Source: Pagrus major (lineage: Eukaryota; Chordata; Actinopteri; Spariformes; Sparidae). From it: a stretch of DNA of 64,000 nt. Shown here in pieces: positions 1-64,000 of the stretch. The stretch spans positions 8,102,847-8,166,846 of the forward strand of contig NC_133223.1 in the NCBI RefSeq assembly GCF_040436345.1, written 5' to 3'. Position 1 is the first letter of the stretch. Each line of letters starts with the position of its first letter. The notes under the pieces were generated by a model, which was not told the origin of the DNA, did no database searches, and saw nothing but the letters and a program-made list of their open reading frames with translations. The position numbers and the translations under genes are program-made.

Positions 1-1152
1 GTTTAATTAATGTTGGATACAGAATCTGCAAGTCCATCTGTAATTGGACAGATGTTTCTCTCTGATAGCAGCTGCAGAAACACACTACACAATATAAATG
101 TTCTTTAAACAATTTATTTGTTCACTCAGCTGTTAAATTATAGATTTTGTAAATGCCATCTGCAAGTTTCATTCAAACAGAATAGATTTGGCAGGTCCAC
201 CTGTCTGTGAGGGCAATTAGTCTTTTACGAGGTACATTTCAGAGTCTCACAGTGGCCTTAATGCTGCTCAGAGACCAAGTGAAATGATTATGGTGATAAA
301 TATCAGCCTCGAATATTGATTGCTAACATTGGCTGTCTTGTTACTTGAAGTGAGGTGAGAACAGGGACAGAGAGCGAGGAGACAGTGTCATAACAAGTGA
401 CATGTGACACATTCATACTGCTATACTGTAAATAATATAGTGTTTCCAGGAGAGACTCTTCTCACAGTTTGGGAGTGTCAGTGGGAGCCAGCGGCGCTCT
501 GCCCCTCAGGAAACGAGGTGGTAGGTTTCTGTCACTATCACCTCCTGCAGAGTCAACATCGAAGCTCAGGTTAGGAATGTCATGATCACACATCAGACTC
601 AAAGTGTTTTCATACCAATATCTCATCATGAAAGACAAGTGAAGTGCTATTACAGTGCAACTGCAATAGATCTGTGTCTGTATTCATTCTGCACAGCACA
701 GTTTCTCTTCCACCGAGAATAGTGACAAAAATAACTGTAAAGTTTGCCACTTCACAGCTAATTATTCATTTCACAGTTCAGCATCAGGGGTTTTGGTGAT
801 GTGTTATATTAAAAACAAAGCCCATTTGTCAGTTAAAAACATACAACACAATGTTTTCCAAAAAACAAAAGAACACCAAATATTCGACTGTGTGCTTACT
901 GTCTGTTCAAAATATGCTGAATGTGCAAATGGCAGCTCTAAAGAGACACCCTGGCTCTTTAACTCCAGGGGACTGAAGCCAAAACCAGACAGCTGTTATA
1001 TATAGTTTACATTTTTCTGCTGAAACTCAACTGTAGCTGCTGACAGTTTGCTGGTCATTCACACACATGGAGCCAGAAATGCACAGAATATCATCATTAT
1101 CTGTGTTTGATAGAGGCCGTTTCATCCAAGATTGATGTTGAGACATATTATA

Positions 1153-1948
1153 GGGGAATTCCAGTATTTCTAAATGTGGGCCCTCTATCTTCATGTGTTG
1201 GTGTGTAAATAATTTACGCTTCCCAAAAGTTTTGGGATTGGTCCGGCTGGCAGCCGCAACACGGCTGCAATGGCTGCAGTGTAATCCTTTGGGGCAACTC
1301 CGACCTTCAAAGTTACGTCCACCAAGTGCTTGATTTTTGTCTCTGACAGGCCGAGGTTGTTATTCTAAGCGTCTGACAACATTATGGAAACAATTCATTT
1401 TGTTTTACAATAAGAACAGAAACACAAGTCTCACTGAAGGAGAAGTCTTGCTCTGAAAATCTTGCAAGGTGAGTCGGTACAGTTGATGCCTCATCTACGT
1501 CGTCACAATCATCTTAATATTTGAAACAAATTCTTGCCAGGAGTTCCTCAAGGTAAACTCTGAACTCTCCTCTCCGACTCTAACTCATGTTTCCACTGTC
1601 TTCCTGCAACAACGCACCTCTCACAAGATTTCAGAGTGAGACTTCTCTTTTAGCAAGACTTGATTCTACTCTGTAACAAAAAGGTCTCTCTCTGGTGGAA
1701 TCGTTTCTGTAATATTGTCAGACACTTAGAATAACAACCTCAGCCTGTCAGTGCCAAAAACAAGCACCTTTAGCACACATACAGTTGGAGTTGTCCCAAA
1801 GGATTACATTGCAGCCTTTGTAGCCATGTTGCAGCTGCCAGCTGAGGCAATCTGCTGGACCGATTCCAAAAGCTTTGGTCAGTATGAATCATTTACACAC
1901 CCGAACATGTAGATAAAGGACCCAGGTTTAAAAATACAGCAATTCCCT
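1153..1948. mobile_element. Foldback element with long inverted arms
   Basis: The sequence from about 1153 to 1420 reappears as a diverged reverse complement from about 1948 back to 1690. Shared blocks include GGGAATT at the outer ends, a GTGTGTAAAT block, TGTAATCCTTTGGG (1277-1290 and its complement near 1797-1810) and GAGGTTGTTATTCTAAG. The arms are roughly 250 bp with a loop of about 250 bp. No coding capacity is visible, so this is probably a non-autonomous DNA transposon. No clear target-site duplication could be read. Confidence 0.75.
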
Positions 1949-2234
1949 TCTCAGGATATTTCTTGACTCATTTTGTGGGGATTGGTTGTGTTGCCTTCTT
2001 GTGCAGTTCTATCATTTCTTTTCCATTGGGTCAGAGTCACTGGCCTGTGAACTGAGACTTTTATACTACTGTCTGGGATAGATATGCCCTACTGCTTTAC
2101 AACCGCTCTGCAACCCAACCCGACACTGACCCCACTATCCAGCTATGAAATATGATCCTCCACCTATGATTGGCCGAGGGCTGTTTTTGGGATGGTAGGA
2201 GGGCAGGCGGGGCTGAGTGGGGATGAACAGATGA

Positions 2235-2266
2235 GCAGACAGACAGACAGACAGACAGACAGACAC
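2235..2266. repeat. (GACA)n microsatellite
   Basis: About seven tandem GACA units, seen directly. Confidence 0.9.
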
Positions 2267-4823
2267 AGGATTATTAGCATTGAACTGAATCATTTGGACA
2301 TCCCCCGAATTTCCAAGCTCTAATCCTGATCAGATAGGAACACAGCTGCTGCCCGACCAACCTCCTGCTGTCTGCGCTTACTTGCTACAGTATCGAACTT
2401 ACACACGCAAACACACACAAAGTGCAGGCACACACAGTACCCAATCAGCTGTCTGAAACCGTGACGAGCGCTCTGTGCTCATTTGCTGTTAAACTGTTTT
2501 ATCTGAGTGAACAAATTTAACTCTGCTACTGTACCAAAGATGACTGTAAGCTTGTGAGTGTCAGAGCCAAAGCAAACACTAATACAGAGCAGCTGGCAGG
2601 GAAGGAATTTTAATCTTAAAGTATGGTTTGAAAATAGAATAATAATCCAGATATCCCAAAAGCTGACAAGGCCAGCGGCAAAGAATTCTGGCTGCCATTT
2701 AATGTCAGTCTGTAGCTACAAATAGCCTGGTTGGTCCCTAAACACCATTTAATCAAAACACACACTCATTTAGCAAGTTAACAATATGTGTGTTTACATT
2801 TAAATGCAAAAAGATCGAGCAGCCAGAGCATCAGATCCTCTTGAGATAAATCAAATTAGTTCAAAGAGCAAGAAAACAAAATAACTATGTTAACCAGAGA
2901 ACAGTACAGCCGAGGTGGTTTCTCAGACGTTGCTAGGGCTGGAAAATAATTTGATATTTCTGTACATTGATCATAACGTGTCATTATTTTACAAAATTCT
3001 GTTCTGTTTATTGCTACATGAGTATTTGAGGTTTTATTGTGTTGAACATCAAATTCACATTGATAAAACAGTCCCGTCACAGGCTGTTATGTAACATGAG
3101 CGTTTGATCATATCACATGATTCTCATCAGCAGATGGGGTTTGCCCAGTTGTCATGGATTTGCAGATGTTTATTTATTTATTTATTTATTAGGACATTTG
3201 TGGATGAAGATCATGTGATCCAAGTTTCAGAACAGGCTAACAAACACATGCTGTGATGGGATTGTTTTCTCTACCAGCGTTTCTGAGGTCATGATGGAAC
3301 TTTGTACTTCAAGTATCCAAAGTAAAATTACTCATTATGCTAAATACTTTGAGTGTGTTAAATTATTATTGTTTCATTAAAATGTAAGCACACTGTAGGC
3401 TAAATCATTTTGGCCTTCGTTAAAACACTGCCTTACATATATGAGTTTACTTAATTTAGTTTCAATAAGTAGGTCAAAGTCTGCTTTGTGTGAAACCAGT
3501 TGTTAAGTTTAGAGTTTAGCAAGAGACAACTTTCTCACCCCCCAGCATTTCCGAGTGGTATCGTTGTCTGCACCGCTGTTGCAATGACAACAAAACATAC
3601 GTTTATTTAATCATTAAGTCCGTAATGTGAAAGAAGACAGAAGCAGACAGAAATGGTGCCAGGCTGGCAACCTGACGGGATCACCTGTTAACCTTCTTAT
3701 TCCCGGGATAGTTTGTGCCTGGTGGCTGGTGATAGTGAGGTATATAGGAAAGCAATCTAAACACTGATGATTTCGTTATTTTACAGCTATTACATTATGC
3801 AATCAACATTTACTTCTTAATGATACGTCAACGCAAAAAATGTGTCTATTGCCAGTTTAACTAAACTTGAGAAAACAGGTTCAAAAAACTTAAATTATTC
3901 AGTTGAATCAAAAACTGTTCCATCACACGCATCAACGTTACAAACTAATTTGATTTCCTTTAACATTTTCTCATGTTAAAGAATGTGTTCTTTATTTCAC
4001 ACACAAAAAAAACTGCAGCTGTTCCTGCTGGAGCGACTTTGTTCCAGCATTTAGAATAAAGACAATATGTGAAAGTGAATTGTGATTGAACCCTTTACAA
4101 TAAATTCATCCGACTCATCATTTCAAGTTAGAACTTTGTCTGAAAATAAAAACTAAACTAAATCTTAAGTTTAATTTACTTGAAATAAATAAAACTTGCA
4201 TATTTAGTTGATGAGAAAAGATTAGTTTTAGATTCCACTAAATTCCAGTCCTGATTTTTTACAGTGAAGCATTTTAATGTTGTTGACGGTTGTAGTAGGA
4301 TTAATGATACTATATTAATTATTATTTAAGTAGCTTTATGCACTTAATGTACTGGGTAGTTTAATCTAAAATATTTCATTTTATATTTCAGATAATCGGA
4401 TGTGTTGTATTTAATATCATGAATCTGTGGTAACTAGAAATTATAGCTGTCAAAAATAAATGTAGTGGAGTAAAATTCCTCTAAACTGGAAGTGGAAATG
4501 GAAATACTCCAAATGGAATACCTGAAAAAAGGTATATATACTTGAATCGTTGTACCCAGTAAATTTCTACCGTTGCATTTGTCAGTTGTCATAAATCTGT
4601 AAAATGATACGGGGAGGGGATTAATATTCATATAAATGCTGTACTGCCTTCAGCCATATAGCCCAGACCTGTACTGTATCTTGCTAACATCAGGTTAGTA
4701 AGAATTGTGCACCGCAAGCCACCCATGCACACACACCACCCCCATGCCACTCTCCACCCAGGTGAGGTACTTACATGTAGCTTAAGTGGTGACCCAGTGT
4801 GTTAGCTCCAGCACCCTGCCCCT

Positions 4824-7800
4824 CTACCTCAAATAATCCCTCTCATTGCCATAATCCATTAAGGAGCCTGCCACATCAGCAAAGTCCTCCAGGACCAGGC
4901 TGGTGGAGTCCTCACCAGAGGGCAGCTCCGGGTCCGACGCCCAGGGGTGCTGGTAGTAGTCATGCTGGGGTGCCTGGGGTTCATCCATGGTGGTCTTTCT
5001 TGGTCCCTGCAGGAGGGGCTGAAGGGGCTGAGGCTGGGGTGGATCAGACCTCTGGTAGGCCGGTGCTGCATCTTCCACCTGCTGTTCAGTCTGCTGCTCC
5101 TTGGCAGTGCCGCCATCACTGCCACTGCCGCCCTCGCTGCCCTGCGAGGACGGGGCCAGCACATGGTAGAGGCTGGGAAGGCGAATGTCCAGCAGCACGC
5201 CACTCTTAATGTAGAGCTTGTTGTTGAGGTTGTAGAGCTTCTCAGCGATGTCGTAGCCCAGCATGACAGAGAAGAGACGGGCGATGTAGCGTTCCTTTGA
5301 TATTAGCATATAGAGGCGCCGACGACGCCATGAGATGTAGCGGGAGTCTTCCTCTGCTGTCAGGGTCACCTGGGAAGTATGAATGAATATCAATGTCTTA
5401 AAGGTACTAGGGCACACATGTATGCATTTGAGCATACAGATCAACAATATTTCCCTAATCGACAGCTGGTGACCTTAATGCTAAAGGAAATGTTCCTGCA
5501 ACTGCAGGACTGCTCTCTCATCAACATGGATGTAAACAATATAAACACATGTTTTATGGTTATAGTTATTTGTAACAAGAATACACAATGTGTTTTGGTG
5601 TGTAACACTTAATGTGAATGCCTGATTACAAGAACTCTAACTTTGTCAAGGGAAAATGTCAGAATATTTGTCATGTGTCTATAATGTCATGTCAAAGGAA
5701 TAGTTTGACATTTTGGGAAATTCACCTATTTGCTTTCTTGTCGAGGGTTAGATGAGAAGATCAATACCACTCATCCATCATTAACTAATTCGTTAACTAA
5801 ATCATTAACTAATTAAGACAGTAAAAATGCCAGATAAATATTAATGAAAATAATCATTAGTGGCAGCTTGACCTTTGTTTGTGCACCTCACTGATCCAAT
5901 ACCCAGCAATGCCTTCTTGTTTGCAAAGCCTGCATATCCACCATGACCTCCAGGCCTCGTTTCTACTTTAACCGAGCTAATCTTAAGCAACAGGATATGT
6001 GAAAGACAAGAGGACAGCTGCTTTCCCATGTTCAGCTTATCAGTCAGAAGCGGGGTCCGATAGAAGGCAACAAAAGACAACTTGATATCCACGTATGGTT
6101 TCTTGTTTCAAATCCGACAATGACAGCACATCAGGTTTAACATTTTACTGCCACACTTCGCACTGACTAAACTGCCAAAACCCATACCTGAAACTTTCCC
6201 TCCTCGTTTGGCCTGATAGACTCCCACTCCGGAGAGTCGAGGAACTGGTGGCGGTGGATGTAATGCAGGAACTGGCCCTCCAAAGACACGTTGATCCTAA
6301 AAGAGAAATAGAGAGTAAGATACAAGGTTAAAAAGAGAGACGAGGATTAAGATGTGATAATGAGAGCAGGGAGGGAGCTGGAGGTCACTTTGCCAGTGCC
6401 AGTCCAAGATCTTGGAGGTAAATATTAGCATGACTATCTCTGCGAGAGAAGCTGTGAACAGATTGAAGAGTTCCTTAAACAGTACGAGTTTTCTCCTGAG
6501 CCAGGATCCCCTCTGCACAAAGGAATCATAGTTTAAGACATTCCTCCCAGAGAAGGAAGCTTTATTTGAAAAGAATGACTTCCGCAGAGTGAGATGACCC
6601 AGCACACTAAACACTGAGCCGTCATTGGATTACATCAAAGGTTTCTGTTTTATCCTTATTTCAACTTGAGCTGAATGTTGTCATATCAGGGCTGCTTCGT
6701 GTCATTCACCTGACATCTACAGAAAGAAATACATAGAAGACTGCTGTTCTCAAAAAAATATTATGTTCCAGACTTTATTCTCACATTCTCTCAGCAGCTG
6801 CTTGTATAGTAGGATTCGCACCGGCAAAGGATATAACTGTTGATAAAACGCTGCTGCGCCGTCTCCTCAGACAGAGTGCCGCTGAGAAGAGTGGGGTGCT
6901 CTGAATAACCAAACAATAAAATCTGACAGTGCTCTTTATGAACGGTCCAGTTTGTGCAAGAGTGCACTCTGGCACTATTTATGAATGCACCCTTAGATTA
7001 GTTTCCCACGTCATGTGGCTGACAGCCCACAGTGCACATTTGACATTTTGACACTGCGTACAAAAATAATTTATCATATCATTTTCAAAAGACGGGGTTT
7101 TCATCATATAACAGGCAGCGACAATAAAGAAAATGTATTTTTGTTGCTTTAATAAGGCGCCCCTTGTGGCTGGTCCCCGTTATGGGCAGCTACTGGATAC
7201 AACAAACGACATTTAATTAAAAGTCTAAAGCAGGTCAGTAGTCTAAATTAAAGACTCAGGCGATCATAAATAGTCTACATGACACTGGTATTCTGTATTC
7301 AGATAAATGCTTGGTAGAGTATTTGTTCACTATCTTTATAGCGGTTTAAAACTAGGCTACTACAGGACTATATTTAGACTCTTCATAACAGTGGGTGTTA
7401 ATTAACAGCTATTTTCCTGCGTAGTGTAGTAGGTTTTAATTACCCTGTATGGCACGGGTAGGAGTGTCCACTGGAAAGCCCTGCGCTAAAAATGCCACTG
7501 CCCTGCTGATACGGTACTTTGTGGCACTAACACTATATGACCAGAAGTATGAGGACACCCCTGTCTTTTGGTTTCGGGCTGCTTTTCTCGTTTGGGACCC
7601 AAGGTCCTGTTTAAAGCAGCTATATGGAGCTTTCGTCTTGTGTTGAGTCTAGCGGCCCCTGTGGAGAATAAACATAATACCACTATATATGGATATATGG
7701 GAAATACACAATACTGCTGTATGAGTGTCCTCCTGTAGTAAGGAGCTGTCCGACTCCTCAATTCATCCTCAGCACTCCGCCATAAAAAAATCAACTGAAA

Positions 7801-9996
7801 CCAGACTTTGTTGTCAGAAATCAGTGTGAACATCACTAATGCTCTTGTGTCTGAATGGGAGCAAATCCCTGCAGCCAGATTCAAAATCTGATGAACAGTC
7901 TTCCGAGCAGAGTGGCGCAGATTAATGCCCATGGTTTTGGAACGAGATGTCCCAACTATCACGTGTCCACATGTCCACATACTTTTGGCCACGTAGTGCA
8001 GTCATGCCAAACAGGAGACTGTTGATTAATGAAAAATGCCTTAAGTAACATGTTTAGTAGTAACACACATAACAGTCATTCAGTCTTTAAATCTGAAACA
8101 AAAATGATGCACATAACATAACAAACACACCCAAAGAGCCAAAAATCAAGAACTGTGCAGAAAAAAATAATCATTATTATCTTTTTGTTTGTTTCTTGTC
8201 CCAGATTTGGCCTGTACACTGAGCTGGTATCAGCGTGGCCAACATTTAATTTAAGGTAAGAGGAGCACAGCGTCCACTCCTCTCTAAAGTACAAAGATAT
8301 CATTTGACCAGCTGGCAGTGTGCAGAGGCACGGCACACTGGTGAGTCACAGACAAAAATACACTGTTTACAACATTTCTCTTGTGTAGGCTCCAGGACTG
8401 TGAAATCTAATGCAGTTCCACTTTGAGGATGTTTGGATGAAGAGGATACATTTCCTGTGACGGTTCCACGCTGCCAACAGCATGAAAGAGACAGAAATAG
8501 GGACCCAGCTCCGCAGTTAAAATAGAAGATTTGTTTAAAACAATGGCTGCTAGTATTTCTATCACTAAAAGAAGAATTTAAACCAGTAAATACTACAATA
8601 GATACCAGTGTTACAAATTAGTGAACACCTTCTGATTAAGTCGCCTTCTGATTAACCTGCAACAACATGCTATCAGCTGTGTCCAGATGAAACGTCATAT
8701 ACTAGAGTTGATAAATATATACAATATATATTATTATCTTGATATGAGACTACATATGATCTTAGATTTTGGATATCGTTGTATCATGATATGGCGTAAG
8801 TGTTGTCTTTTCATGGTTTTAAAGGCTGTGTAACTGTAAAGTGATGTCATTTTCAGACTGTTCTACTTGTTCTAGCATTTGTCTTTAACCACTTATTAAT
8901 TATACTCACATTACTGATGATTATTGATCAAAAATGTCATTGTGTTAGTATTTTGTCAATGTGCCAGTAGTCATCATTGCAGTATTGTCTCAATATCAAT
9001 GTCAATGTATTTGGTCAAAAATATGGTGTCCTTTGATTTTGTTGCTCAGTCCTAGAAAATCACACAGTGGCGCCCACAAGAGGTCTCCTGACCCTGAGCA
9101 TTTTAGCATCTTTCAGCTCATTGTTTTGGTTTTACAGCCACAACTTAACTGTTTTGACATACTGCACTCTACCTGATGAGGGACAAAATTAGCGATTAGA
9201 TAGTGGACACAGTGACGGGCATTAAGAATAACTATAGTAACTGTACAGAAAAGCCAATCTACTCGCTGACAATCGTGTTTGCTCATGTAGGTCATATAGA
9301 AGCGTCAGTTCTAAACTGAGACTTTAATAGCCAGTTTAGAGTTCCTTGTAGTACGTTTAAGTATGTTTACATTGTGATATCACTACTTTTTCTCGAGTTT
9401 GTTGATTGTATATCGTTGGAGACAGTTAGTGGTGGTGGTTTGCATTATGTAGTACAGGTGTGTAGATGTGCACACACATGCCCAAACGCACACAGTCCCC
9501 ACCTCCCAGACAGCAGAAAGGAGAGCTGGTCGATGGGCGTCTTGCCCTCCACGGCGTACGTCTCTCCTGCTTTCAGCACCACCACCTTGTTCTCAAAGGC
9601 ACCTGAGATCTCCTTGAACACCTGGATGGGCACGCCCAGCGGCAGGTAGACCGCTTGGTAGAGGGAGGTCAGCTCATCACTGCTTATGCCCTCCTGGTGC
9701 AGCCGGTAAAGGAGGTGGCAGATCTGAGCCAAGCAGGCCAGCAGCAGAAGCAAGTTCCAGGTGAAGACGTCCAGGCCGCACATTGTCATCCAACCCCACA
9801 GGGTCAGGCACCCGAAGGCGGGTGCCAGGAAGCCAAAGATGAAGAGGCACCCGTAGGCCCCACTGCCTCCCATGTAGCCCAGGAACAGGATGGTGTTGCC
9901 CAAATGGTATATAGCCCCCTCTGTGTTATTAGTCCAGCCATCGCAGAGAGGGGCAAAGAACAAGCTGTCCACCAGAGTCACGTTCTCTGTACTCAT
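4824..9996 (-). CDS. popdc2: Popeye domain-containing protein 2 (cAMP-binding membrane protein)
   Basis: Three coding exons: 9996-9503, 6296-6188 and 5369-4824, all with GT-AG junctions in matching phase, giving 382 aa. POPDC proteins are plasma-membrane cAMP effectors of heart and skeletal muscle that bind TREK-1 channels and caveolin. The short extracellular N-terminus has two N-glycosylation sequons (N5-V-T, N23-N-T region). Hydrophobic segments follow at about residues 31-97, consistent with three membrane passes. The Popeye domain then carries both phosphate-binding signatures of the family, DSPEW at 185-189 and FQVTL at 200-204. The match to POPDC2 rather than BVES/POPDC3 is strongest in YMGGSGAYGC, TYAVEGKTPI and RLPSLYHVL. 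The tail after about residue 290 is acidic and low in complexity. The start has a good Kozak context (GACCATGA). The TAG stop lies inside a possible splice donor (AGGTAGAG), so an alternative C-terminus is possible. Confidence 0.93.
7531..7998. mobile_element. MITE with CACTATATG-type terminal inverted repeats
   Basis: The left end reads CACTATATGACCAGAAGTAT and the right end, reverse-complemented, reads CACTACGTGGCCAAAAGTAT; the match continues for about 28 bp. These ends resemble a very common teleost MITE family usually ascribed to Tc1/mariner-like elements. The 168-codon open frame inside (minus strand) has no transposase motif and is probably fortuitous. A second, single end of the same type lies near 54458-54478. 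Confidence 0.75.
8703..9055. mobile_element. Degenerate TAGGGCTGGGC-type DNA element
   Basis: Blocks such as GATTTTGGAT, ACTGATGATTATTGA, CATTGTGTTAGTATTTTGT and TTGATTTTGTTGC are shared in the same order with 45192-45893. The right end (TTGCTCAGTCCTA) is recognisable; the left end is decayed. It is a non-coding interspersed repeat common in fish genomes. Confidence 0.65.
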
Positions 9997-12470
9997 GGTC
10001 GAAACTCTTCAATTGACAAGCTGAAGAGAAGCTACTGATGCACAAAAGACCAAAAAAGACTTCTTATCTAACTGAACTTGGCGCTATTTTGGTACCATCA
10101 ACAGTTGCCACTAGAAGATTTGTTTGAATAAAAGCTTGATGAAAAATAAACAGTTAATACTGACCAAAAATGTCAGCAGTAAATGTTTGTTCCCTTGGCG
10201 TGCAGCGGAAAATTCTTCAATGTGAAGAAGTTCTCACGGCTCTATTTGTTATAGATACACAGCTGGAATGGGTTTCTTCTGTCATTATGCGTCCCTTCCT
10301 CTCTCCTCTGGCTTCTCCCACCGTCTTTCCCTCCCGAGTCTTCCTGCCGTTTCTCTTGCTGTGCTTTTCTGCCTATTTCTCTCAGCCACTGGCCTGCACT
10401 GTAGAGCCAACAGCTGGAAGAGAAGGGATAAGGGAGGAGGGGGGCGTTGATAGAGCCCTAGAAGGATAACCATGTTTGGAATTGAAACCCAAGGAGGAAA
10501 GAGTTGTGGACAGAAAGCAGGCCTGCTACTTAACATAACAGAAAGAGAGAGGGAGAGAGGCAGGAAACGGGAGGGAGGCGAGGGACTGTGACAAATATCT
10601 CTGAGAGTGTCACACACCAGAAAAAAAAATCTCAATCCCGAGCTACAACACAGTTCTTCCTTCACCCAAACTTCATAAGTTCAGTTTACTCTCAGGGGAG
10701 CCGCTCAGCTGGTGCATATTTAGAGACACTGAAATAAGTAGGATGACGGAGCAGGTCAGATTTCAGGTATAAACACCCACCACCACCACCTCACATATCC
10801 GACTGTCCTCTCAGCCACGATGACTCACAGCTCACAGGGAAAAGTCTGTCTCAGTTCATCAGAAATTTCTCTTCTCTGCTCTTTTTTTATTAGAACAAGA
10901 CAATAAACAGACAATGTAATAATGGAATACATACTGTCAAAATAAAAAAAACAAAGACATAAATGTATATTAAGCAAAATTATGGCCCTATCAGGAAGCA
11001 GAAGATTTACACTAATGAGGCACATGAGCAAAAGTAAAGATATCATGTTGAAATATTACTTGTACTTGTAATATTACTATTACTACTGGTCAAATAGTAG
11101 TTGGGTGAAATCTTAAAGTATCTGATGTACCCAAGTACCATTCTTAAGTAACTGTACTTAGTTAAATTGCATCAATATTAATATGAAGCAGTAATCTTCT
11201 GGGAACAACTGAAGTTGGCAGACTTAAAAAGGAGAAAAATACATTATATGAGCTGTGTGACAACTGAAAACAGAGACATGTTATTCTCTATAATGTCTTG
11301 CTATTATAAGTTCACATTAAGTTGATTAATTTACTGATCTGGCAGCATGAAATCATGAACTCATTTAAGAGCAGAAGGCAAGATGGTCTTTTAAATTTAC
11401 TATTTTTCTTTTAGGTTTCAGTTGCATGTTTTATTAGAAATGTTGTAGACATGAGAGTGACAGGTAAGTTATGTGAATTGGTGTTTTTTGTAAAGTCATT
11501 TGAAAACATGTTCTTAATTCTGATGTAATTGGTGTCTGGTAAACATTCTGGTGGAGCATGACAATATACTAAAATCTTCATCTTTACGAGTTTGATAACA
11601 ATTGTAACTTCAGGACATAGATGAACAGTTACATCTACTTGTTGCCAGCAGGTGTTCACATTAGGCTGGTCTTGTCACATAGGTGATGCCTTAGTCGACA
11701 CATTGAGAGTCCAACTTTATTTGGAAGTTACAGTAACCATAACAGCATTAAGTTTGTCAGACTACCAATTTAAATCTTGACTCAACCATCACCAGGTTCC
11801 ATGTAATCTGGTGAACAGAACTCTTCGACAACTAGCAATTAATGTCAACATTTTACCAAAAAAAAGTAGTAAGCTTTGCAGTAACCATTTAGCAATGTCA
11901 GGAGCAACAAAGGACTTACTACATACCAGTTTGACATCACTTTATAAGGATTATTGTAATCATTGAGCCCGTGCACCAACAGTTTAGGTGCAGATTTAGC
12001 CCATTAAACCATTGCATTTCCCAAAATCCAAAAGCAGTTAAAGTTATGCTAACATTAGAGTGTTTGTCAAGTTAGTTCACACTTGTCTCAACACAGCAAG
12101 GACTGGGTGAGGCAAATATGCACAGCCACAATGAACTTGTGTGGTTGAGAAAAATGCAAATATGGCACTTTTAAAAACCAAAAAAAGTTGGCATGAAAGA
12201 GGTGGACCAGTTCACACTTCTGCAGAGTTGCTGTAGCTTAGCATTGAATGTGTTGAACTAGATGTCCACTGCCAGGCACACTTCAGTATGAGTGACACAC
12301 TACAGGGGAAGAATGCAGATATGCCAAGTATTGACTTTGCAGGGGCAGGAGTTATTTTTAAGCCTAAGTGCATACCAGGGACAGCAACTGTGGCAAGCAG
12401 CCGTTCAGAGAATGGACCTTCAACACAGAACCTTAAGATGAACACAAATGCTGACAAACCAAGTTATTGC
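9997..12470. other. Intergenic region between popdc2 and cox17 (tail-to-head)
   Basis: This holds the presumed popdc2 promoter and 5' UTR (a possible UTR splice acceptor, CTTCTCTTCAG, sits just above the ATG, near 10020) and the region 3' of cox17. A fragment of the GTACTT-rich fish repeat lies at about 11045-11165. No other gene could be supported. Confidence 0.5.
11045..11165. repeat. GTACTT-rich interspersed fish repeat, fragment
   Basis: The block contains runs such as CAAGTACCA, TAAGTAACTGTACTTAGT and ACTTGTACTTG. Similar blocks occur at 18190-18375, 18980-19290, 19446-19560, 45350-45480, 50990-51120 and 56880-57000. Confidence 0.6.
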
Positions 12471-12478
12471 ATAGGACT

Positions 12479-12484
12479 TTTATT
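12479..12484 (-). promoter_or_regulatory. Polyadenylation signal for cox17
   Basis: An AATAAA hexamer on the minus strand lies about 150 nt below the acceptor of the inferred terminal 3' UTR exon of cox17 (starts at 12634). Confidence 0.6.
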
Positions 12485-12634
12485 CAATTTCAAACAGTTT
12501 AGATATTCACACATTTTCAAATTCTGAAGACTTTAAAAGAGTGCTTCATCGCCACATTTCCCTTCCAGGTTGAGGTATAAATAAGAGTGAATGAAGGGAA
12601 TGTCCAGGGTTGTCTTCACTTTCACAGCAATACA
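12485..12634 (-). other. cox17 terminal 3' UTR exon (inferred)
   Basis: A strong acceptor on the minus strand (TTTCTCTCCCCTGCAG, exon begins at 12634) is followed by a polyadenylation signal at 12479-12484. It pairs with a consensus donor (GTAAGTACC) that lies 21 nt after the cox17 stop codon, with exon end at 13713. The intron would lie wholly in the 3' UTR. Confidence 0.6.
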
Positions 12635-13733
12635 CTGCAGGGGAGAGAAACACGAGGTCATTTCTAGTAGTGAAATGTGATACAAATTAAAGAGGAACTG
12701 AGACCCACACTGAAGTTGTTTAGGTTAGTTTATGAAATAGTAATGTTAAGATGAAGGGCTGGTTTTATATTCAGCAACAAAAGCATGCTTATTTAGCTAG
12801 GGACAAACAGCCAACAATATCAAGTTCATATTTCCTGCTTTACAAGAGCAAGTGAATATAAACCTCAACGCCAAACAGCCAGGCCTTTGACCTGCTGAAA
12901 CATGAACTGAGCCACAAGGCTTCGGGTGAATTTTATGCATAGTCATGCAAGCACAAGACAGTTGCCCCACCCCCCACACCACCCATCTCTGCCCAATGTT
13001 ACATGTTCTAGTCTGAAAGTGCAGTTAGTGCACAATGATGAGATCAGTTATAGCCAAGAGAAACAAGTGACCCAACAAGAGGAAACTGAAGCTATGAACG
13101 ACCTGCTGAATACAAATCTGGGGTTGGGCATTTACATAGTTCACAGAAAGGGCAGGTGCTCATTAACACACCAGACTGACTCAATACAAGTGGGCCTTAG
13201 GTTGTCAGAATACATTTGTCAGCGGCCCATTAACCGGGTAGTGTCTCAGTCTGCCTGTAAAACTGAGCGTTCAAGCTTCCCATTCAGTTTTAAGTTTTAC
13301 ATAATCAGTGAAAGGAAGTAAGTTGTCACACCAGAAGTAGGATCTTGTGAACGATCACAGGTCATTGCAAACAAACTGCATCCATTTAATTACCCCATGT
13401 GTCTGATGCATGTCAAAGGGGATATCTTGGTGAGCATTTGATCTAATCAGACTTCACTAACCAATTTTATGCAAACTGAAGTCAGATTAATGTTGAGGCC
13501 AACAGGAAATAAGTCTCATTTAAAAACCTAGAGTTAAAATCCTAAACTTGGCATTACTGATTTTCCTTAAAGCATCACTGCACTGTTATTCCAGTTTGCA
13601 CTCAACTGAACAAATCAGCACCAGCTCAGGGATACGGCATGAGGAAATTGGTTGAAGACAAGCTGATGAATAGTTACCCATGTAGTGTGTACCGCATGCA
13701 TGTGGTACTTACCACACACAGAATTTGGAGTAT

Positions 13734-14011
13734 TTAAATCTTGAAGCCAAGCGCCCTCATACACTCTTTATGTGCCTCGATCAGGTCTGTGCACATTCCC
13801 TCTCCCTTTTCAATGATGCTACAGGAAACAAGGGGGAACAATCAAATATTTTCACTTGCAACAAGAAAAGATGTTTTAGTCTCTGATCAGGTTCTTACCA
13901 AGCATCCCTGACTTTCTTGGTCTCTGGACAAGCGCAGCAGGGCTTTAGGGGCTTCTTCTCAGTGCCCTCAAGAGCAGCAGGCTCCACGCTGGCAGCTGAC
14001 ACGGTCGGCAT
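13734..14011 (-). CDS. cox17: Cytochrome c oxidase copper chaperone COX17
   Basis: Two coding exons, 14011-13899 and 13818-13734, with the phase-2 junction splitting a cysteine codon; 65 aa (human 63). COX17 carries Cu(I) in the mitochondrial intermembrane space and delivers it to SCO1/SCO2 and COX11 for complex IV assembly. The KPCCAC copper site has C25 and C26. The twin CX9C coiled-coil-helix-coiled-coil-helix cysteines are all present: C28/C38 and C47/C57, the substrates of the MIA40 import relay. The C-terminus ends in ALGFKI, as in vertebrate orthologues. There is no presequence, as expected for an MIA40 client. The coding exon has only 12 nt of 5' UTR after its acceptor (exon start 14023), so an upstream non-coding exon is required; one with a perfect donor lies near 15055-15015. 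Confidence 0.96.
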
Positions 14012-15014
14012 CTTCTGGCTGAACTGGAGAAGTTGGATTGTTAATTTTAACAACTTGTTTTGCATCAGAACACAAGACCAGCCCTTGTCCAATCACAGGT
14101 GTTTCCAATTATCTCACTGGACAAGCACCTGCCCTGGAGGAAATGCACAGGTGTGAATACTCAGATTTCATGTAGTTGCTTAAGTTTCAGGGCCCTGTTC
14201 TAGCTCAATGGCATCATTGTTATAAGCAACATTTCTTTCGATGGCAGTCACAAGGTCTAGAAATAAAACAAAAAAAAACCCACCATGACAAATGAACAGT
14301 CCTAGGATCAAATATCAGGGTATAAAGACTAATAAAAAGTTAAACGCTAAGCATGCCGGTTCTTTGTGCAGAGGAAGAATTAACCAACTACAATCACCTG
14401 TGTGAATGTTTTGATTAAGTTTCTTGTTCCTGTTTGACTGGAGTTTACTCATTTGTATTGATGAATCGATTAAACGGGAAGTTTATCATATTCATTTAAT
14501 TATAAAAACACGCTCAACATTCACTGGTTTCCAAGCCATTGTACGGCTGCAACTATCGCCTTAATTACTCTGCAGATTATCCTGATTACTTGATTAAGTA
14601 GTTGCATTATACCCATAGACTGACACGAGGGGGGCTGAACCGATGTACTGTTAGCCAAGATGAAAGCATCAATACAACACACAATAAGCAGCACAAAACA
14701 CAAGTCAATGACAGGACGACCGTTTCAATGCCTTTAATGTTTGAGTTTTTGGTAGGCGGATGTGGCCGAACAAACCTGACCAGAAGTGTTTGGCAGATGT
14801 GGTTAGCTAGCTTTAGGTAACAGTTAGGAGGCATTGCATAATGCTCACGCCGGCTAACATGAAGGTAGCTAACGATGGCTAACAGTGACAGCGCTACAGA
14901 CGCTAACATGAGCTGTGTCACGGCAGATAAAACTGGTTATTCAATTAACAAAAACCGTAAAGGATGACTTTAAACACATGCTGACTCACGCACTTTCTGT
15001 GTTATGTAACTTAC

Positions 15015-15056
15015 TTGTATTGAGGCTGTCGGCGCACGCTCGTAGACTGTTCACCT
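15015..15056 (-). other. cox17 5' non-coding exon (inferred)
   Basis: On the minus strand the exon ends at 15015 before a consensus donor (GTAAGTTAC). It pairs with the acceptor at 14025-14024. The upstream limit is approximate. It sits just below a cluster of E-box and ZNF143-like sites. Confidence 0.5.
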
Positions 15057-15088
15057 TCAAAAGGAAAGCAACATGGTGAGGGTGAGCC

Positions 15089-15117
15089 CACGTGTGCTTT
15101 TATACAAAATCACGTGA
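15089..15117. promoter_or_regulatory. Two CACGTG E-boxes in the cox17 promoter
   Basis: CACGTG occurs at 15089-15094, and TCACGTGA at 15110-15117. The latter is the palindromic USF/TFE-type site. Both lie within about 60 bp upstream of the inferred cox17 first exon. Confidence 0.5.
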
Positions 15118-15134
15118 TTAGAAACGGCAGCGGG

Positions 15135-15153
15135 GACTTCTGGGTAATGTAGT
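15135..15153 (-). promoter_or_regulatory. ZNF143/THAP11 (SBS)-like promoter motif
   Basis: The minus strand reads ACTACATTACCCAGAAGTC, close to the known SBS consensus ACTACAATTCCCAGAATGC. It lies about 80 bp upstream of the inferred first exon of cox17 and in the same orientation. This motif is known to be enriched at promoters of nuclear genes for mitochondrial functions. Confidence 0.6.
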
Positions 15154-16287
15154 ATTTTGAAAGAAAAGACGGTTTAGAAAAAAGCTAACACATTAGCAGA
15201 CGAGAAAAGACCCTCTATGGATGAACAGTAAGGCTGTTAAACGCACATTGTGATATTTATTAGTCATAAAGTCTTTAAGAGTCTTTATGCCGAATGTCAC
15301 ACTCAAAGTTTATTTTTGACCATGAAAAAGAAACAAAGGTCCTCTTAGTGTAGTCAAACTAGTTAAAAGCTGCTACCAGAGACAAGTTAAAGTTGTTTGT
15401 ATCTCAAACTTTCTGTCAAACTCTCGTTTTTTGGTGACAATTTTCTATTTTAAAGTGAACTAACAGGCCAATAAATGTGTCCGAATTTCCTTGTTGAACA
15501 TGTAATGTCAGACATGCAAGCCTAAGGGAAGTTATTTCTGTAAAAGACAGTTTATTATGAACAAACTTCAGATAATGACATTTCCTAACTGGTTTTTGCA
15601 TTTCTTTATTTGAATTAGCAAAAACCTTTTAAAACTGACATTATTTAGTGTAAGTGGTGGTAAGTTTTATACAGTAGGCCTATATAGGTCAGAAAACATA
15701 CAGTGAAGAGTAGTTTAATTATGTCAACAAAATCTTGACATCACAGGACTTTATTCACAGGCTTCAGGAGTACACGGGACATTGCATACGAGTGAGAAAA
15801 GGCACTGAACGATGTCAGTTTAAAGTGTAGCCATCAAAATATAAAAAGCTTACAATGAAGCTTACTGAAAGGGTTGTCTTATCACATAAAATTGTAAAAG
15901 TTCAAGACTTATGAAACTAAATGAGAAAAAAGTCTAATCCACATTAATATTTTTTTCTGAATTACATTTTGGTGTAGTGTTTATGATAATTTTCAAAGAT
16001 GATGCATTCAGTGGTCAGGCCATGGCCAGTGATTGATGTCACGGTTGACATCACATGTCCCTTTGTTTTTGTTCTGGAAAAACTCAACCAAAAGTCTTTA
16101 CTTGCATCATTTTAAACATGACGGTTGATTTGCATAACATGTGAGAGTCAGTTTCGGTGTTTCTGATGCAATTAATCAGCTGCTCATTTCCACTCAATGG
16201 GTAAACACAGCCACACATTTTCTCTGACCTATAAAAAATTTATACAATAAAAATCCATCATTCCACTTCTCAAAAAATGATTAAGTT

Positions 16288-16295
16288 GCTGCTGC

Positions 16296-16331
<36 letters not shown>
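16288..16331. repeat. (CTG)n trinucleotide tract
   Basis: About fourteen GCT/CTG units with a single CCG interruption near 16296. The tract is non-coding. Confidence 0.9.
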
Positions 16332-18189
16332 ACCATTATTCATGTATCATAATATGGAAATTCGTATAAACCTTTTTTGAAGTGCCAGATGAACTGGGAC
16401 TGAATGCCTCACTCTCTCCCATTAATTTGCTACAGGTTACTTTACTGTGATGTATAACAGTAGTGATATAGTTACTTTGCAGATCAAGATTTCACATAAA
16501 AACATATGAAAAAATATAATAAGAAATGTAATAAGAAGATTAAACCAGGAGTTCTCAGCCTTTTTGATGGTTTGATGGTTTCAGCCCTCCATCATGTTTT
16601 AAATGTCTGGTCCAGTTGTTGTCAGTTCACCAAAGAGACCTCCCTCAAACTTCTTACATGGCTTCTTTTCAATAACGGCTTTATATTACTTTTTCACATA
16701 TGCAGTAGTACTCCCCAAGACCATTAACACATTTTAATGTGTAAACTTGGTGGAGTTACCCTTTAACTAATCTCACAGTCACAGTAAAATGAGTACTTTT
16801 ATTTTTGATACTTTTTGTATCATATATTATATACATTTACATTTTTTAGTATCATTTGAATTGTTATGCTTTAGTAGGATTTTGGATGCAAGTTCTATTT
16901 GTAATGGAGTATTTCTACATTGTGGTACAGGTATTTTTACTGCATGGATCTGAGTACATATTCCACCAGTGGTTACACATTAAAGTACAAAGTGATGAAT
17001 GATGAAACACATGTTAAGCCTCCTTTTCTATTAGCTCTGTTTTGCTGAAAATGTCTGTTTTACATTCAAGACATCTGCTTCATCAAAAGTATAATTTTTG
17101 TTCTTTGCAGTGATGTCATCATCTCCCAGTAAGCACTGGGAGAGCACATGGTCTTCAGCAGCCACAGCAGCTCATGATGGAGTCCCTCCTGAAGGAGGCA
17201 GTGGTAAACGACACGTTATTTAACTGTTCAGTGTCATTGTTTTAGCGTGTTAAGGTTTGTCTTAGTCAGCACAGAAGTACTGTAAATATGATGTTGCGTC
17301 AGCATTTTATACAGTGTAACAACAAAAGTACAAAGCTATTGACATTTCTAGCTTTTGCTCATATTATGTATTTGGAAAGGTTTTCAAGTGGTACTGCAAG
17401 AACATTGTTCACTTTCCAACTTTTCCACTGGGTATTACTCAGGAAAGAAATGTATGAGTTGAAAATTAACATCAGCCACCACACAGAATTATTGTTTTTC
17501 TGCACTGTCAGATTTAATATTCTGTGCTGTAAAATATAGCTGCTGGTGGGTAGAATATACACAGGGACTTGGGAGTTTTGTAATATGAAGTATGTTGATC
17601 TTCTGTCCTACAGTACTGAAGGTATGTGTTTGTTTCTGCATGTCTACTGGGTCTACAGTGCGTCACCACAGCAAAGCAGTGCGTAAGCAAAAGCCCTGAA
17701 TCGCCTATTCTAGTTTGCGGGCCAGCTGTGTGCTAGATAAACCCGCCAGTAAGCATATTGTTAATTTGCTCTGTACTCTGTGACAGATATGCACCTCCAT
17801 CTGAAACACACTTAGCTGCAGTCATCGCTTTGCTTTTCACAGGATTATAATCCACACAGTGTGGTAGCTAAAAATAGTTAATGCAAAACATACAAGTAGC
17901 ATTGAAATTCTCTTTAATTCACTCTGAAGTTGGTGTGAATCTGTCTTTGTGTTGGTGTCCCCTGTAGAAATCTGCCCCCTGAAGGAGGAGAGGTGAAGGG
18001 CCACAGTGCTGACCGTCTGCCTCCACCTCCTCCTGTGTGCTCAAAGCCTCCAGCAGCGTCTAGGAAAGCAGAAAGGTAAGCTCTCTGTCAGCTTTCTTTG
18101 ATCGGCATTTTTCTATGCAGTGAATGAATATTCTCCCATGTACTGTATATTCAGATAAACCTCGGCTGTTGTTGGAACACAGAACTTCT

Positions 18190-18375
18190 CACAGACCAAC
18201 AGTGAAATACATTTACTCAAGTACTGTACTTAAGTACAAATTTGATGTACATGTACTCAAATTGAGTATTTCCATTTTATGCAACTTCATACTCATGTCA
18301 GGGGCAAATATTGTACTTTTTACTCCACTACATTTCTCACAGCTTTAGCTACCAGTTACTTTTCAAAATTACTTT
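18190..18375. repeat. GTACTT-rich interspersed fish repeat
   Basis: Contains CAAGTACTGTACTTAAGTAC and a downstream TACTTTTTACTCCACTACATTT block typical of this teleost repeat. Non-coding. Confidence 0.6.
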
Positions 18376-18979
18376 TTTAAATTTTTCATACCCTTCCTGT
18401 CCAGTGACAACCACGTATCTCCAAATTTTGTGATTTTGAATTCATCTGATGAACTGAAGGATCAAGTGTTCCTTTATGTGTTGAGAAAATCGCCCTACTT
18501 CTTTAGCTGAATAAACCTTTTAAAATCCCTCATGGATAAGCCGGAAAATGCATCGTCACAAAGCTGAAAATAGGCCGTTTGTCTGACACTGTGAAAAGTT
18601 GACAGCAGCCCTATAAACATATGATGATCTTATAGAATATAATGCATTGCTGTAGATTACCAGCCTAGCCTAGCCAACAGTGTATAAAGGAGTTAAAATG
18701 AGCCCCACCTTAAACATCTGCAGCAGTAAAATGACACATACACATTAATGCAGCACTAATATTAATCTAATCTAGGGATCATTTTACTGCACAATATGAG
18801 TATTTTACTGATGATACTTACATACTTTTACTTTAGTAAAGGTTTGAATGCAGAACTTTTACTCACAGTGGAGTATATGGAGCCCAGTCATAAAGTTACT
18901 GCAAACCACAGATGCATCCAAGTTTGTACCTGTAATAGGCTGTATACCCTGTGGACATTTGTACATAACATGCCATATC

Positions 18980-19290
18980 ATCAGTGATGGAAAGTAACTA
19001 GGTACTTACTTAGTACTTACTCATGTACTGTGCTTGAGTGCAATTTTGAGGTACTTGTACTTAACTAGTATTTTCATTTTCTAGGACTTTACACTTCCAC
19101 TCCATTCATTTCATAAGTTTAGTAACTAGTTACTTCAGATTACATTCTGCACCAAAGCCAAATTACTGCATGTTTAAATCAACTTATTTTATCGACAATC
19201 AGATTTAAAAAAACACTGATTCCAACAATCAGGAAGATGCTAAATATCGGATCTGATAATTGGCCAGGCTGTTAATCGATCGACCCATAG
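18980..19290 (+). mobile_element. GTACTT/GGCCGATAA-type hAT-like element, fragment
   Basis: Shares with 45279-45671 the order: GTACTT tracts, GTAACTAGTTACTT-like block, CAACTTATTTTATC block, then a right end resembling GGCCGATAATC (here GGCCAGGCTGTTAATCGATC). It abuts the (AT)n tract. Its termini are degraded. Confidence 0.5.
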
Positions 19291-19299
19291 TATACAGTT

Positions 19300-19445
<146 letters not shown>

Positions 19446-20586
19446 CCTTTTACTTTTACTTTTGATACTTTAGTACATTTAATACCAGATACTTTTACTC
19501 TGGTAAGACTTTTACCAAAGTAGTATTTTAACATTATATAGTTACTTTTACTCAAGTATGGCTTGTGGGTACCTCATACAACAGTGCCATTACATGTTTA
19601 TTACTTCCACATCTGGAGGTGGAATGGATGGTGGTGGAGTTACACGCAACAAGGCAGCCAAACCTGTGACTGCAGTTTGAATCTGTGGTTTGTAGATTGA
19701 AACTACTGAATAGTTTTAGACTAGGGGAACGCAGCGTTTCCACATTTGCAAACGTGACACCACTAACCAGTGGTTTTGAAGGAGAACTTGGGACAATTTC
19801 TAGCATTGTTTGTGGCAACAAAACTGGGTGTTTTTAAGGAGACTTTGTGACATTTTCAGACGTATTTGTAGCGACCAAAACATATATTTAAAGCCAATCC
19901 ATGATGTTTTCCTAACCATAACCAAGTATTTTTTTGTGCCTAAACCTAACCAGAGCTTAAGCACAGCATTGTTATTAGAAGGAATAAGAAAAATCAACCT
20001 AAACAAATATGACAGAATGGCCTGAGACAGCACTGATTGTTTGTTCAACAAAACACACCTTTTCAAACACCAATTGATTTGACCTCAAACTCTGAACTTA
20101 AAGACAAAGAAACAATATTAACATTTTAAAAAAGCAATAATCCCATTATATGTCTCGTCACATTATTTGAAACATCCCCTGCACTCTGCTGCCAGTCATT
20201 CACCCACCAACATGACCCCTCATTTAATCCCATCAACTGCTATGTCCTGTAATATCATTGCGTTTTTTATTTTTGCAGACTTTGCTGCAATCCTACAGAC
20301 TTTCCAAGAAAAATGTAAATACAACTCGTTGAGTAAAATCCCAATCTTCTGTAGTCTAATCCTTGAAATGAAATATTTCAGCTTCAGTGTTTTGTCACTG
20401 ATGGGAAATATGCAAACAAACAACACAGGAGCTGGCTCGGAGCTGAGAGCATATGTAAAGCATCAGGTAACACAGTACAGTGTTTAATTACATCCCTGGT
20501 AGAGATGGCCCAGACTGAACTTGTCCCAGTATAGTACACTGCCAGATGTCATTGTCGTGTCACATGACAATAATTGTGATCCCGTC

Positions 20587-20639
20587 CACACACACACACC
20601 CACACACGCACACACACACACACACACATACACACACAT
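20587..20639. repeat. (CA)n microsatellite
   Basis: Imperfect CA dinucleotide tract of about 53 bp. Confidence 0.9.
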
Positions 20640-21035
20640 GCCATCGTCTTCAGTATTAATGTGAGCTGGACCTTACCATCCTGACGTGGCTTGATTCATG
20701 TGGGGATGAGACACAGATACTGAATAGTTGATGAGCTGGGAGAAAAAGAAAAGAAGTGGAGGGGCGGGGTGGGGGCAGAAATAGAGAGAGGCTGACGGAG
20801 AGAGAGGGAGGGAGGGAGGGAGGGAGCAGAAAGGCGGGTATCCACTCGCCTCACTCCACACAGCTTCAATAAGCCCGAGGTTGGGAGCCTTGATGGAAAA
20901 TTACCTTGTGACCAAGAGGGGAGGTCAGGACTGGTAGAGTCAGACTCCACTTGTCCAGAGCAGAAGAAGCAGCAGCAGCGGCAGCAGCAGAGGGAGCATG
21001 GCCTTTGGCTGATCACAGGGGAACCAGGTCGGACC

Positions 21036-24000
21036 ATGGAGAAACTAAAAGGTCCCACCGCAGGATGCACCACGGCCACCTGTGGATGGAGAGCCCTGCT
21101 TCTCCCGCAGCTGAACAGACAGTCCCTGTATGTGTACGGCAGCGAGATGGCCGTGGAGAAGGAGTGCATGCGGCAGCTGGAGAGCGGAGTCTTTGTCATC
21201 CACCCGTTCAGCCTCATAAGGTATTCAATATGTTTGATAGATTCAGGCCAGTCCTGTACTGAGACACCACTTCTAGTATTAGACCGTTTCTTTAAAAGTT
21301 GTGTAGTTTCAGCAAGTTTTTGAAGGTGATGATTTGCCTCATTTTGCTCTGGGGATAAATAAAGTATTGTCTTATCTCTCATCTCCAAACCAATCAGTCA
21401 GTCAGTTGATTAATAGAAAGATAATCTGCAAATGTTTGGAATATCAATTAAGAAATAGCAAACATTTTCTAGCTCCAACTTCTTAACAGATTTGCTGTTT
21501 TTTTTTTCTCTTTTTCTGCAGTAAACCTAATATTTTTAGGTTTTGGGGTGTTATTTAGGGAGAAACAAGAGCTTGATGGCAGCACTTTGACTGTTAGTAA
21601 AATTGTTTTGGGCATTTCATAACATTTTCTGACATTCTATTGACTAAATAAGAAATCAGAAGATTAATTAATACTGAACCATATGCTGCAGCATTACTCC
21701 CTTTACTTGCATTGCTAATTAGAATTAAGCATTTTTAAGTCAACAATGCAATAATTGTACATTTTACAATAATTTACAATTGTGAAAACAAAGAGAAAAA
21801 TACAGTATAATAAGTCAAATGTAAAGAGTATGTAATATTAAAGGAAAAACAAGTCACCGGGAAGATTTTTAAGATGATACCAGAGAAAGAAAGAAAAAAG
21901 CAGGTGCTAAAAATGACTTCTTTAAGTAAAATGCTGACACAGATGGCTGGTTTTGCAGTATTGCTATTATTAGTTTTGTAAGGGAATCAAATGCATTGAA
22001 ACAGAGAGGGAATCAACAATCTGGATCAGAGAGCAGAGTTATTTGAGCCTGGCAATCGAACCCCAGCTGAGAAGATGTGCAGTTACAGTATCAGAGTATT
22101 TAGTGTGCATAAATCAGCATGCCTTACCGGCTGCAGCATGACTGTCTAATTAGTCCTTCTGGCAAACCAGTCGAGACTTTCCACTACAAACCTACATCAA
22201 GATCTAAGGCACACATATGTTTTGTGACCCTGTAGGAGTTACTACATCATGTGCATGATGGCCATCACATTTCTGAACCTGATTGGGATCCCCATGGAGA
22301 TAGCGTTTCTGGACGGCCACAGCGGACTGGCATGGGAAGGATTTAATGTGTTTTCAGACACGCTGTTCCTGATAGATGTGGCTCTGAATTTCCGAATGGG
22401 CATCATAACAGAGGACGGCGAGGTGAGAGTGGCTGTACTCTATTTTTTTCAGATACAGTTTGAAGGACCATAATCCCTGTGCAGACAAGCACACACAATC
22501 CATCTCTGTCCCATCTGTAATCTACTCAATACACGAAAGGCTAGATTAGCAATCCTCCCTCCCCCTGCTCCTGGACATGGGCAAAATTGGCACCTGCTGT
22601 TTGATTTTATAACAGGGATTACGATGTATTGGATGAATGAGAGGTCTAACATTTCCAATTAAGAGCAGACTATATCCTGTTTGTTTTCATCTGCTCATGC
22701 TTTGCGACTTCTATCTCGCCAATCACAAATGGCCCATCTGTGATGTTCTCCCTGTCTGTGATGTTTACTCTGGGCTGCACAAACATCTGGTTTCGCCAGA
22801 TTTATTCTCACTCGGTTTCTGCCTCTTTGAAATATTAATGTCCGAGGTTTAGCAACAATTCAACAACGCTGTCAGATTAATGTTGATTTTTTTTGAGCAC
22901 ACTGCTAACCTCATCTGACACCACTGTCTTCCTTAACTTTGGAAAAACTCCCAAAACATTGGTTCAGTTCAAGTGTTAAATTAGACATGTGATGGTGGCA
23001 CGTGCTGTGCAGCATCTTCATCCATCTGCTCAATCTGCTGCTCTGCTCTCTTTCGCAGGAAGCTATTCTGGATATCAAGCGGATCCGAGTCAGTTACCTG
23101 AGGACATGGTTCATACCGGACGTTATAGCTGCTTTCCCAATCGGCTACATTCTGCTGTTTGCGGTAATAATGAACAGACTGTTGAAGCAGCAAACAGCCA
23201 GTGTGCTGCAGTACATGTCAAAACAGTTATGCACTTGGATTCACTTTATTTCTTCATGGTTTATTATTAGAAAGCACTCAGAGCAGTAAGACGGTGTTTC
23301 TACAGAGAGTAACTCCTGAGGAAAAGGCAGTACAATAAACTCATCAAATGTTCTGTAACATAAATTTAGTGATAATGAAATTAGATAAATGAAAAAAAAG
23401 AAAATCAAACAAAATTCATACCATTGATAATTGAGCCTCTGTAATTTATCATCTCAGGACTTACAATACCACAACGATGACAACCCCTCCAAGACCAACA
23501 AGATGATGAGAATACTGATGTTTGTGCGGATCCTCAGCTTGATCAGACTCGCTCGAGTGTCCAGACTGGTCAGGTTCTTCAACGAGGTGGAGAAAGTAAG
23601 TCTAAACACTAGACAGTCTTCAAAGCTCCCCTTTGAAATTCAATCGACTTTTCTTCTGCCTGCAGATACCTTACCAGACCTGGTTCCGATGACTAATCTG
23701 ACTTTGAACACCTACAATGTCATTTGTTAAACAAGAGCTGGTACTATCGACAATGCATTTGTTTCATTTTCTGCCTTTTATCAGAGTTTGCCTTTTTCTA
23801 ATCACATGTACTGTATATTGTGCTCAAACAACAGAGGTATGGCAAAATATAAAGGTATAGGACACCTCATACCGGTTATGATGATGTTCATGGTAATCTC
23901 ATAATGAAACACAATATGTCTCGAAACAAATCTCAATATTGCATAATGTATGTGGTGTGTAACTCCAAGCCTTTGACCAGCTACTAGTGGCTGAAACAAA

Positions 24001-27000
24001 TAGTTTCTGGTGTATGTATCGGTGAAGTTGATGCTCTCACTTTGGACAATTGAGAGAAATGTTTTTTATCCTCACTGATTTATTGATTTAAGACATAAAC
24101 CTGTTTACTGAACTAATCCTCTTTGTCTATAATCCATAAGGCCAGAGAGAGTTCCTTACATCGTTTCCTGTCTTTGGCGAAAGGTTAAGCCTCCCCCAAA
24201 GTTAATCGTTGCTAGCTTGTCCATCACAGTTCAGTGGCGGGTCATTCTTGGTCTTCCAGGTTTTCTTTTCCCTTGAGTCCATCTCGGCACAATCCGCCTC
24301 CATTTCAATCACATGGTCCAGCCATCGCAGTTGTCTTGGCCTTAATTCAGTAATGATGTTCATACTTTTGGTTTTAATTGACAATTCCAAGTTTGTGATT
24401 GTGTTAAGCCAGAAGGCATCTATTGCTGTATATGACAGCCTGGAACTGTACACTAGGATCGACATTCCACACGTTGGGAAACACACCCTTGACTCTCGCC
24501 AATCTTGCATTGATGTCCTTTTGAGTCCGTATTTCCTTGCTGCCAGAATAAGTTCTCCACAAGTGCCTCAACATTTATTAAAACTGGTTCTGAAAGTGTG
24601 GTATGAATATACAGCACCAGTGTTTAGGAGATGCTGATGTTGCAATTAGTTTACTTGGATGCAATTAATCGGTTTACTTAATTTTATTTAAAGCACCATT
24701 ATGTCGAAATTGGCATTTTGTGTGAGTGCAACACCACTGTGCTAAATACAAATCCCAGCTCTGTAACAATTTGTCAGACTTAATGTAGGTGCTAACTACA
24801 GACAAAACTCATTACGTCATAACAATGTTATGTCTTAGAAACTTGTATGTTGAAGTAAACATGAGACAACATTCACCCTGTTACAGGACACTGTACCATC
24901 AACATGATTCTGAAGTTGTTATTTTAAGGTACAAAGTTACATAATGTTGCTTTAAAGGTCCCATCTTATAGAAGGTTAGATTTACATGTCCTTTTTTGAT
25001 TACAAAACAGGTCCAGGTGCTAGATAAATATTGTGAAAGCTCAGTCATTTCAGAGAAATGCACACAGCACGTATGCAAAAACCGTGCCTTTAAACAACCC
25101 ATCAGGACTTCTGTAAGGTTGCGATGTCACAACTATACAGTCACCGCCCACAGCCCCCAGCACAGCCCTGTTTGCAGAAATATTGGCAGAGCTGAAACAA
25201 AGTGGGCAGTGAGAGCTGACCAATCAGAGCCGACTGGGCTGCTTGGGAGGGGGGCCTTAAAGAGACAGGCACTAAAACAGGGTATTCAGACAGGATGTAT
25301 AGAGGTGCTGCAGCAATGGACAGTATAACAAAAATAATGTGTTTTTTGAACATTAAAGCATGTAAACATTTTCTAGTAGAAAATAAATCACCCATCATAG
25401 TTTACAGACCAGTGTCCCACTTCAACTCTGACCAACTGTACTTACTTACTGTACTACTGTCTGTGTAATCAGGGGTCATTTCCATCATTTCAGGCACTCT
25501 CATTTTCTGATTTCCCTGCAAATGAAGTGGTTTAGATAATTTGGCTACAGTGTTGGCTTGTAACAGCCTGTCTGATAATTTGCTCATGTTTCTTGCCCCA
25601 TCCTACTCTGTTGTACTGATGTTGTTGTGTTCCCAGATCTCAGCATTTAATTTGGTGAAAACAATATTATCATCACTGATAGAAATGATGACCAAAACTA
25701 TGAAATAAGATCCAGGTCGTAATAAACCAGGATAATAATTTAAGTACTTTTTTTACAGCAAGTTTAAGCTGTGAAAAATATGTGTAACCTTGTCCAAATT
25801 CTGTTATAATTTAGTGGCCATGGCTGATAACATGGCTGTTGTATTGTTTTAAGGTTGTTCTTGTGTGAACAACCTTAAAAAAATCAACCGTTACTGAAGT
25901 AAATATTTACCTATTGTCATGAACAAGTGCTGTTAATGTACCTGTGTGCTGGTGAGTGAGTGAAATGTATTTTTACGATATGATCCTAAGCCAGGTTAAA
26001 TCCAGTATGCTGCTTTAATACACGTTTTCTTGTCATGTCTTCCTGGCAGGTGTCAAACGCAAACTTGGAGGTGGTCCGTCTGTTCTTCCGCATCTTGTCT
26101 CTGTTCATGATGATTTTCCTGCTGTGTCACTGGAACGGCTGCATCCAGTACTTTGTTCCTATGCTGGAGGAGTTTCCAACTGACTGCTGGGTCCGGAAAG
26201 AAAACCTGATGGTGAAACTTATTTCTCAAAACTTTACACTCGAATTCAAGACGGATCAACATTTATATAAATCATTTTACAAGCATCAGTCGTGTAGTAT
26301 CACTTATAATGTAAACATCTTTCCAGAATGCCACAGTGATCGTGAAGTACTCTTGGGGAGTTTTCCGAGCGCTCTCTCAGATGATTGCCCTCTCGTATGG
26401 CTCCATGGACGCACCAACAAGTGAGAACTATGGATTTTCTTTTTCCATTACTAAAAAAAGCACAGGTGTATCAAATTCTCTCGCAGATATAAATACCTGA
26501 CATTTCACACCAAGCAAGCTCATGTGTCGGTGTCTTGTTCTCCAGATTATGTTGAAATGTGGATTGTCATGGTCAGCATGGTGTCCGGGTGTCTGATGTA
26601 CACAGTCCTTGTGGCCAACGCTACAACCATGATCGCCAACATCGACCCAGCGGCCAAGGAGTACAAGAGCAAGGTCATTATTACTGACACTTTGATTCGT
26701 CAGAAAATACAGCTCATTAGAGATCAAGTTACTTTACTCAGTGGAACAGAAAATAAGTCATGAGCTGACGCTGGTTATACAAGCAAGATCTATATTATTT
26801 TAACATATTTCAATTTTGTAACCCATCAGGTATTTTCTGATTACAATTTAGTCAACGGGGCCAATGTTTCAGTGTGGCCGGTGGATATCACAATATATAA
26901 TACATATTATATCTATCTTATATATGTGCTGGTCATTGTTTATAGTTCGACTATGAGACTTGGTGTTTTAGGTCCCAACGACATTTCGGCTGATCTCTAT

Positions 27001-30000
27001 AAACAGATATCTGCATATGAATTTTAATTGTGTCAACTTATGTCTAATGTTTTATCTTTCCAGATAGTCTAGTGGCTGCAACTTCTGTGGTAGTAACATA
27101 ACTTGCTTGCTGTGAATGCAGATAAAATAAAATAAAAAATAATAAGAAGAAAAATTGTTGTCAGACGATAGGCGATGGGTTCTGAGATCATATTTCGGCC
27201 TGTGCGTTTTCTCTCCACGTGGACTGTTAACCTGCATGCAACTCAAGCCCGGACTACAGAAAGCTTCTGATACCAATATGTTGCCCTTCGCCTGGAGATT
27301 CTGCATTCATATGCAGATATCTTTTTATAGAAATTAGGCATAATTAAGTTAACAAGGGAAAACAATTAGATTTTATTGCTTATTCATTTGCTAAGTTCTT
27401 ATTAATATATTTCATTGTTTATTTATTCAAACAATAATTTCCCATGTAGTCTTTCGTAAGAAATGGAGAGCCAGGTTGGAAAGCACATGGCAAAAACTCC
27501 TACACAGTTTCCACTACAATGATAAATAAGTTGTTGCATGACCTGATTATAAAATTGAGTACAAGTAACATTCATTTCAACTGTAGCTCTTATTCTTGAA
27601 CATTTTACCTTTGGCCTCAGGTAGAGGCTGTGGTACACATGCCTATCAATCTTCTAGGACTCATTAATCCTAATTTTAAATATCATCATACAAATATTCC
27701 CTTCACACTGAGCTTTTACAGTTACACAGTTGTAGAACCATGCAATTATGATTCATGATTAAACATGCAGCTTGTGTATTATGTGATGAGAGGTGGATCC
27801 TGAAAACATTGTGACTCTCCACAGATGAGCCGTTTGGAGCACTACATGGCCTTCATGAAGCTCCCACCAGAGCTGCAGCTCCGTATCAGCAACTACTACC
27901 AGGCTCGCTACGGAGGGAAGTGGTTTCAAGAGAAGGACGTCATGGACACAGTGTCGTCAGCGCTTAAAGAGGTACAGCTGTGGTTCATCTGAGAGGTTCT
28001 GCTAAGCTTAACTTGTTAAATTGAAGTCTTTGTTCATTCTACTGATCTTTTGAGGCAACATGTTATATAATAATCTTATATTTCCTGATTTTCTACTCTT
28101 ATATTTCCAACATAACATTTGTAACATGATATTTTTTTATTTATTTTTCAGCAAATCCTGATGGTGATGTGTAGCCGACTGCTAAGAAACGTGCCGGTGT
28201 TTCAGAACAGAGACGAGAACTTTATCAACGCCGTCCTCCTCAAGCTGGAGTACGAGGTTTTCCTGGAGGGAGATGCCATCGTCCGACAGAACGTCCCTGG
28301 TGACCGCATGTTCTTCATTGACCATGGACAGGTCCTCATGGAGACCGATTCCTACGAGAGGGAACTATGTGATGGAGACTTTTTTGGAGGTGGGTTGGAT
28401 TCACATTAGTGACTATCAGGAACATCATTAAGGGATTTGAAAAGTGATATCTAAACAACAAGAGTTGGGAATTTGAAGTGTGAGAAGAGAAGGCCCAGTC
28501 GGCTGTAAAGCAGATTGTTGCCTCTAGAAAAATACTAACAAACTAAGATGAAATCCAGTTCTTTATCTCATATTCAGTCACTTTAAGAAAATTCTCAGTA
28601 ACATCTGTATTGCCTGAAGCAAAGTACAATAAGAACACAACAATGCTGTTTAAGTATTACATAATGTACCGAATGCACAGACACAATCAAAAGTGCTACA
28701 GGCTAATTTGTCCGAACGCTTCCGTTGTATTTTTAAAATGCATTTAGGTACATTATGACTAATGACATTTTTTAAGGAGCAGGTACAATAAATAGTCTGG
28801 GCCTGTAAATTTGAATTTTACCTCAAAAAAGTCTTACTTTACTTACTTACTTTCTTTCTAGGTTTTTCTGCTTTCAGTCCCATCTTATATCCTTCCTCAG
28901 CAGAGGAACTAAGCCAGAGCATTTCAGACAGGGGGGCAGTACTGTATGAAATAAACTAACCCTAACCCTTTGTGAAAACTAAAGCATGTAAACCTATACT
29001 ACTACTATTAGTAAACCAAAATAACATTATGAACCTGAAAATGACCATATGTCTCTTTTAAACAATGGAAAAATACACACAAGGTCAGTCCACTCAAATT
29101 ACAAAAAAGAAACATATTTTCTCCCTTAATTAACATCTCTTTCCAGAAATAGTGTCCCAATGATCCATAGAACTGTGAATTGCTTTCAGCTTTCGTAAAA
29201 CCAATCAAACCTCTTCAACAGCCCTGCTATCTAAAGGTAATTCAAATGAGTAATCCACGCTGAAAACTATTTCAGATAGGTGTCAACAAAGGTTGAAAAT
29301 AACAGGGCTAAAGGACAGCATTGTATGCTTCCTTCTCTCTTTAGGAGATCAGGCCAAACTCCTTTTAAAAACGTGTTAATATTCTGTCTTATGAAAACAT
29401 ATTACAGTTATGATTTAGACTTCTCTGTAAATGGTTTTCACTGGAACTGCCTTAGACTAGCTGACAGCTTGTTCAGTGGATTATTATTAGAGTAGCAGGG
29501 AGCAGTTTCCAGGGAAAGATGTTGTTGTTGTTATTTTTGGTGCTGTGAGCCCGACAAACACTGGAAAAAAAGGAAAAATGTCTGCATTTAATTAGTTTAT
29601 ATTTTAATCGACTGATAATATTACTACTGTGAAATCTAGGTAGCTGATCAACTCTGGTGGTTTTCTGATTTACATTTTAGGTTTAGTGTGAAAGTTTCTA
29701 TGCTTGCTCCAGGAACTACATGGTGCTGCATCCCACAGGGCCTGTTTAGATCACCACTCCCGACCCATGTATCTTAATACAAGAAGAGGTCAAACTAAAT
29801 GAATCTATCTTCTCCAATTTGGAGGATTTATTTAATTCTCAGGCTTTAAGTGGGAACGGGTCCTAATCTTTTTGGCAGCAAACCTAGCAGCGTTTAGAGC
29901 TAAGCAGGCTTCCCGAAACAACTCAGCTCAGTCTGGTTATTTAATTTAGGATTAATTGTCAGATCTCATCCCTGTTATTTGGATTTACTCACTCATTAAC

Positions 30001-30206
30001 CATGCTTTGTGGTTCCCTCTGTGTGTACTACAGAGACATGCATGCTAACCAAAGGCAAACATCTGGCCACAGTGAAGGCACTGACTGACTGCCAGTGCTT
30101 CTCTCTGTCCTGGGACGACTTTCAGGACGTGCTGGAGGGCTTCCCAGATGTCAAGAAGGACTTAGAAAAAATGATGCAGCTCAACTCTGACAGTGGACTC
30201 GTGTAA
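21036..30206 (+). CDS. hcnl1: HCN-like channel, HCNL1-type (candidate voltage-sensor proton channel)
   Basis: Ten exons: 21036-21220, 22236-22422, 23059-23163, 23458-23595, 26050-26211, 26327-26420, 26546-26673, 27825-27971, 28152-28389, 30034-30206; 518 aa, all phases agree. Residues 27-62 resemble the HCN domain before S1. S1-S3 span roughly 63-155 and S4 177-198. A sequon (N260-A-T) lies before the pore helix as in HCN channels. The filter region is A-L-S-Y-G (280-284); S6 leads into a C-linker ([10 protein letters not shown]) and CNBD (about 400-500). S4 has R177, then M180 where HCN has arginine, then R183, R189, R192, R195, R198. A methionine at this S4 position defines zebrafish HCNL1 (M169 there), in which protons pass the voltage sensor and the central pore is silent (established for that family). 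In the cAMP pocket E462 is kept, but HCN2 R591 and T592 correspond to H471 and L472. The short N-terminus fits HCNL1 better than HCN1-4. The start has a strong Kozak (ACCATGG). Confidence 0.88.
24190..24510 (-). mobile_element. Degenerate LINE fragment in channel intron 4
   Basis: On the minus strand the conceptual protein contains [16 protein letters not shown], which resembles the RRLRWLGHVxRM block near the end of many non-LTR retrotransposon polyproteins. The frame is broken on both sides. It is a dead fragment. Confidence 0.65.
25847..25880. repeat. Perfect 14-bp hairpin in channel intron 4
   Basis: Arms TTTTAAGGTTGTTC (25847-25860) and its exact complement (25867-25880) are separated by a 6-nt loop. 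Function unknown. Confidence 0.85.
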
Positions 30207-30407
30207 GACCGAGGACAGTGATTGGACTTTTTTTGCTGTATGGAAAGGACAGGAGATATGGATATTTCTGGAACATTTTACAGAAAGACTGATTCTTCAT
30301 GTGGATACGAGTTGGACACGTCATTAATGAGATGGACAGTTTTAGAGCATTGACTATTTTCATTCTGACTGGGAATTATTCCGTCTACTGATCCATCAGT
30401 TATTAGC

Positions 30408-30413
30408 AATAAA
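30408..30413 (+). promoter_or_regulatory. Polyadenylation signal of the HCN-like gene
   Basis: AATAAA about 200 nt after the stop codon at 30204-30206. Confidence 0.7.
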
Positions 30414-30419
30414 CAAAGA

Positions 30420-32835
30420 CTGTAACATTAAAGACGGGTCAAACATTTGATAGCTGCTTCTTGTTGATATTGCAATTTAGCATTGATTTGTTTGGACAGT
30501 CAATGCCAATCTAAGTGACAAAATGAGAAAGATGCAGCAAGCCTTAAAGGAAATTCTGATTTCATAAAACTTGGGCTTTATTTTTGTTGTTTTTGACATC
30601 CTTCCTTACAACATTATGCTCACCAAATTCATTGCTGAGATCTGGGAACACTTGTCTTGTGAGGGAGCTAGATTCGCAAGATCACATCATCTCACAAATC
30701 CATCTTGCCAGGCTTCAAGCTTTGCGCTTGTGGCTGAACACACACAGTAGTTCAGACAATCAGTGTCCTTTGAGGAACTACTGGCAGCTACGGGCGTGGT
30801 TTAGATGTGACGACCAGCGACAGAAGCATCTTGTTTGTTTGAAAAGAGGTTAGCATAGCTGCTATAGCACCAGCTCTATCAGAACTGGAGAGTACATCAC
30901 ATTGAAAGAAGAGCAAAGAACAGCACTCCATGGAAAAGATGAATTTGCTCTTTTGATTTGATTTGATTTACAAACTGGCTCCGCTGGTGGCAGCACTCTC
31001 CGACTGTTGATCGGACCGGTTGAAGTTAGCCTGTGATAGACAAATGGTTCGTCCAATAACCTGCCAAGAATTCTTTGAAAGTGCCTGCCCTTTTCCAAAC
31101 ACTTCCTAGTGGCAACTGACCAGGTGTTTTTGTGTAACAAACTGTCTGGTGCGTCTGGTTAAGGAAACACAGCAACATTGCTAAAACAAAAGTAAGACTG
31201 GGCAATAAAACATGAGCAGTCACACAACAATCACCCGTATTAGCTAAACTTATTGAAACAAAAGGCAGTCAAATTATTTCCCAACTGTTTAAACATCCAT
31301 TACATTATTAACTCTGACCTCTGGTTCAACTTAAAGTAACTCTGCAATGAAGAACATCTAGTTGTCTGACGACTTGTGTTCTATCCCTGTTCTGACTTTG
31401 CTGTAGCTACAGTGATGGCTCATTGATGCTCCCTTTACATACGAACATAGATACATCCATTTCAAATGATATAACTGTCACTGCCTGCATCCTTCTTTAC
31501 TTCCAACTTCCATTGCACCTGGAGTCAAATCGGTCTTGAACCATCTAACTCCACCTCCTGCCAGCTGTTCTATAGTAACTGTTTGTCTCTGTGCCTGGGT
31601 GAAGTAACATCATACAGATGTTTAACACTTCTCACCAACTCGCATAACCTCTCCTCAGGAAGTTCCACCATTTTTAAAACCTCTTCCTCTTGTCCTGTGG
31701 TCGTGTGTCGGTTGCACTATTGGCTACACTGCCCCACCCATGACTACCAAGTTACTGCTCCAATGGTCCGTACCAATGAGCTTTAAGAAACTTGCAGGAA
31801 TATGGACAAAACAAGGATGTTACATTAAAACCTGGACACAGTGTTGGAGGCAGAGCCCCATTAATTCCTGTAAAAGCTGCTCAGTGGCACATCAAGCCAA
31901 AATGGCTCGACTTTCAGGCTACGAAAATACCCAGATCTTCCACGTTGTGGGGCCTATAGAGAGTACGCACTGGAGACATTTGCCGACCGAGCCAGCTAAC
32001 TTCTGGTTTGTTGCCCGGCTAACTTGAATAGAGATGAAATGATTTAATCATGGCTCTTCTAAATTTTATTGGACCAAATGGCTTAAATTATGACAGTGAA
32101 ACAAGTCATTTTGTGGCGCTCAAAGAAATTAACCACCATTTTACAGACGCTTCTTTCACAATGTGCATCATCAGTGCATTACGTGACGTTGTAATTAAAC
32201 AGTTTGGCCACTATGAAAATTGGCTTCAAAGCATGGTGCTCTTCCCGGGGGCTTCGGACAAAATGACTGCTGAGTACGGACAGAAGGTTCCATCTGTATC
32301 TGTATGTGTGTCTAACGTTGAGCATAAGTAGCTTCAGTCACACTGTTCTCAGACCTCAGCAACGTTTAACATGCTCACCATCTCAGTTACATTGACACAT
32401 CTGTACAACACAGCACAACTTATTCATCATAAACCAAAGTATTAGACAAAGTGAAATTTTACCTCATAATGGCGCTAGATAAATTCATCCTTTGGAGCCC
32501 ATGAATGTACAGATTTCATGCAATGCATCCAATAGTTGCTGAGATATTTCAGGCCGACTGTCTGACCAACTGACCGACAGTACCTTCCCTGGACTAATGC
32601 CACTGGCTTCTCTAGGGATGTCTTAGATAAGACCCAAGTTGTAGTTTTGCCGATGATATAATAAAAACTCATGTATGTCATAGTTCCTTTCCTCCAAAAT
32701 GACATTTATTTGTAAGCAATATTACACAAGACATGTTAATGCCACTGTGAGAGCAACAAAAATAAAGCCGATACTCTAATATGATTACGAAACATCTGTG
32801 TGAGAACAGCATGTTGTTTTCTCTCCCCTTCCCTT
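30420..32835. other. Intergenic region between convergent genes
   Basis: The HCN-like gene (plus) and the helical-protein gene (minus) converge here. Two short plus-strand open frames (31740-32027, 32050-32331) have no recognisable domain or splice context. I see no other gene. Confidence 0.5.
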
Positions 32836-35800
32836 TCATCCAAACACACACACGGTGCCCGAGGCCAGCCGGTGTTTGTACTCGTAGAGGTAGTAAGAGG
32901 CTGGAGGGAAGTTGCACTTCATCTCCATCCTGCCCGGCACCACGTGGACAGCCACACCGGATCCCAGCCCTTCCTGCAGCTTCTTCAGCATGCGTGAGGC
33001 CAGGTAACGCCGCGCCCTGCCCGGGTCTTCCTCAATGGAGGCATACACCTCAGGTGGGGGGTTGGGGATCTTCCACTCCAGGTCCACGATGAGCTGGTGG
33101 ATGCGACTCTTGTCCAGCGAAGTCGGTGTGTCACGGTAGCACGCCACCACATGGGGAATCGGTGGTTCAGACGCCACAGAAAGGAAATTGTTGAGCGGCT
33201 GTTGTTCTGGCACTTCTTCCTTGTCTTCCTTATTTGGCTTTTCCTCCTGTGGCTCCTCCTCCTCCTTCTCATCATCCATGGGTCCCACAGCAGGGTGGAG
33301 CATCACCGCCCAGCGCAGCCAATCATAGTTCTTCTCCAGGGTCTTCAGGATGTTCGTCGCTGCCTCCTCAGGAGGTGCACGGTCTTGCACGGCCTGGTAG
33401 AGCTGCTGCCGTACATCTTCCTCCGCCTGCTGCAGAAAGTAGCTTAAGCAGCGGCCTCCTGTGTTCTTCATCTTCCTGTAGAGGGTACCCATGCGGTCAG
33501 ACCAGGTCTTCATCAGTAGAGCCTGGTCTCTGCCTGTCAGAGAAGCCTGCGTGAAGAGGCACAGCAGACCGGTACCCAGGACAAAGTTAACCTGTGCAGA
33601 GTTAGAGGGGGAGAAGAAGAAAGCATGAGCAGGTCAAAAGCAAACACCTGTTGTATAGACCTTTTTCATGTAAGACATTTTGAAATATAGGAGGGAAAGC
33701 ACAGGAGTATTATATAACAATAATGAGGGCTGAACTGAGCCATTATTAATTTTATTTATACTAATCAAAGTTAGTTAGGGATATGAGGATATTTTAGTGT
33801 TTCACTTGATTGTTTGTTCTGTGACTTATATGAATTTTTATTTTGTGTTTTGTGAATATTTTTGGTCCCCAAAAATAATGCGACACATTTCATTTGACTT
33901 GTATTGCATATCCATGCACACACATATATGCACCTATATCCCAATAACCCTAACTAATTCTAAGTAGTGTATCCCAACTGTGCTTCACCTGCTTTGACAG
34001 GTCAAATTGTTTGCTGTGAAAAAGGTCTTTTTTGTGTAAAGATGCAGAATGGTACTAGGCTCCTGAGTTCCCCTTAAATGAATTACTTTCTTCGCAAAGT
34101 GTGACTCCACCCCTGCTCAGATTATAAAATATTATAATTAGGAATCCTGCGTATTTAAAGAACATTTTCCTCACAAAAAATAAAACAGCATAAACTGCAA
34201 TTTATCTTCTTTTTTTTCGCTAGAAAGCAGCTTAAATCGAACCCTATGGCAGGCCAACTTTGGCTGCACTGTCGTCAGCCCTGCTCTGAAATATTACATA
34301 ACCAGGATTGGCCTCTAGTTGTCTTACCCCCAGGATGTCTAACCAAAGAAAACTGGTGCAGACATACTAATGAACAGTCATACAGTACATAGTTAGACAG
34401 CACTGGGCAGGTGCTGTCTGGTTTAAAACTTGTTTAAGCCTGCGTGAGTAGCAGATGGGATGTTTTATCACATGAGTGCATTTTTAAATAGTGTCGGGTA
34501 AAATGAAAGCGGGGCTTCACAACTTTGTAGACTGTCTGCTCTAAAGAAGTCATTTATTTTAATAAACAGTTTAAGTAATCAGAAACCCTGTCATGTGCCT
34601 TTCTGACCAAGTAGTCTGAGAACAGGAGCCTCAGGTTCCATCAGTACAGTGACATTGGGGTTTCTACAACATCAGAAGAACAACAGAAAATGTGCAAGAA
34701 AACTAAAAAGCTTTATTTCAGATGGCCTTTTTGCATGCAACACAACCGAGTCATTGTGTTACTCTTTAAAAGTTGTGTTGCACGACTGTGTGAAATTTGA
34801 AATCAAATCGATTCCTGTGTACAAAGGGTTTTTGATGCGTTGTTGTTCTGCTTCAGTACGTAGCCAATGAAACCTATCAGTCAGACAACGTTTAGTCTCT
34901 GGGGCAACAGCTAGTGTATTTGGGTTTCTAGTGTAGCAGCAGATAAGACTTCCTCATCTGTGGACCGGTCATTGTTTACGGTCTGATTAGCAAGTTGAGA
35001 CACCAGAATTGAGTTGGAGAGGCTAATGTATATGAACGATATCTGTATATGAATGCAGATATATTTTTCAAAAGCTATTAAAAAGGTAAATGGTTGTTAG
35101 GTGATAGCCGATTGGACACTCTGTAGGACTGTTTACCTGAGCCCGTCCTCATCAGACAACCAAGCAGCGTCACAACCAATGATTACAAGCCATATTAATG
35201 TGTGCTGTTAGGTGGCGACCTCTAGTAGCTGTAGTATTATTACAGCTTCAGAGGAGGAAGTGAGGAGAGGGGGTCAAAACAGTGAAAACTCAGTATAAGG
35301 GTTAGGGTTAGGAGTTCCACTCAGGAGGCCGCTGTTCATGTCCAGTATGAAACCAGAAGTCAATGGTGAGTTCTTTTAACTTACTAACGAACTGAAGGAA
35401 TGTTACATATATATCATAAGTTACGTAGTTAATGCAAGTACGTTTGTAACAGAAGTTAAATAAGTAATATAGTGATTTTAACCCAAACCAAATGTTTTTT
35501 CAAAACCTAACCAAACTGCGACTGCATGATGAAGGTCTGGTACACTGCAAAAGCCATGTTGTTTGTGGAACGGTGATATATGTTGTTTTATGAGTCACTG
35601 ACAATCGACTATTCAGTTGTGCAGGTCTGACGATTTGTCGGTTTACCTGCATGGAACCAAAGCCCGTTTAAATCTGATTGGTCGATACTACTTGGACTAC
35701 AAATGGAAACCAGAACACTACCAATATTAAAATCTTGTTCCTTGACAGCTGATTCTGCATTCATACATCTGTGGCATTCCTCTGCTGTCTCCACTCTGAT

Positions 35801-38800
35801 AGCTTATAGAGTGCTGTAGTGATGACGTAAATTTGGAGGCTAACCTGGAAGTCAGCCCTGGTTCCTTTGACAAAAAGCCTATGAGATTTTTGAATTGGAT
35901 TTTGGATTATTGCAGAAATTAATCTCAAATTTATGATATTTACATGTTTTGTTCAGCAAGATTTTCATCACAGATGAACACCACTTTTAACTTTTTAAAT
36001 AACAAATTAAATCTCTAGGAAGAAAAAGTTAATGTTAGCCTATAAACAGACGACATCATGGTCACATGACATTAACATCACCGCCACTAAGTGTCTTACT
36101 CCACAGTTACTATACAGGCTTTCTATAAACTGATCAATGTACAAGTTGTACAGTAGAGTTAGAATAGTTTGTAACTAAAGTCGCCTGTAAAGACGGACTA
36201 GTGAGTAGATGAGTCTCTGTGTTCGCTGTGATGACGTTTAATGTCCCGACAACCTCTGTAGTCTCATTTACACACTTGTTAGCAACCACCGCTTTTAAGA
36301 CACAGAAGAGCTTCATAATTAAACTGTGGGACATTTAATGATGTATTTTATGTCGTCAAACAAAGTGTGTAAATATCGTCAGCCTGTGGTAACCACACAT
36401 TATTTCAGGCATTTAACTGCAAAACCGTTCAAAAAACCTGTAGACTTCGAAGTGAGGGAATGAAAGTGCAAAATGCTAACTGATATCTGGGTTTTAGGAC
36501 TCATTACTACAGCACTCTATAGGCCATTGGAAAGTATCATCTCTGAACTCTTTAGGGAGACAAAAAGTATGACTCAGGAACCAAAACTGAAACCAGGTTG
36601 CTGTATTTTGAAGTAGACCAATTTCTGTAGTTTGTTCTTACAGCCAACACACAGCCATTAACTTCATAAGCGATACACAATATTCTTATTCTGACCCAGC
36701 TACATTAAACACATCAAGGAGATGACAATATAGAAACATCTACCAATGGGGAGTCAGCTTTTTCTGAACAGAACGTGTGCTGCTGACTACATTATATATG
36801 AAAAGTTTTTGGCGTTCCCTTCCTGTGGGCAGAGCAGTGCACCCAACATCATAATGTCATTTTTAACCATTTTTTTTTGCATTTTAAGTCATCTTACACT
36901 TGTTAAGACTTTCAGCTGATAAAACAGGGGGGACTAACACAGCTTTAATGAATTGTTTATGACACTGTATTGTCTTTAGCTGTACATCAACCCATCAGGG
37001 ATTTTTGCCGACTACATTGAACATAAAAGTGTTTCTACATCTCATCCTTACCACAGAACAGAGCTGGTTCTAACTGTTCTGGCTCATTCTCTTAAACACT
37101 TGGCTCTGAGCGACTGTCCAAGCTCCTCTCTCTGCTCAAAATAAACCACACACAAGAGATCCGAGGGTAGCACACTGAGTCTGTCACTGTCTGCAGATCT
37201 TTAGGTGAAGTTATGGACGATCTCAGCAGTTATTGTAGCTCTGTATTCTTTTATTGTGTAATATATTTCGTCTGATTTACAAAAGAAGACATTCCATGTG
37301 TTCTTGTGCCAGCAGGGAGAGAAAAAGCCCAGTATGACACATAAACTTATCACCTGCGACATATTTACACATGATACGTTCTTCAAGGTTAAAGATACAT
37401 AGCTGTGGTTCCTTTGTTTAACAAGGTCAGGCTCTCCAGTCTGGACACATGATTTACAGCGGTGACTTTGATTCCTCGTTAGGGTGAGGCAGGTTTGACA
37501 TGTCCTTCTCTTCAAGTAAAACCTTCTGCTGTGCACTGTAGACTCCTCAGCTCGTTACAGAGAATAAAATTAGTTTGGTTCTATCAAATTGTTTATTGCA
37601 CAATTTCACTGTGATTCACTGTGACTGCACAGTGAGGGCAAATTTAGGAATTACTTGCGCCTCAGTGAAAGCACTGGGCTTTAATTTAAGTCAGAGTATT
37701 TATTCAAATCAGGGCGGAGGGCAAACAAGTCCTTGAACGGAGCACCACACAAACAAATCATCCGTTCGGCTTCGATTTCAAGCAGAAATTACTTCAGCAT
37801 TAAGGCTAATCCACCGAGGCTGGCTCCCTCACATCCTAAAGCCCCTTGATGAGTGAACTCTGGACCTGTTTGAGTTTCTAGGATGTAAACCCAGTCTGTC
37901 TTTACTAAAGTAACAACAGCAGCTGTGTTGAAGACAACCTCTGTGCACGTTCTTTGCACTGTACTCAAAACAATCTTACATGTAGCGTGTAATAAGGGCT
38001 ACATGCTGGTCCAACCTCGGCCATGTCTGCAAATATGTTTAAAAGATGATTACATAATTAGTTTTACATAACAAACAGCCCTGTTACTGCTGCAGAGTCT
38101 GTTTAGGTCCACTTCTAACTGTGGATGGTCATTGCGTGTCATGCTCAAGGGCACTAGGACAGATGGACAAATGGATACATGATTTTTCATTTGAAGTGAC
38201 AGTGACATTTGTTATTTACTTTTTCTACATGAGAAACAGGAAAGGAAAGTTCTATTTAAACCTCTGCAGAAAGAAATACTTGCACTCACGCTGGTTTTCA
38301 TGGGTCTCAAACATTTTAGTGACGTCACAGTTATGTAATGTTGTTTCACATAGAATACAGTTTTTCTGTTTTAAGTTTAAAGTCTGAGCCGCTCAGCCAT
38401 CGCAGCACTCTGTTGTTTCTCCTTTTAGTGGATAAAAAATGTTTGTACCAACATTGCAGGCGAAGGGGAATTTGCCAACTCAGCTTGCAGAAAGACAACA
38501 GAAGGTCACAGCTCTGCTGAATTAAAGATTCAGTTTATTTTCGTTGCATGAAGATAAACGCAGCATGCTTCATTTCCCTCAAGACCTCTATGTTTTTCTG
38601 TCAGATTCAACTTTTTGGTCTTGAAACTGAATTATTAATCCTGTGCAGCTGTGCTCCCGAATGACTCTTTCTTATAAACTTCCACACGGAGATTGAGTAC
38701 ATTTGCATTATTCTAATGAAATACCATCTGAAAAAGCTTCTTAACAGATTAGTTACAGTTCCAGTTTTAAAATAGTTGTCTTCTATTAATGTCCATTTTC

Positions 38801-38875
<75 letters not shown>

Positions 38876-41765
38876 GTGTGCGTGTGTGTGTCCTCTGCTG
38901 ATGTTAAGCAGGGGTGCGTGCCTCTGTATACTGACATGTATAATGAGAGGAAATTAAACTCTAAGGACCCCTGTAGGGAGATCCCCCCCACCTCATCCAT
39001 CCTGTGCCCTGCACCTTCACCAACCTTGACGCAGAACTCCCTCAGCTCCCAGCGCTTGGGCTTGCGGCTCAGTATGACCTCCTCCAGCAGTGTGGGCTGG
39101 TCGGTCAGCGCTGACACTCCCATCAGACGGTTGTAGAGTGCTGTCAGCTGCCTCTCCAGCCGGTAGTCCTGCACATACTGCAGGAACACTTCTGTCTCCT
39201 TCTTGGTGAAGTCTGACTGGGCCCTCACCTGAAACAAGCAGGGTGAGAGGAGTTTCTCTTAAGATAAAGAGGTCAAGGGGGCAGACTCAGGCGCAGATTC
39301 AGAGAGTTCTTTTATTTGTTAAATAAGTAAAAAGGCAAGAAGAAACTACATCATTAATAGCTACATTATTCATTAGATGAATGCCAAATTACTTCACACA
39401 TCATAAATGTGTCATTTTAAAATATTTAAAGTTATTCTAAGAAGAAATAGAATTAACAAATATCTTTCATTCGTAACTCCTTTCTAACTTTTGTTCAGCC
39501 TTCAACCATAGTCAGAATATTAGACAAAGGGGCCCTGGACAAAGACATGTAAAACACCCCCCACCCCTCCTGCAGAAAGGCAAGAAACCTCGACTGAGGT
39601 TTCGTAGTTGTAGTTGTTTTGTATCTCTCTGTGGTGGTTTTTGCATCTCTCTCTAGTCATTTTGTGTCTTTTTGTGGTTGTTTTGTGTCTCTCTGTAGTT
39701 GTTATATGTCTTTTTGTGGTTGTCCTGTTTCTCTTTGTGGTTGTTTTGTGTCTCTGTAGTTGTTCTGTGTCTCTTTGTGGTTTTGTTGCATCATTTTGTT
39801 GTCATGTTGTGTCTCCCTGTGGTCATTTTCTGCCTCTTTATGGTTGCCTTGCATCCCTTTTTGAGACAGCACTCCCGCTCACAGCAGCTGAATCATAACT
39901 TATTCTCTGTTATTTCAAGTATTACTCATACTAACACCTTTCCATTAATGCAATTAAGCATTAGATAAAATAAAAATGTCCAAAATACAACATTTCAATA
40001 AATGTTAAGGTTTAACATTTGGGTTCACTTGAAGCACTTCTACAATATATCACAGTGAGAATATGTATACGGATGATTGTTTTTTGCTAAGTAGGTTTCA
40101 CTGCACACCATATTTATATCCTCTTACCTATTCATATTATATCAAACAACAAATGTCATGGCCTGTTGAGGTGAGGCTCATGAGACATCTTCAGTGTACC
40201 AGGATTCACACTTTTTTTCATATTCTCACTCCAGAAACAACCTTCGCTGAAAGTGACACTTTCTAACTTGAATTAATTTACACCAAACAGAAGTGAGCTC
40301 AGGTCACTTAATTCAGCAAAACTGATGCAGCAAGGTTTTTTGGTTTTTGTTTCTCAAATTCTGTTGCTTGGTTAACTTATGTTATGAAATGGCTGCTGTA
40401 TTTAGCTCACTTGAGAGATTTGTACAGATAAACACTCAGTGAAATGACAGCAGTTCCTATTAACATTATGAAATAATTGCACCGGAAATAAAAGGCACAA
40501 GCCTGTTCATAGTCAGTCTGGTGAAACTAAACAGATGCTTCAATCATACATCTGGTCACATATCTACATTTACATAATATGCTTAACATGATGAGTTCAG
40601 CCACAGTTCAGTCGCAGTCACGCAGCTGTTCAGGAAAATTGGCAGAGCACTTGTTACTCTTCAAGGTCAGCTCCACCTTCAGAGCCCTTTGACCACGTTT
40701 ATTTAAAAAAAAATACCAGATCTGGTGCTGAAGTTAAACAAGATCTATATTCATGTTCTCTTTTCTCTCAGCTATTCATCTGTCAGCCAGCAGCAGGCCA
40801 CAGATCAGTGTTCAGTTTTAATTGCAACCAAAACCTTTTATTTCTCATCCAACTTGATGTGGGAGTTAGAAAGTCTATCTCAAGGCTGTTCAAGGACTCT
40901 CTCAAGATTTGGATTCTGGCATCTATATTTTTTAAACAAGACACATGTAACAAAGTAGTTCAAGTAAGCTGGTAAGTTTCTGTCCTACTGAGGTGTCCTT
41001 GAGGAGGCCACAGTGTCAGTCACAAGTCACAAGAAGGACTGCAAGTCGAGAGAGTATCTTAAATATATTTTCTTTTCAAATACAACGAAAGTTAGTTTCA
41101 CCTTCAAGAGGGTCAGGACACCAAATTATGATGATGCGTTTTGAGTGATGTTAAGTGTTTACAGGAGTGTTTTCCACTTATATCTTTGGAGCAGATGCCC
41201 AAACCATGCACTGCTAGAGTAGTGTTGATTTAAAGTTGTAATATGAGGAGAAATTATTAAAAGATTCGACTATTACCATACAAGTTAGTATACATCAGCA
41301 GTTGGCTCTACTAAATATAACTGCATGTGTGAGCTCCAGGGACAGTTTCCTCACCGCTGTGCCCAGCTGGTAGTAGACCACGGCCAGATCGTCCTCCAGC
41401 CGGTGGACCTCCTGGTCGTCCAGCAGGCCGTGACCGGATGCTCCCAGCTCCTGGTCGATGCTGTCCAGATTCTTCTTGGCCACCTCAGTCTCCTCTGCTG
41501 TGGCACTGCCACCCAAATAAGAGCAGATCCCCTGGACCTGGACCCTGAGCATCACATACACACACTATTGATTCACTTTATGAAAACATTTTACATGCAA
41601 CAATTTCAGCAGACAGGGTACTTCATATGGAGGAGTATGTATTTGAAAGATATATTATGTAGACATTAATGAGATATTCAGATGCACAATCTGGCATAAA
41701 GGAAAAACTGACCTCACAGTTTGCATGTAGCCCACAGGCTCCAAAACCTTTCCAAACATCGCCAT
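32836..41765 (-). CDS. Unassigned helical protein, possibly rapunzel-like
   Basis: Four coding exons: 41765-41713, 41544-41355, 39228-39025 and 33591-32836, phases consistent, 400 aa, TGA stop. The start has an optimal Kozak (GAGCCATGG), with a second ATG two codons later. No signal peptide is evident. Residues 1-250 look all-helical. A hydrophobic stretch (NFVLGTGLLCLF, about 151-162) follows a conserved-looking LTALYNRLMG (about 106-115) and FCVKV block. The order 'LY-x2-MG ... LLE ... FC ... hydrophobic helix ... LTG-x-D ... W-x2-(R/K)M ... C' recalls the fish rapunzel family, but this is from memory and not proved. An acidic, lysine-rich linker (DDEKEEEEPQEEKPNKEDKE, about 229-248) leads to a compact C-terminal region with two tryptophan-containing blocks and YYLYEYKHR near the end. 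Rapunzel genes affect bone and fin growth in zebrafish; no function is asserted here. Confidence 0.8.
35803..36523. mobile_element. Inverted-repeat element with TATAGAGTGCTGTAG ends
   Basis: The left end CTTATAGAGTGCTGTAGTGA and the right end, reverse-complemented, CCTATAGAGTGCTGTAGTAA are inverted repeats of about 20 bp, 720 bp apart. No coding capacity is seen. It looks like a non-autonomous DNA element. Confidence 0.65.
38803..38890. repeat. (TG)n microsatellite
   Basis: About 85 bp of TG repeat with a few CG steps, just inside intron 3 of the helical-protein gene and about 135 bp from an exon end. Open frames across it are artefacts. Confidence 0.95.
39605..39862. repeat. Degenerate minisatellite, GTCTCTNTGTGGTTGTTTT unit
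   Basis: About ten to twelve imperfect units of 21-24 bp containing TGTNTCTNTGTGGTTGT. They produce fortuitous Cys/Leu/Val-rich open frames on the plus strand. Lies in intron 2 of the helical-protein gene. Confidence 0.8.
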
Positions 41766-42334
41766 GGCTCCAGAGCTGCGTTCTGACTGATGAGCAATGG
41801 AGAAAGTGAATAGTTAATCCCACAATCCTGACAACAGATAAAAGAAAGTTCTGTCTTTATGTAGAAATGATTGAAATTGGTAAAAATCTGATAAGACAAT
41901 TAACTTGAGACCAAAAAACATTGATTTCGTTTTACACTCACCTCAGTTGTTCGGTGTGCACGTTTGTACTGACCTTCACAGTCTGTCCAATATTTATACA
42001 CTCTGCCGAACAACCGGCTAATCTGATAAGAGTTCTCCACCCACAGCTCTCTTTGAACTTGAGAAGAGGATGGAGCATGAAAAACTGATGCATTTTAGGG
42101 GTAAATGTCGAGCTAGCTTTCATCTTCCGAGTGTTGAGACGTATATATCTTCACACGACCATGTAATCTGCAGGGGTGTAAGACAAAAAAATGCAGCCCT
42201 TAAGATCAGTCTTGCTGTACATTGCTGAATTTATTTACAGGTAAGTTTTGATTGCTGATGCTTAAAATGCTAAAATATTTTGTCATATGCAGAGGTGAAA
42301 ATCTCAATTAATTACACCTAAAATTAAAAATATT

Positions 42335-42561
42335 AAAGGAGCACTATTTAGTTTGGGGGAAGAAATTTACTCTCAGAATTTTAATGTTTACAATATTAAT
42401 GAGGTGATAATACAATTTTATTGCATAAGTGAATAAACAAGCTGTTCTCACAGGAAAATAAGGTCACAGAACACTGTTAGAGCTAGAAAGGTGGCAGGGT
42501 CCGGCAAAGATCTTTTTCTTCTGATTCAAAGTTCTTCCCCAAAACTACATAGTGCACCTTT
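42335..42561. mobile_element. AAAGGNGCACTATGTAGTTT-type MITE, copy 1
   Basis: Left end AAAGGAGCACTATTTAGTTT and right end (reverse complement) AAAGGTGCACTATGTAGTTT are inverted repeats. Internal blocks TTTACAATATTAATGA and GAATAAACAAGC are shared with 54503-54839. Flanked by TT/TA-rich sequence. Confidence 0.8.
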
Positions 42562-43539
42562 AAATATAATTAAAAACTGAAATTACAAATTGATATCATG
42601 AAATGGAAAATGTGGAGGGAGGGAGGGAGGAAAGTGAAAAAAAACAGACAGCATTTTATCTTAAAAGTAGATTATGCAGGATTTTCTGAGAAAAAACTCT
42701 CAATCATCACTTATGACCCACTAGAAGTGTGTGGTCATGTCTGAATCTGCAGAGACGCTGCCCTCTGCCTGTATTTTCTTATATTTTCATTATTTTGCTG
42801 TGTTCGGAGGCTTCAGGGCACCCCCCAGCCAATAACATTGCCAGGTCGGGACATAGCAACCAGGTTGCATTGCTGCCTTCGTCTCTCTTCTCTGCTCTCA
42901 GTCTGTCATAAAGAGCTTCAGGTCTGTTTTTCTGTTTGACCGAGGGCGGGGCGAGCTACACAGACACAGACAGGCAGGGCAGAGAGGCAAACAGCAAACA
43001 GAATGAAGCGTGCATTCACATGAAATTTGCAGGATAGTGCAGAGGTGCCGGGGTGTTTATTTGCATTCAATCATTTAAGCATACCGTGAACGTAACAATC
43101 AGAAAGTAATGTTTCATCTCTGTCACGCTGCTCCGTCTTTAATTTACTCTCTAGCTCAATCAACTGCCACTACTCTTTCTCTGTCTCACCTGAGCCATTC
43201 ATAATATCAATATTTCATGTCAGTTTAATTACCGTTATCCTTTTAACATTAAATTGTGGCCTGATTATCCTGAATACTAAAATACCATTTGCTGCTGTCT
43301 TTTGAAAAGCCTGCATTCAAGAACACAAATTGACAATTCACAATTCTTTGACTTTCTTCCAGTTCTGTCATGGTGCTGTTTCAAAGCCAATATGAACTTG
43401 ATCTGATGTCAGTTTACCTGACCTATGTTGCTTGCTGAAAAACAGCTCCATCTTCTGGCAGCAGGGCCTCCCGATTTAACTTCTCACACTACAGTGGTAA
43501 TTTACTTGACATGTGGAGACGATGGTAAATGGTAAAAAA

Positions 43540-43655
43540 AATGGTAAATAGCTTGTACTTATATAGCGCCTTTCTAGTTTTAGCAACCACACAGAGCGCT
43601 TTACAACACAAGTCAGCATTCACCCATTCACACGCACATTCATTCACTGGTGTCA
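43540..43655. repeat. Interspersed fish repeat (TTATATAGCGCC / GCGCTTTACA)
   Basis: Contains TTATATAGCGCCTTTCTAG, AGCGCTTTACAACACAAGTC and CATTCACCCATTCACACGCA, a signature of a very abundant teleost repeat. A related end lies at about 52540-52630. Non-coding. Confidence 0.65.
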
Positions 43656-44236
43656 GAGGCCAGAGACCTACAATTAAAGCACAGATGAACATGACAGAAA
43701 CTGCTGCTGAGGCATGTTGAATGTGTTAGTACAAACTTGCAAAATGAGACTGACTGAGCAGGAGCCCATTTGAATGTCCACTCAAATACCCCAGTGCAAA
43801 CCATACCTCCACCCTTCACCCCCACAAAACAAAATGTGTACTGTGTTCTCTGTTTAAACCTGAAACCTGAACCTAAAGTGCAGGCAAATCAGTGTGGGGG
43901 GAGTCATGAAGTATGGTAAGGCTTCTTTTTTTTGTTGTTGTTGTAAAGACTAGATTGAGTTGTTAGTATTTTGGCCATGGTGGTTGCCTTTGCTGCTGAG
44001 TTGGAATGGAAATCCGAGAGAATAAAAAGGGGTTGTTGTGAGAAAGCAGTTTTTGACTTGTTGTTGTAGGAGAGGCTTTCAGATGCTTTTTTTTTTTTTG
44101 TCACAGAGGCGAATAAAAGTTGGGGAAAAACTTTTGACTTTTTAAAATCTGGACTAGATGGTCTTCTTTTCCATCCAGTAGATGGCGATAGTGCAACATC
44201 TTTGAACACCAACGAAGAAGAAGAGTCCGCTTCCGC

Positions 44237-44250
44237 TTTTGGCGCCAAAA
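44237..44250. promoter_or_regulatory. Palindromic E2F site in the ska3 promoter
   Basis: TTTTGGCGCCAAAA is a perfect palindrome formed of two opposed TTTSSCGC-type E2F half-sites, about 110 bp upstream of the ska3 ATG. Fits G1/S to G2/M cell-cycle control expected of a mitotic gene. Confidence 0.65.
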
Positions 44251-44360
44251 TCAAAAAGTGTTTTCCTGTTGGCGGAGAGCCGAGGAGGTAAACAAACGCT
44301 GGTGTGAGTGTAGGATCTGGTTTGAGAGGATTGTGGCATAGTTCGGACTCTTACCTGAAA

Positions 44361-47300
44361 ATGGACCCAACGTCACGGTTCTTTACCAAGCTGAGAAAGC
44401 TGGCGGTGACTCTAGAGTCAGAAACGGCCCAGCTCCAGCACACGTTTGACAACAGAAACAAAGACGACGGTGACAGCGGTGAGTGACGCACTGACAAGCC
44501 AGCCTGATGTTGGGACACTGTTCAGCATGTATATAATATGTGGACAGTGTGTCCATGTGTCAGTACGAGTTTCTTCTTGTTGCAGAAGCGACAGCGAGAG
44601 GGATGAGAGCATTACACGAGCTGAGCTCTGAAGTCGGGACCCTAAAGGTACGGTGATGTCATGACCTGTGCACCAAACTCTGTTCATTAAACTGATACTT
44701 TAAGGGAGCTTGGTTTAACGGCATAAACAAACGTGACACATTTTGGTTACCACATTCCCAACAGCCTCATGGGTCAAATGCACAAAAGTGTTGTCAAAGT
44801 GTGGTGAAGTGTTTCTACATGTTTTATAACCGCCCGCTAGCATGTTGGATGTGACAGTTGGTCAGTTAAAGCTGACATTTAATTTCAAAACACTGGTTCT
44901 CCACCAACCTGCAATCTAACACTATAACCTTTAACAATATAGTTACATAGTGAAGCTTTTTAATGAATGCTGCCAGAGTCTAACCAACGCATTCATTATT
45001 ATTGTTATTATTAGTAGCAGTAGTAGTTGTTCTTGTAGTACTTTTTAGGTAAATACATTGTTTGTGGCAGTAAAATAAATAGTACAGATTGTTTGTAAAG
45101 AATAAATAATTTCCTCATTAAGCACCATAAAGAATATCAGCTTTTAAAATGTATTATGCAGCCTTTTTAGTGAAAAATATTATCACATACATAGGGCTGG
45201 GCAATATATACGATATATATATAGAGACTATATAACGTCTTGGATTTTGGATGTCATTATATTATGATATGTCATATGTAGGTGTCGACAATACGACTTT
45301 TTCAGAGCCGATAACGATTTTTAGAAATCATGGAGACTGAAAACGGATATTTGGGATCAAGTACTGTTATTAAGTACAGCTTTCAGTTACTTTACTTGGG
45401 TATTTCCTTTTTCTGCTGCTTTATATTTCCTCTTCCTTTCTGATTTCATACATTTAGTTACTAGTTACTTTGCAGATTCAGATTACTCAGTGTTTATAGG
45501 CTATGAATTGTGGCATGTTACCAATCAGATCAGAGTGTTGTGAGAGGGACATTGTGTGAGAGCATGCTGAATCAGAGCCAAAGTAGCACATTTTTAAATT
45601 AGTTTATTTTATCAGCAGTCTGACGGAAAAATGCTGAATCTCGGCCCAATAATTGTCCGGGGCCGATAATCGTCATAAGTGTTCCTGCATTTGAAGGCTG
45701 CATTACAGTAAATGATGTCATTTTCTGAACGTACCAGACTGTTCTAATATTTGTCTTTACCCACTTAGTCATTATATCCACATTACTGATGATTATTGAC
45801 AAAAAGCCTCATTGTGTTAGTATTTTGTGAAAGTACCAATAGACATCCCTACAGTATTTGGTCAAAAATATTTGATTTTGTTGCCCAGTCCTAACATTTA
45901 TGAAGTGCTTTTGAGAAGATTTCAAAATCGCAATGTATATATCGTGTATCACAATATGACCTAAAAGTATTGTGATTTTTTTTAAGGCCATACCCTACAC
46001 ATGCACTTTAAATCTGGGAGCCTGTTAACTTTTGAAAGGAAGGCAATTATCATCTCTGGCTTGTCCTCGTACAGGGGCAGTTACAGGAACAGTTGACTCA
46101 GCAGAAAGCACGGGATAATGAGGTGAGCAGCTTCATTAAGGCTTGTAGAGTGATGCAGCAGAAGGTCACTCAGGACATCCAAGCAATGAGGGAACTTTGT
46201 GAAAAATATGGTTACCAACCTCCCCGAGACACCCAGACACAAACCAGTAAGTAATGAAATAAGCTGTAACACACAGTCAACCTATTTGTGAAAGTTAAAG
46301 CTATGTTTATGAACAGTATACTATGTACCTTTAGTAGTTAAGATTAATTGTCAGCTGTTCAAAACTATAAGCTAAAGGATACAGGATTCATAAAAAAATG
46401 TTTTTATGTCTTTTATTGTGACTCACCTACACAGGGGCCACAGGTCAGCAGTCAGATGCTGGAAATGAGGAAGCAGATGAGTCAGCAGGAGAAGAAGGGG
46501 AAAGCCAGGAGGAGGCTGGAGATGATCCCTCTTCATCGTCTCCCAAAGCGGGACCACCACCCGTCACTGACGTTCTGCGAACCCCACAGCTCTCTGACTT
46601 CGGCCTGTCTGAGATGCATCTGAAGAGAGCTATGGCTGGGGCAGAGTGGTGCTCTGAAGTGCCCCCTATGCCGGAGATGAGGCTCCCTCCCCCATCACTC
46701 AACATGCCTGCATCGCCACCCATGCCCATAACTCCTAAATGTGCCCTGCGGATGGATGAGGAGGAGGTGCAGACACCCCAGATGCATGACTTTGGCATCT
46801 CAGAGCACACTATGTGTCTGCTCAACGACTTCACTATGGATCTGTTACAGAAGAAAATTGACAAGCCCCCAAGGTAGAGCATAATGTGCTTTACATAATC
46901 CATACAGTATATGACATTTATTGACCTCTACTGGCAACATGCAGCAGTACTGTTAGAGATCTTTCAAGAGTCTATTCTTATTATGTGTATTCTTCTTAAA
47001 CAGACCATCACAAGACATACCTGTACCACCAGTGAACTCACTAATGGAGAGTTTGCAGGCTAAAGGTATGGAACTGTTACAGCTCATAAAACTTTCCAGG
47101 TTTTACTTTCATCTTGTTTTTCTTCTGCATTTCCAAACTGCTCCACAACTTGGGCTTGGTGTCATTTGTAATTTTGTATACTCGTGCCAGCTCAATACCT
47201 GTGTTTTGGTACCAGAACAACAACTTTATTACATGACATTGAGAAATTAGTTAACAAGACTACAAACGGGACCAGACATTTGATACCAGGTTTTGATTCT

Positions 47301-50300
47301 CACTTTTTTTTTTTTTTTTTTTTTTTACCAGGCCTTGTCACAGCAATCTTTTCCCCATTTTATCTCAATGCTCTACTTTTCTACAGTAAACATTGACTGT
47401 TTGTAATTAGGCTGGACCAGATGTGTAACATTACATTGCAAAAAAAAAAACAAAGATTTTTTTTTTTAAAAGATACCTTGGTTTTTTATATATGAGAAAT
47501 AAATATTAAATGTACTAAAAACATGACATGAGTATTACTGAGGATGTCACAGCTGCTTTTAGAGGATTTTCAGAAAACCTGCACTTCAAGAAAAAAACAG
47601 ACATAATACCACTAATAAATGTACATAAATGCCACCATCCTCCTTGCAAAAAATATGTCATTCTATCCCTTTATATCACATTGTTCAGACAACATGGAGT
47701 CTCCAGAGCTGCCTGTGTTTTGCACCCCGGGGCTTAAAATCAAAAAGACAAACGGTCACTGCTCGCCACCCACACAAGGGAATGGTGACCCAGAACCCTC
47801 CACGAGCAACCAGCCTACCACCCCAGATGTTCCAGTTTTTCAAACCCCATACGTGAACCGAATGGTCAGCACCAAAAAGGTACAATGAATGAATGTGTGC
47901 ACATGGAACATTTATTTGATGATATAACTTCTCTCTTTCTTACTTGTGGGTCTTAATAGTCAAATGTTCCCCCTGGGTGATCAATAAGAATGATCTTATC
48001 TTAAAGGTGGTTTTAAGCTATACTAATGTGATAAAAATATATTTTTTTATTTACTTATCCAGACTTGCTGATCAGAGAAACTTTTAGCTCAGAGTTTGTG
48101 CCTTTCTGCATGTCTTCACAGAGTGCTCAGCAGCCTGACCCCATCAACATACAAACAGATGACGATAGCCAAACTTTCAAACTTCAGATGTCTCCTCGTA
48201 ACAGATCAATCAACTCCAAGCGCTCCTGGGAATACAATGTGCCAGAGATGTCCATCTCGGGTGAGGAGGACCAGATGCCAGAGATGCCAAAGCTGGAGTT
48301 TGCTTTGGACAATTATTTACAAAATGTAAGACAAAAATTCACCACAGTTTTATCTGAAGGTTGTTGTAATTTCTAAAGTAAAGTATGACAAATCATTGTG
48401 TGGTTAAATGTGGTTTACAGACCAATCAGAATACACTAGAGGAATATAAAGTCAGGAAATGGCAAAATAAGTAATAAATAACGACTTTTGACTCCTGTAC
48501 AATGATATAAAGACTTCATATTTAAAGATAAACTTCTTTATTAACTGTTTGCCTGCAGTCTTACGTGTCTTATATTCACTCCAGAAAAGTGCCAAAATGC
48601 TGAAGAAGACCAGTGAGCATGAAAAGGTGACCAAGGAGCCTACTGTTAATAGTCTGGAGCTGGACGGACCAACCCAGGAGTTCAGTTTGGGAACACCTCG
48701 CCTCAGGATGGACTTCGGAGACCCCAGCACACCAGAAATGCCAGAACTCAGCTCAGTTACACAGGACATCTGTAAAGTGTGTACCTCGAGTTTTTAGATT
48801 GATTTACATGCCTTCAAGCTACTTCTGGTTTTATCTCATGACCAAAAAGAAAAACAACTTTGACATATTATCCAAAACCAACTTTACAATATGTCAAATT
48901 CAACTTTCCTGCCACACTCCTTCTGTGTTTTTATGATTTTTCTTTTCTTTTGTAGCTTGTGTCTCAGGCTCAGTTGAAGAGGACTGCCATGGCCATTGTG
49001 CACCCAAATGTCAAGGCTGACAAATATAAAAGCAGGTAAAGTATCTCAGAAAACCACTTATTTCTAACCAGGGATTGATCCATTTTAAAGAAACATTCGG
49101 TATAGGAGGCAAAACCTTCGCTAAAGACATTTTAATTGGAATCTCCCCACTAAAGTTGCAAGATTCAAGGTAGTTGTCACATGCTCAGAGATACAAAAAG
49201 TAAAACCTGCAGTGAATTGAAGCAGGTTCTCAGTTACTGTGCAGGAATATCAAAGTGATCATAAATAGAATAAAATATATATAAAATGCAAGCTGAAACT
49301 ATACACCCAAGGCTTCAAGATCAGTTGATCTTTTTTGGATGTATCTGCTGACCTGCAGGCTCCTAAAGTCCACCACTGTTACCTTTGCTGACATTCAGGG
49401 TCAGGATCTTTAACGCGCAGCCCTGTGCCAGATTGTCTAACTAGTTCTGGTAAGCCTGTTCATTGTTGGTGGTGATCAGGCCTCCTACCACTGTGTCGTC
49501 TGTGAATTTGAGGATAGAGGTGGAGATAAGGGTTAATGAGCCGAAAGGGATGGCTCCTTGTCTGAACCACCTGCGGCCCAGTGGTGAGGAAGTTGTGGAC
49601 CCAGTTGCACAATGGGATGTTCAGTTCTCAGATCCTCGTCTTTGTGGACGTACCTTCGTGCAGATCAGACAAGATCAGACTGCTACTGAGTCGAAGAAAA
49701 TAATACTAATTATGACATTCAGGGACTTAGTATCATTTATATTTATTTTTTTTTTTTTTACATTTGGGAATTTTTAGAGGGTTAGTTTTGTCAATCCTGT
49801 CTGTTTCAAATAAGAATGGATGTTTATTTCTTTCCACAAACTGTCTTTATTTGTGCTGTCCTAAAAATCATACATGCCTTTATTTTATTTTTTTTGTTAT
49901 TGTTTTTTTTTTTTTTTTAAGATTTTAATTGTGACATGTTCTATCCCATCCAGTCCTCTTGCCAAAGCCGTGAGTGTGTCTGTGGTGTCGGAGAGTGAGT
50001 TCCAGAGTTTACCAAGCTACCTGAGGCAGATGACTCTGCCCAACCTCAACCAGACAATCCACAACATCAACAAATTCATAGCAGAGTGGCCAGGTCAGTG
50101 CTACAGTTCACTTATGATTAAAGTTAATTAATAAGTATATTGTCTAAATATATTGTTGTTGAAAGTCAGAGGATTCATTAAAAAAAAACAATGCATTACA
50201 TTGCATACATAATGTTTATCTTGTGCTTTGGATACATCAGAATGATAAGTCGGATGTCAGAGTGAGAAATTTTCTGAGACACAAATGACCATTAATCTTG

Positions 50301-53300
50301 TTACCAGGTTAGAAATAAGAGATGTTGTGTCAGTCAACAGGAACACCTCGTTAAGATGACTAAATTGACAACACAACGATGCCTTGTTTGGTGTAGAAAT
50401 GAATATTTTCCATACTTTCTTATTTATCGTCCGTTTATTGTTTTGAAGTTACTGCCCAGCTTTGTTTGTTAAGCTCCAAAACATCCATGTTCAAATTTTA
50501 GTTTAGAGTTTAGAAATAATGTCCCTACTGTCAGGTTTTCTGGACCACGAAGGCAGTGTCTCAAATATGCCAGTTGAACTGGAAATCATCAACTCAACAG
50601 GTTTACTTTATTGGATTGGAGGAGCACTTAGTATCCTGTATTATGTGGACATTGTTTCACATTTAAAAGAAAAGCTGATGTTATGATTAATGCTAATAGA
50701 AATGTTTTATTAGTTGGACTGTTGACGTCGGTCAATTAACAGCAATGGTTTCCACTAGAGCCCGACCAATATGGGATTTTTGAGACCGATACTGATTTAA
50801 GAGGGTAAAAAGCCACCGATTGCTGGGATGGCGGCCAATATTCTGAATTAGACCTTTTCTATGTGGATTGTGTACAGTTAATTTTAACTGATCATAAAGT
50901 ATATTGTACATACAAAATACTGATCTGAAAAGTAACTATCAACTATAGCTGTCAAATAATACATGCAGTGGAGTAAAAAGTACAATATTTCCCTCTGAAG
51001 TGTCGTGGAGTGGAAAAAGTAGCAGAAAATGGTATTGAAATACTGGAGTACAATTTACAGGTACTTTGTACACTTACTTGAGAACAGTACTTGAGTAAAT
51101 GTACTTGGTTACATTCCACCACTGCTCTCTACTAAACCACTCATCCTCTATCAAGCTGGCTATGACATTCACGCTGCAGATTTGTTCCAATTCTGAACCA
51201 TTATTTCAGTGAATTAGACTCCAATCAGAAAAGCCTATTTGTTGACTATCAATACATGTCATTTTTAGCAATATTTCACTGTTAACATTTAGCATTAACG
51301 AGTATGATAAGCTCATTGTCACAGAGAGCAAATGATAGGGACGTTGTTTATTTACTTTCCATCAAATGGACTCAAAACACTGCACAGTCTTCTGCTGAAC
51401 TGCTGAAAGATGCTCAGATGCTTATAGCTTGACCTTTGAATCTGCTATGTTACTACTGAACTGACAAACTCTAGCTGGCAAGCTACCTCATTAACATGGC
51501 AACATGTGATAAGCATAAGATGATGACGGTTGTCAGAGGAGAGTAAAATATGGGCACGTTGTTTATATAATTTCCAGTACTGCATCTCACCACCTAGCTC
51601 TTGGGTAACAATATAACGTTAAATAAACACCCAGTACTTGTCTCAGATGCAAACCACCAAAAGATGCTTTCCTTTCAATCTGTGTTACTGACTGACATGA
51701 CCGTACTATAGCTGGCTAGCTAGCTACCTTTGCTAACATTAGCAAGCAGATGTCATATAAGCATGACTGACATGACGCTTGGGACAGGGTTAACATTATA
51801 TTGAAATGGAAACGATGGCGTCATTGTTTCTTAAAATTCGAAAATGTATTTCACTGACAAACCATATCAGCACATATCACAACACATATACTGCAAAACC
51901 AAGATAACTGTAATAGGCCCATTTAAGGGCCATATCGGCCAATAAAATTCACAGAGCGATAAATCGGTCGGCTCTAGTTTCCACTTGCATAAGCTCTAAA
52001 TCAATACAACCAGGTGTTGATCTTGGTTATGTTTGCATTATAGAAGACCATGTTGTGTAGTCCTTTGTACTGACTGTATGCATATGGTATTAAATGCAAT
52101 GGGCTGCCCATGCCACTCAATGACCAGTGCTCCTCCACAGCCTGAGTCAAGCCGTAACCATGAAAGTAGAATACACAGTATCTCATGTAGTTCATTAATT
52201 TAAAAGAATCTGATAGCGACGCATGACTATTTAATCTTTGGAGTCAATTTACACCACAGGGCTGTATTACATGGTATCTGTGATATCACACTAGCCGGTG
52301 TAAACTCACTGCACTCATATGTGTAACTAGTAGCAGGCATAAACCACATCAACTCGATCAATAAACTACTATAGCAACCGGTCATGGCCCAAAGAGGGCC
52401 GCCTACACCTTGTTACAACTTTTAACTGTACCTCAGGAGGTAGGGTGGGTTGTCCAGTAATCGGAACGTCGCTGATTCAGATCCCCGGCTGTCGAAGTAT
52501 CCTTGAGCAAGATACTGAACCCCAAATTGCACCTTGCATGGCAACCTCTGAATGTATGTGAGAATGAGTGAATGTGACAAGTGTTGTCAGGCGCTTTGAG
52601 CTGCAGTTGACTGGTAAAGCGCTGTAAAGGCTCGAGTGGTGAGGTCATTTCACCTTGGGATTTGGTTTACGTCCAACAACCACAGTGCAAGTCAAGGAGA
52701 ATGCATGTGGTCATGTAAATTGCTGCATTTTCTTCCATATGGTGCATGCTATAAGTGATATCATGTAATTAACTTAGTGACAATGAGTGGCCTAAAGGTG
52801 CTGTCAGAAAGAAAACCTGTGACATCAATATAAAATAAAACTGAACAAAGTTAATGATTACAAATTGGATAAGGATGAGACACAGTAGATAAGATTTACT
52901 TTTGTATGATGGCAAACTTTGACCACAATAAATTGCAGTTAAAACTATTTTATTATCTCAAATTACAAACTGTCACATAATGGCTATAATTAATGGGGTA
53001 CTGACAGATAATGGTCCAACAAGAACATTTGGAGTAGATAAATGGTCCTGCTGTCAGGTGTGCTGCTATGGAACTGTCTCAGCAGATGTTGCCCATAGCA
53101 ACAGAATGTACGACTGAAATTGGTAGTAATTTGAGTGGATTCCCAGTTTAACATTTATTTGTCTGTAATATGTTTTCGAATAGAAAATAACCTCCCGTCA
53201 CTCAAAACCCAGTCAAGACACCAAAACAAGGGGATGCCTCCAGTTGAAGCACATAAAAGCAAATATTTGTTGGTCTACTGGTATACTCACAAACGATCTC

Positions 53301-53586
53301 ATTAACAAGAAGTACAATGAGAAACAAAACAACATGGGACCTATTAAGAGCACTTTTTGGCAGCTGTCTGATGCATCTAACTGTTCTGTTCTGTTCTGTT
53401 CTGTTCTGTTCTGTGGCGCCCTCTGCAGGAGAAAAGACAGAGCTTCAGATGGAGGAGCTGAGGCGGATTACCAATGTTGGAACAAAGACTCCTGTGTACC
53501 TCCTCTGTCTGACTGAGCTCAAGAGGCTGACACATGTGGGAGGAGCCAGGGACACCTCTGTATACAAACTGTGCACACGCAGCTAA
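44361..53586 (+). CDS. ska3: Spindle and kinetochore-associated protein 3
   Basis: Eleven exons: 44361-44478, 44586-44647, 46075-46246, 46435-46873, 47004-47065, 47689-47879, 48122-48325, 48585-48776, 48956-49035, 49954-50093, 53429-53586; 605 aa, phases agree. SKA3 joins SKA1 and SKA2 in the outer-kinetochore complex that tracks microtubule ends and is recruited to Ndc80 after CDK1 phosphorylation. The N-terminal coiled coil starts MDP and has the family spacing (FxxKLRxLAxTLExETAxLQ, then SSEVGTLK and KYGYQPP). Conserved blocks follow: TPQLSDFGLSE, TPKCALRMDEEEVQTPQ, FGISEHTMCL, VFCTPGLKIKK. Many Ser/Thr-Pro sites are visible, typical CDK1 targets. The protein is much longer than human SKA3 (412 aa): extra MPEM/TPEMP-type repeats (about 380-470) and a C-terminal region (about 520-605) resembling the SKA1 winged helix. 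An E2F palindrome precedes the gene. Confidence 0.93.
45192..45893. mobile_element. TAGGGCTGGGC-type DNA element interrupted by a nested insertion
   Basis: The left end TAGGGCTGGGCAATATATAC and the right end (reverse complement) TAGGACTGGGCAACAAAATC are inverted repeats. The internal order matches 8703-9055, but about 400 bp extra (45279-45671) sits inside. Located in ska3 intron 2. Confidence 0.7.
45279..45671 (+). mobile_element. hAT-like element nested in an older element
   Basis: Bounded by GTCATATG (45271-45278) and GTCATAAG (45672-45679), a 7/8 match that fits an 8-bp hAT target duplication. The left end TAGGTGTCGACAATACGACT and interior match the element at 56656-57138 (opposite orientation). 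The right terminal repeat is missing about 12 bp. Confidence 0.65.
49320..49690 (-). mobile_element. LINE reverse-transcriptase fragment in ska3 intron 9
   Basis: On the minus strand a conceptual FTDDTVVGGLITTNNEQAY block (about 49455-49515) resembles the FADDTTVVGLI active-site motif (motif C, the catalytic Asp pair) of non-LTR reverse transcriptases, followed by NxLxLNVSK-like remnants. An in-frame stop and frameshifts mark it as dead. Confidence 0.75.
50756..51976. mobile_element. hAT-like non-autonomous element with exact 8-bp target duplication
   Basis: GTTTCCAC occurs at 50748-50755 and again at 51977-51984. The ends are inverted repeats: TAGAGCCCGACCAATATGGG on the left and, reverse-complemented, TAGAGCCGACCGATTTATCG on the right. 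TAGAG ends and an 8-bp duplication are diagnostic of hAT transposons. The 1.2-kb interior includes a GTACTT-rich block (about 50990-51120) and no transposase frame. It sits in ska3 intron 10. Confidence 0.85.
52430..52635. mobile_element. SINE-like repeat in ska3 intron 10
   Basis: Contains GGTAGGGTGGGTTGTCCAGT, GATTCAGATCCCCGGC (a decayed B-box-like block) and CCTTGAGCAAGATACTGAAC, which recur in abundant fish SINE-like repeats, followed by a GCGCTTTGAG end. Assignment to a named family is not possible by eye. Confidence 0.5.
53381..53414. repeat. (TTCTG)n pentanucleotide tract next to a splice acceptor
   Basis: Six to seven tandem TTCTG units end about 14 bp before the acceptor AG (53427-53428) of the last ska3 exon, so they form most of its polypyrimidine region. 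Confidence 0.9.
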
Positions 53587-54502
53587 AGTTTGCTCGGACA
53601 CATCAGAGTTTGTCCGATTGGGAGCCCAAGCATAGTCTCCTGCCTGTAAAAACCTGCCTGTACCTCCATCTTTGACTTACTGAAATGCTGATCTTTGGTT
53701 AACTATTATGCTTTTAACGATATATCTACACTGCAAAAAGAAGACTTAACAAGAGGAATCCTGACTGATTAACTTTACCAGAGAAAGCAGGCATGCAGAC
53801 TTTTGTATTTAGATTGTAAATAGTTCTGATGCATGGACAGTCAATAATTTGTCCTTCTGTAGTGTTATTCTGGTTTCAAACTGACCTGTGATAAAATCAT
53901 AATACATTATTGCACATAATGCATGAATAAGCTCAAGAAAGACTATTAACAGTGTAGCATATTAAAAACACATATTCATGTATTAGCATACTAAAAGTTT
54001 AATTAATGGCTCAGTGTAAGTGTGTGACCTGAACTCCATGCAGCAGTAATAATTAAGGCGAGAAAAATCCCTCTATGGCCCCAGTACAATTGACTTCCAG
54101 CAACCAGAGGGGGACCCTGACTTTAAGAATTCTGTCATATAAAAATGTAAATATGCACACAATAGTTTGAATCAACAGATATTTGATATTCAGAAATGTG
54201 AACTTCTACAATTCAATGATGACTGGGCAAACTCCATCCGTTAATGGAGATCATGTGATACACTGGAAAGATTCAGAACAGCTGCTAATCTATTTTGTGG
54301 TAGGGGTTATTTTATCAACCTCTGTTTACAGGGCAGAGTACTTTCTATCTCAATCGCTGTATGACATAGCATCAAGACTGTCCTTTCATGGGCCCCACTG
54401 AGGGGCCTGGTTCAGAACATGAACAGCCCTTGAACAAGAGTACAGAGTACAGCTGTTGTCCGAATACTTTTGGCCATATAGTCTATATAAACTTTGTTCT
54501 TT

Positions 54503-54839
54503 AAAGGGGCACTATGTAGTTTTGGAGATAAAATTCTAACTCAAAATTTTAATATTTACAATATTAATGATGTAATAATACAAACTCATATTTTTATTTT
54601 TAAATAACTGAATAAACAAGCTTTTCTCAGAGGAAAATAAGGTCCCCAGAACACTGTTTGAAGCTAGAACGGTGTCAGGGTCCGCCACATATAAACAAAG
54701 TAAGATAGTATGAAATTGTGTTGTCCTTTAAGGTCAGTTTGTTTATTCAGTTTACTTTGTTTGGGCATAAAAATCCAGGCAATGAAGATCTTTCTCTTCT
54801 GCTTAAAAATTCTTCCCCTAAACTACATAGTGCACCTTT
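54503..54839. mobile_element. AAAGGNGCACTATGTAGTTT-type MITE, copy 2
   Basis: Left end AAAGGGGCACTATGTAGTTT; right end (reverse complement) AAAGGTGCACTATGTAGTTT. Longer interior than copy 1, with TTTACAATATTAATGA shared. A truncated third copy ends at 63564. Confidence 0.85.
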
Positions 54840-55374
54840 TAATAATGTAATTGTACAGCGGCAAAAATGATAAAACTATATTTAAAAAAAAAAAAAAAAA
54901 AAAAACTTCCTTCTTGCACAGCATTTAAAGTTGTGTTGGTGCTTTAGATGATGAGCAGAATCACTGCTGTCTGCTGTGAATGAAAGCCACATGATGTGTA
55001 TCTGTTCTTTCCTCGTTAGCTCCACTCAGGTCCAGCACTGTCATCAGGTAACCAGGGTAACGTCAGCGAGTTGTAGCATCTAGCTAATCATCTCCGTTAT
55101 GCTAGCCGAACCGCTGTGCTAATGTTTTCTGCGGCTGCGACCTCTTCAGTTCCTCTGTACAGACTCCTGAAACCAAACATGCTTCACATTTTAATGGTTT
55201 TCACGATATCTGCGTTGGTTAACTTTAATTCCACACCGTTTGCTCTGATGCAGCACCGCGTGAGTTAGGATCGCATTTCAGTGACGTCGCCCTAAAATGA
55301 TCCAATTAGATCGCTGGATGCAAACGACCGTTGGTGACGCTACAGCAGTTTTTTTTCTCCCACCCACTGGTCGT

Positions 55375-55386
55375 CCACCATTTTGG
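55375..55386 (+). promoter_or_regulatory. YY1-like site upstream of the THAP gene ATG
   Basis: CCACCATTTTGG matches the YY1 core (CCATNTTG). It lies 59 bp upstream of the ATG, a position typical for YY1 near transcription starts. Confidence 0.4.
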
Positions 55387-55444
55387 GAGTCAAAACAGCC
55401 AACAAATAGCAGCGCACACTTCCACGCTTCTCCGTAGCCTTACT

Positions 55445-58400
55445 ATGGTTCACACATGTGTGGTGGCAGGCTGTAGGAACAGAAGGACACCGGGCACCAC
55501 CTTATCTTTCTACCGTTTCCCCCGGGACCCCGACAGGAAGCAGCGCTGGATAGCTGCTGTGAATCGAGAGGGCTGGGTGCCGAACGACGGCAGTCGGCTG
55601 TGTAGTACTCACTTCATCTCAGGTACTGTGTGAGTGCAGAGCAGGGCTGGAACAAGAAGTCTCACGGTTTGTTTTGATCCGGGTCAGATTAATGTTGCTG
55701 GAACTTCACATAGAGATATTTCTTTAGAGATATAGATAGTTTTGATGTGGGTACGTTATTATTAGTAAATATGTAATTTAGTGGGGACAGTCATCATAGT
55801 GGCGTAATTACAATGGGTGGTACATTTGATTAATACGTAAATGTTTTCCAAACTATGGAGTCCTGTTCATTATCGATTCCAGTTTTTATTATTTTATTAG
55901 TCAGTAATTAACAGAAGTTATCAGAACCAAACTGACGTCATAAACTTAGCCTAGCTTACTTTGACGATCAACGAAGAACCTCAAAGCAATTAGTTTAAGG
56001 AAGAAAACCAAATGTATTTGCAGTTGTGAGTCCTAAAGTATAAAGATTAATTGATAATCGAACTTAAACTTGATTTGTTGCGAAAGGTACTTGCATTTCA
56101 TTAATCCAAATGTCGGGACCTGTGCCAGTTCTGTTTTCAGTTTATTCGGGCGAAAGACTTAAAAGGCTGTTTAGTTAAAGGTTGATTGACACTGCAAACA
56201 AATAGGGGGCAGCAAATCAGCGGTTTAGCAGCTAACTGTATTTTCTTTATGCATCCATGGCTGTAGTTGCTATTAGCTAGTTAGCTCAGTTTGCCATGCA
56301 GCTAGCTTACTACAAGGGGAGTGTTGGTGTTTACACAGATAGCACAGGAGCTTTGGCCCGCCTGGAGGTTTGATGGCACCAGAACTGGAGCTGGACGAGC
56401 AGGCAACAGAACAGGGCTCAGCAGCTGCCAGGATGGTTTGACCTACAATTCTTACATATTGCACCTTTTTAATACTTTAAGGGAATCAAAGCCCAAATAA
56501 ATTGAAAATGTGTTCATGTTATTATCACACCTCTTTTTTTCATAGTTTACTTTGTCTGGTGTCTGCAAGTTTTTAGTTTCATAGTTGTATTTGCTGTTGT
56601 AGATGTATTGTTATTGTGCTCTGATTCCTAATGACTCATATGAAGATATTTCAATTAGGGGTAGACCGATTATCGGCCCTGGAAGATTATCGGGGCTGAT
56701 ATTCAGCATTTTCTGATTCTCTGTATCTGTGATTTTTCTGTCGGATTGGTCAAATAAACTAATTTAAAAATCTGTTACTTTGGCTCTGATGCAACATCCT
56801 CTCACACAATGTCCACAACACAATTAATAGCCTGTAAACACTGAGTAATCAGAATCTGCAAAGTAACTAGTAACTAAATGTATACAATAAATGTAGTGGA
56901 GAGGAAGTACAAAGTAGAATAAAGTGGAAATAATCAAGTAAAGCACCTGAAAATTGTACTCAAGAACAGTACTTGTGTAAATTGAAATGAAGTTTATTCC
57001 ACCACTGATTGTTCATTTTGATACAAAGATTTTCATTTTTACTGCAAATGATTATCTGTCCCAAATACTGGTTTTCAGTCTCCTTCATTTCTAATAATCG
57101 GTATCAGCCCTGAAAAAGTCATGTCGGTCAACCCCCTAATTTCTATATTTCCTATCTGTAACACAAGAACAAATAACTCCCACACATTGTTGTCTTCACT
57201 TGCGATCAGGCTATAACCTGATGAAGGTCTGTGTACCCAAACGTTGTTACTGTATTTTTCAATGAATGCATTATATGAATTTTTAAGCCGTTAACCAATA
57301 ATTACCTGCTTCTCCAGATAGCGATAAGTTTACCAATGATTTCACACTTTTATATTTTAAAAATAATTTAATCAACTCTACATTTATTTACACCAAAGGG
57401 TAAGAAAGACTAAGAAGTAATGAGCAAATATGGATGATTTAATATTCAGGTAAGATGTACCTTTACTGATTTGAAATTCTTTTTGACACAGCAGCATAAG
57501 GGAATAAACAGTGTGCAAACAACAAGAAAGAGCAGCAGCATGAGGTAGGAATCGACTAAGAGAAGAATAAAACTCTACTCAAATAGATAAGATAAAATAG
57601 AATAGAAACACGATATACACCAAACCAGAGCATGTTTGGTAAATTGCAATCGTGTTGTCTTCCTCTGAAACTGTTAAAAAATCGACCACACCAGCAACAC
57701 CATGTTTGGCTCTCTAGTGTACAGCGTGCTACACTTGTTTTTCTTCTCCTTAGTCTTTTTACTTTCTGTATTTTATTACTGTTTGGCAAACCAACTTTAA
57801 AGAAGCATACCACCACTGACTGTACTGTGTTTGTTAAGTCAACAAACGCAATTTAGCGTCATGTTACTGATTCACTGATAACCACATACAGCCAACAATA
57901 TACATTTCCCAATATCGGGCAGATAATTAGTCTGCCGATATATATCCTGCATCCCTGAATTTGTCTTGATTTAAAGTAAGGAGGAAGCTGTGCAGGAGTT
58001 TTTGTGCAGATGTTTTGCTCTGTCAGTCTGTAACATGGACAGTGGACAGTGTGGACAGTGTGTCTTCACAACAGAGTAACTGAGAATAAGAAGTTGGATG
58101 AGGTTACTGTAATGACTTGGTCCTGTTATGATTAGTTCAGTGTCACACTACTGCCTGTTTCATCAGTATGCTGTTAACTTTAAAGATTGTGTTGCTGCAA
58201 AATCATACTTGTGTATAAAACTTATCAAACTAGGGCTTTAATTTTCCATCAGAACAGCCATAATTTGTCACACCCACAAGAACCCTCATTAGACAGATCC
58301 TTATCCTAAAACTAGCTCCTAAAAATCTGTTGCTCTTTCAGCTGCTATCAAACTGCTCACTTTGCTCTTTTTGGGTGGGACAATGTACCAGCTTACACAG

Positions 58401-59909
58401 GGGAAAAAACATGGCTGCTTGCCCACATCAATTTGTCCTGAAACTGTACTGACTAAGTAGACTGGGGGAAGTGCCATAAACAGACCAGTCATTTTTCTTT
58501 GTTTTTCAGATTCCTCCCCATTTATAAATTTTTTTCTTCTTTATGCAGGTAAACAGGTGAAGAATCCACGTTCGCCAGACTATGTTCCTTCTGTGTTCAC
58601 GACAGCTCCCTTATCCCCAGAGATGAAAGAGCCAGGTGCCTTGGAGGTCCTGGACAAGCAGGAAGCTCGTGTGGAGGCGGCCAACGCCTTGTTGTTCCTG
58701 CAGGGCCAGGGTAGGTCTGTGGTGGGGGAGCGGGGCCAGGAGGAGCATCCAGTGGAAAAGGAGCAAGAGGCCATAGTGGAGGAAAGTGCATCTTCTTCCC
58801 TCAGCACCGATGAAGATGATGACGAGGATGATGAATCTATGAGTGACTGCAAGAAGGGAAGGTTTGCTCAGACGTCTGATGCACCTGTTAACTTTGACGA
58901 CATCCTAAAAGTCCTCAAAAAGGAGAACCAGGCCCTCAGGGAGTCTGTGGAGAAAATGTCCCTTTCTGAGAGCTCTTTGAGGAACGATGCAGAGAAAGTC
59001 AAGTTTTACACCGGTTTACCCAACTACTTTGTCCTGGAGACAGTCATGTGGCTGCTGGCACCTCACATGGACTCGATGAAAAACGTGAAGCTCTCCAAGT
59101 TCCAGCAGTTGCTGCTGACACTGATGCGACTCCGTCTGGACCTCCGCAACCAAGACCTGGCCTACCGCTTTGGTGTGAAAGTCGGCACAGTAACCAGGAC
59201 GGTGCACCAGATGGTGAGTATCATGTCTACCAATCTGGTGCCGACAGCCGTTTTCTGGCCCTCTAGAGCCGAGCTCCGGAAAAACCTGCCGGCAGCTCTG
59301 CGCGCCTCCCACCCCAACTGCGCTGTCATCATAGACTGTTTCACTGTGCCCTTTGAGGAGCCGGTTTCCCGGGGCAACCAGCAGCAGCAGCAGCAGCAGC
59401 ATAGGGTGGTGGCAAGCTCACAGGGGGTGGGGACAAGTTATAATGTGTTAAAGTATCTGATTGGTGTGGCTCCACAAGGTGTTGTCACCTTCGTCTCTAG
59501 GGGCGTGCTTGGAAACGTCAGTGACAAAAGCCTGGCTGAGGGCTGCGGCCTTCTGTGCAAGCTCCTCCCAGGCGATGTCGTGTTGGCAAGTCGGGATCTT
59601 GACATTGCTGATTCTGTGGCTGCTCGAGGAGCCTTGTTTAAAATCGCCGGCAGTTACCAAGGAGCGGTGTACGAGGGCTCAGAGGGCTCGCCATCGGCTG
59701 ATTCTTCCCTTGAGACATCGAGTGTGCAGAGGCATGTGGACAGGGTGATCTCCATGGTGAAGCAGAGGTACGCCATGCTCACCGGCCCTGTCGAGAGCCC
59801 CTTCACCACAGCCTCTGAGCGCACGTCCAATGTCTCGACCTTTGATAAGATTGTGCAAGTTGCCTGTGCCTTAAACAACCTGTGCATCTCTGCTGCTCCA
59901 CTAGAGTGA
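55445..59909 (+). CDS. THAP finger fused to a catalytically altered Harbinger/ISL2EU-type transposase
   Basis: Two exons, 55445-55622 and 58549-59909, phase 1, 512 aa. The THAP C2CH finger is complete: C5-x4-C10, P26, W35, C53-x2-H56, and the AVPTIF-like YVPSVF at 71-76, which lies across the splice junction. A linker of about 100 residues carries an acidic run (DEDDDEDDE) and a short coiled coil (about 175-205). An HTH_Tnp_4-like helix-turn-helix follows (LTLMRLRLDL, LAYRFGVKVGTVTR; about 240-287). The DDE_Tnp_4 fold then spans about 318-490: IIDCFTV with D322, GVAPQGVVTFVS, GNVSDKS, PGDVVLASRDLDI, QRHVDRV. In active relatives the second catalytic Asp lies in ADRGF and the Glu in VER; here they are S407 and D457. 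A seven-Gln run interrupts the fold near 337-343. The intact 450-codon frame despite lost catalysis suggests a domesticated DNA-binding protein. An alternative ATG lies upstream at 55331 but is less likely. Confidence 0.88.
56656..57138 (-). mobile_element. hAT-like element with 8-bp target duplication in the THAP-gene intron
   Basis: Flanks ATTTCAAT (56648-56655) and ATTTCTAT (57139-57146) match at 7 of 8 bases. The ends TAGGGGTAGACCGATTATCG and, reverse-complemented, TAGGGGGTTGACCGACATGA are inverted repeats. The interior matches 45279-45671 in reverse orientation, including the GTACTT block. No coding frame. Confidence 0.8.
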
Positions 59910-60837
59910 CTCATAGACATGCCTAGTGCTTCTTAATGCTGTCAGGCACTTAAGTTCCCTTTACTGCTTTGGACCTTATTCCATGTTCTCCCTGTGTCAA
60001 CACTACATGATTACTGTAGAAAATTGATTAATCCTAATCCACTTTAATTTACACTTCCAGTGTATTTGTTTCCCTGTTATCTAGGCCAGTGTTTACTCGG
60101 AGATAAGAGCACTTCTCTCAAATCCACAAACCACATTGCTAAGATGTGATGTCATCAAGTTATGCAACTCAACTGGCACAGAATGGCAGGCCTGCAACGG
60201 ATGTTTTTTTTTTTTAATGTGGGCTTTGAATGACAACCGTGTGATTACAATGTACCTTTAGCCATTTGCAAATACTGAGGTATGTAAACTGTTTGGGTGG
60301 TGCAGACGATGTTCCCACTAATCCAATCCTGTGCCATGCTGGAGTCTGCAAGTTTTTTAGAGCAGCTGACTTCACTGATTACTCCCTAAACATGCTGTTT
60401 TGTTGTTTTCCTGCTTACAAATCAAGAACAATACAAAGTCATATAAAACAAGTTAGAATAAGAACAGCATGCATGGTAGAGCAGCTCACAGATAAGAGTT
60501 TTTGCTGCCTGTTCACCATGCAGAATACAAACACACCATGGTTAATGAGGGCTTTGAGGGATTACTGGGTGTAAACTAACCCCCTTTTTTTGGCACTTTC
60601 ACATGTTTTTGCCTGCCAGCTAGATTTTATGACAATAGAATACAATCACTATGGGATGATTAGCTACCTGTTACCACCCACAGAACAACTTTACTACCAT
60701 ATGGCCAGGGCCTGGTGTTAATTAATCTGCTGTGCTCGCTGGCTTCGTAGAAACAGCTCATTTCCAGGAGTTTTTTCAGCAGTAGCTTCCTAGTTTACTG
60801 CAAGGAACATGAAAAGAAGGAAGCGTCGTTACACCAC

Positions 60838-61308
60838 TGAATCTCGCTTTGGGGCCTGACTGGTGACAGCTGTATTGATGTTAGTGGGAGATGCATGAAG
60901 AAACACACTTCAACCTAATATAACTTCATTGTATGACTTCTGATGAAGAAATACCTCCAGAAAATGAAAGAACACACTTCAGAGAGGTGATTTTTTTTTA
61001 CCGACACGTTACATTTTACTCGAATTTGTGTAAGAAAGTCGCCTGTTCACAGTGTCATTGCAGTCTGATAAGCGGAATTAGTCAGACCTGCCGTGTTTGA
61101 TCATGATATTATCAGCCCTGTCAATCATTTGGGGGGGAAAAATCAGTGGTTAACTTTTTCTATGAAGTGTTGCGTTTCATTTTCTGGAGGCATTTCTTCA
61201 TCAGAAATCATACAATGTAGATATGTTGGGTTTTAGTGTGTTTCTCTACGCATCTCCCATTGACTCCAATACAACTGGCACCGCAGTCTGACCCCAAAGA
61301 AAGATTCA
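60838..61308. mobile_element. Foldback element with arms of about 150 bp
   Basis: The left arm (from 60838) reappears in reverse complement from 61308. Shared blocks are TGAATC, CTTTGGGG, GGGAGATGC, GAAACACACT, TCTGATGAAGAAAT and CCTCCAGAAAATGAAA. Non-coding loop of about 100 bp. Confidence 0.8.
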
Positions 61309-61702
61309 CTGACATAATGACCCTTCCTTTCTTTTAGGTTCCTTGGTTTACTGCTGCTTGGTTGTGGAATGACAGGAAGCTTTACTGGTATTAATAACTT
61401 TTACACAAAATAAACATCCCTTCCTTCAGAAACTTAAACTACTGTGTTAAAATAACTGAAATGGGCCAAAAAAACAATAAAAAATTTTCACCACAGGTCA
61501 GGATTAACTACAATACTGAACTGATCGAATGTCAGGCCAGGTGGATCCACTCAGTTGTTCCCATCTAGGCTGTATAATTAACAATGATGTCAATATTTAC
61601 CACACCACACTAGTGTTTCAAGATGTCTGCAGGTTAATTTTTAAAGTATTCCAGTTCAGTGTTTTGCCAATATGCCTTCTTATCTCATACAAAGTTTAAG
61701 AT

Positions 61703-62100
61703 TAGGGGTGGGTGAAAAAAATCAAATCAAGATCTATTGAAATCTTTTTTTTTTCCCCCAACTTTCTAGACTAGAAATAGCCTATGATTTCTCCATTGAA
61801 GCATAATATTGCATTAAAGATAGTTCCTCATTGACACAAGCTCCTTACCTGCCTTGTTCATAGCTTTAACTTGTATTGCATTGTTTACAATACGTCACCC
61901 GAGGAAGGGCCACGTGAAGATATTCATCAAATCAGCACAGCCATCTCTTTGGCTACTTCACTCTGTTGTCATTTTCATGCAGCGAGGGCCTGCTAGTGTA
62001 ACATAAGTTAGAACATATTAAATCACAATCTCTCCCATCCGCCTGAAAAAGTAGATTGTGGATTGATATCAGCCTAAAACTGACAGATTGCCCACCCCTA
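61703..62100. mobile_element. hAT-like MITE with TAGGGGTGGG ends
   Basis: Left end TAGGGGTGGGTGAAAAAAAT and right end (reverse complement) TAGGGGTGGGCAATCTGTCA. Flanks TTTAAGAT and CTTGAGAT match at 6 of 8 bases, consistent with an old 8-bp duplication. Non-coding. Confidence 0.7.
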
Positions 62101-63473
62101 CTTGAGATTTCAAAAAGACATTCTGTTGTTTTCCATGTTTCCAGGTTCAGGTTCCATAAGTATGTGTTTATCTATATTCACACAGCAGGGAGCAGGACAA
62201 ACTCATAATGTTTTCTCAAAGAAAAACTTCACAGTCAGGCATTTGTCTGCTAAAATCAAGCCCCATTCTCTTCTACATGCTTCTGCAATTCTCTACAGTC
62301 ACACTGAATCAAAGTATCGTTACATGTGATTGAAAGAGAAGTGTTATAAAAGGAGAGCTTTCCCAAAGGCTACCAGAGTTTTTTTTCCCCCACAGACACT
62401 GAAGTGTTGTTGACGAGGTTTAATTAACACTTTGTTCGGCTGAGCGTGTCCGCTTCAGCATTTGGAGAATGTACATTTACTTTGTGACTGTGTAATTCTC
62501 GTTGACTTTGTTCAGTATGGTCTCTTCTAAATGACTGTAACTGTTTTGGACCATGAGTACATACCACAGAGACGTTTCTGTTAGAGTACAGGGCTGGAGG
62601 CTATTTTAATGAAGCATTACCCAGCCACTTAAATGCATTTTTGATGTTTTTAATAGATTGCCAAATTTAGCTAAGATATGAGCTTACATATAGTCACGTA
62701 AACTGAAGAATCTCTGTTGATCTACAGTGTATCTTGAGAAAACATCTGATTATGATTTAAGAGTTATGTGCATAAAACAAGACCCTGCTTATTGAAACAA
62801 GTCTTTTGTTGTCCTGCATTGCTGGTGCCTTAGTTTGTAAAGCTGGTACTGCTGTTACAAATCAGCCTGTGTTTTCTACAGATATTTATTTTTGCATCAT
62901 ACAATATACTTTAGACCCTTTTCTGGTGGTTAGTAAGCTAAACGTGCAAAAGTAGTCAGCACTCAAATGTTAAATCAAAGCATCTCTTATCATTATTGAC
63001 TAAGTTTTGTGTGTACAATAAGAAATGTTCCCATCAATTGTTGTTTATATTAATCACCCATCTATCATTTAGTGTGTACAAATTCCAAATGATGTGATGA
63101 AGTAATGATATGTGAATTATTAGTCTCTCTTAGGAGGGTTAAACATGTCAACAGCGGTTTGTGCTTTTGGCTCAGGGTCTAGGATTAATTGGGAAAGGTC
63201 TTTCACATGATGGGAATCTTGTTACAACAGAGACTAGACAGGCTCAGTTCTGGTAACACGTGTTGCTTCATAAGCAGTGTGAAGTTCAGATAGGTCTGCT
63301 ACGGCAGCCTAAAGTGATGTGCCTTCTGTTCTCCGGCCGCTGGATGTTCCCCTCCAGGGAAGGCTGTGTGTCTTTCCTGACCAGTTATGTTTTGTCATGT
63401 GTTCATAATGTATGCTCCTGGGTTTCCTTAAGCACTTCAAACTGATTTTCTCAGGGTGGTTATCACTGCTCAC

Positions 63474-63564
63474 TGAGAGTTTGTTTAGGCAGAAAAAAAT
63501 CAGCCAATGAAGATCTTTCTCTTCTGATTAAAATGTAATCCCCAAAACTACAAAGTGCACCTTT
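63474..63564. mobile_element. AAAGGNGCACTATGTAGTTT-type MITE, truncated copy 3
   Basis: Shares AATGAAGATCTTTCTCTTCT and the right end AAACTACAAAGTGCACCTTT with copy 2 (54503-54839). The left half is absent. Confidence 0.75.
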
Positions 63565-63650
63565 AAAGGGCAACTCCACCAATTTTCCACATTAAAGTTT
63601 GTTGACAGGTTTTGTGGATTACTACTGCATATGGAGAAAAAATGGTATAA

Positions 63651-64000
63651 AGCCTTTTGTGGCTGCAGAGGAAGCTGCATGTAATCTGATAAATTGCCTC
63701 AGGTGAAGTCACTCAGTGGCTAAGTTGCATTGTTGGTAATGTAGGCGCCAGGTTTTAAAAGAGCAGTCCACTGGTCTAACATTGCTCTTATAATACTGTT
63801 GGACTCATTATGGATGGTTTAAAAACACCATCAATTGATACAGCAGGAACAAAGATATTACCTTTCTTATTCCACGAATTCTTCTTCCTTTTTTAAAAAA
63901 TGGGCTCCTACAATATACACAATGAAACTAAGCCACCGAGTGACATCACTGGAGGAAATGTATCAGATTACATGCAGCTTCCTCTGGAGCCACAAAAAGC
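63651..64000. mobile_element. Foldback element, truncated by the window edge
   Basis: The left arm beginning near 63651 (TTTTGTGGCT, GAGGAAGCTGCATGTAATCT) is matched in reverse complement up to 64000. Arms of about 100 bp; the outer end lies beyond the window. Confidence 0.75.

Follow-up and report, generated by a model that had tools for sequence, protein, structure and literature searches.

What kind of channel is encoded by a Pagrus major gene whose voltage sensor carries a methionine at a position held by a gating arginine in HCN channels, and does it belong with the proton-conducting channel HCNL1 of zebrafish? The gene lies on the forward strand of a 64,000-nucleotide stretch of the genome (RefSeq assembly GCF_040436345.1, contig NC_133223.1, positions 8,102,847 to 8,166,846), which was analysed as a whole and is called the window here. 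Zebrafish HCNL1 was reportedly first described by Wobig et al. in 2020. The literature describes a channel in which hyperpolarisation lets protons pass through the voltage sensor (PMC11700363, PMC13095418) and whose central pore does not conduct (PMC11700363, PMC10651576, PMC13095418, PMC9603624). Its filter region is altered and the essential arginine of the CNBD is absent, according to PMC10651576. Three residues named in PMC11700363 and PMC13095418 serve as landmarks: K163 (outer end of S4), M169 and C240. Of these, M169 is said to be evolutionarily conserved (PMC11700363, PMC10651576, PMC13095418 and PMC9603624), and its mutation to Arg suppresses the proton current (PMC13095418). The zebrafish literature further describes expression in sperm, acidification after spawning and a connection with the K+ channel CNGK.

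Results

Gene structure and domain architecture

The exon at 23458-23595 (+) yields a stop-free translation of 46 residues, is preceded by AG and followed by GT, and aligns without gaps to the S4 segment of HCN channels, in agreement with the original prediction that it encodes S4. Splicing of ten exons between 21036 and 30206 (+) results in a protein of 518 residues (Table 1). All nine introns are GT-AG and no in-frame stops occur; both the length of the product and the numbering of the methionine as residue 180 are identical to those predicted. Pfam matches to Ion_trans_N, Ion_trans and cNMP_binding place an HCN domain, a six-transmembrane channel and a CNBD in one subunit, and the alignment to the HCN1 and HCN4 chains of the PDB, which we take to be human, spans residues 18-507.

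Position and phase agree with introns of HCN genes from the same genome (contigs C16, C17 and C8) for six introns, namely those in codon 62, after residues 205, 259, 333 and 382, and in codon 462. For the intron in codon 62 the match in these three genes was read at the acceptor side only, and for the one after residue 259 it is based on the C17 sequence and on the exon edges of genome matches. Relative to the HCN genes, the channel gene has three additional introns, located after residues 124 and 159 and in codon 291. The HCN gene on C17 (locus L037, about 2861-3190) has an additional intron of its own that splits the S1-S4 exon, a region matched without interruption in six other HCN genes.

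The structure of the gene also bears on the explanation that a pseudogene or an assembly error lies behind the M180 codon. ATG and the Arg codon AGG differ by one base, and the ATG was read in one assembly. Against such an origin stand the open frame of 518 residues with its intact splice sites as well as the changes in the pore, the CNBD and the S4-S5 linker described below, which fit HCNL1 independently of the M180 codon. We therefore consider this explanation extremely unlikely.

Open frames elsewhere in the window are included in Table 1; those at 46422-48797 may resemble SKA3.

Table 1. Exons of the channel gene, the M180 codon and neighbouring open frames, in window coordinates
Feature	Position	Strand	Content
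Exon 1	21036..21220	+	N-terminus and HCN domain; residues 1-62, codon 62 split; begins at first ATG of open frame; Pfam Ion_trans_N
Exon 2	22236..22422	+	S1-S2; residues 62-124; includes E83 (Gly in 9/9 HCN rows) and H90
Exon 3	23059..23163	+	S3; residues 125-159; includes G153 (Asp in 9/9 HCN rows)
Exon 4	23458..23595	+	S3-S4 loop, S4, start of S4-S5 linker; residues 160-205
Codon M180 (ATG)	23518..23520	+	Aligned with the HCN S4 Arg and with M169 of zebrafish HCNL1 (PMC13095418)
Exon 5	26050..26211	+	Remainder of S4-S5 linker, S5, turret; residues 206-259; includes C251
Exon 6	26327..26420	+	Pore helix and selectivity filter; residues 260-291, codon 291 split; 10 residues replace CIGYGxQAP
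Exon 7	26546..26673	+	S6; residues 291-333
Exon 8	27825..27971	+	C-linker; residues 334-382
Exon 9	28152..28389	+	End of C-linker and CNBD; residues 383-462, codon 462 split; Pfam cNMP_binding
Exon 10	30034..30206	+	CNBD phosphate cassette KHLAT (residues 470-474, versus RRTAS) through stop codon TAA
Open frame	4824..5474	-	Popeye domain (POPDC1-3); opposite strand, upstream of channel gene
Open frame	9445..10008	-	Popeye domain (POPDC1-3); opposite strand, upstream of channel gene
Open frame	32836..33633	-	265 codons; gene-like sequence, no Pfam match
Open frames	46422..48797	+	Several frames; no Pfam match above cut-off in the four pieces scanned
Open frame	55310..55633	+	THAP domain
Open frame	58461..59909	+	482 codons, 2.8 kb past the THAP frame; HTH_Tnp_4 and DDE_Tnp_4, transposase-like

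Ancestry within the HCN family

In a phmmer search against PDB sequences, HCN4, HCN1 and HCN3 ranked at the top, with a best E value of 7.9e-135 for HCN4; the best CNG chain reached 2.2e-36 and the best KCNH chain 6.2e-27, all values referring to the best 60 of 160 matches. With such a distance from HCN4, KCNH (EAG/ERG) was rejected as the closest match. No chain named HCNL1 occurred among these best 60 of 160 PDB matches, and a scan of viral contigs returned no relative.

The genome (786 Mb, 25 contigs, with the window on contig C9) was also searched with the window protein, and seven other HCN genes were found, located on C4, C8, C11, C12, C16, C17 and C21. All seven share the filter sequence CIGYG; the CNBD cassette reads RRTAS in six of them and RRTAT in the gene on C16. 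Because several of its exons were matched, the C17 locus was considered as a second HCNL-type gene, a candidate rejected on the grounds that its CIGYG, RRTAS and S4 Arg are those of an ordinary HCN channel. The search for a second copy scored the best 83 of 89 candidates, and another search the best 95 of 96. Among the weaker matches, inspected with a possible CNGK partner in mind, those on C1, C9 (at 3.1 Mb), C10 and C18 look CNG-like: the filters read TIGETP or TVGDTP on C1, C9 (3.1 Mb) and C18, and the pieces read on C10, from the S4-S5 region and the CNBD, are CNG-like. By eye, the matches on C9 at 19.0 Mb, C15 and C22 look KCNH-like.

The seven genes and the PDB chains of HCN1 and HCN4 form a set of nine HCN rows, to which the window protein is 39.5-41.7% identical, nearly equally for all of them, whereas the nine share 76-96% identity with one another. 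Judged from sequence, an even identity of about 40% fits a separate line, and it fits fast change as well. A tree was calculated from the window row and the nine HCN rows, with three CNG sequences from this genome (filters TIGETP) serving as outgroup and KCNH being left out. It separates the HCN rows and the window protein from the CNG rows with a support of 100/100, and CNG membership was rejected on this basis. With 2.81 changes per column, the branch leading to the window protein is very long. In the approximately unbiased (AU) test, neither a clade of the nine HCN rows alone (p 0.58) nor a position of the window protein beside C16 (p 0.46) was rejected, and the nine HCN rows were grouped by themselves in 18% of 200 bootstrap trees. 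Hence, the topology shows an HCN-type ancestry without dating the split. The expectation that a tree would set the protein apart from CNG channels thus held, while with respect to HCN1-4 the AU test accommodates a position outside them as well as one beside C16.

A placement beside C16 is what a fast-evolving, functionally ordinary HCN1-4 duplicate would lead one to expect, that is, a Na/K-conducting channel in which the methionine is one neutral change among many. The gap between the identities of the window protein to the nine HCN rows and those among the rows themselves speaks against such a duplicate. Further evidence on this point comes from S4 and from the pore.

A methionine in the S4 arginine series

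In the gapless S4 alignment, M180 lies opposite an Arg of both the HCN1 and the HCN4 PDB chain (6gyn for HCN4). By hand count from the alignment, the HCN1 residue is R258 in the chain numbering of 9bc6 and 5u6o. The seven further HCN genes detected in this genome all read RIVRF here, with Arg in the M180 column, and the predicted series R177-M180-R183, in which Met takes the place of an S4 arginine, is thereby confirmed. Of eight S4 basic positions that are invariant in the nine HCN rows, seven stay basic in the window protein and R180 alone is lost. R177, R183, R189, R192, R195 and R198 are present, with R183 replacing a Lys, and K174 replaces an Arg. The window protein lacks both the unbroken S4 Arg series and the CIGYG filter that every one of the nine HCN rows has.

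Across the alignment, the window protein differs from the HCN rows at 148 of 299 invariant columns. A single altered column is hence not improbable by chance, and R180M, not being rare in itself, is compatible with an ordinary HCN duplicate. At the sequence level, M180 appears notable as the sole charge loss among the eight S4 basic positions and by its location at a published functional site.

K174, M180 and C251 are separated by 6 and 71 residues, the same spacings as between K163, M169 and C240 of zebrafish HCNL1 (offset 11), which puts M169, M180 and R258 in one column. In HCN1 the cysteine of the DCWV motif likewise follows R258 by 71 residues; the spacings alone therefore neither separate HCNL1 from HCN nor show kinship. 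According to PMC13095418, the HCN1 equivalent of M169 is R248, a number that belongs to a Tyr in 9bc6/5u6o; the mismatch with R258 may stem from another species, another numbering or a slip.

The histidines follow the zebrafish pattern less closely. At offset 11, the zebrafish His sites 43, 50, 78 and 82 land on Val, Ile, Gly and Leu, and none of the Zn-site histidines H50, H78 and H82 finds a match when the Met residues are aligned. Given a difference of five residues in loop length (124 residues from H56 to M180 versus 119 from H50 to M169), H56 can correspond to H50; no His precedes H56 in the window protein, and H43 is left without a counterpart. In the S1-S2 linker a single His, H90, is present, compared with two in zebrafish HCNL1.

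Selectivity filter, CNBD and S4-S5 linker

In the selectivity filter, CIGYG is changed to ALSYG plus one inserted residue; C280, I281 and G282 are lost and YG is retained. In the CNBD cassette, R470K and R471H eliminate the arginine pair, and we take the R470/R471 column to be the essential CNBD arginine meant for HCNL1.

The S4-S5 linker, which in HCN channels connects the movement of the sensor to the gate, is altered at 16 of its 17 HCN-invariant residues (residues 199-217, encoded by 23575-23595 and 26050-26085; Fisher p 8.6e-5). With the exception of a loop containing two invariant positions, it is the most altered of ten regions, the other nine giving Fisher p values from 0.12 to 0.83 for changed HCN-invariant columns. 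The value of 8.6e-5 is post hoc, as the region was picked after viewing the changed residues, and it survives a factor of ten for the ten regions.

The retained YG is a feature that a Na/K-conducting HCN duplicate would share. However, a filter lacking C280, I281 and G282 and containing an extra residue, the lost arginine pair of the CNBD and the erased S4-S5 segment are difficult to reconcile with ordinary HCN function, and we regard such a duplicate as very unlikely.

Besides S4, the sensor is changed at the outer end of S1, where an invariant Gly is substituted (G83E) and an acid is gained, and in S3, where an invariant Asp is substituted (D153G) and an acid is lost. The invariant sensor acids D103, D109, E121, D129 and D145 are retained, and D66 is replaced by Ile. 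Since the pore and coupling features look lost and D153G and G83E may bear on permeation, the protein might also be conceived as a voltage sensor devoid of any conductance, with a dead pore and a proton-impermeable sensor, acting as a silent or modulatory subunit. Yet zebrafish HCNL1, with Met in the same column, conducts protons (PMC11700363 and PMC13095418), and S4 has otherwise retained its charges, a pattern suggestive of selection for voltage sensing. To a wholly non-conducting sensor we accordingly assign little probability.

Discussion

Judged by its sequence and by analogy with the zebrafish channel, the window gene is most probably an HCNL1 orthologue of a teleost; its central pore would be silent, and hyperpolarisation would open a path for protons through the voltage sensor. 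The case for orthology rests on published landmarks of the zebrafish channel. At the sequence level there is good support for an HCNL1-type channel: the Met lies in the M169 column, in line with the original prediction, and the altered filter and the lost CNBD Arg, on which that prediction did not draw, fit as well. Proton conduction would follow by analogy with the family.

Like zebrafish HCNL1, the window protein combines a VSD, a pore domain and a CNBD in one HCN-like subunit and has Met in the shared S4 column. The altered filter and the loss of the CNBD arginine add to this likeness, with the zebrafish channel known in these respects from its published description. The two proteins differ in that the loops of the window protein would be about five residues longer and in the number of histidines in the S1-S2 linker. 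With HCN1-4 it has in common the full architecture including the HCN domain, two-thirds of its intron positions and phases and roughly 40% identity; what sets it apart are the S4 exchange of Arg for Met, ALSYG with its insertion, KHLAT, the changes in the linker and the three extra introns. Hv1, which is not known to have a CNBD, is comparable by analogy only, as a channel with a proton path via the voltage sensor. In contrast to the HCN-type window protein, Hv1 lacks a pore domain and is activated by depolarisation (PMC11700363).

On the basis of the HCNL1-type assignment, we propose the following sequence of events. On hyperpolarisation S4 would move inward, as we infer from the seven of eight basic positions that remain. 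Uncharged M180 would then be situated at the narrow part of the voltage sensor, with no arginine plug there, and protons could pass inward by way of all four sensors. The central pore would stay silent, no longer being opened by S4 via a normal linker, and cyclic nucleotides would have no regulatory role. By analogy with zebrafish, sperm would be acidified upon hyperpolarisation after spawning. A more far-reaching version, which we put forward tentatively and consider rather doubtful on present sequence grounds, is that the proton path of HCNL channels is set by several sensor changes and a decoupled pore and not by the Met alone; R180M, joined by G83E, D153G and the erased linker, may thus have produced a four-fold, sensor-only proton channel with a vestigial pore.

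The mechanism as such is not new, as the Met and its role have already been published for zebrafish; what is extended is a known family. If the orthology holds, HCNL1 is carried to another fish genome, and the window protein offers a natural comparison for finding the sensor residues that are needed for proton flow besides the Met. In addition, the almost complete remodelling of the S4-S5 linker in a type of channel whose pore is silent would be a testable sign that coupling between pore and sensor is no longer needed.
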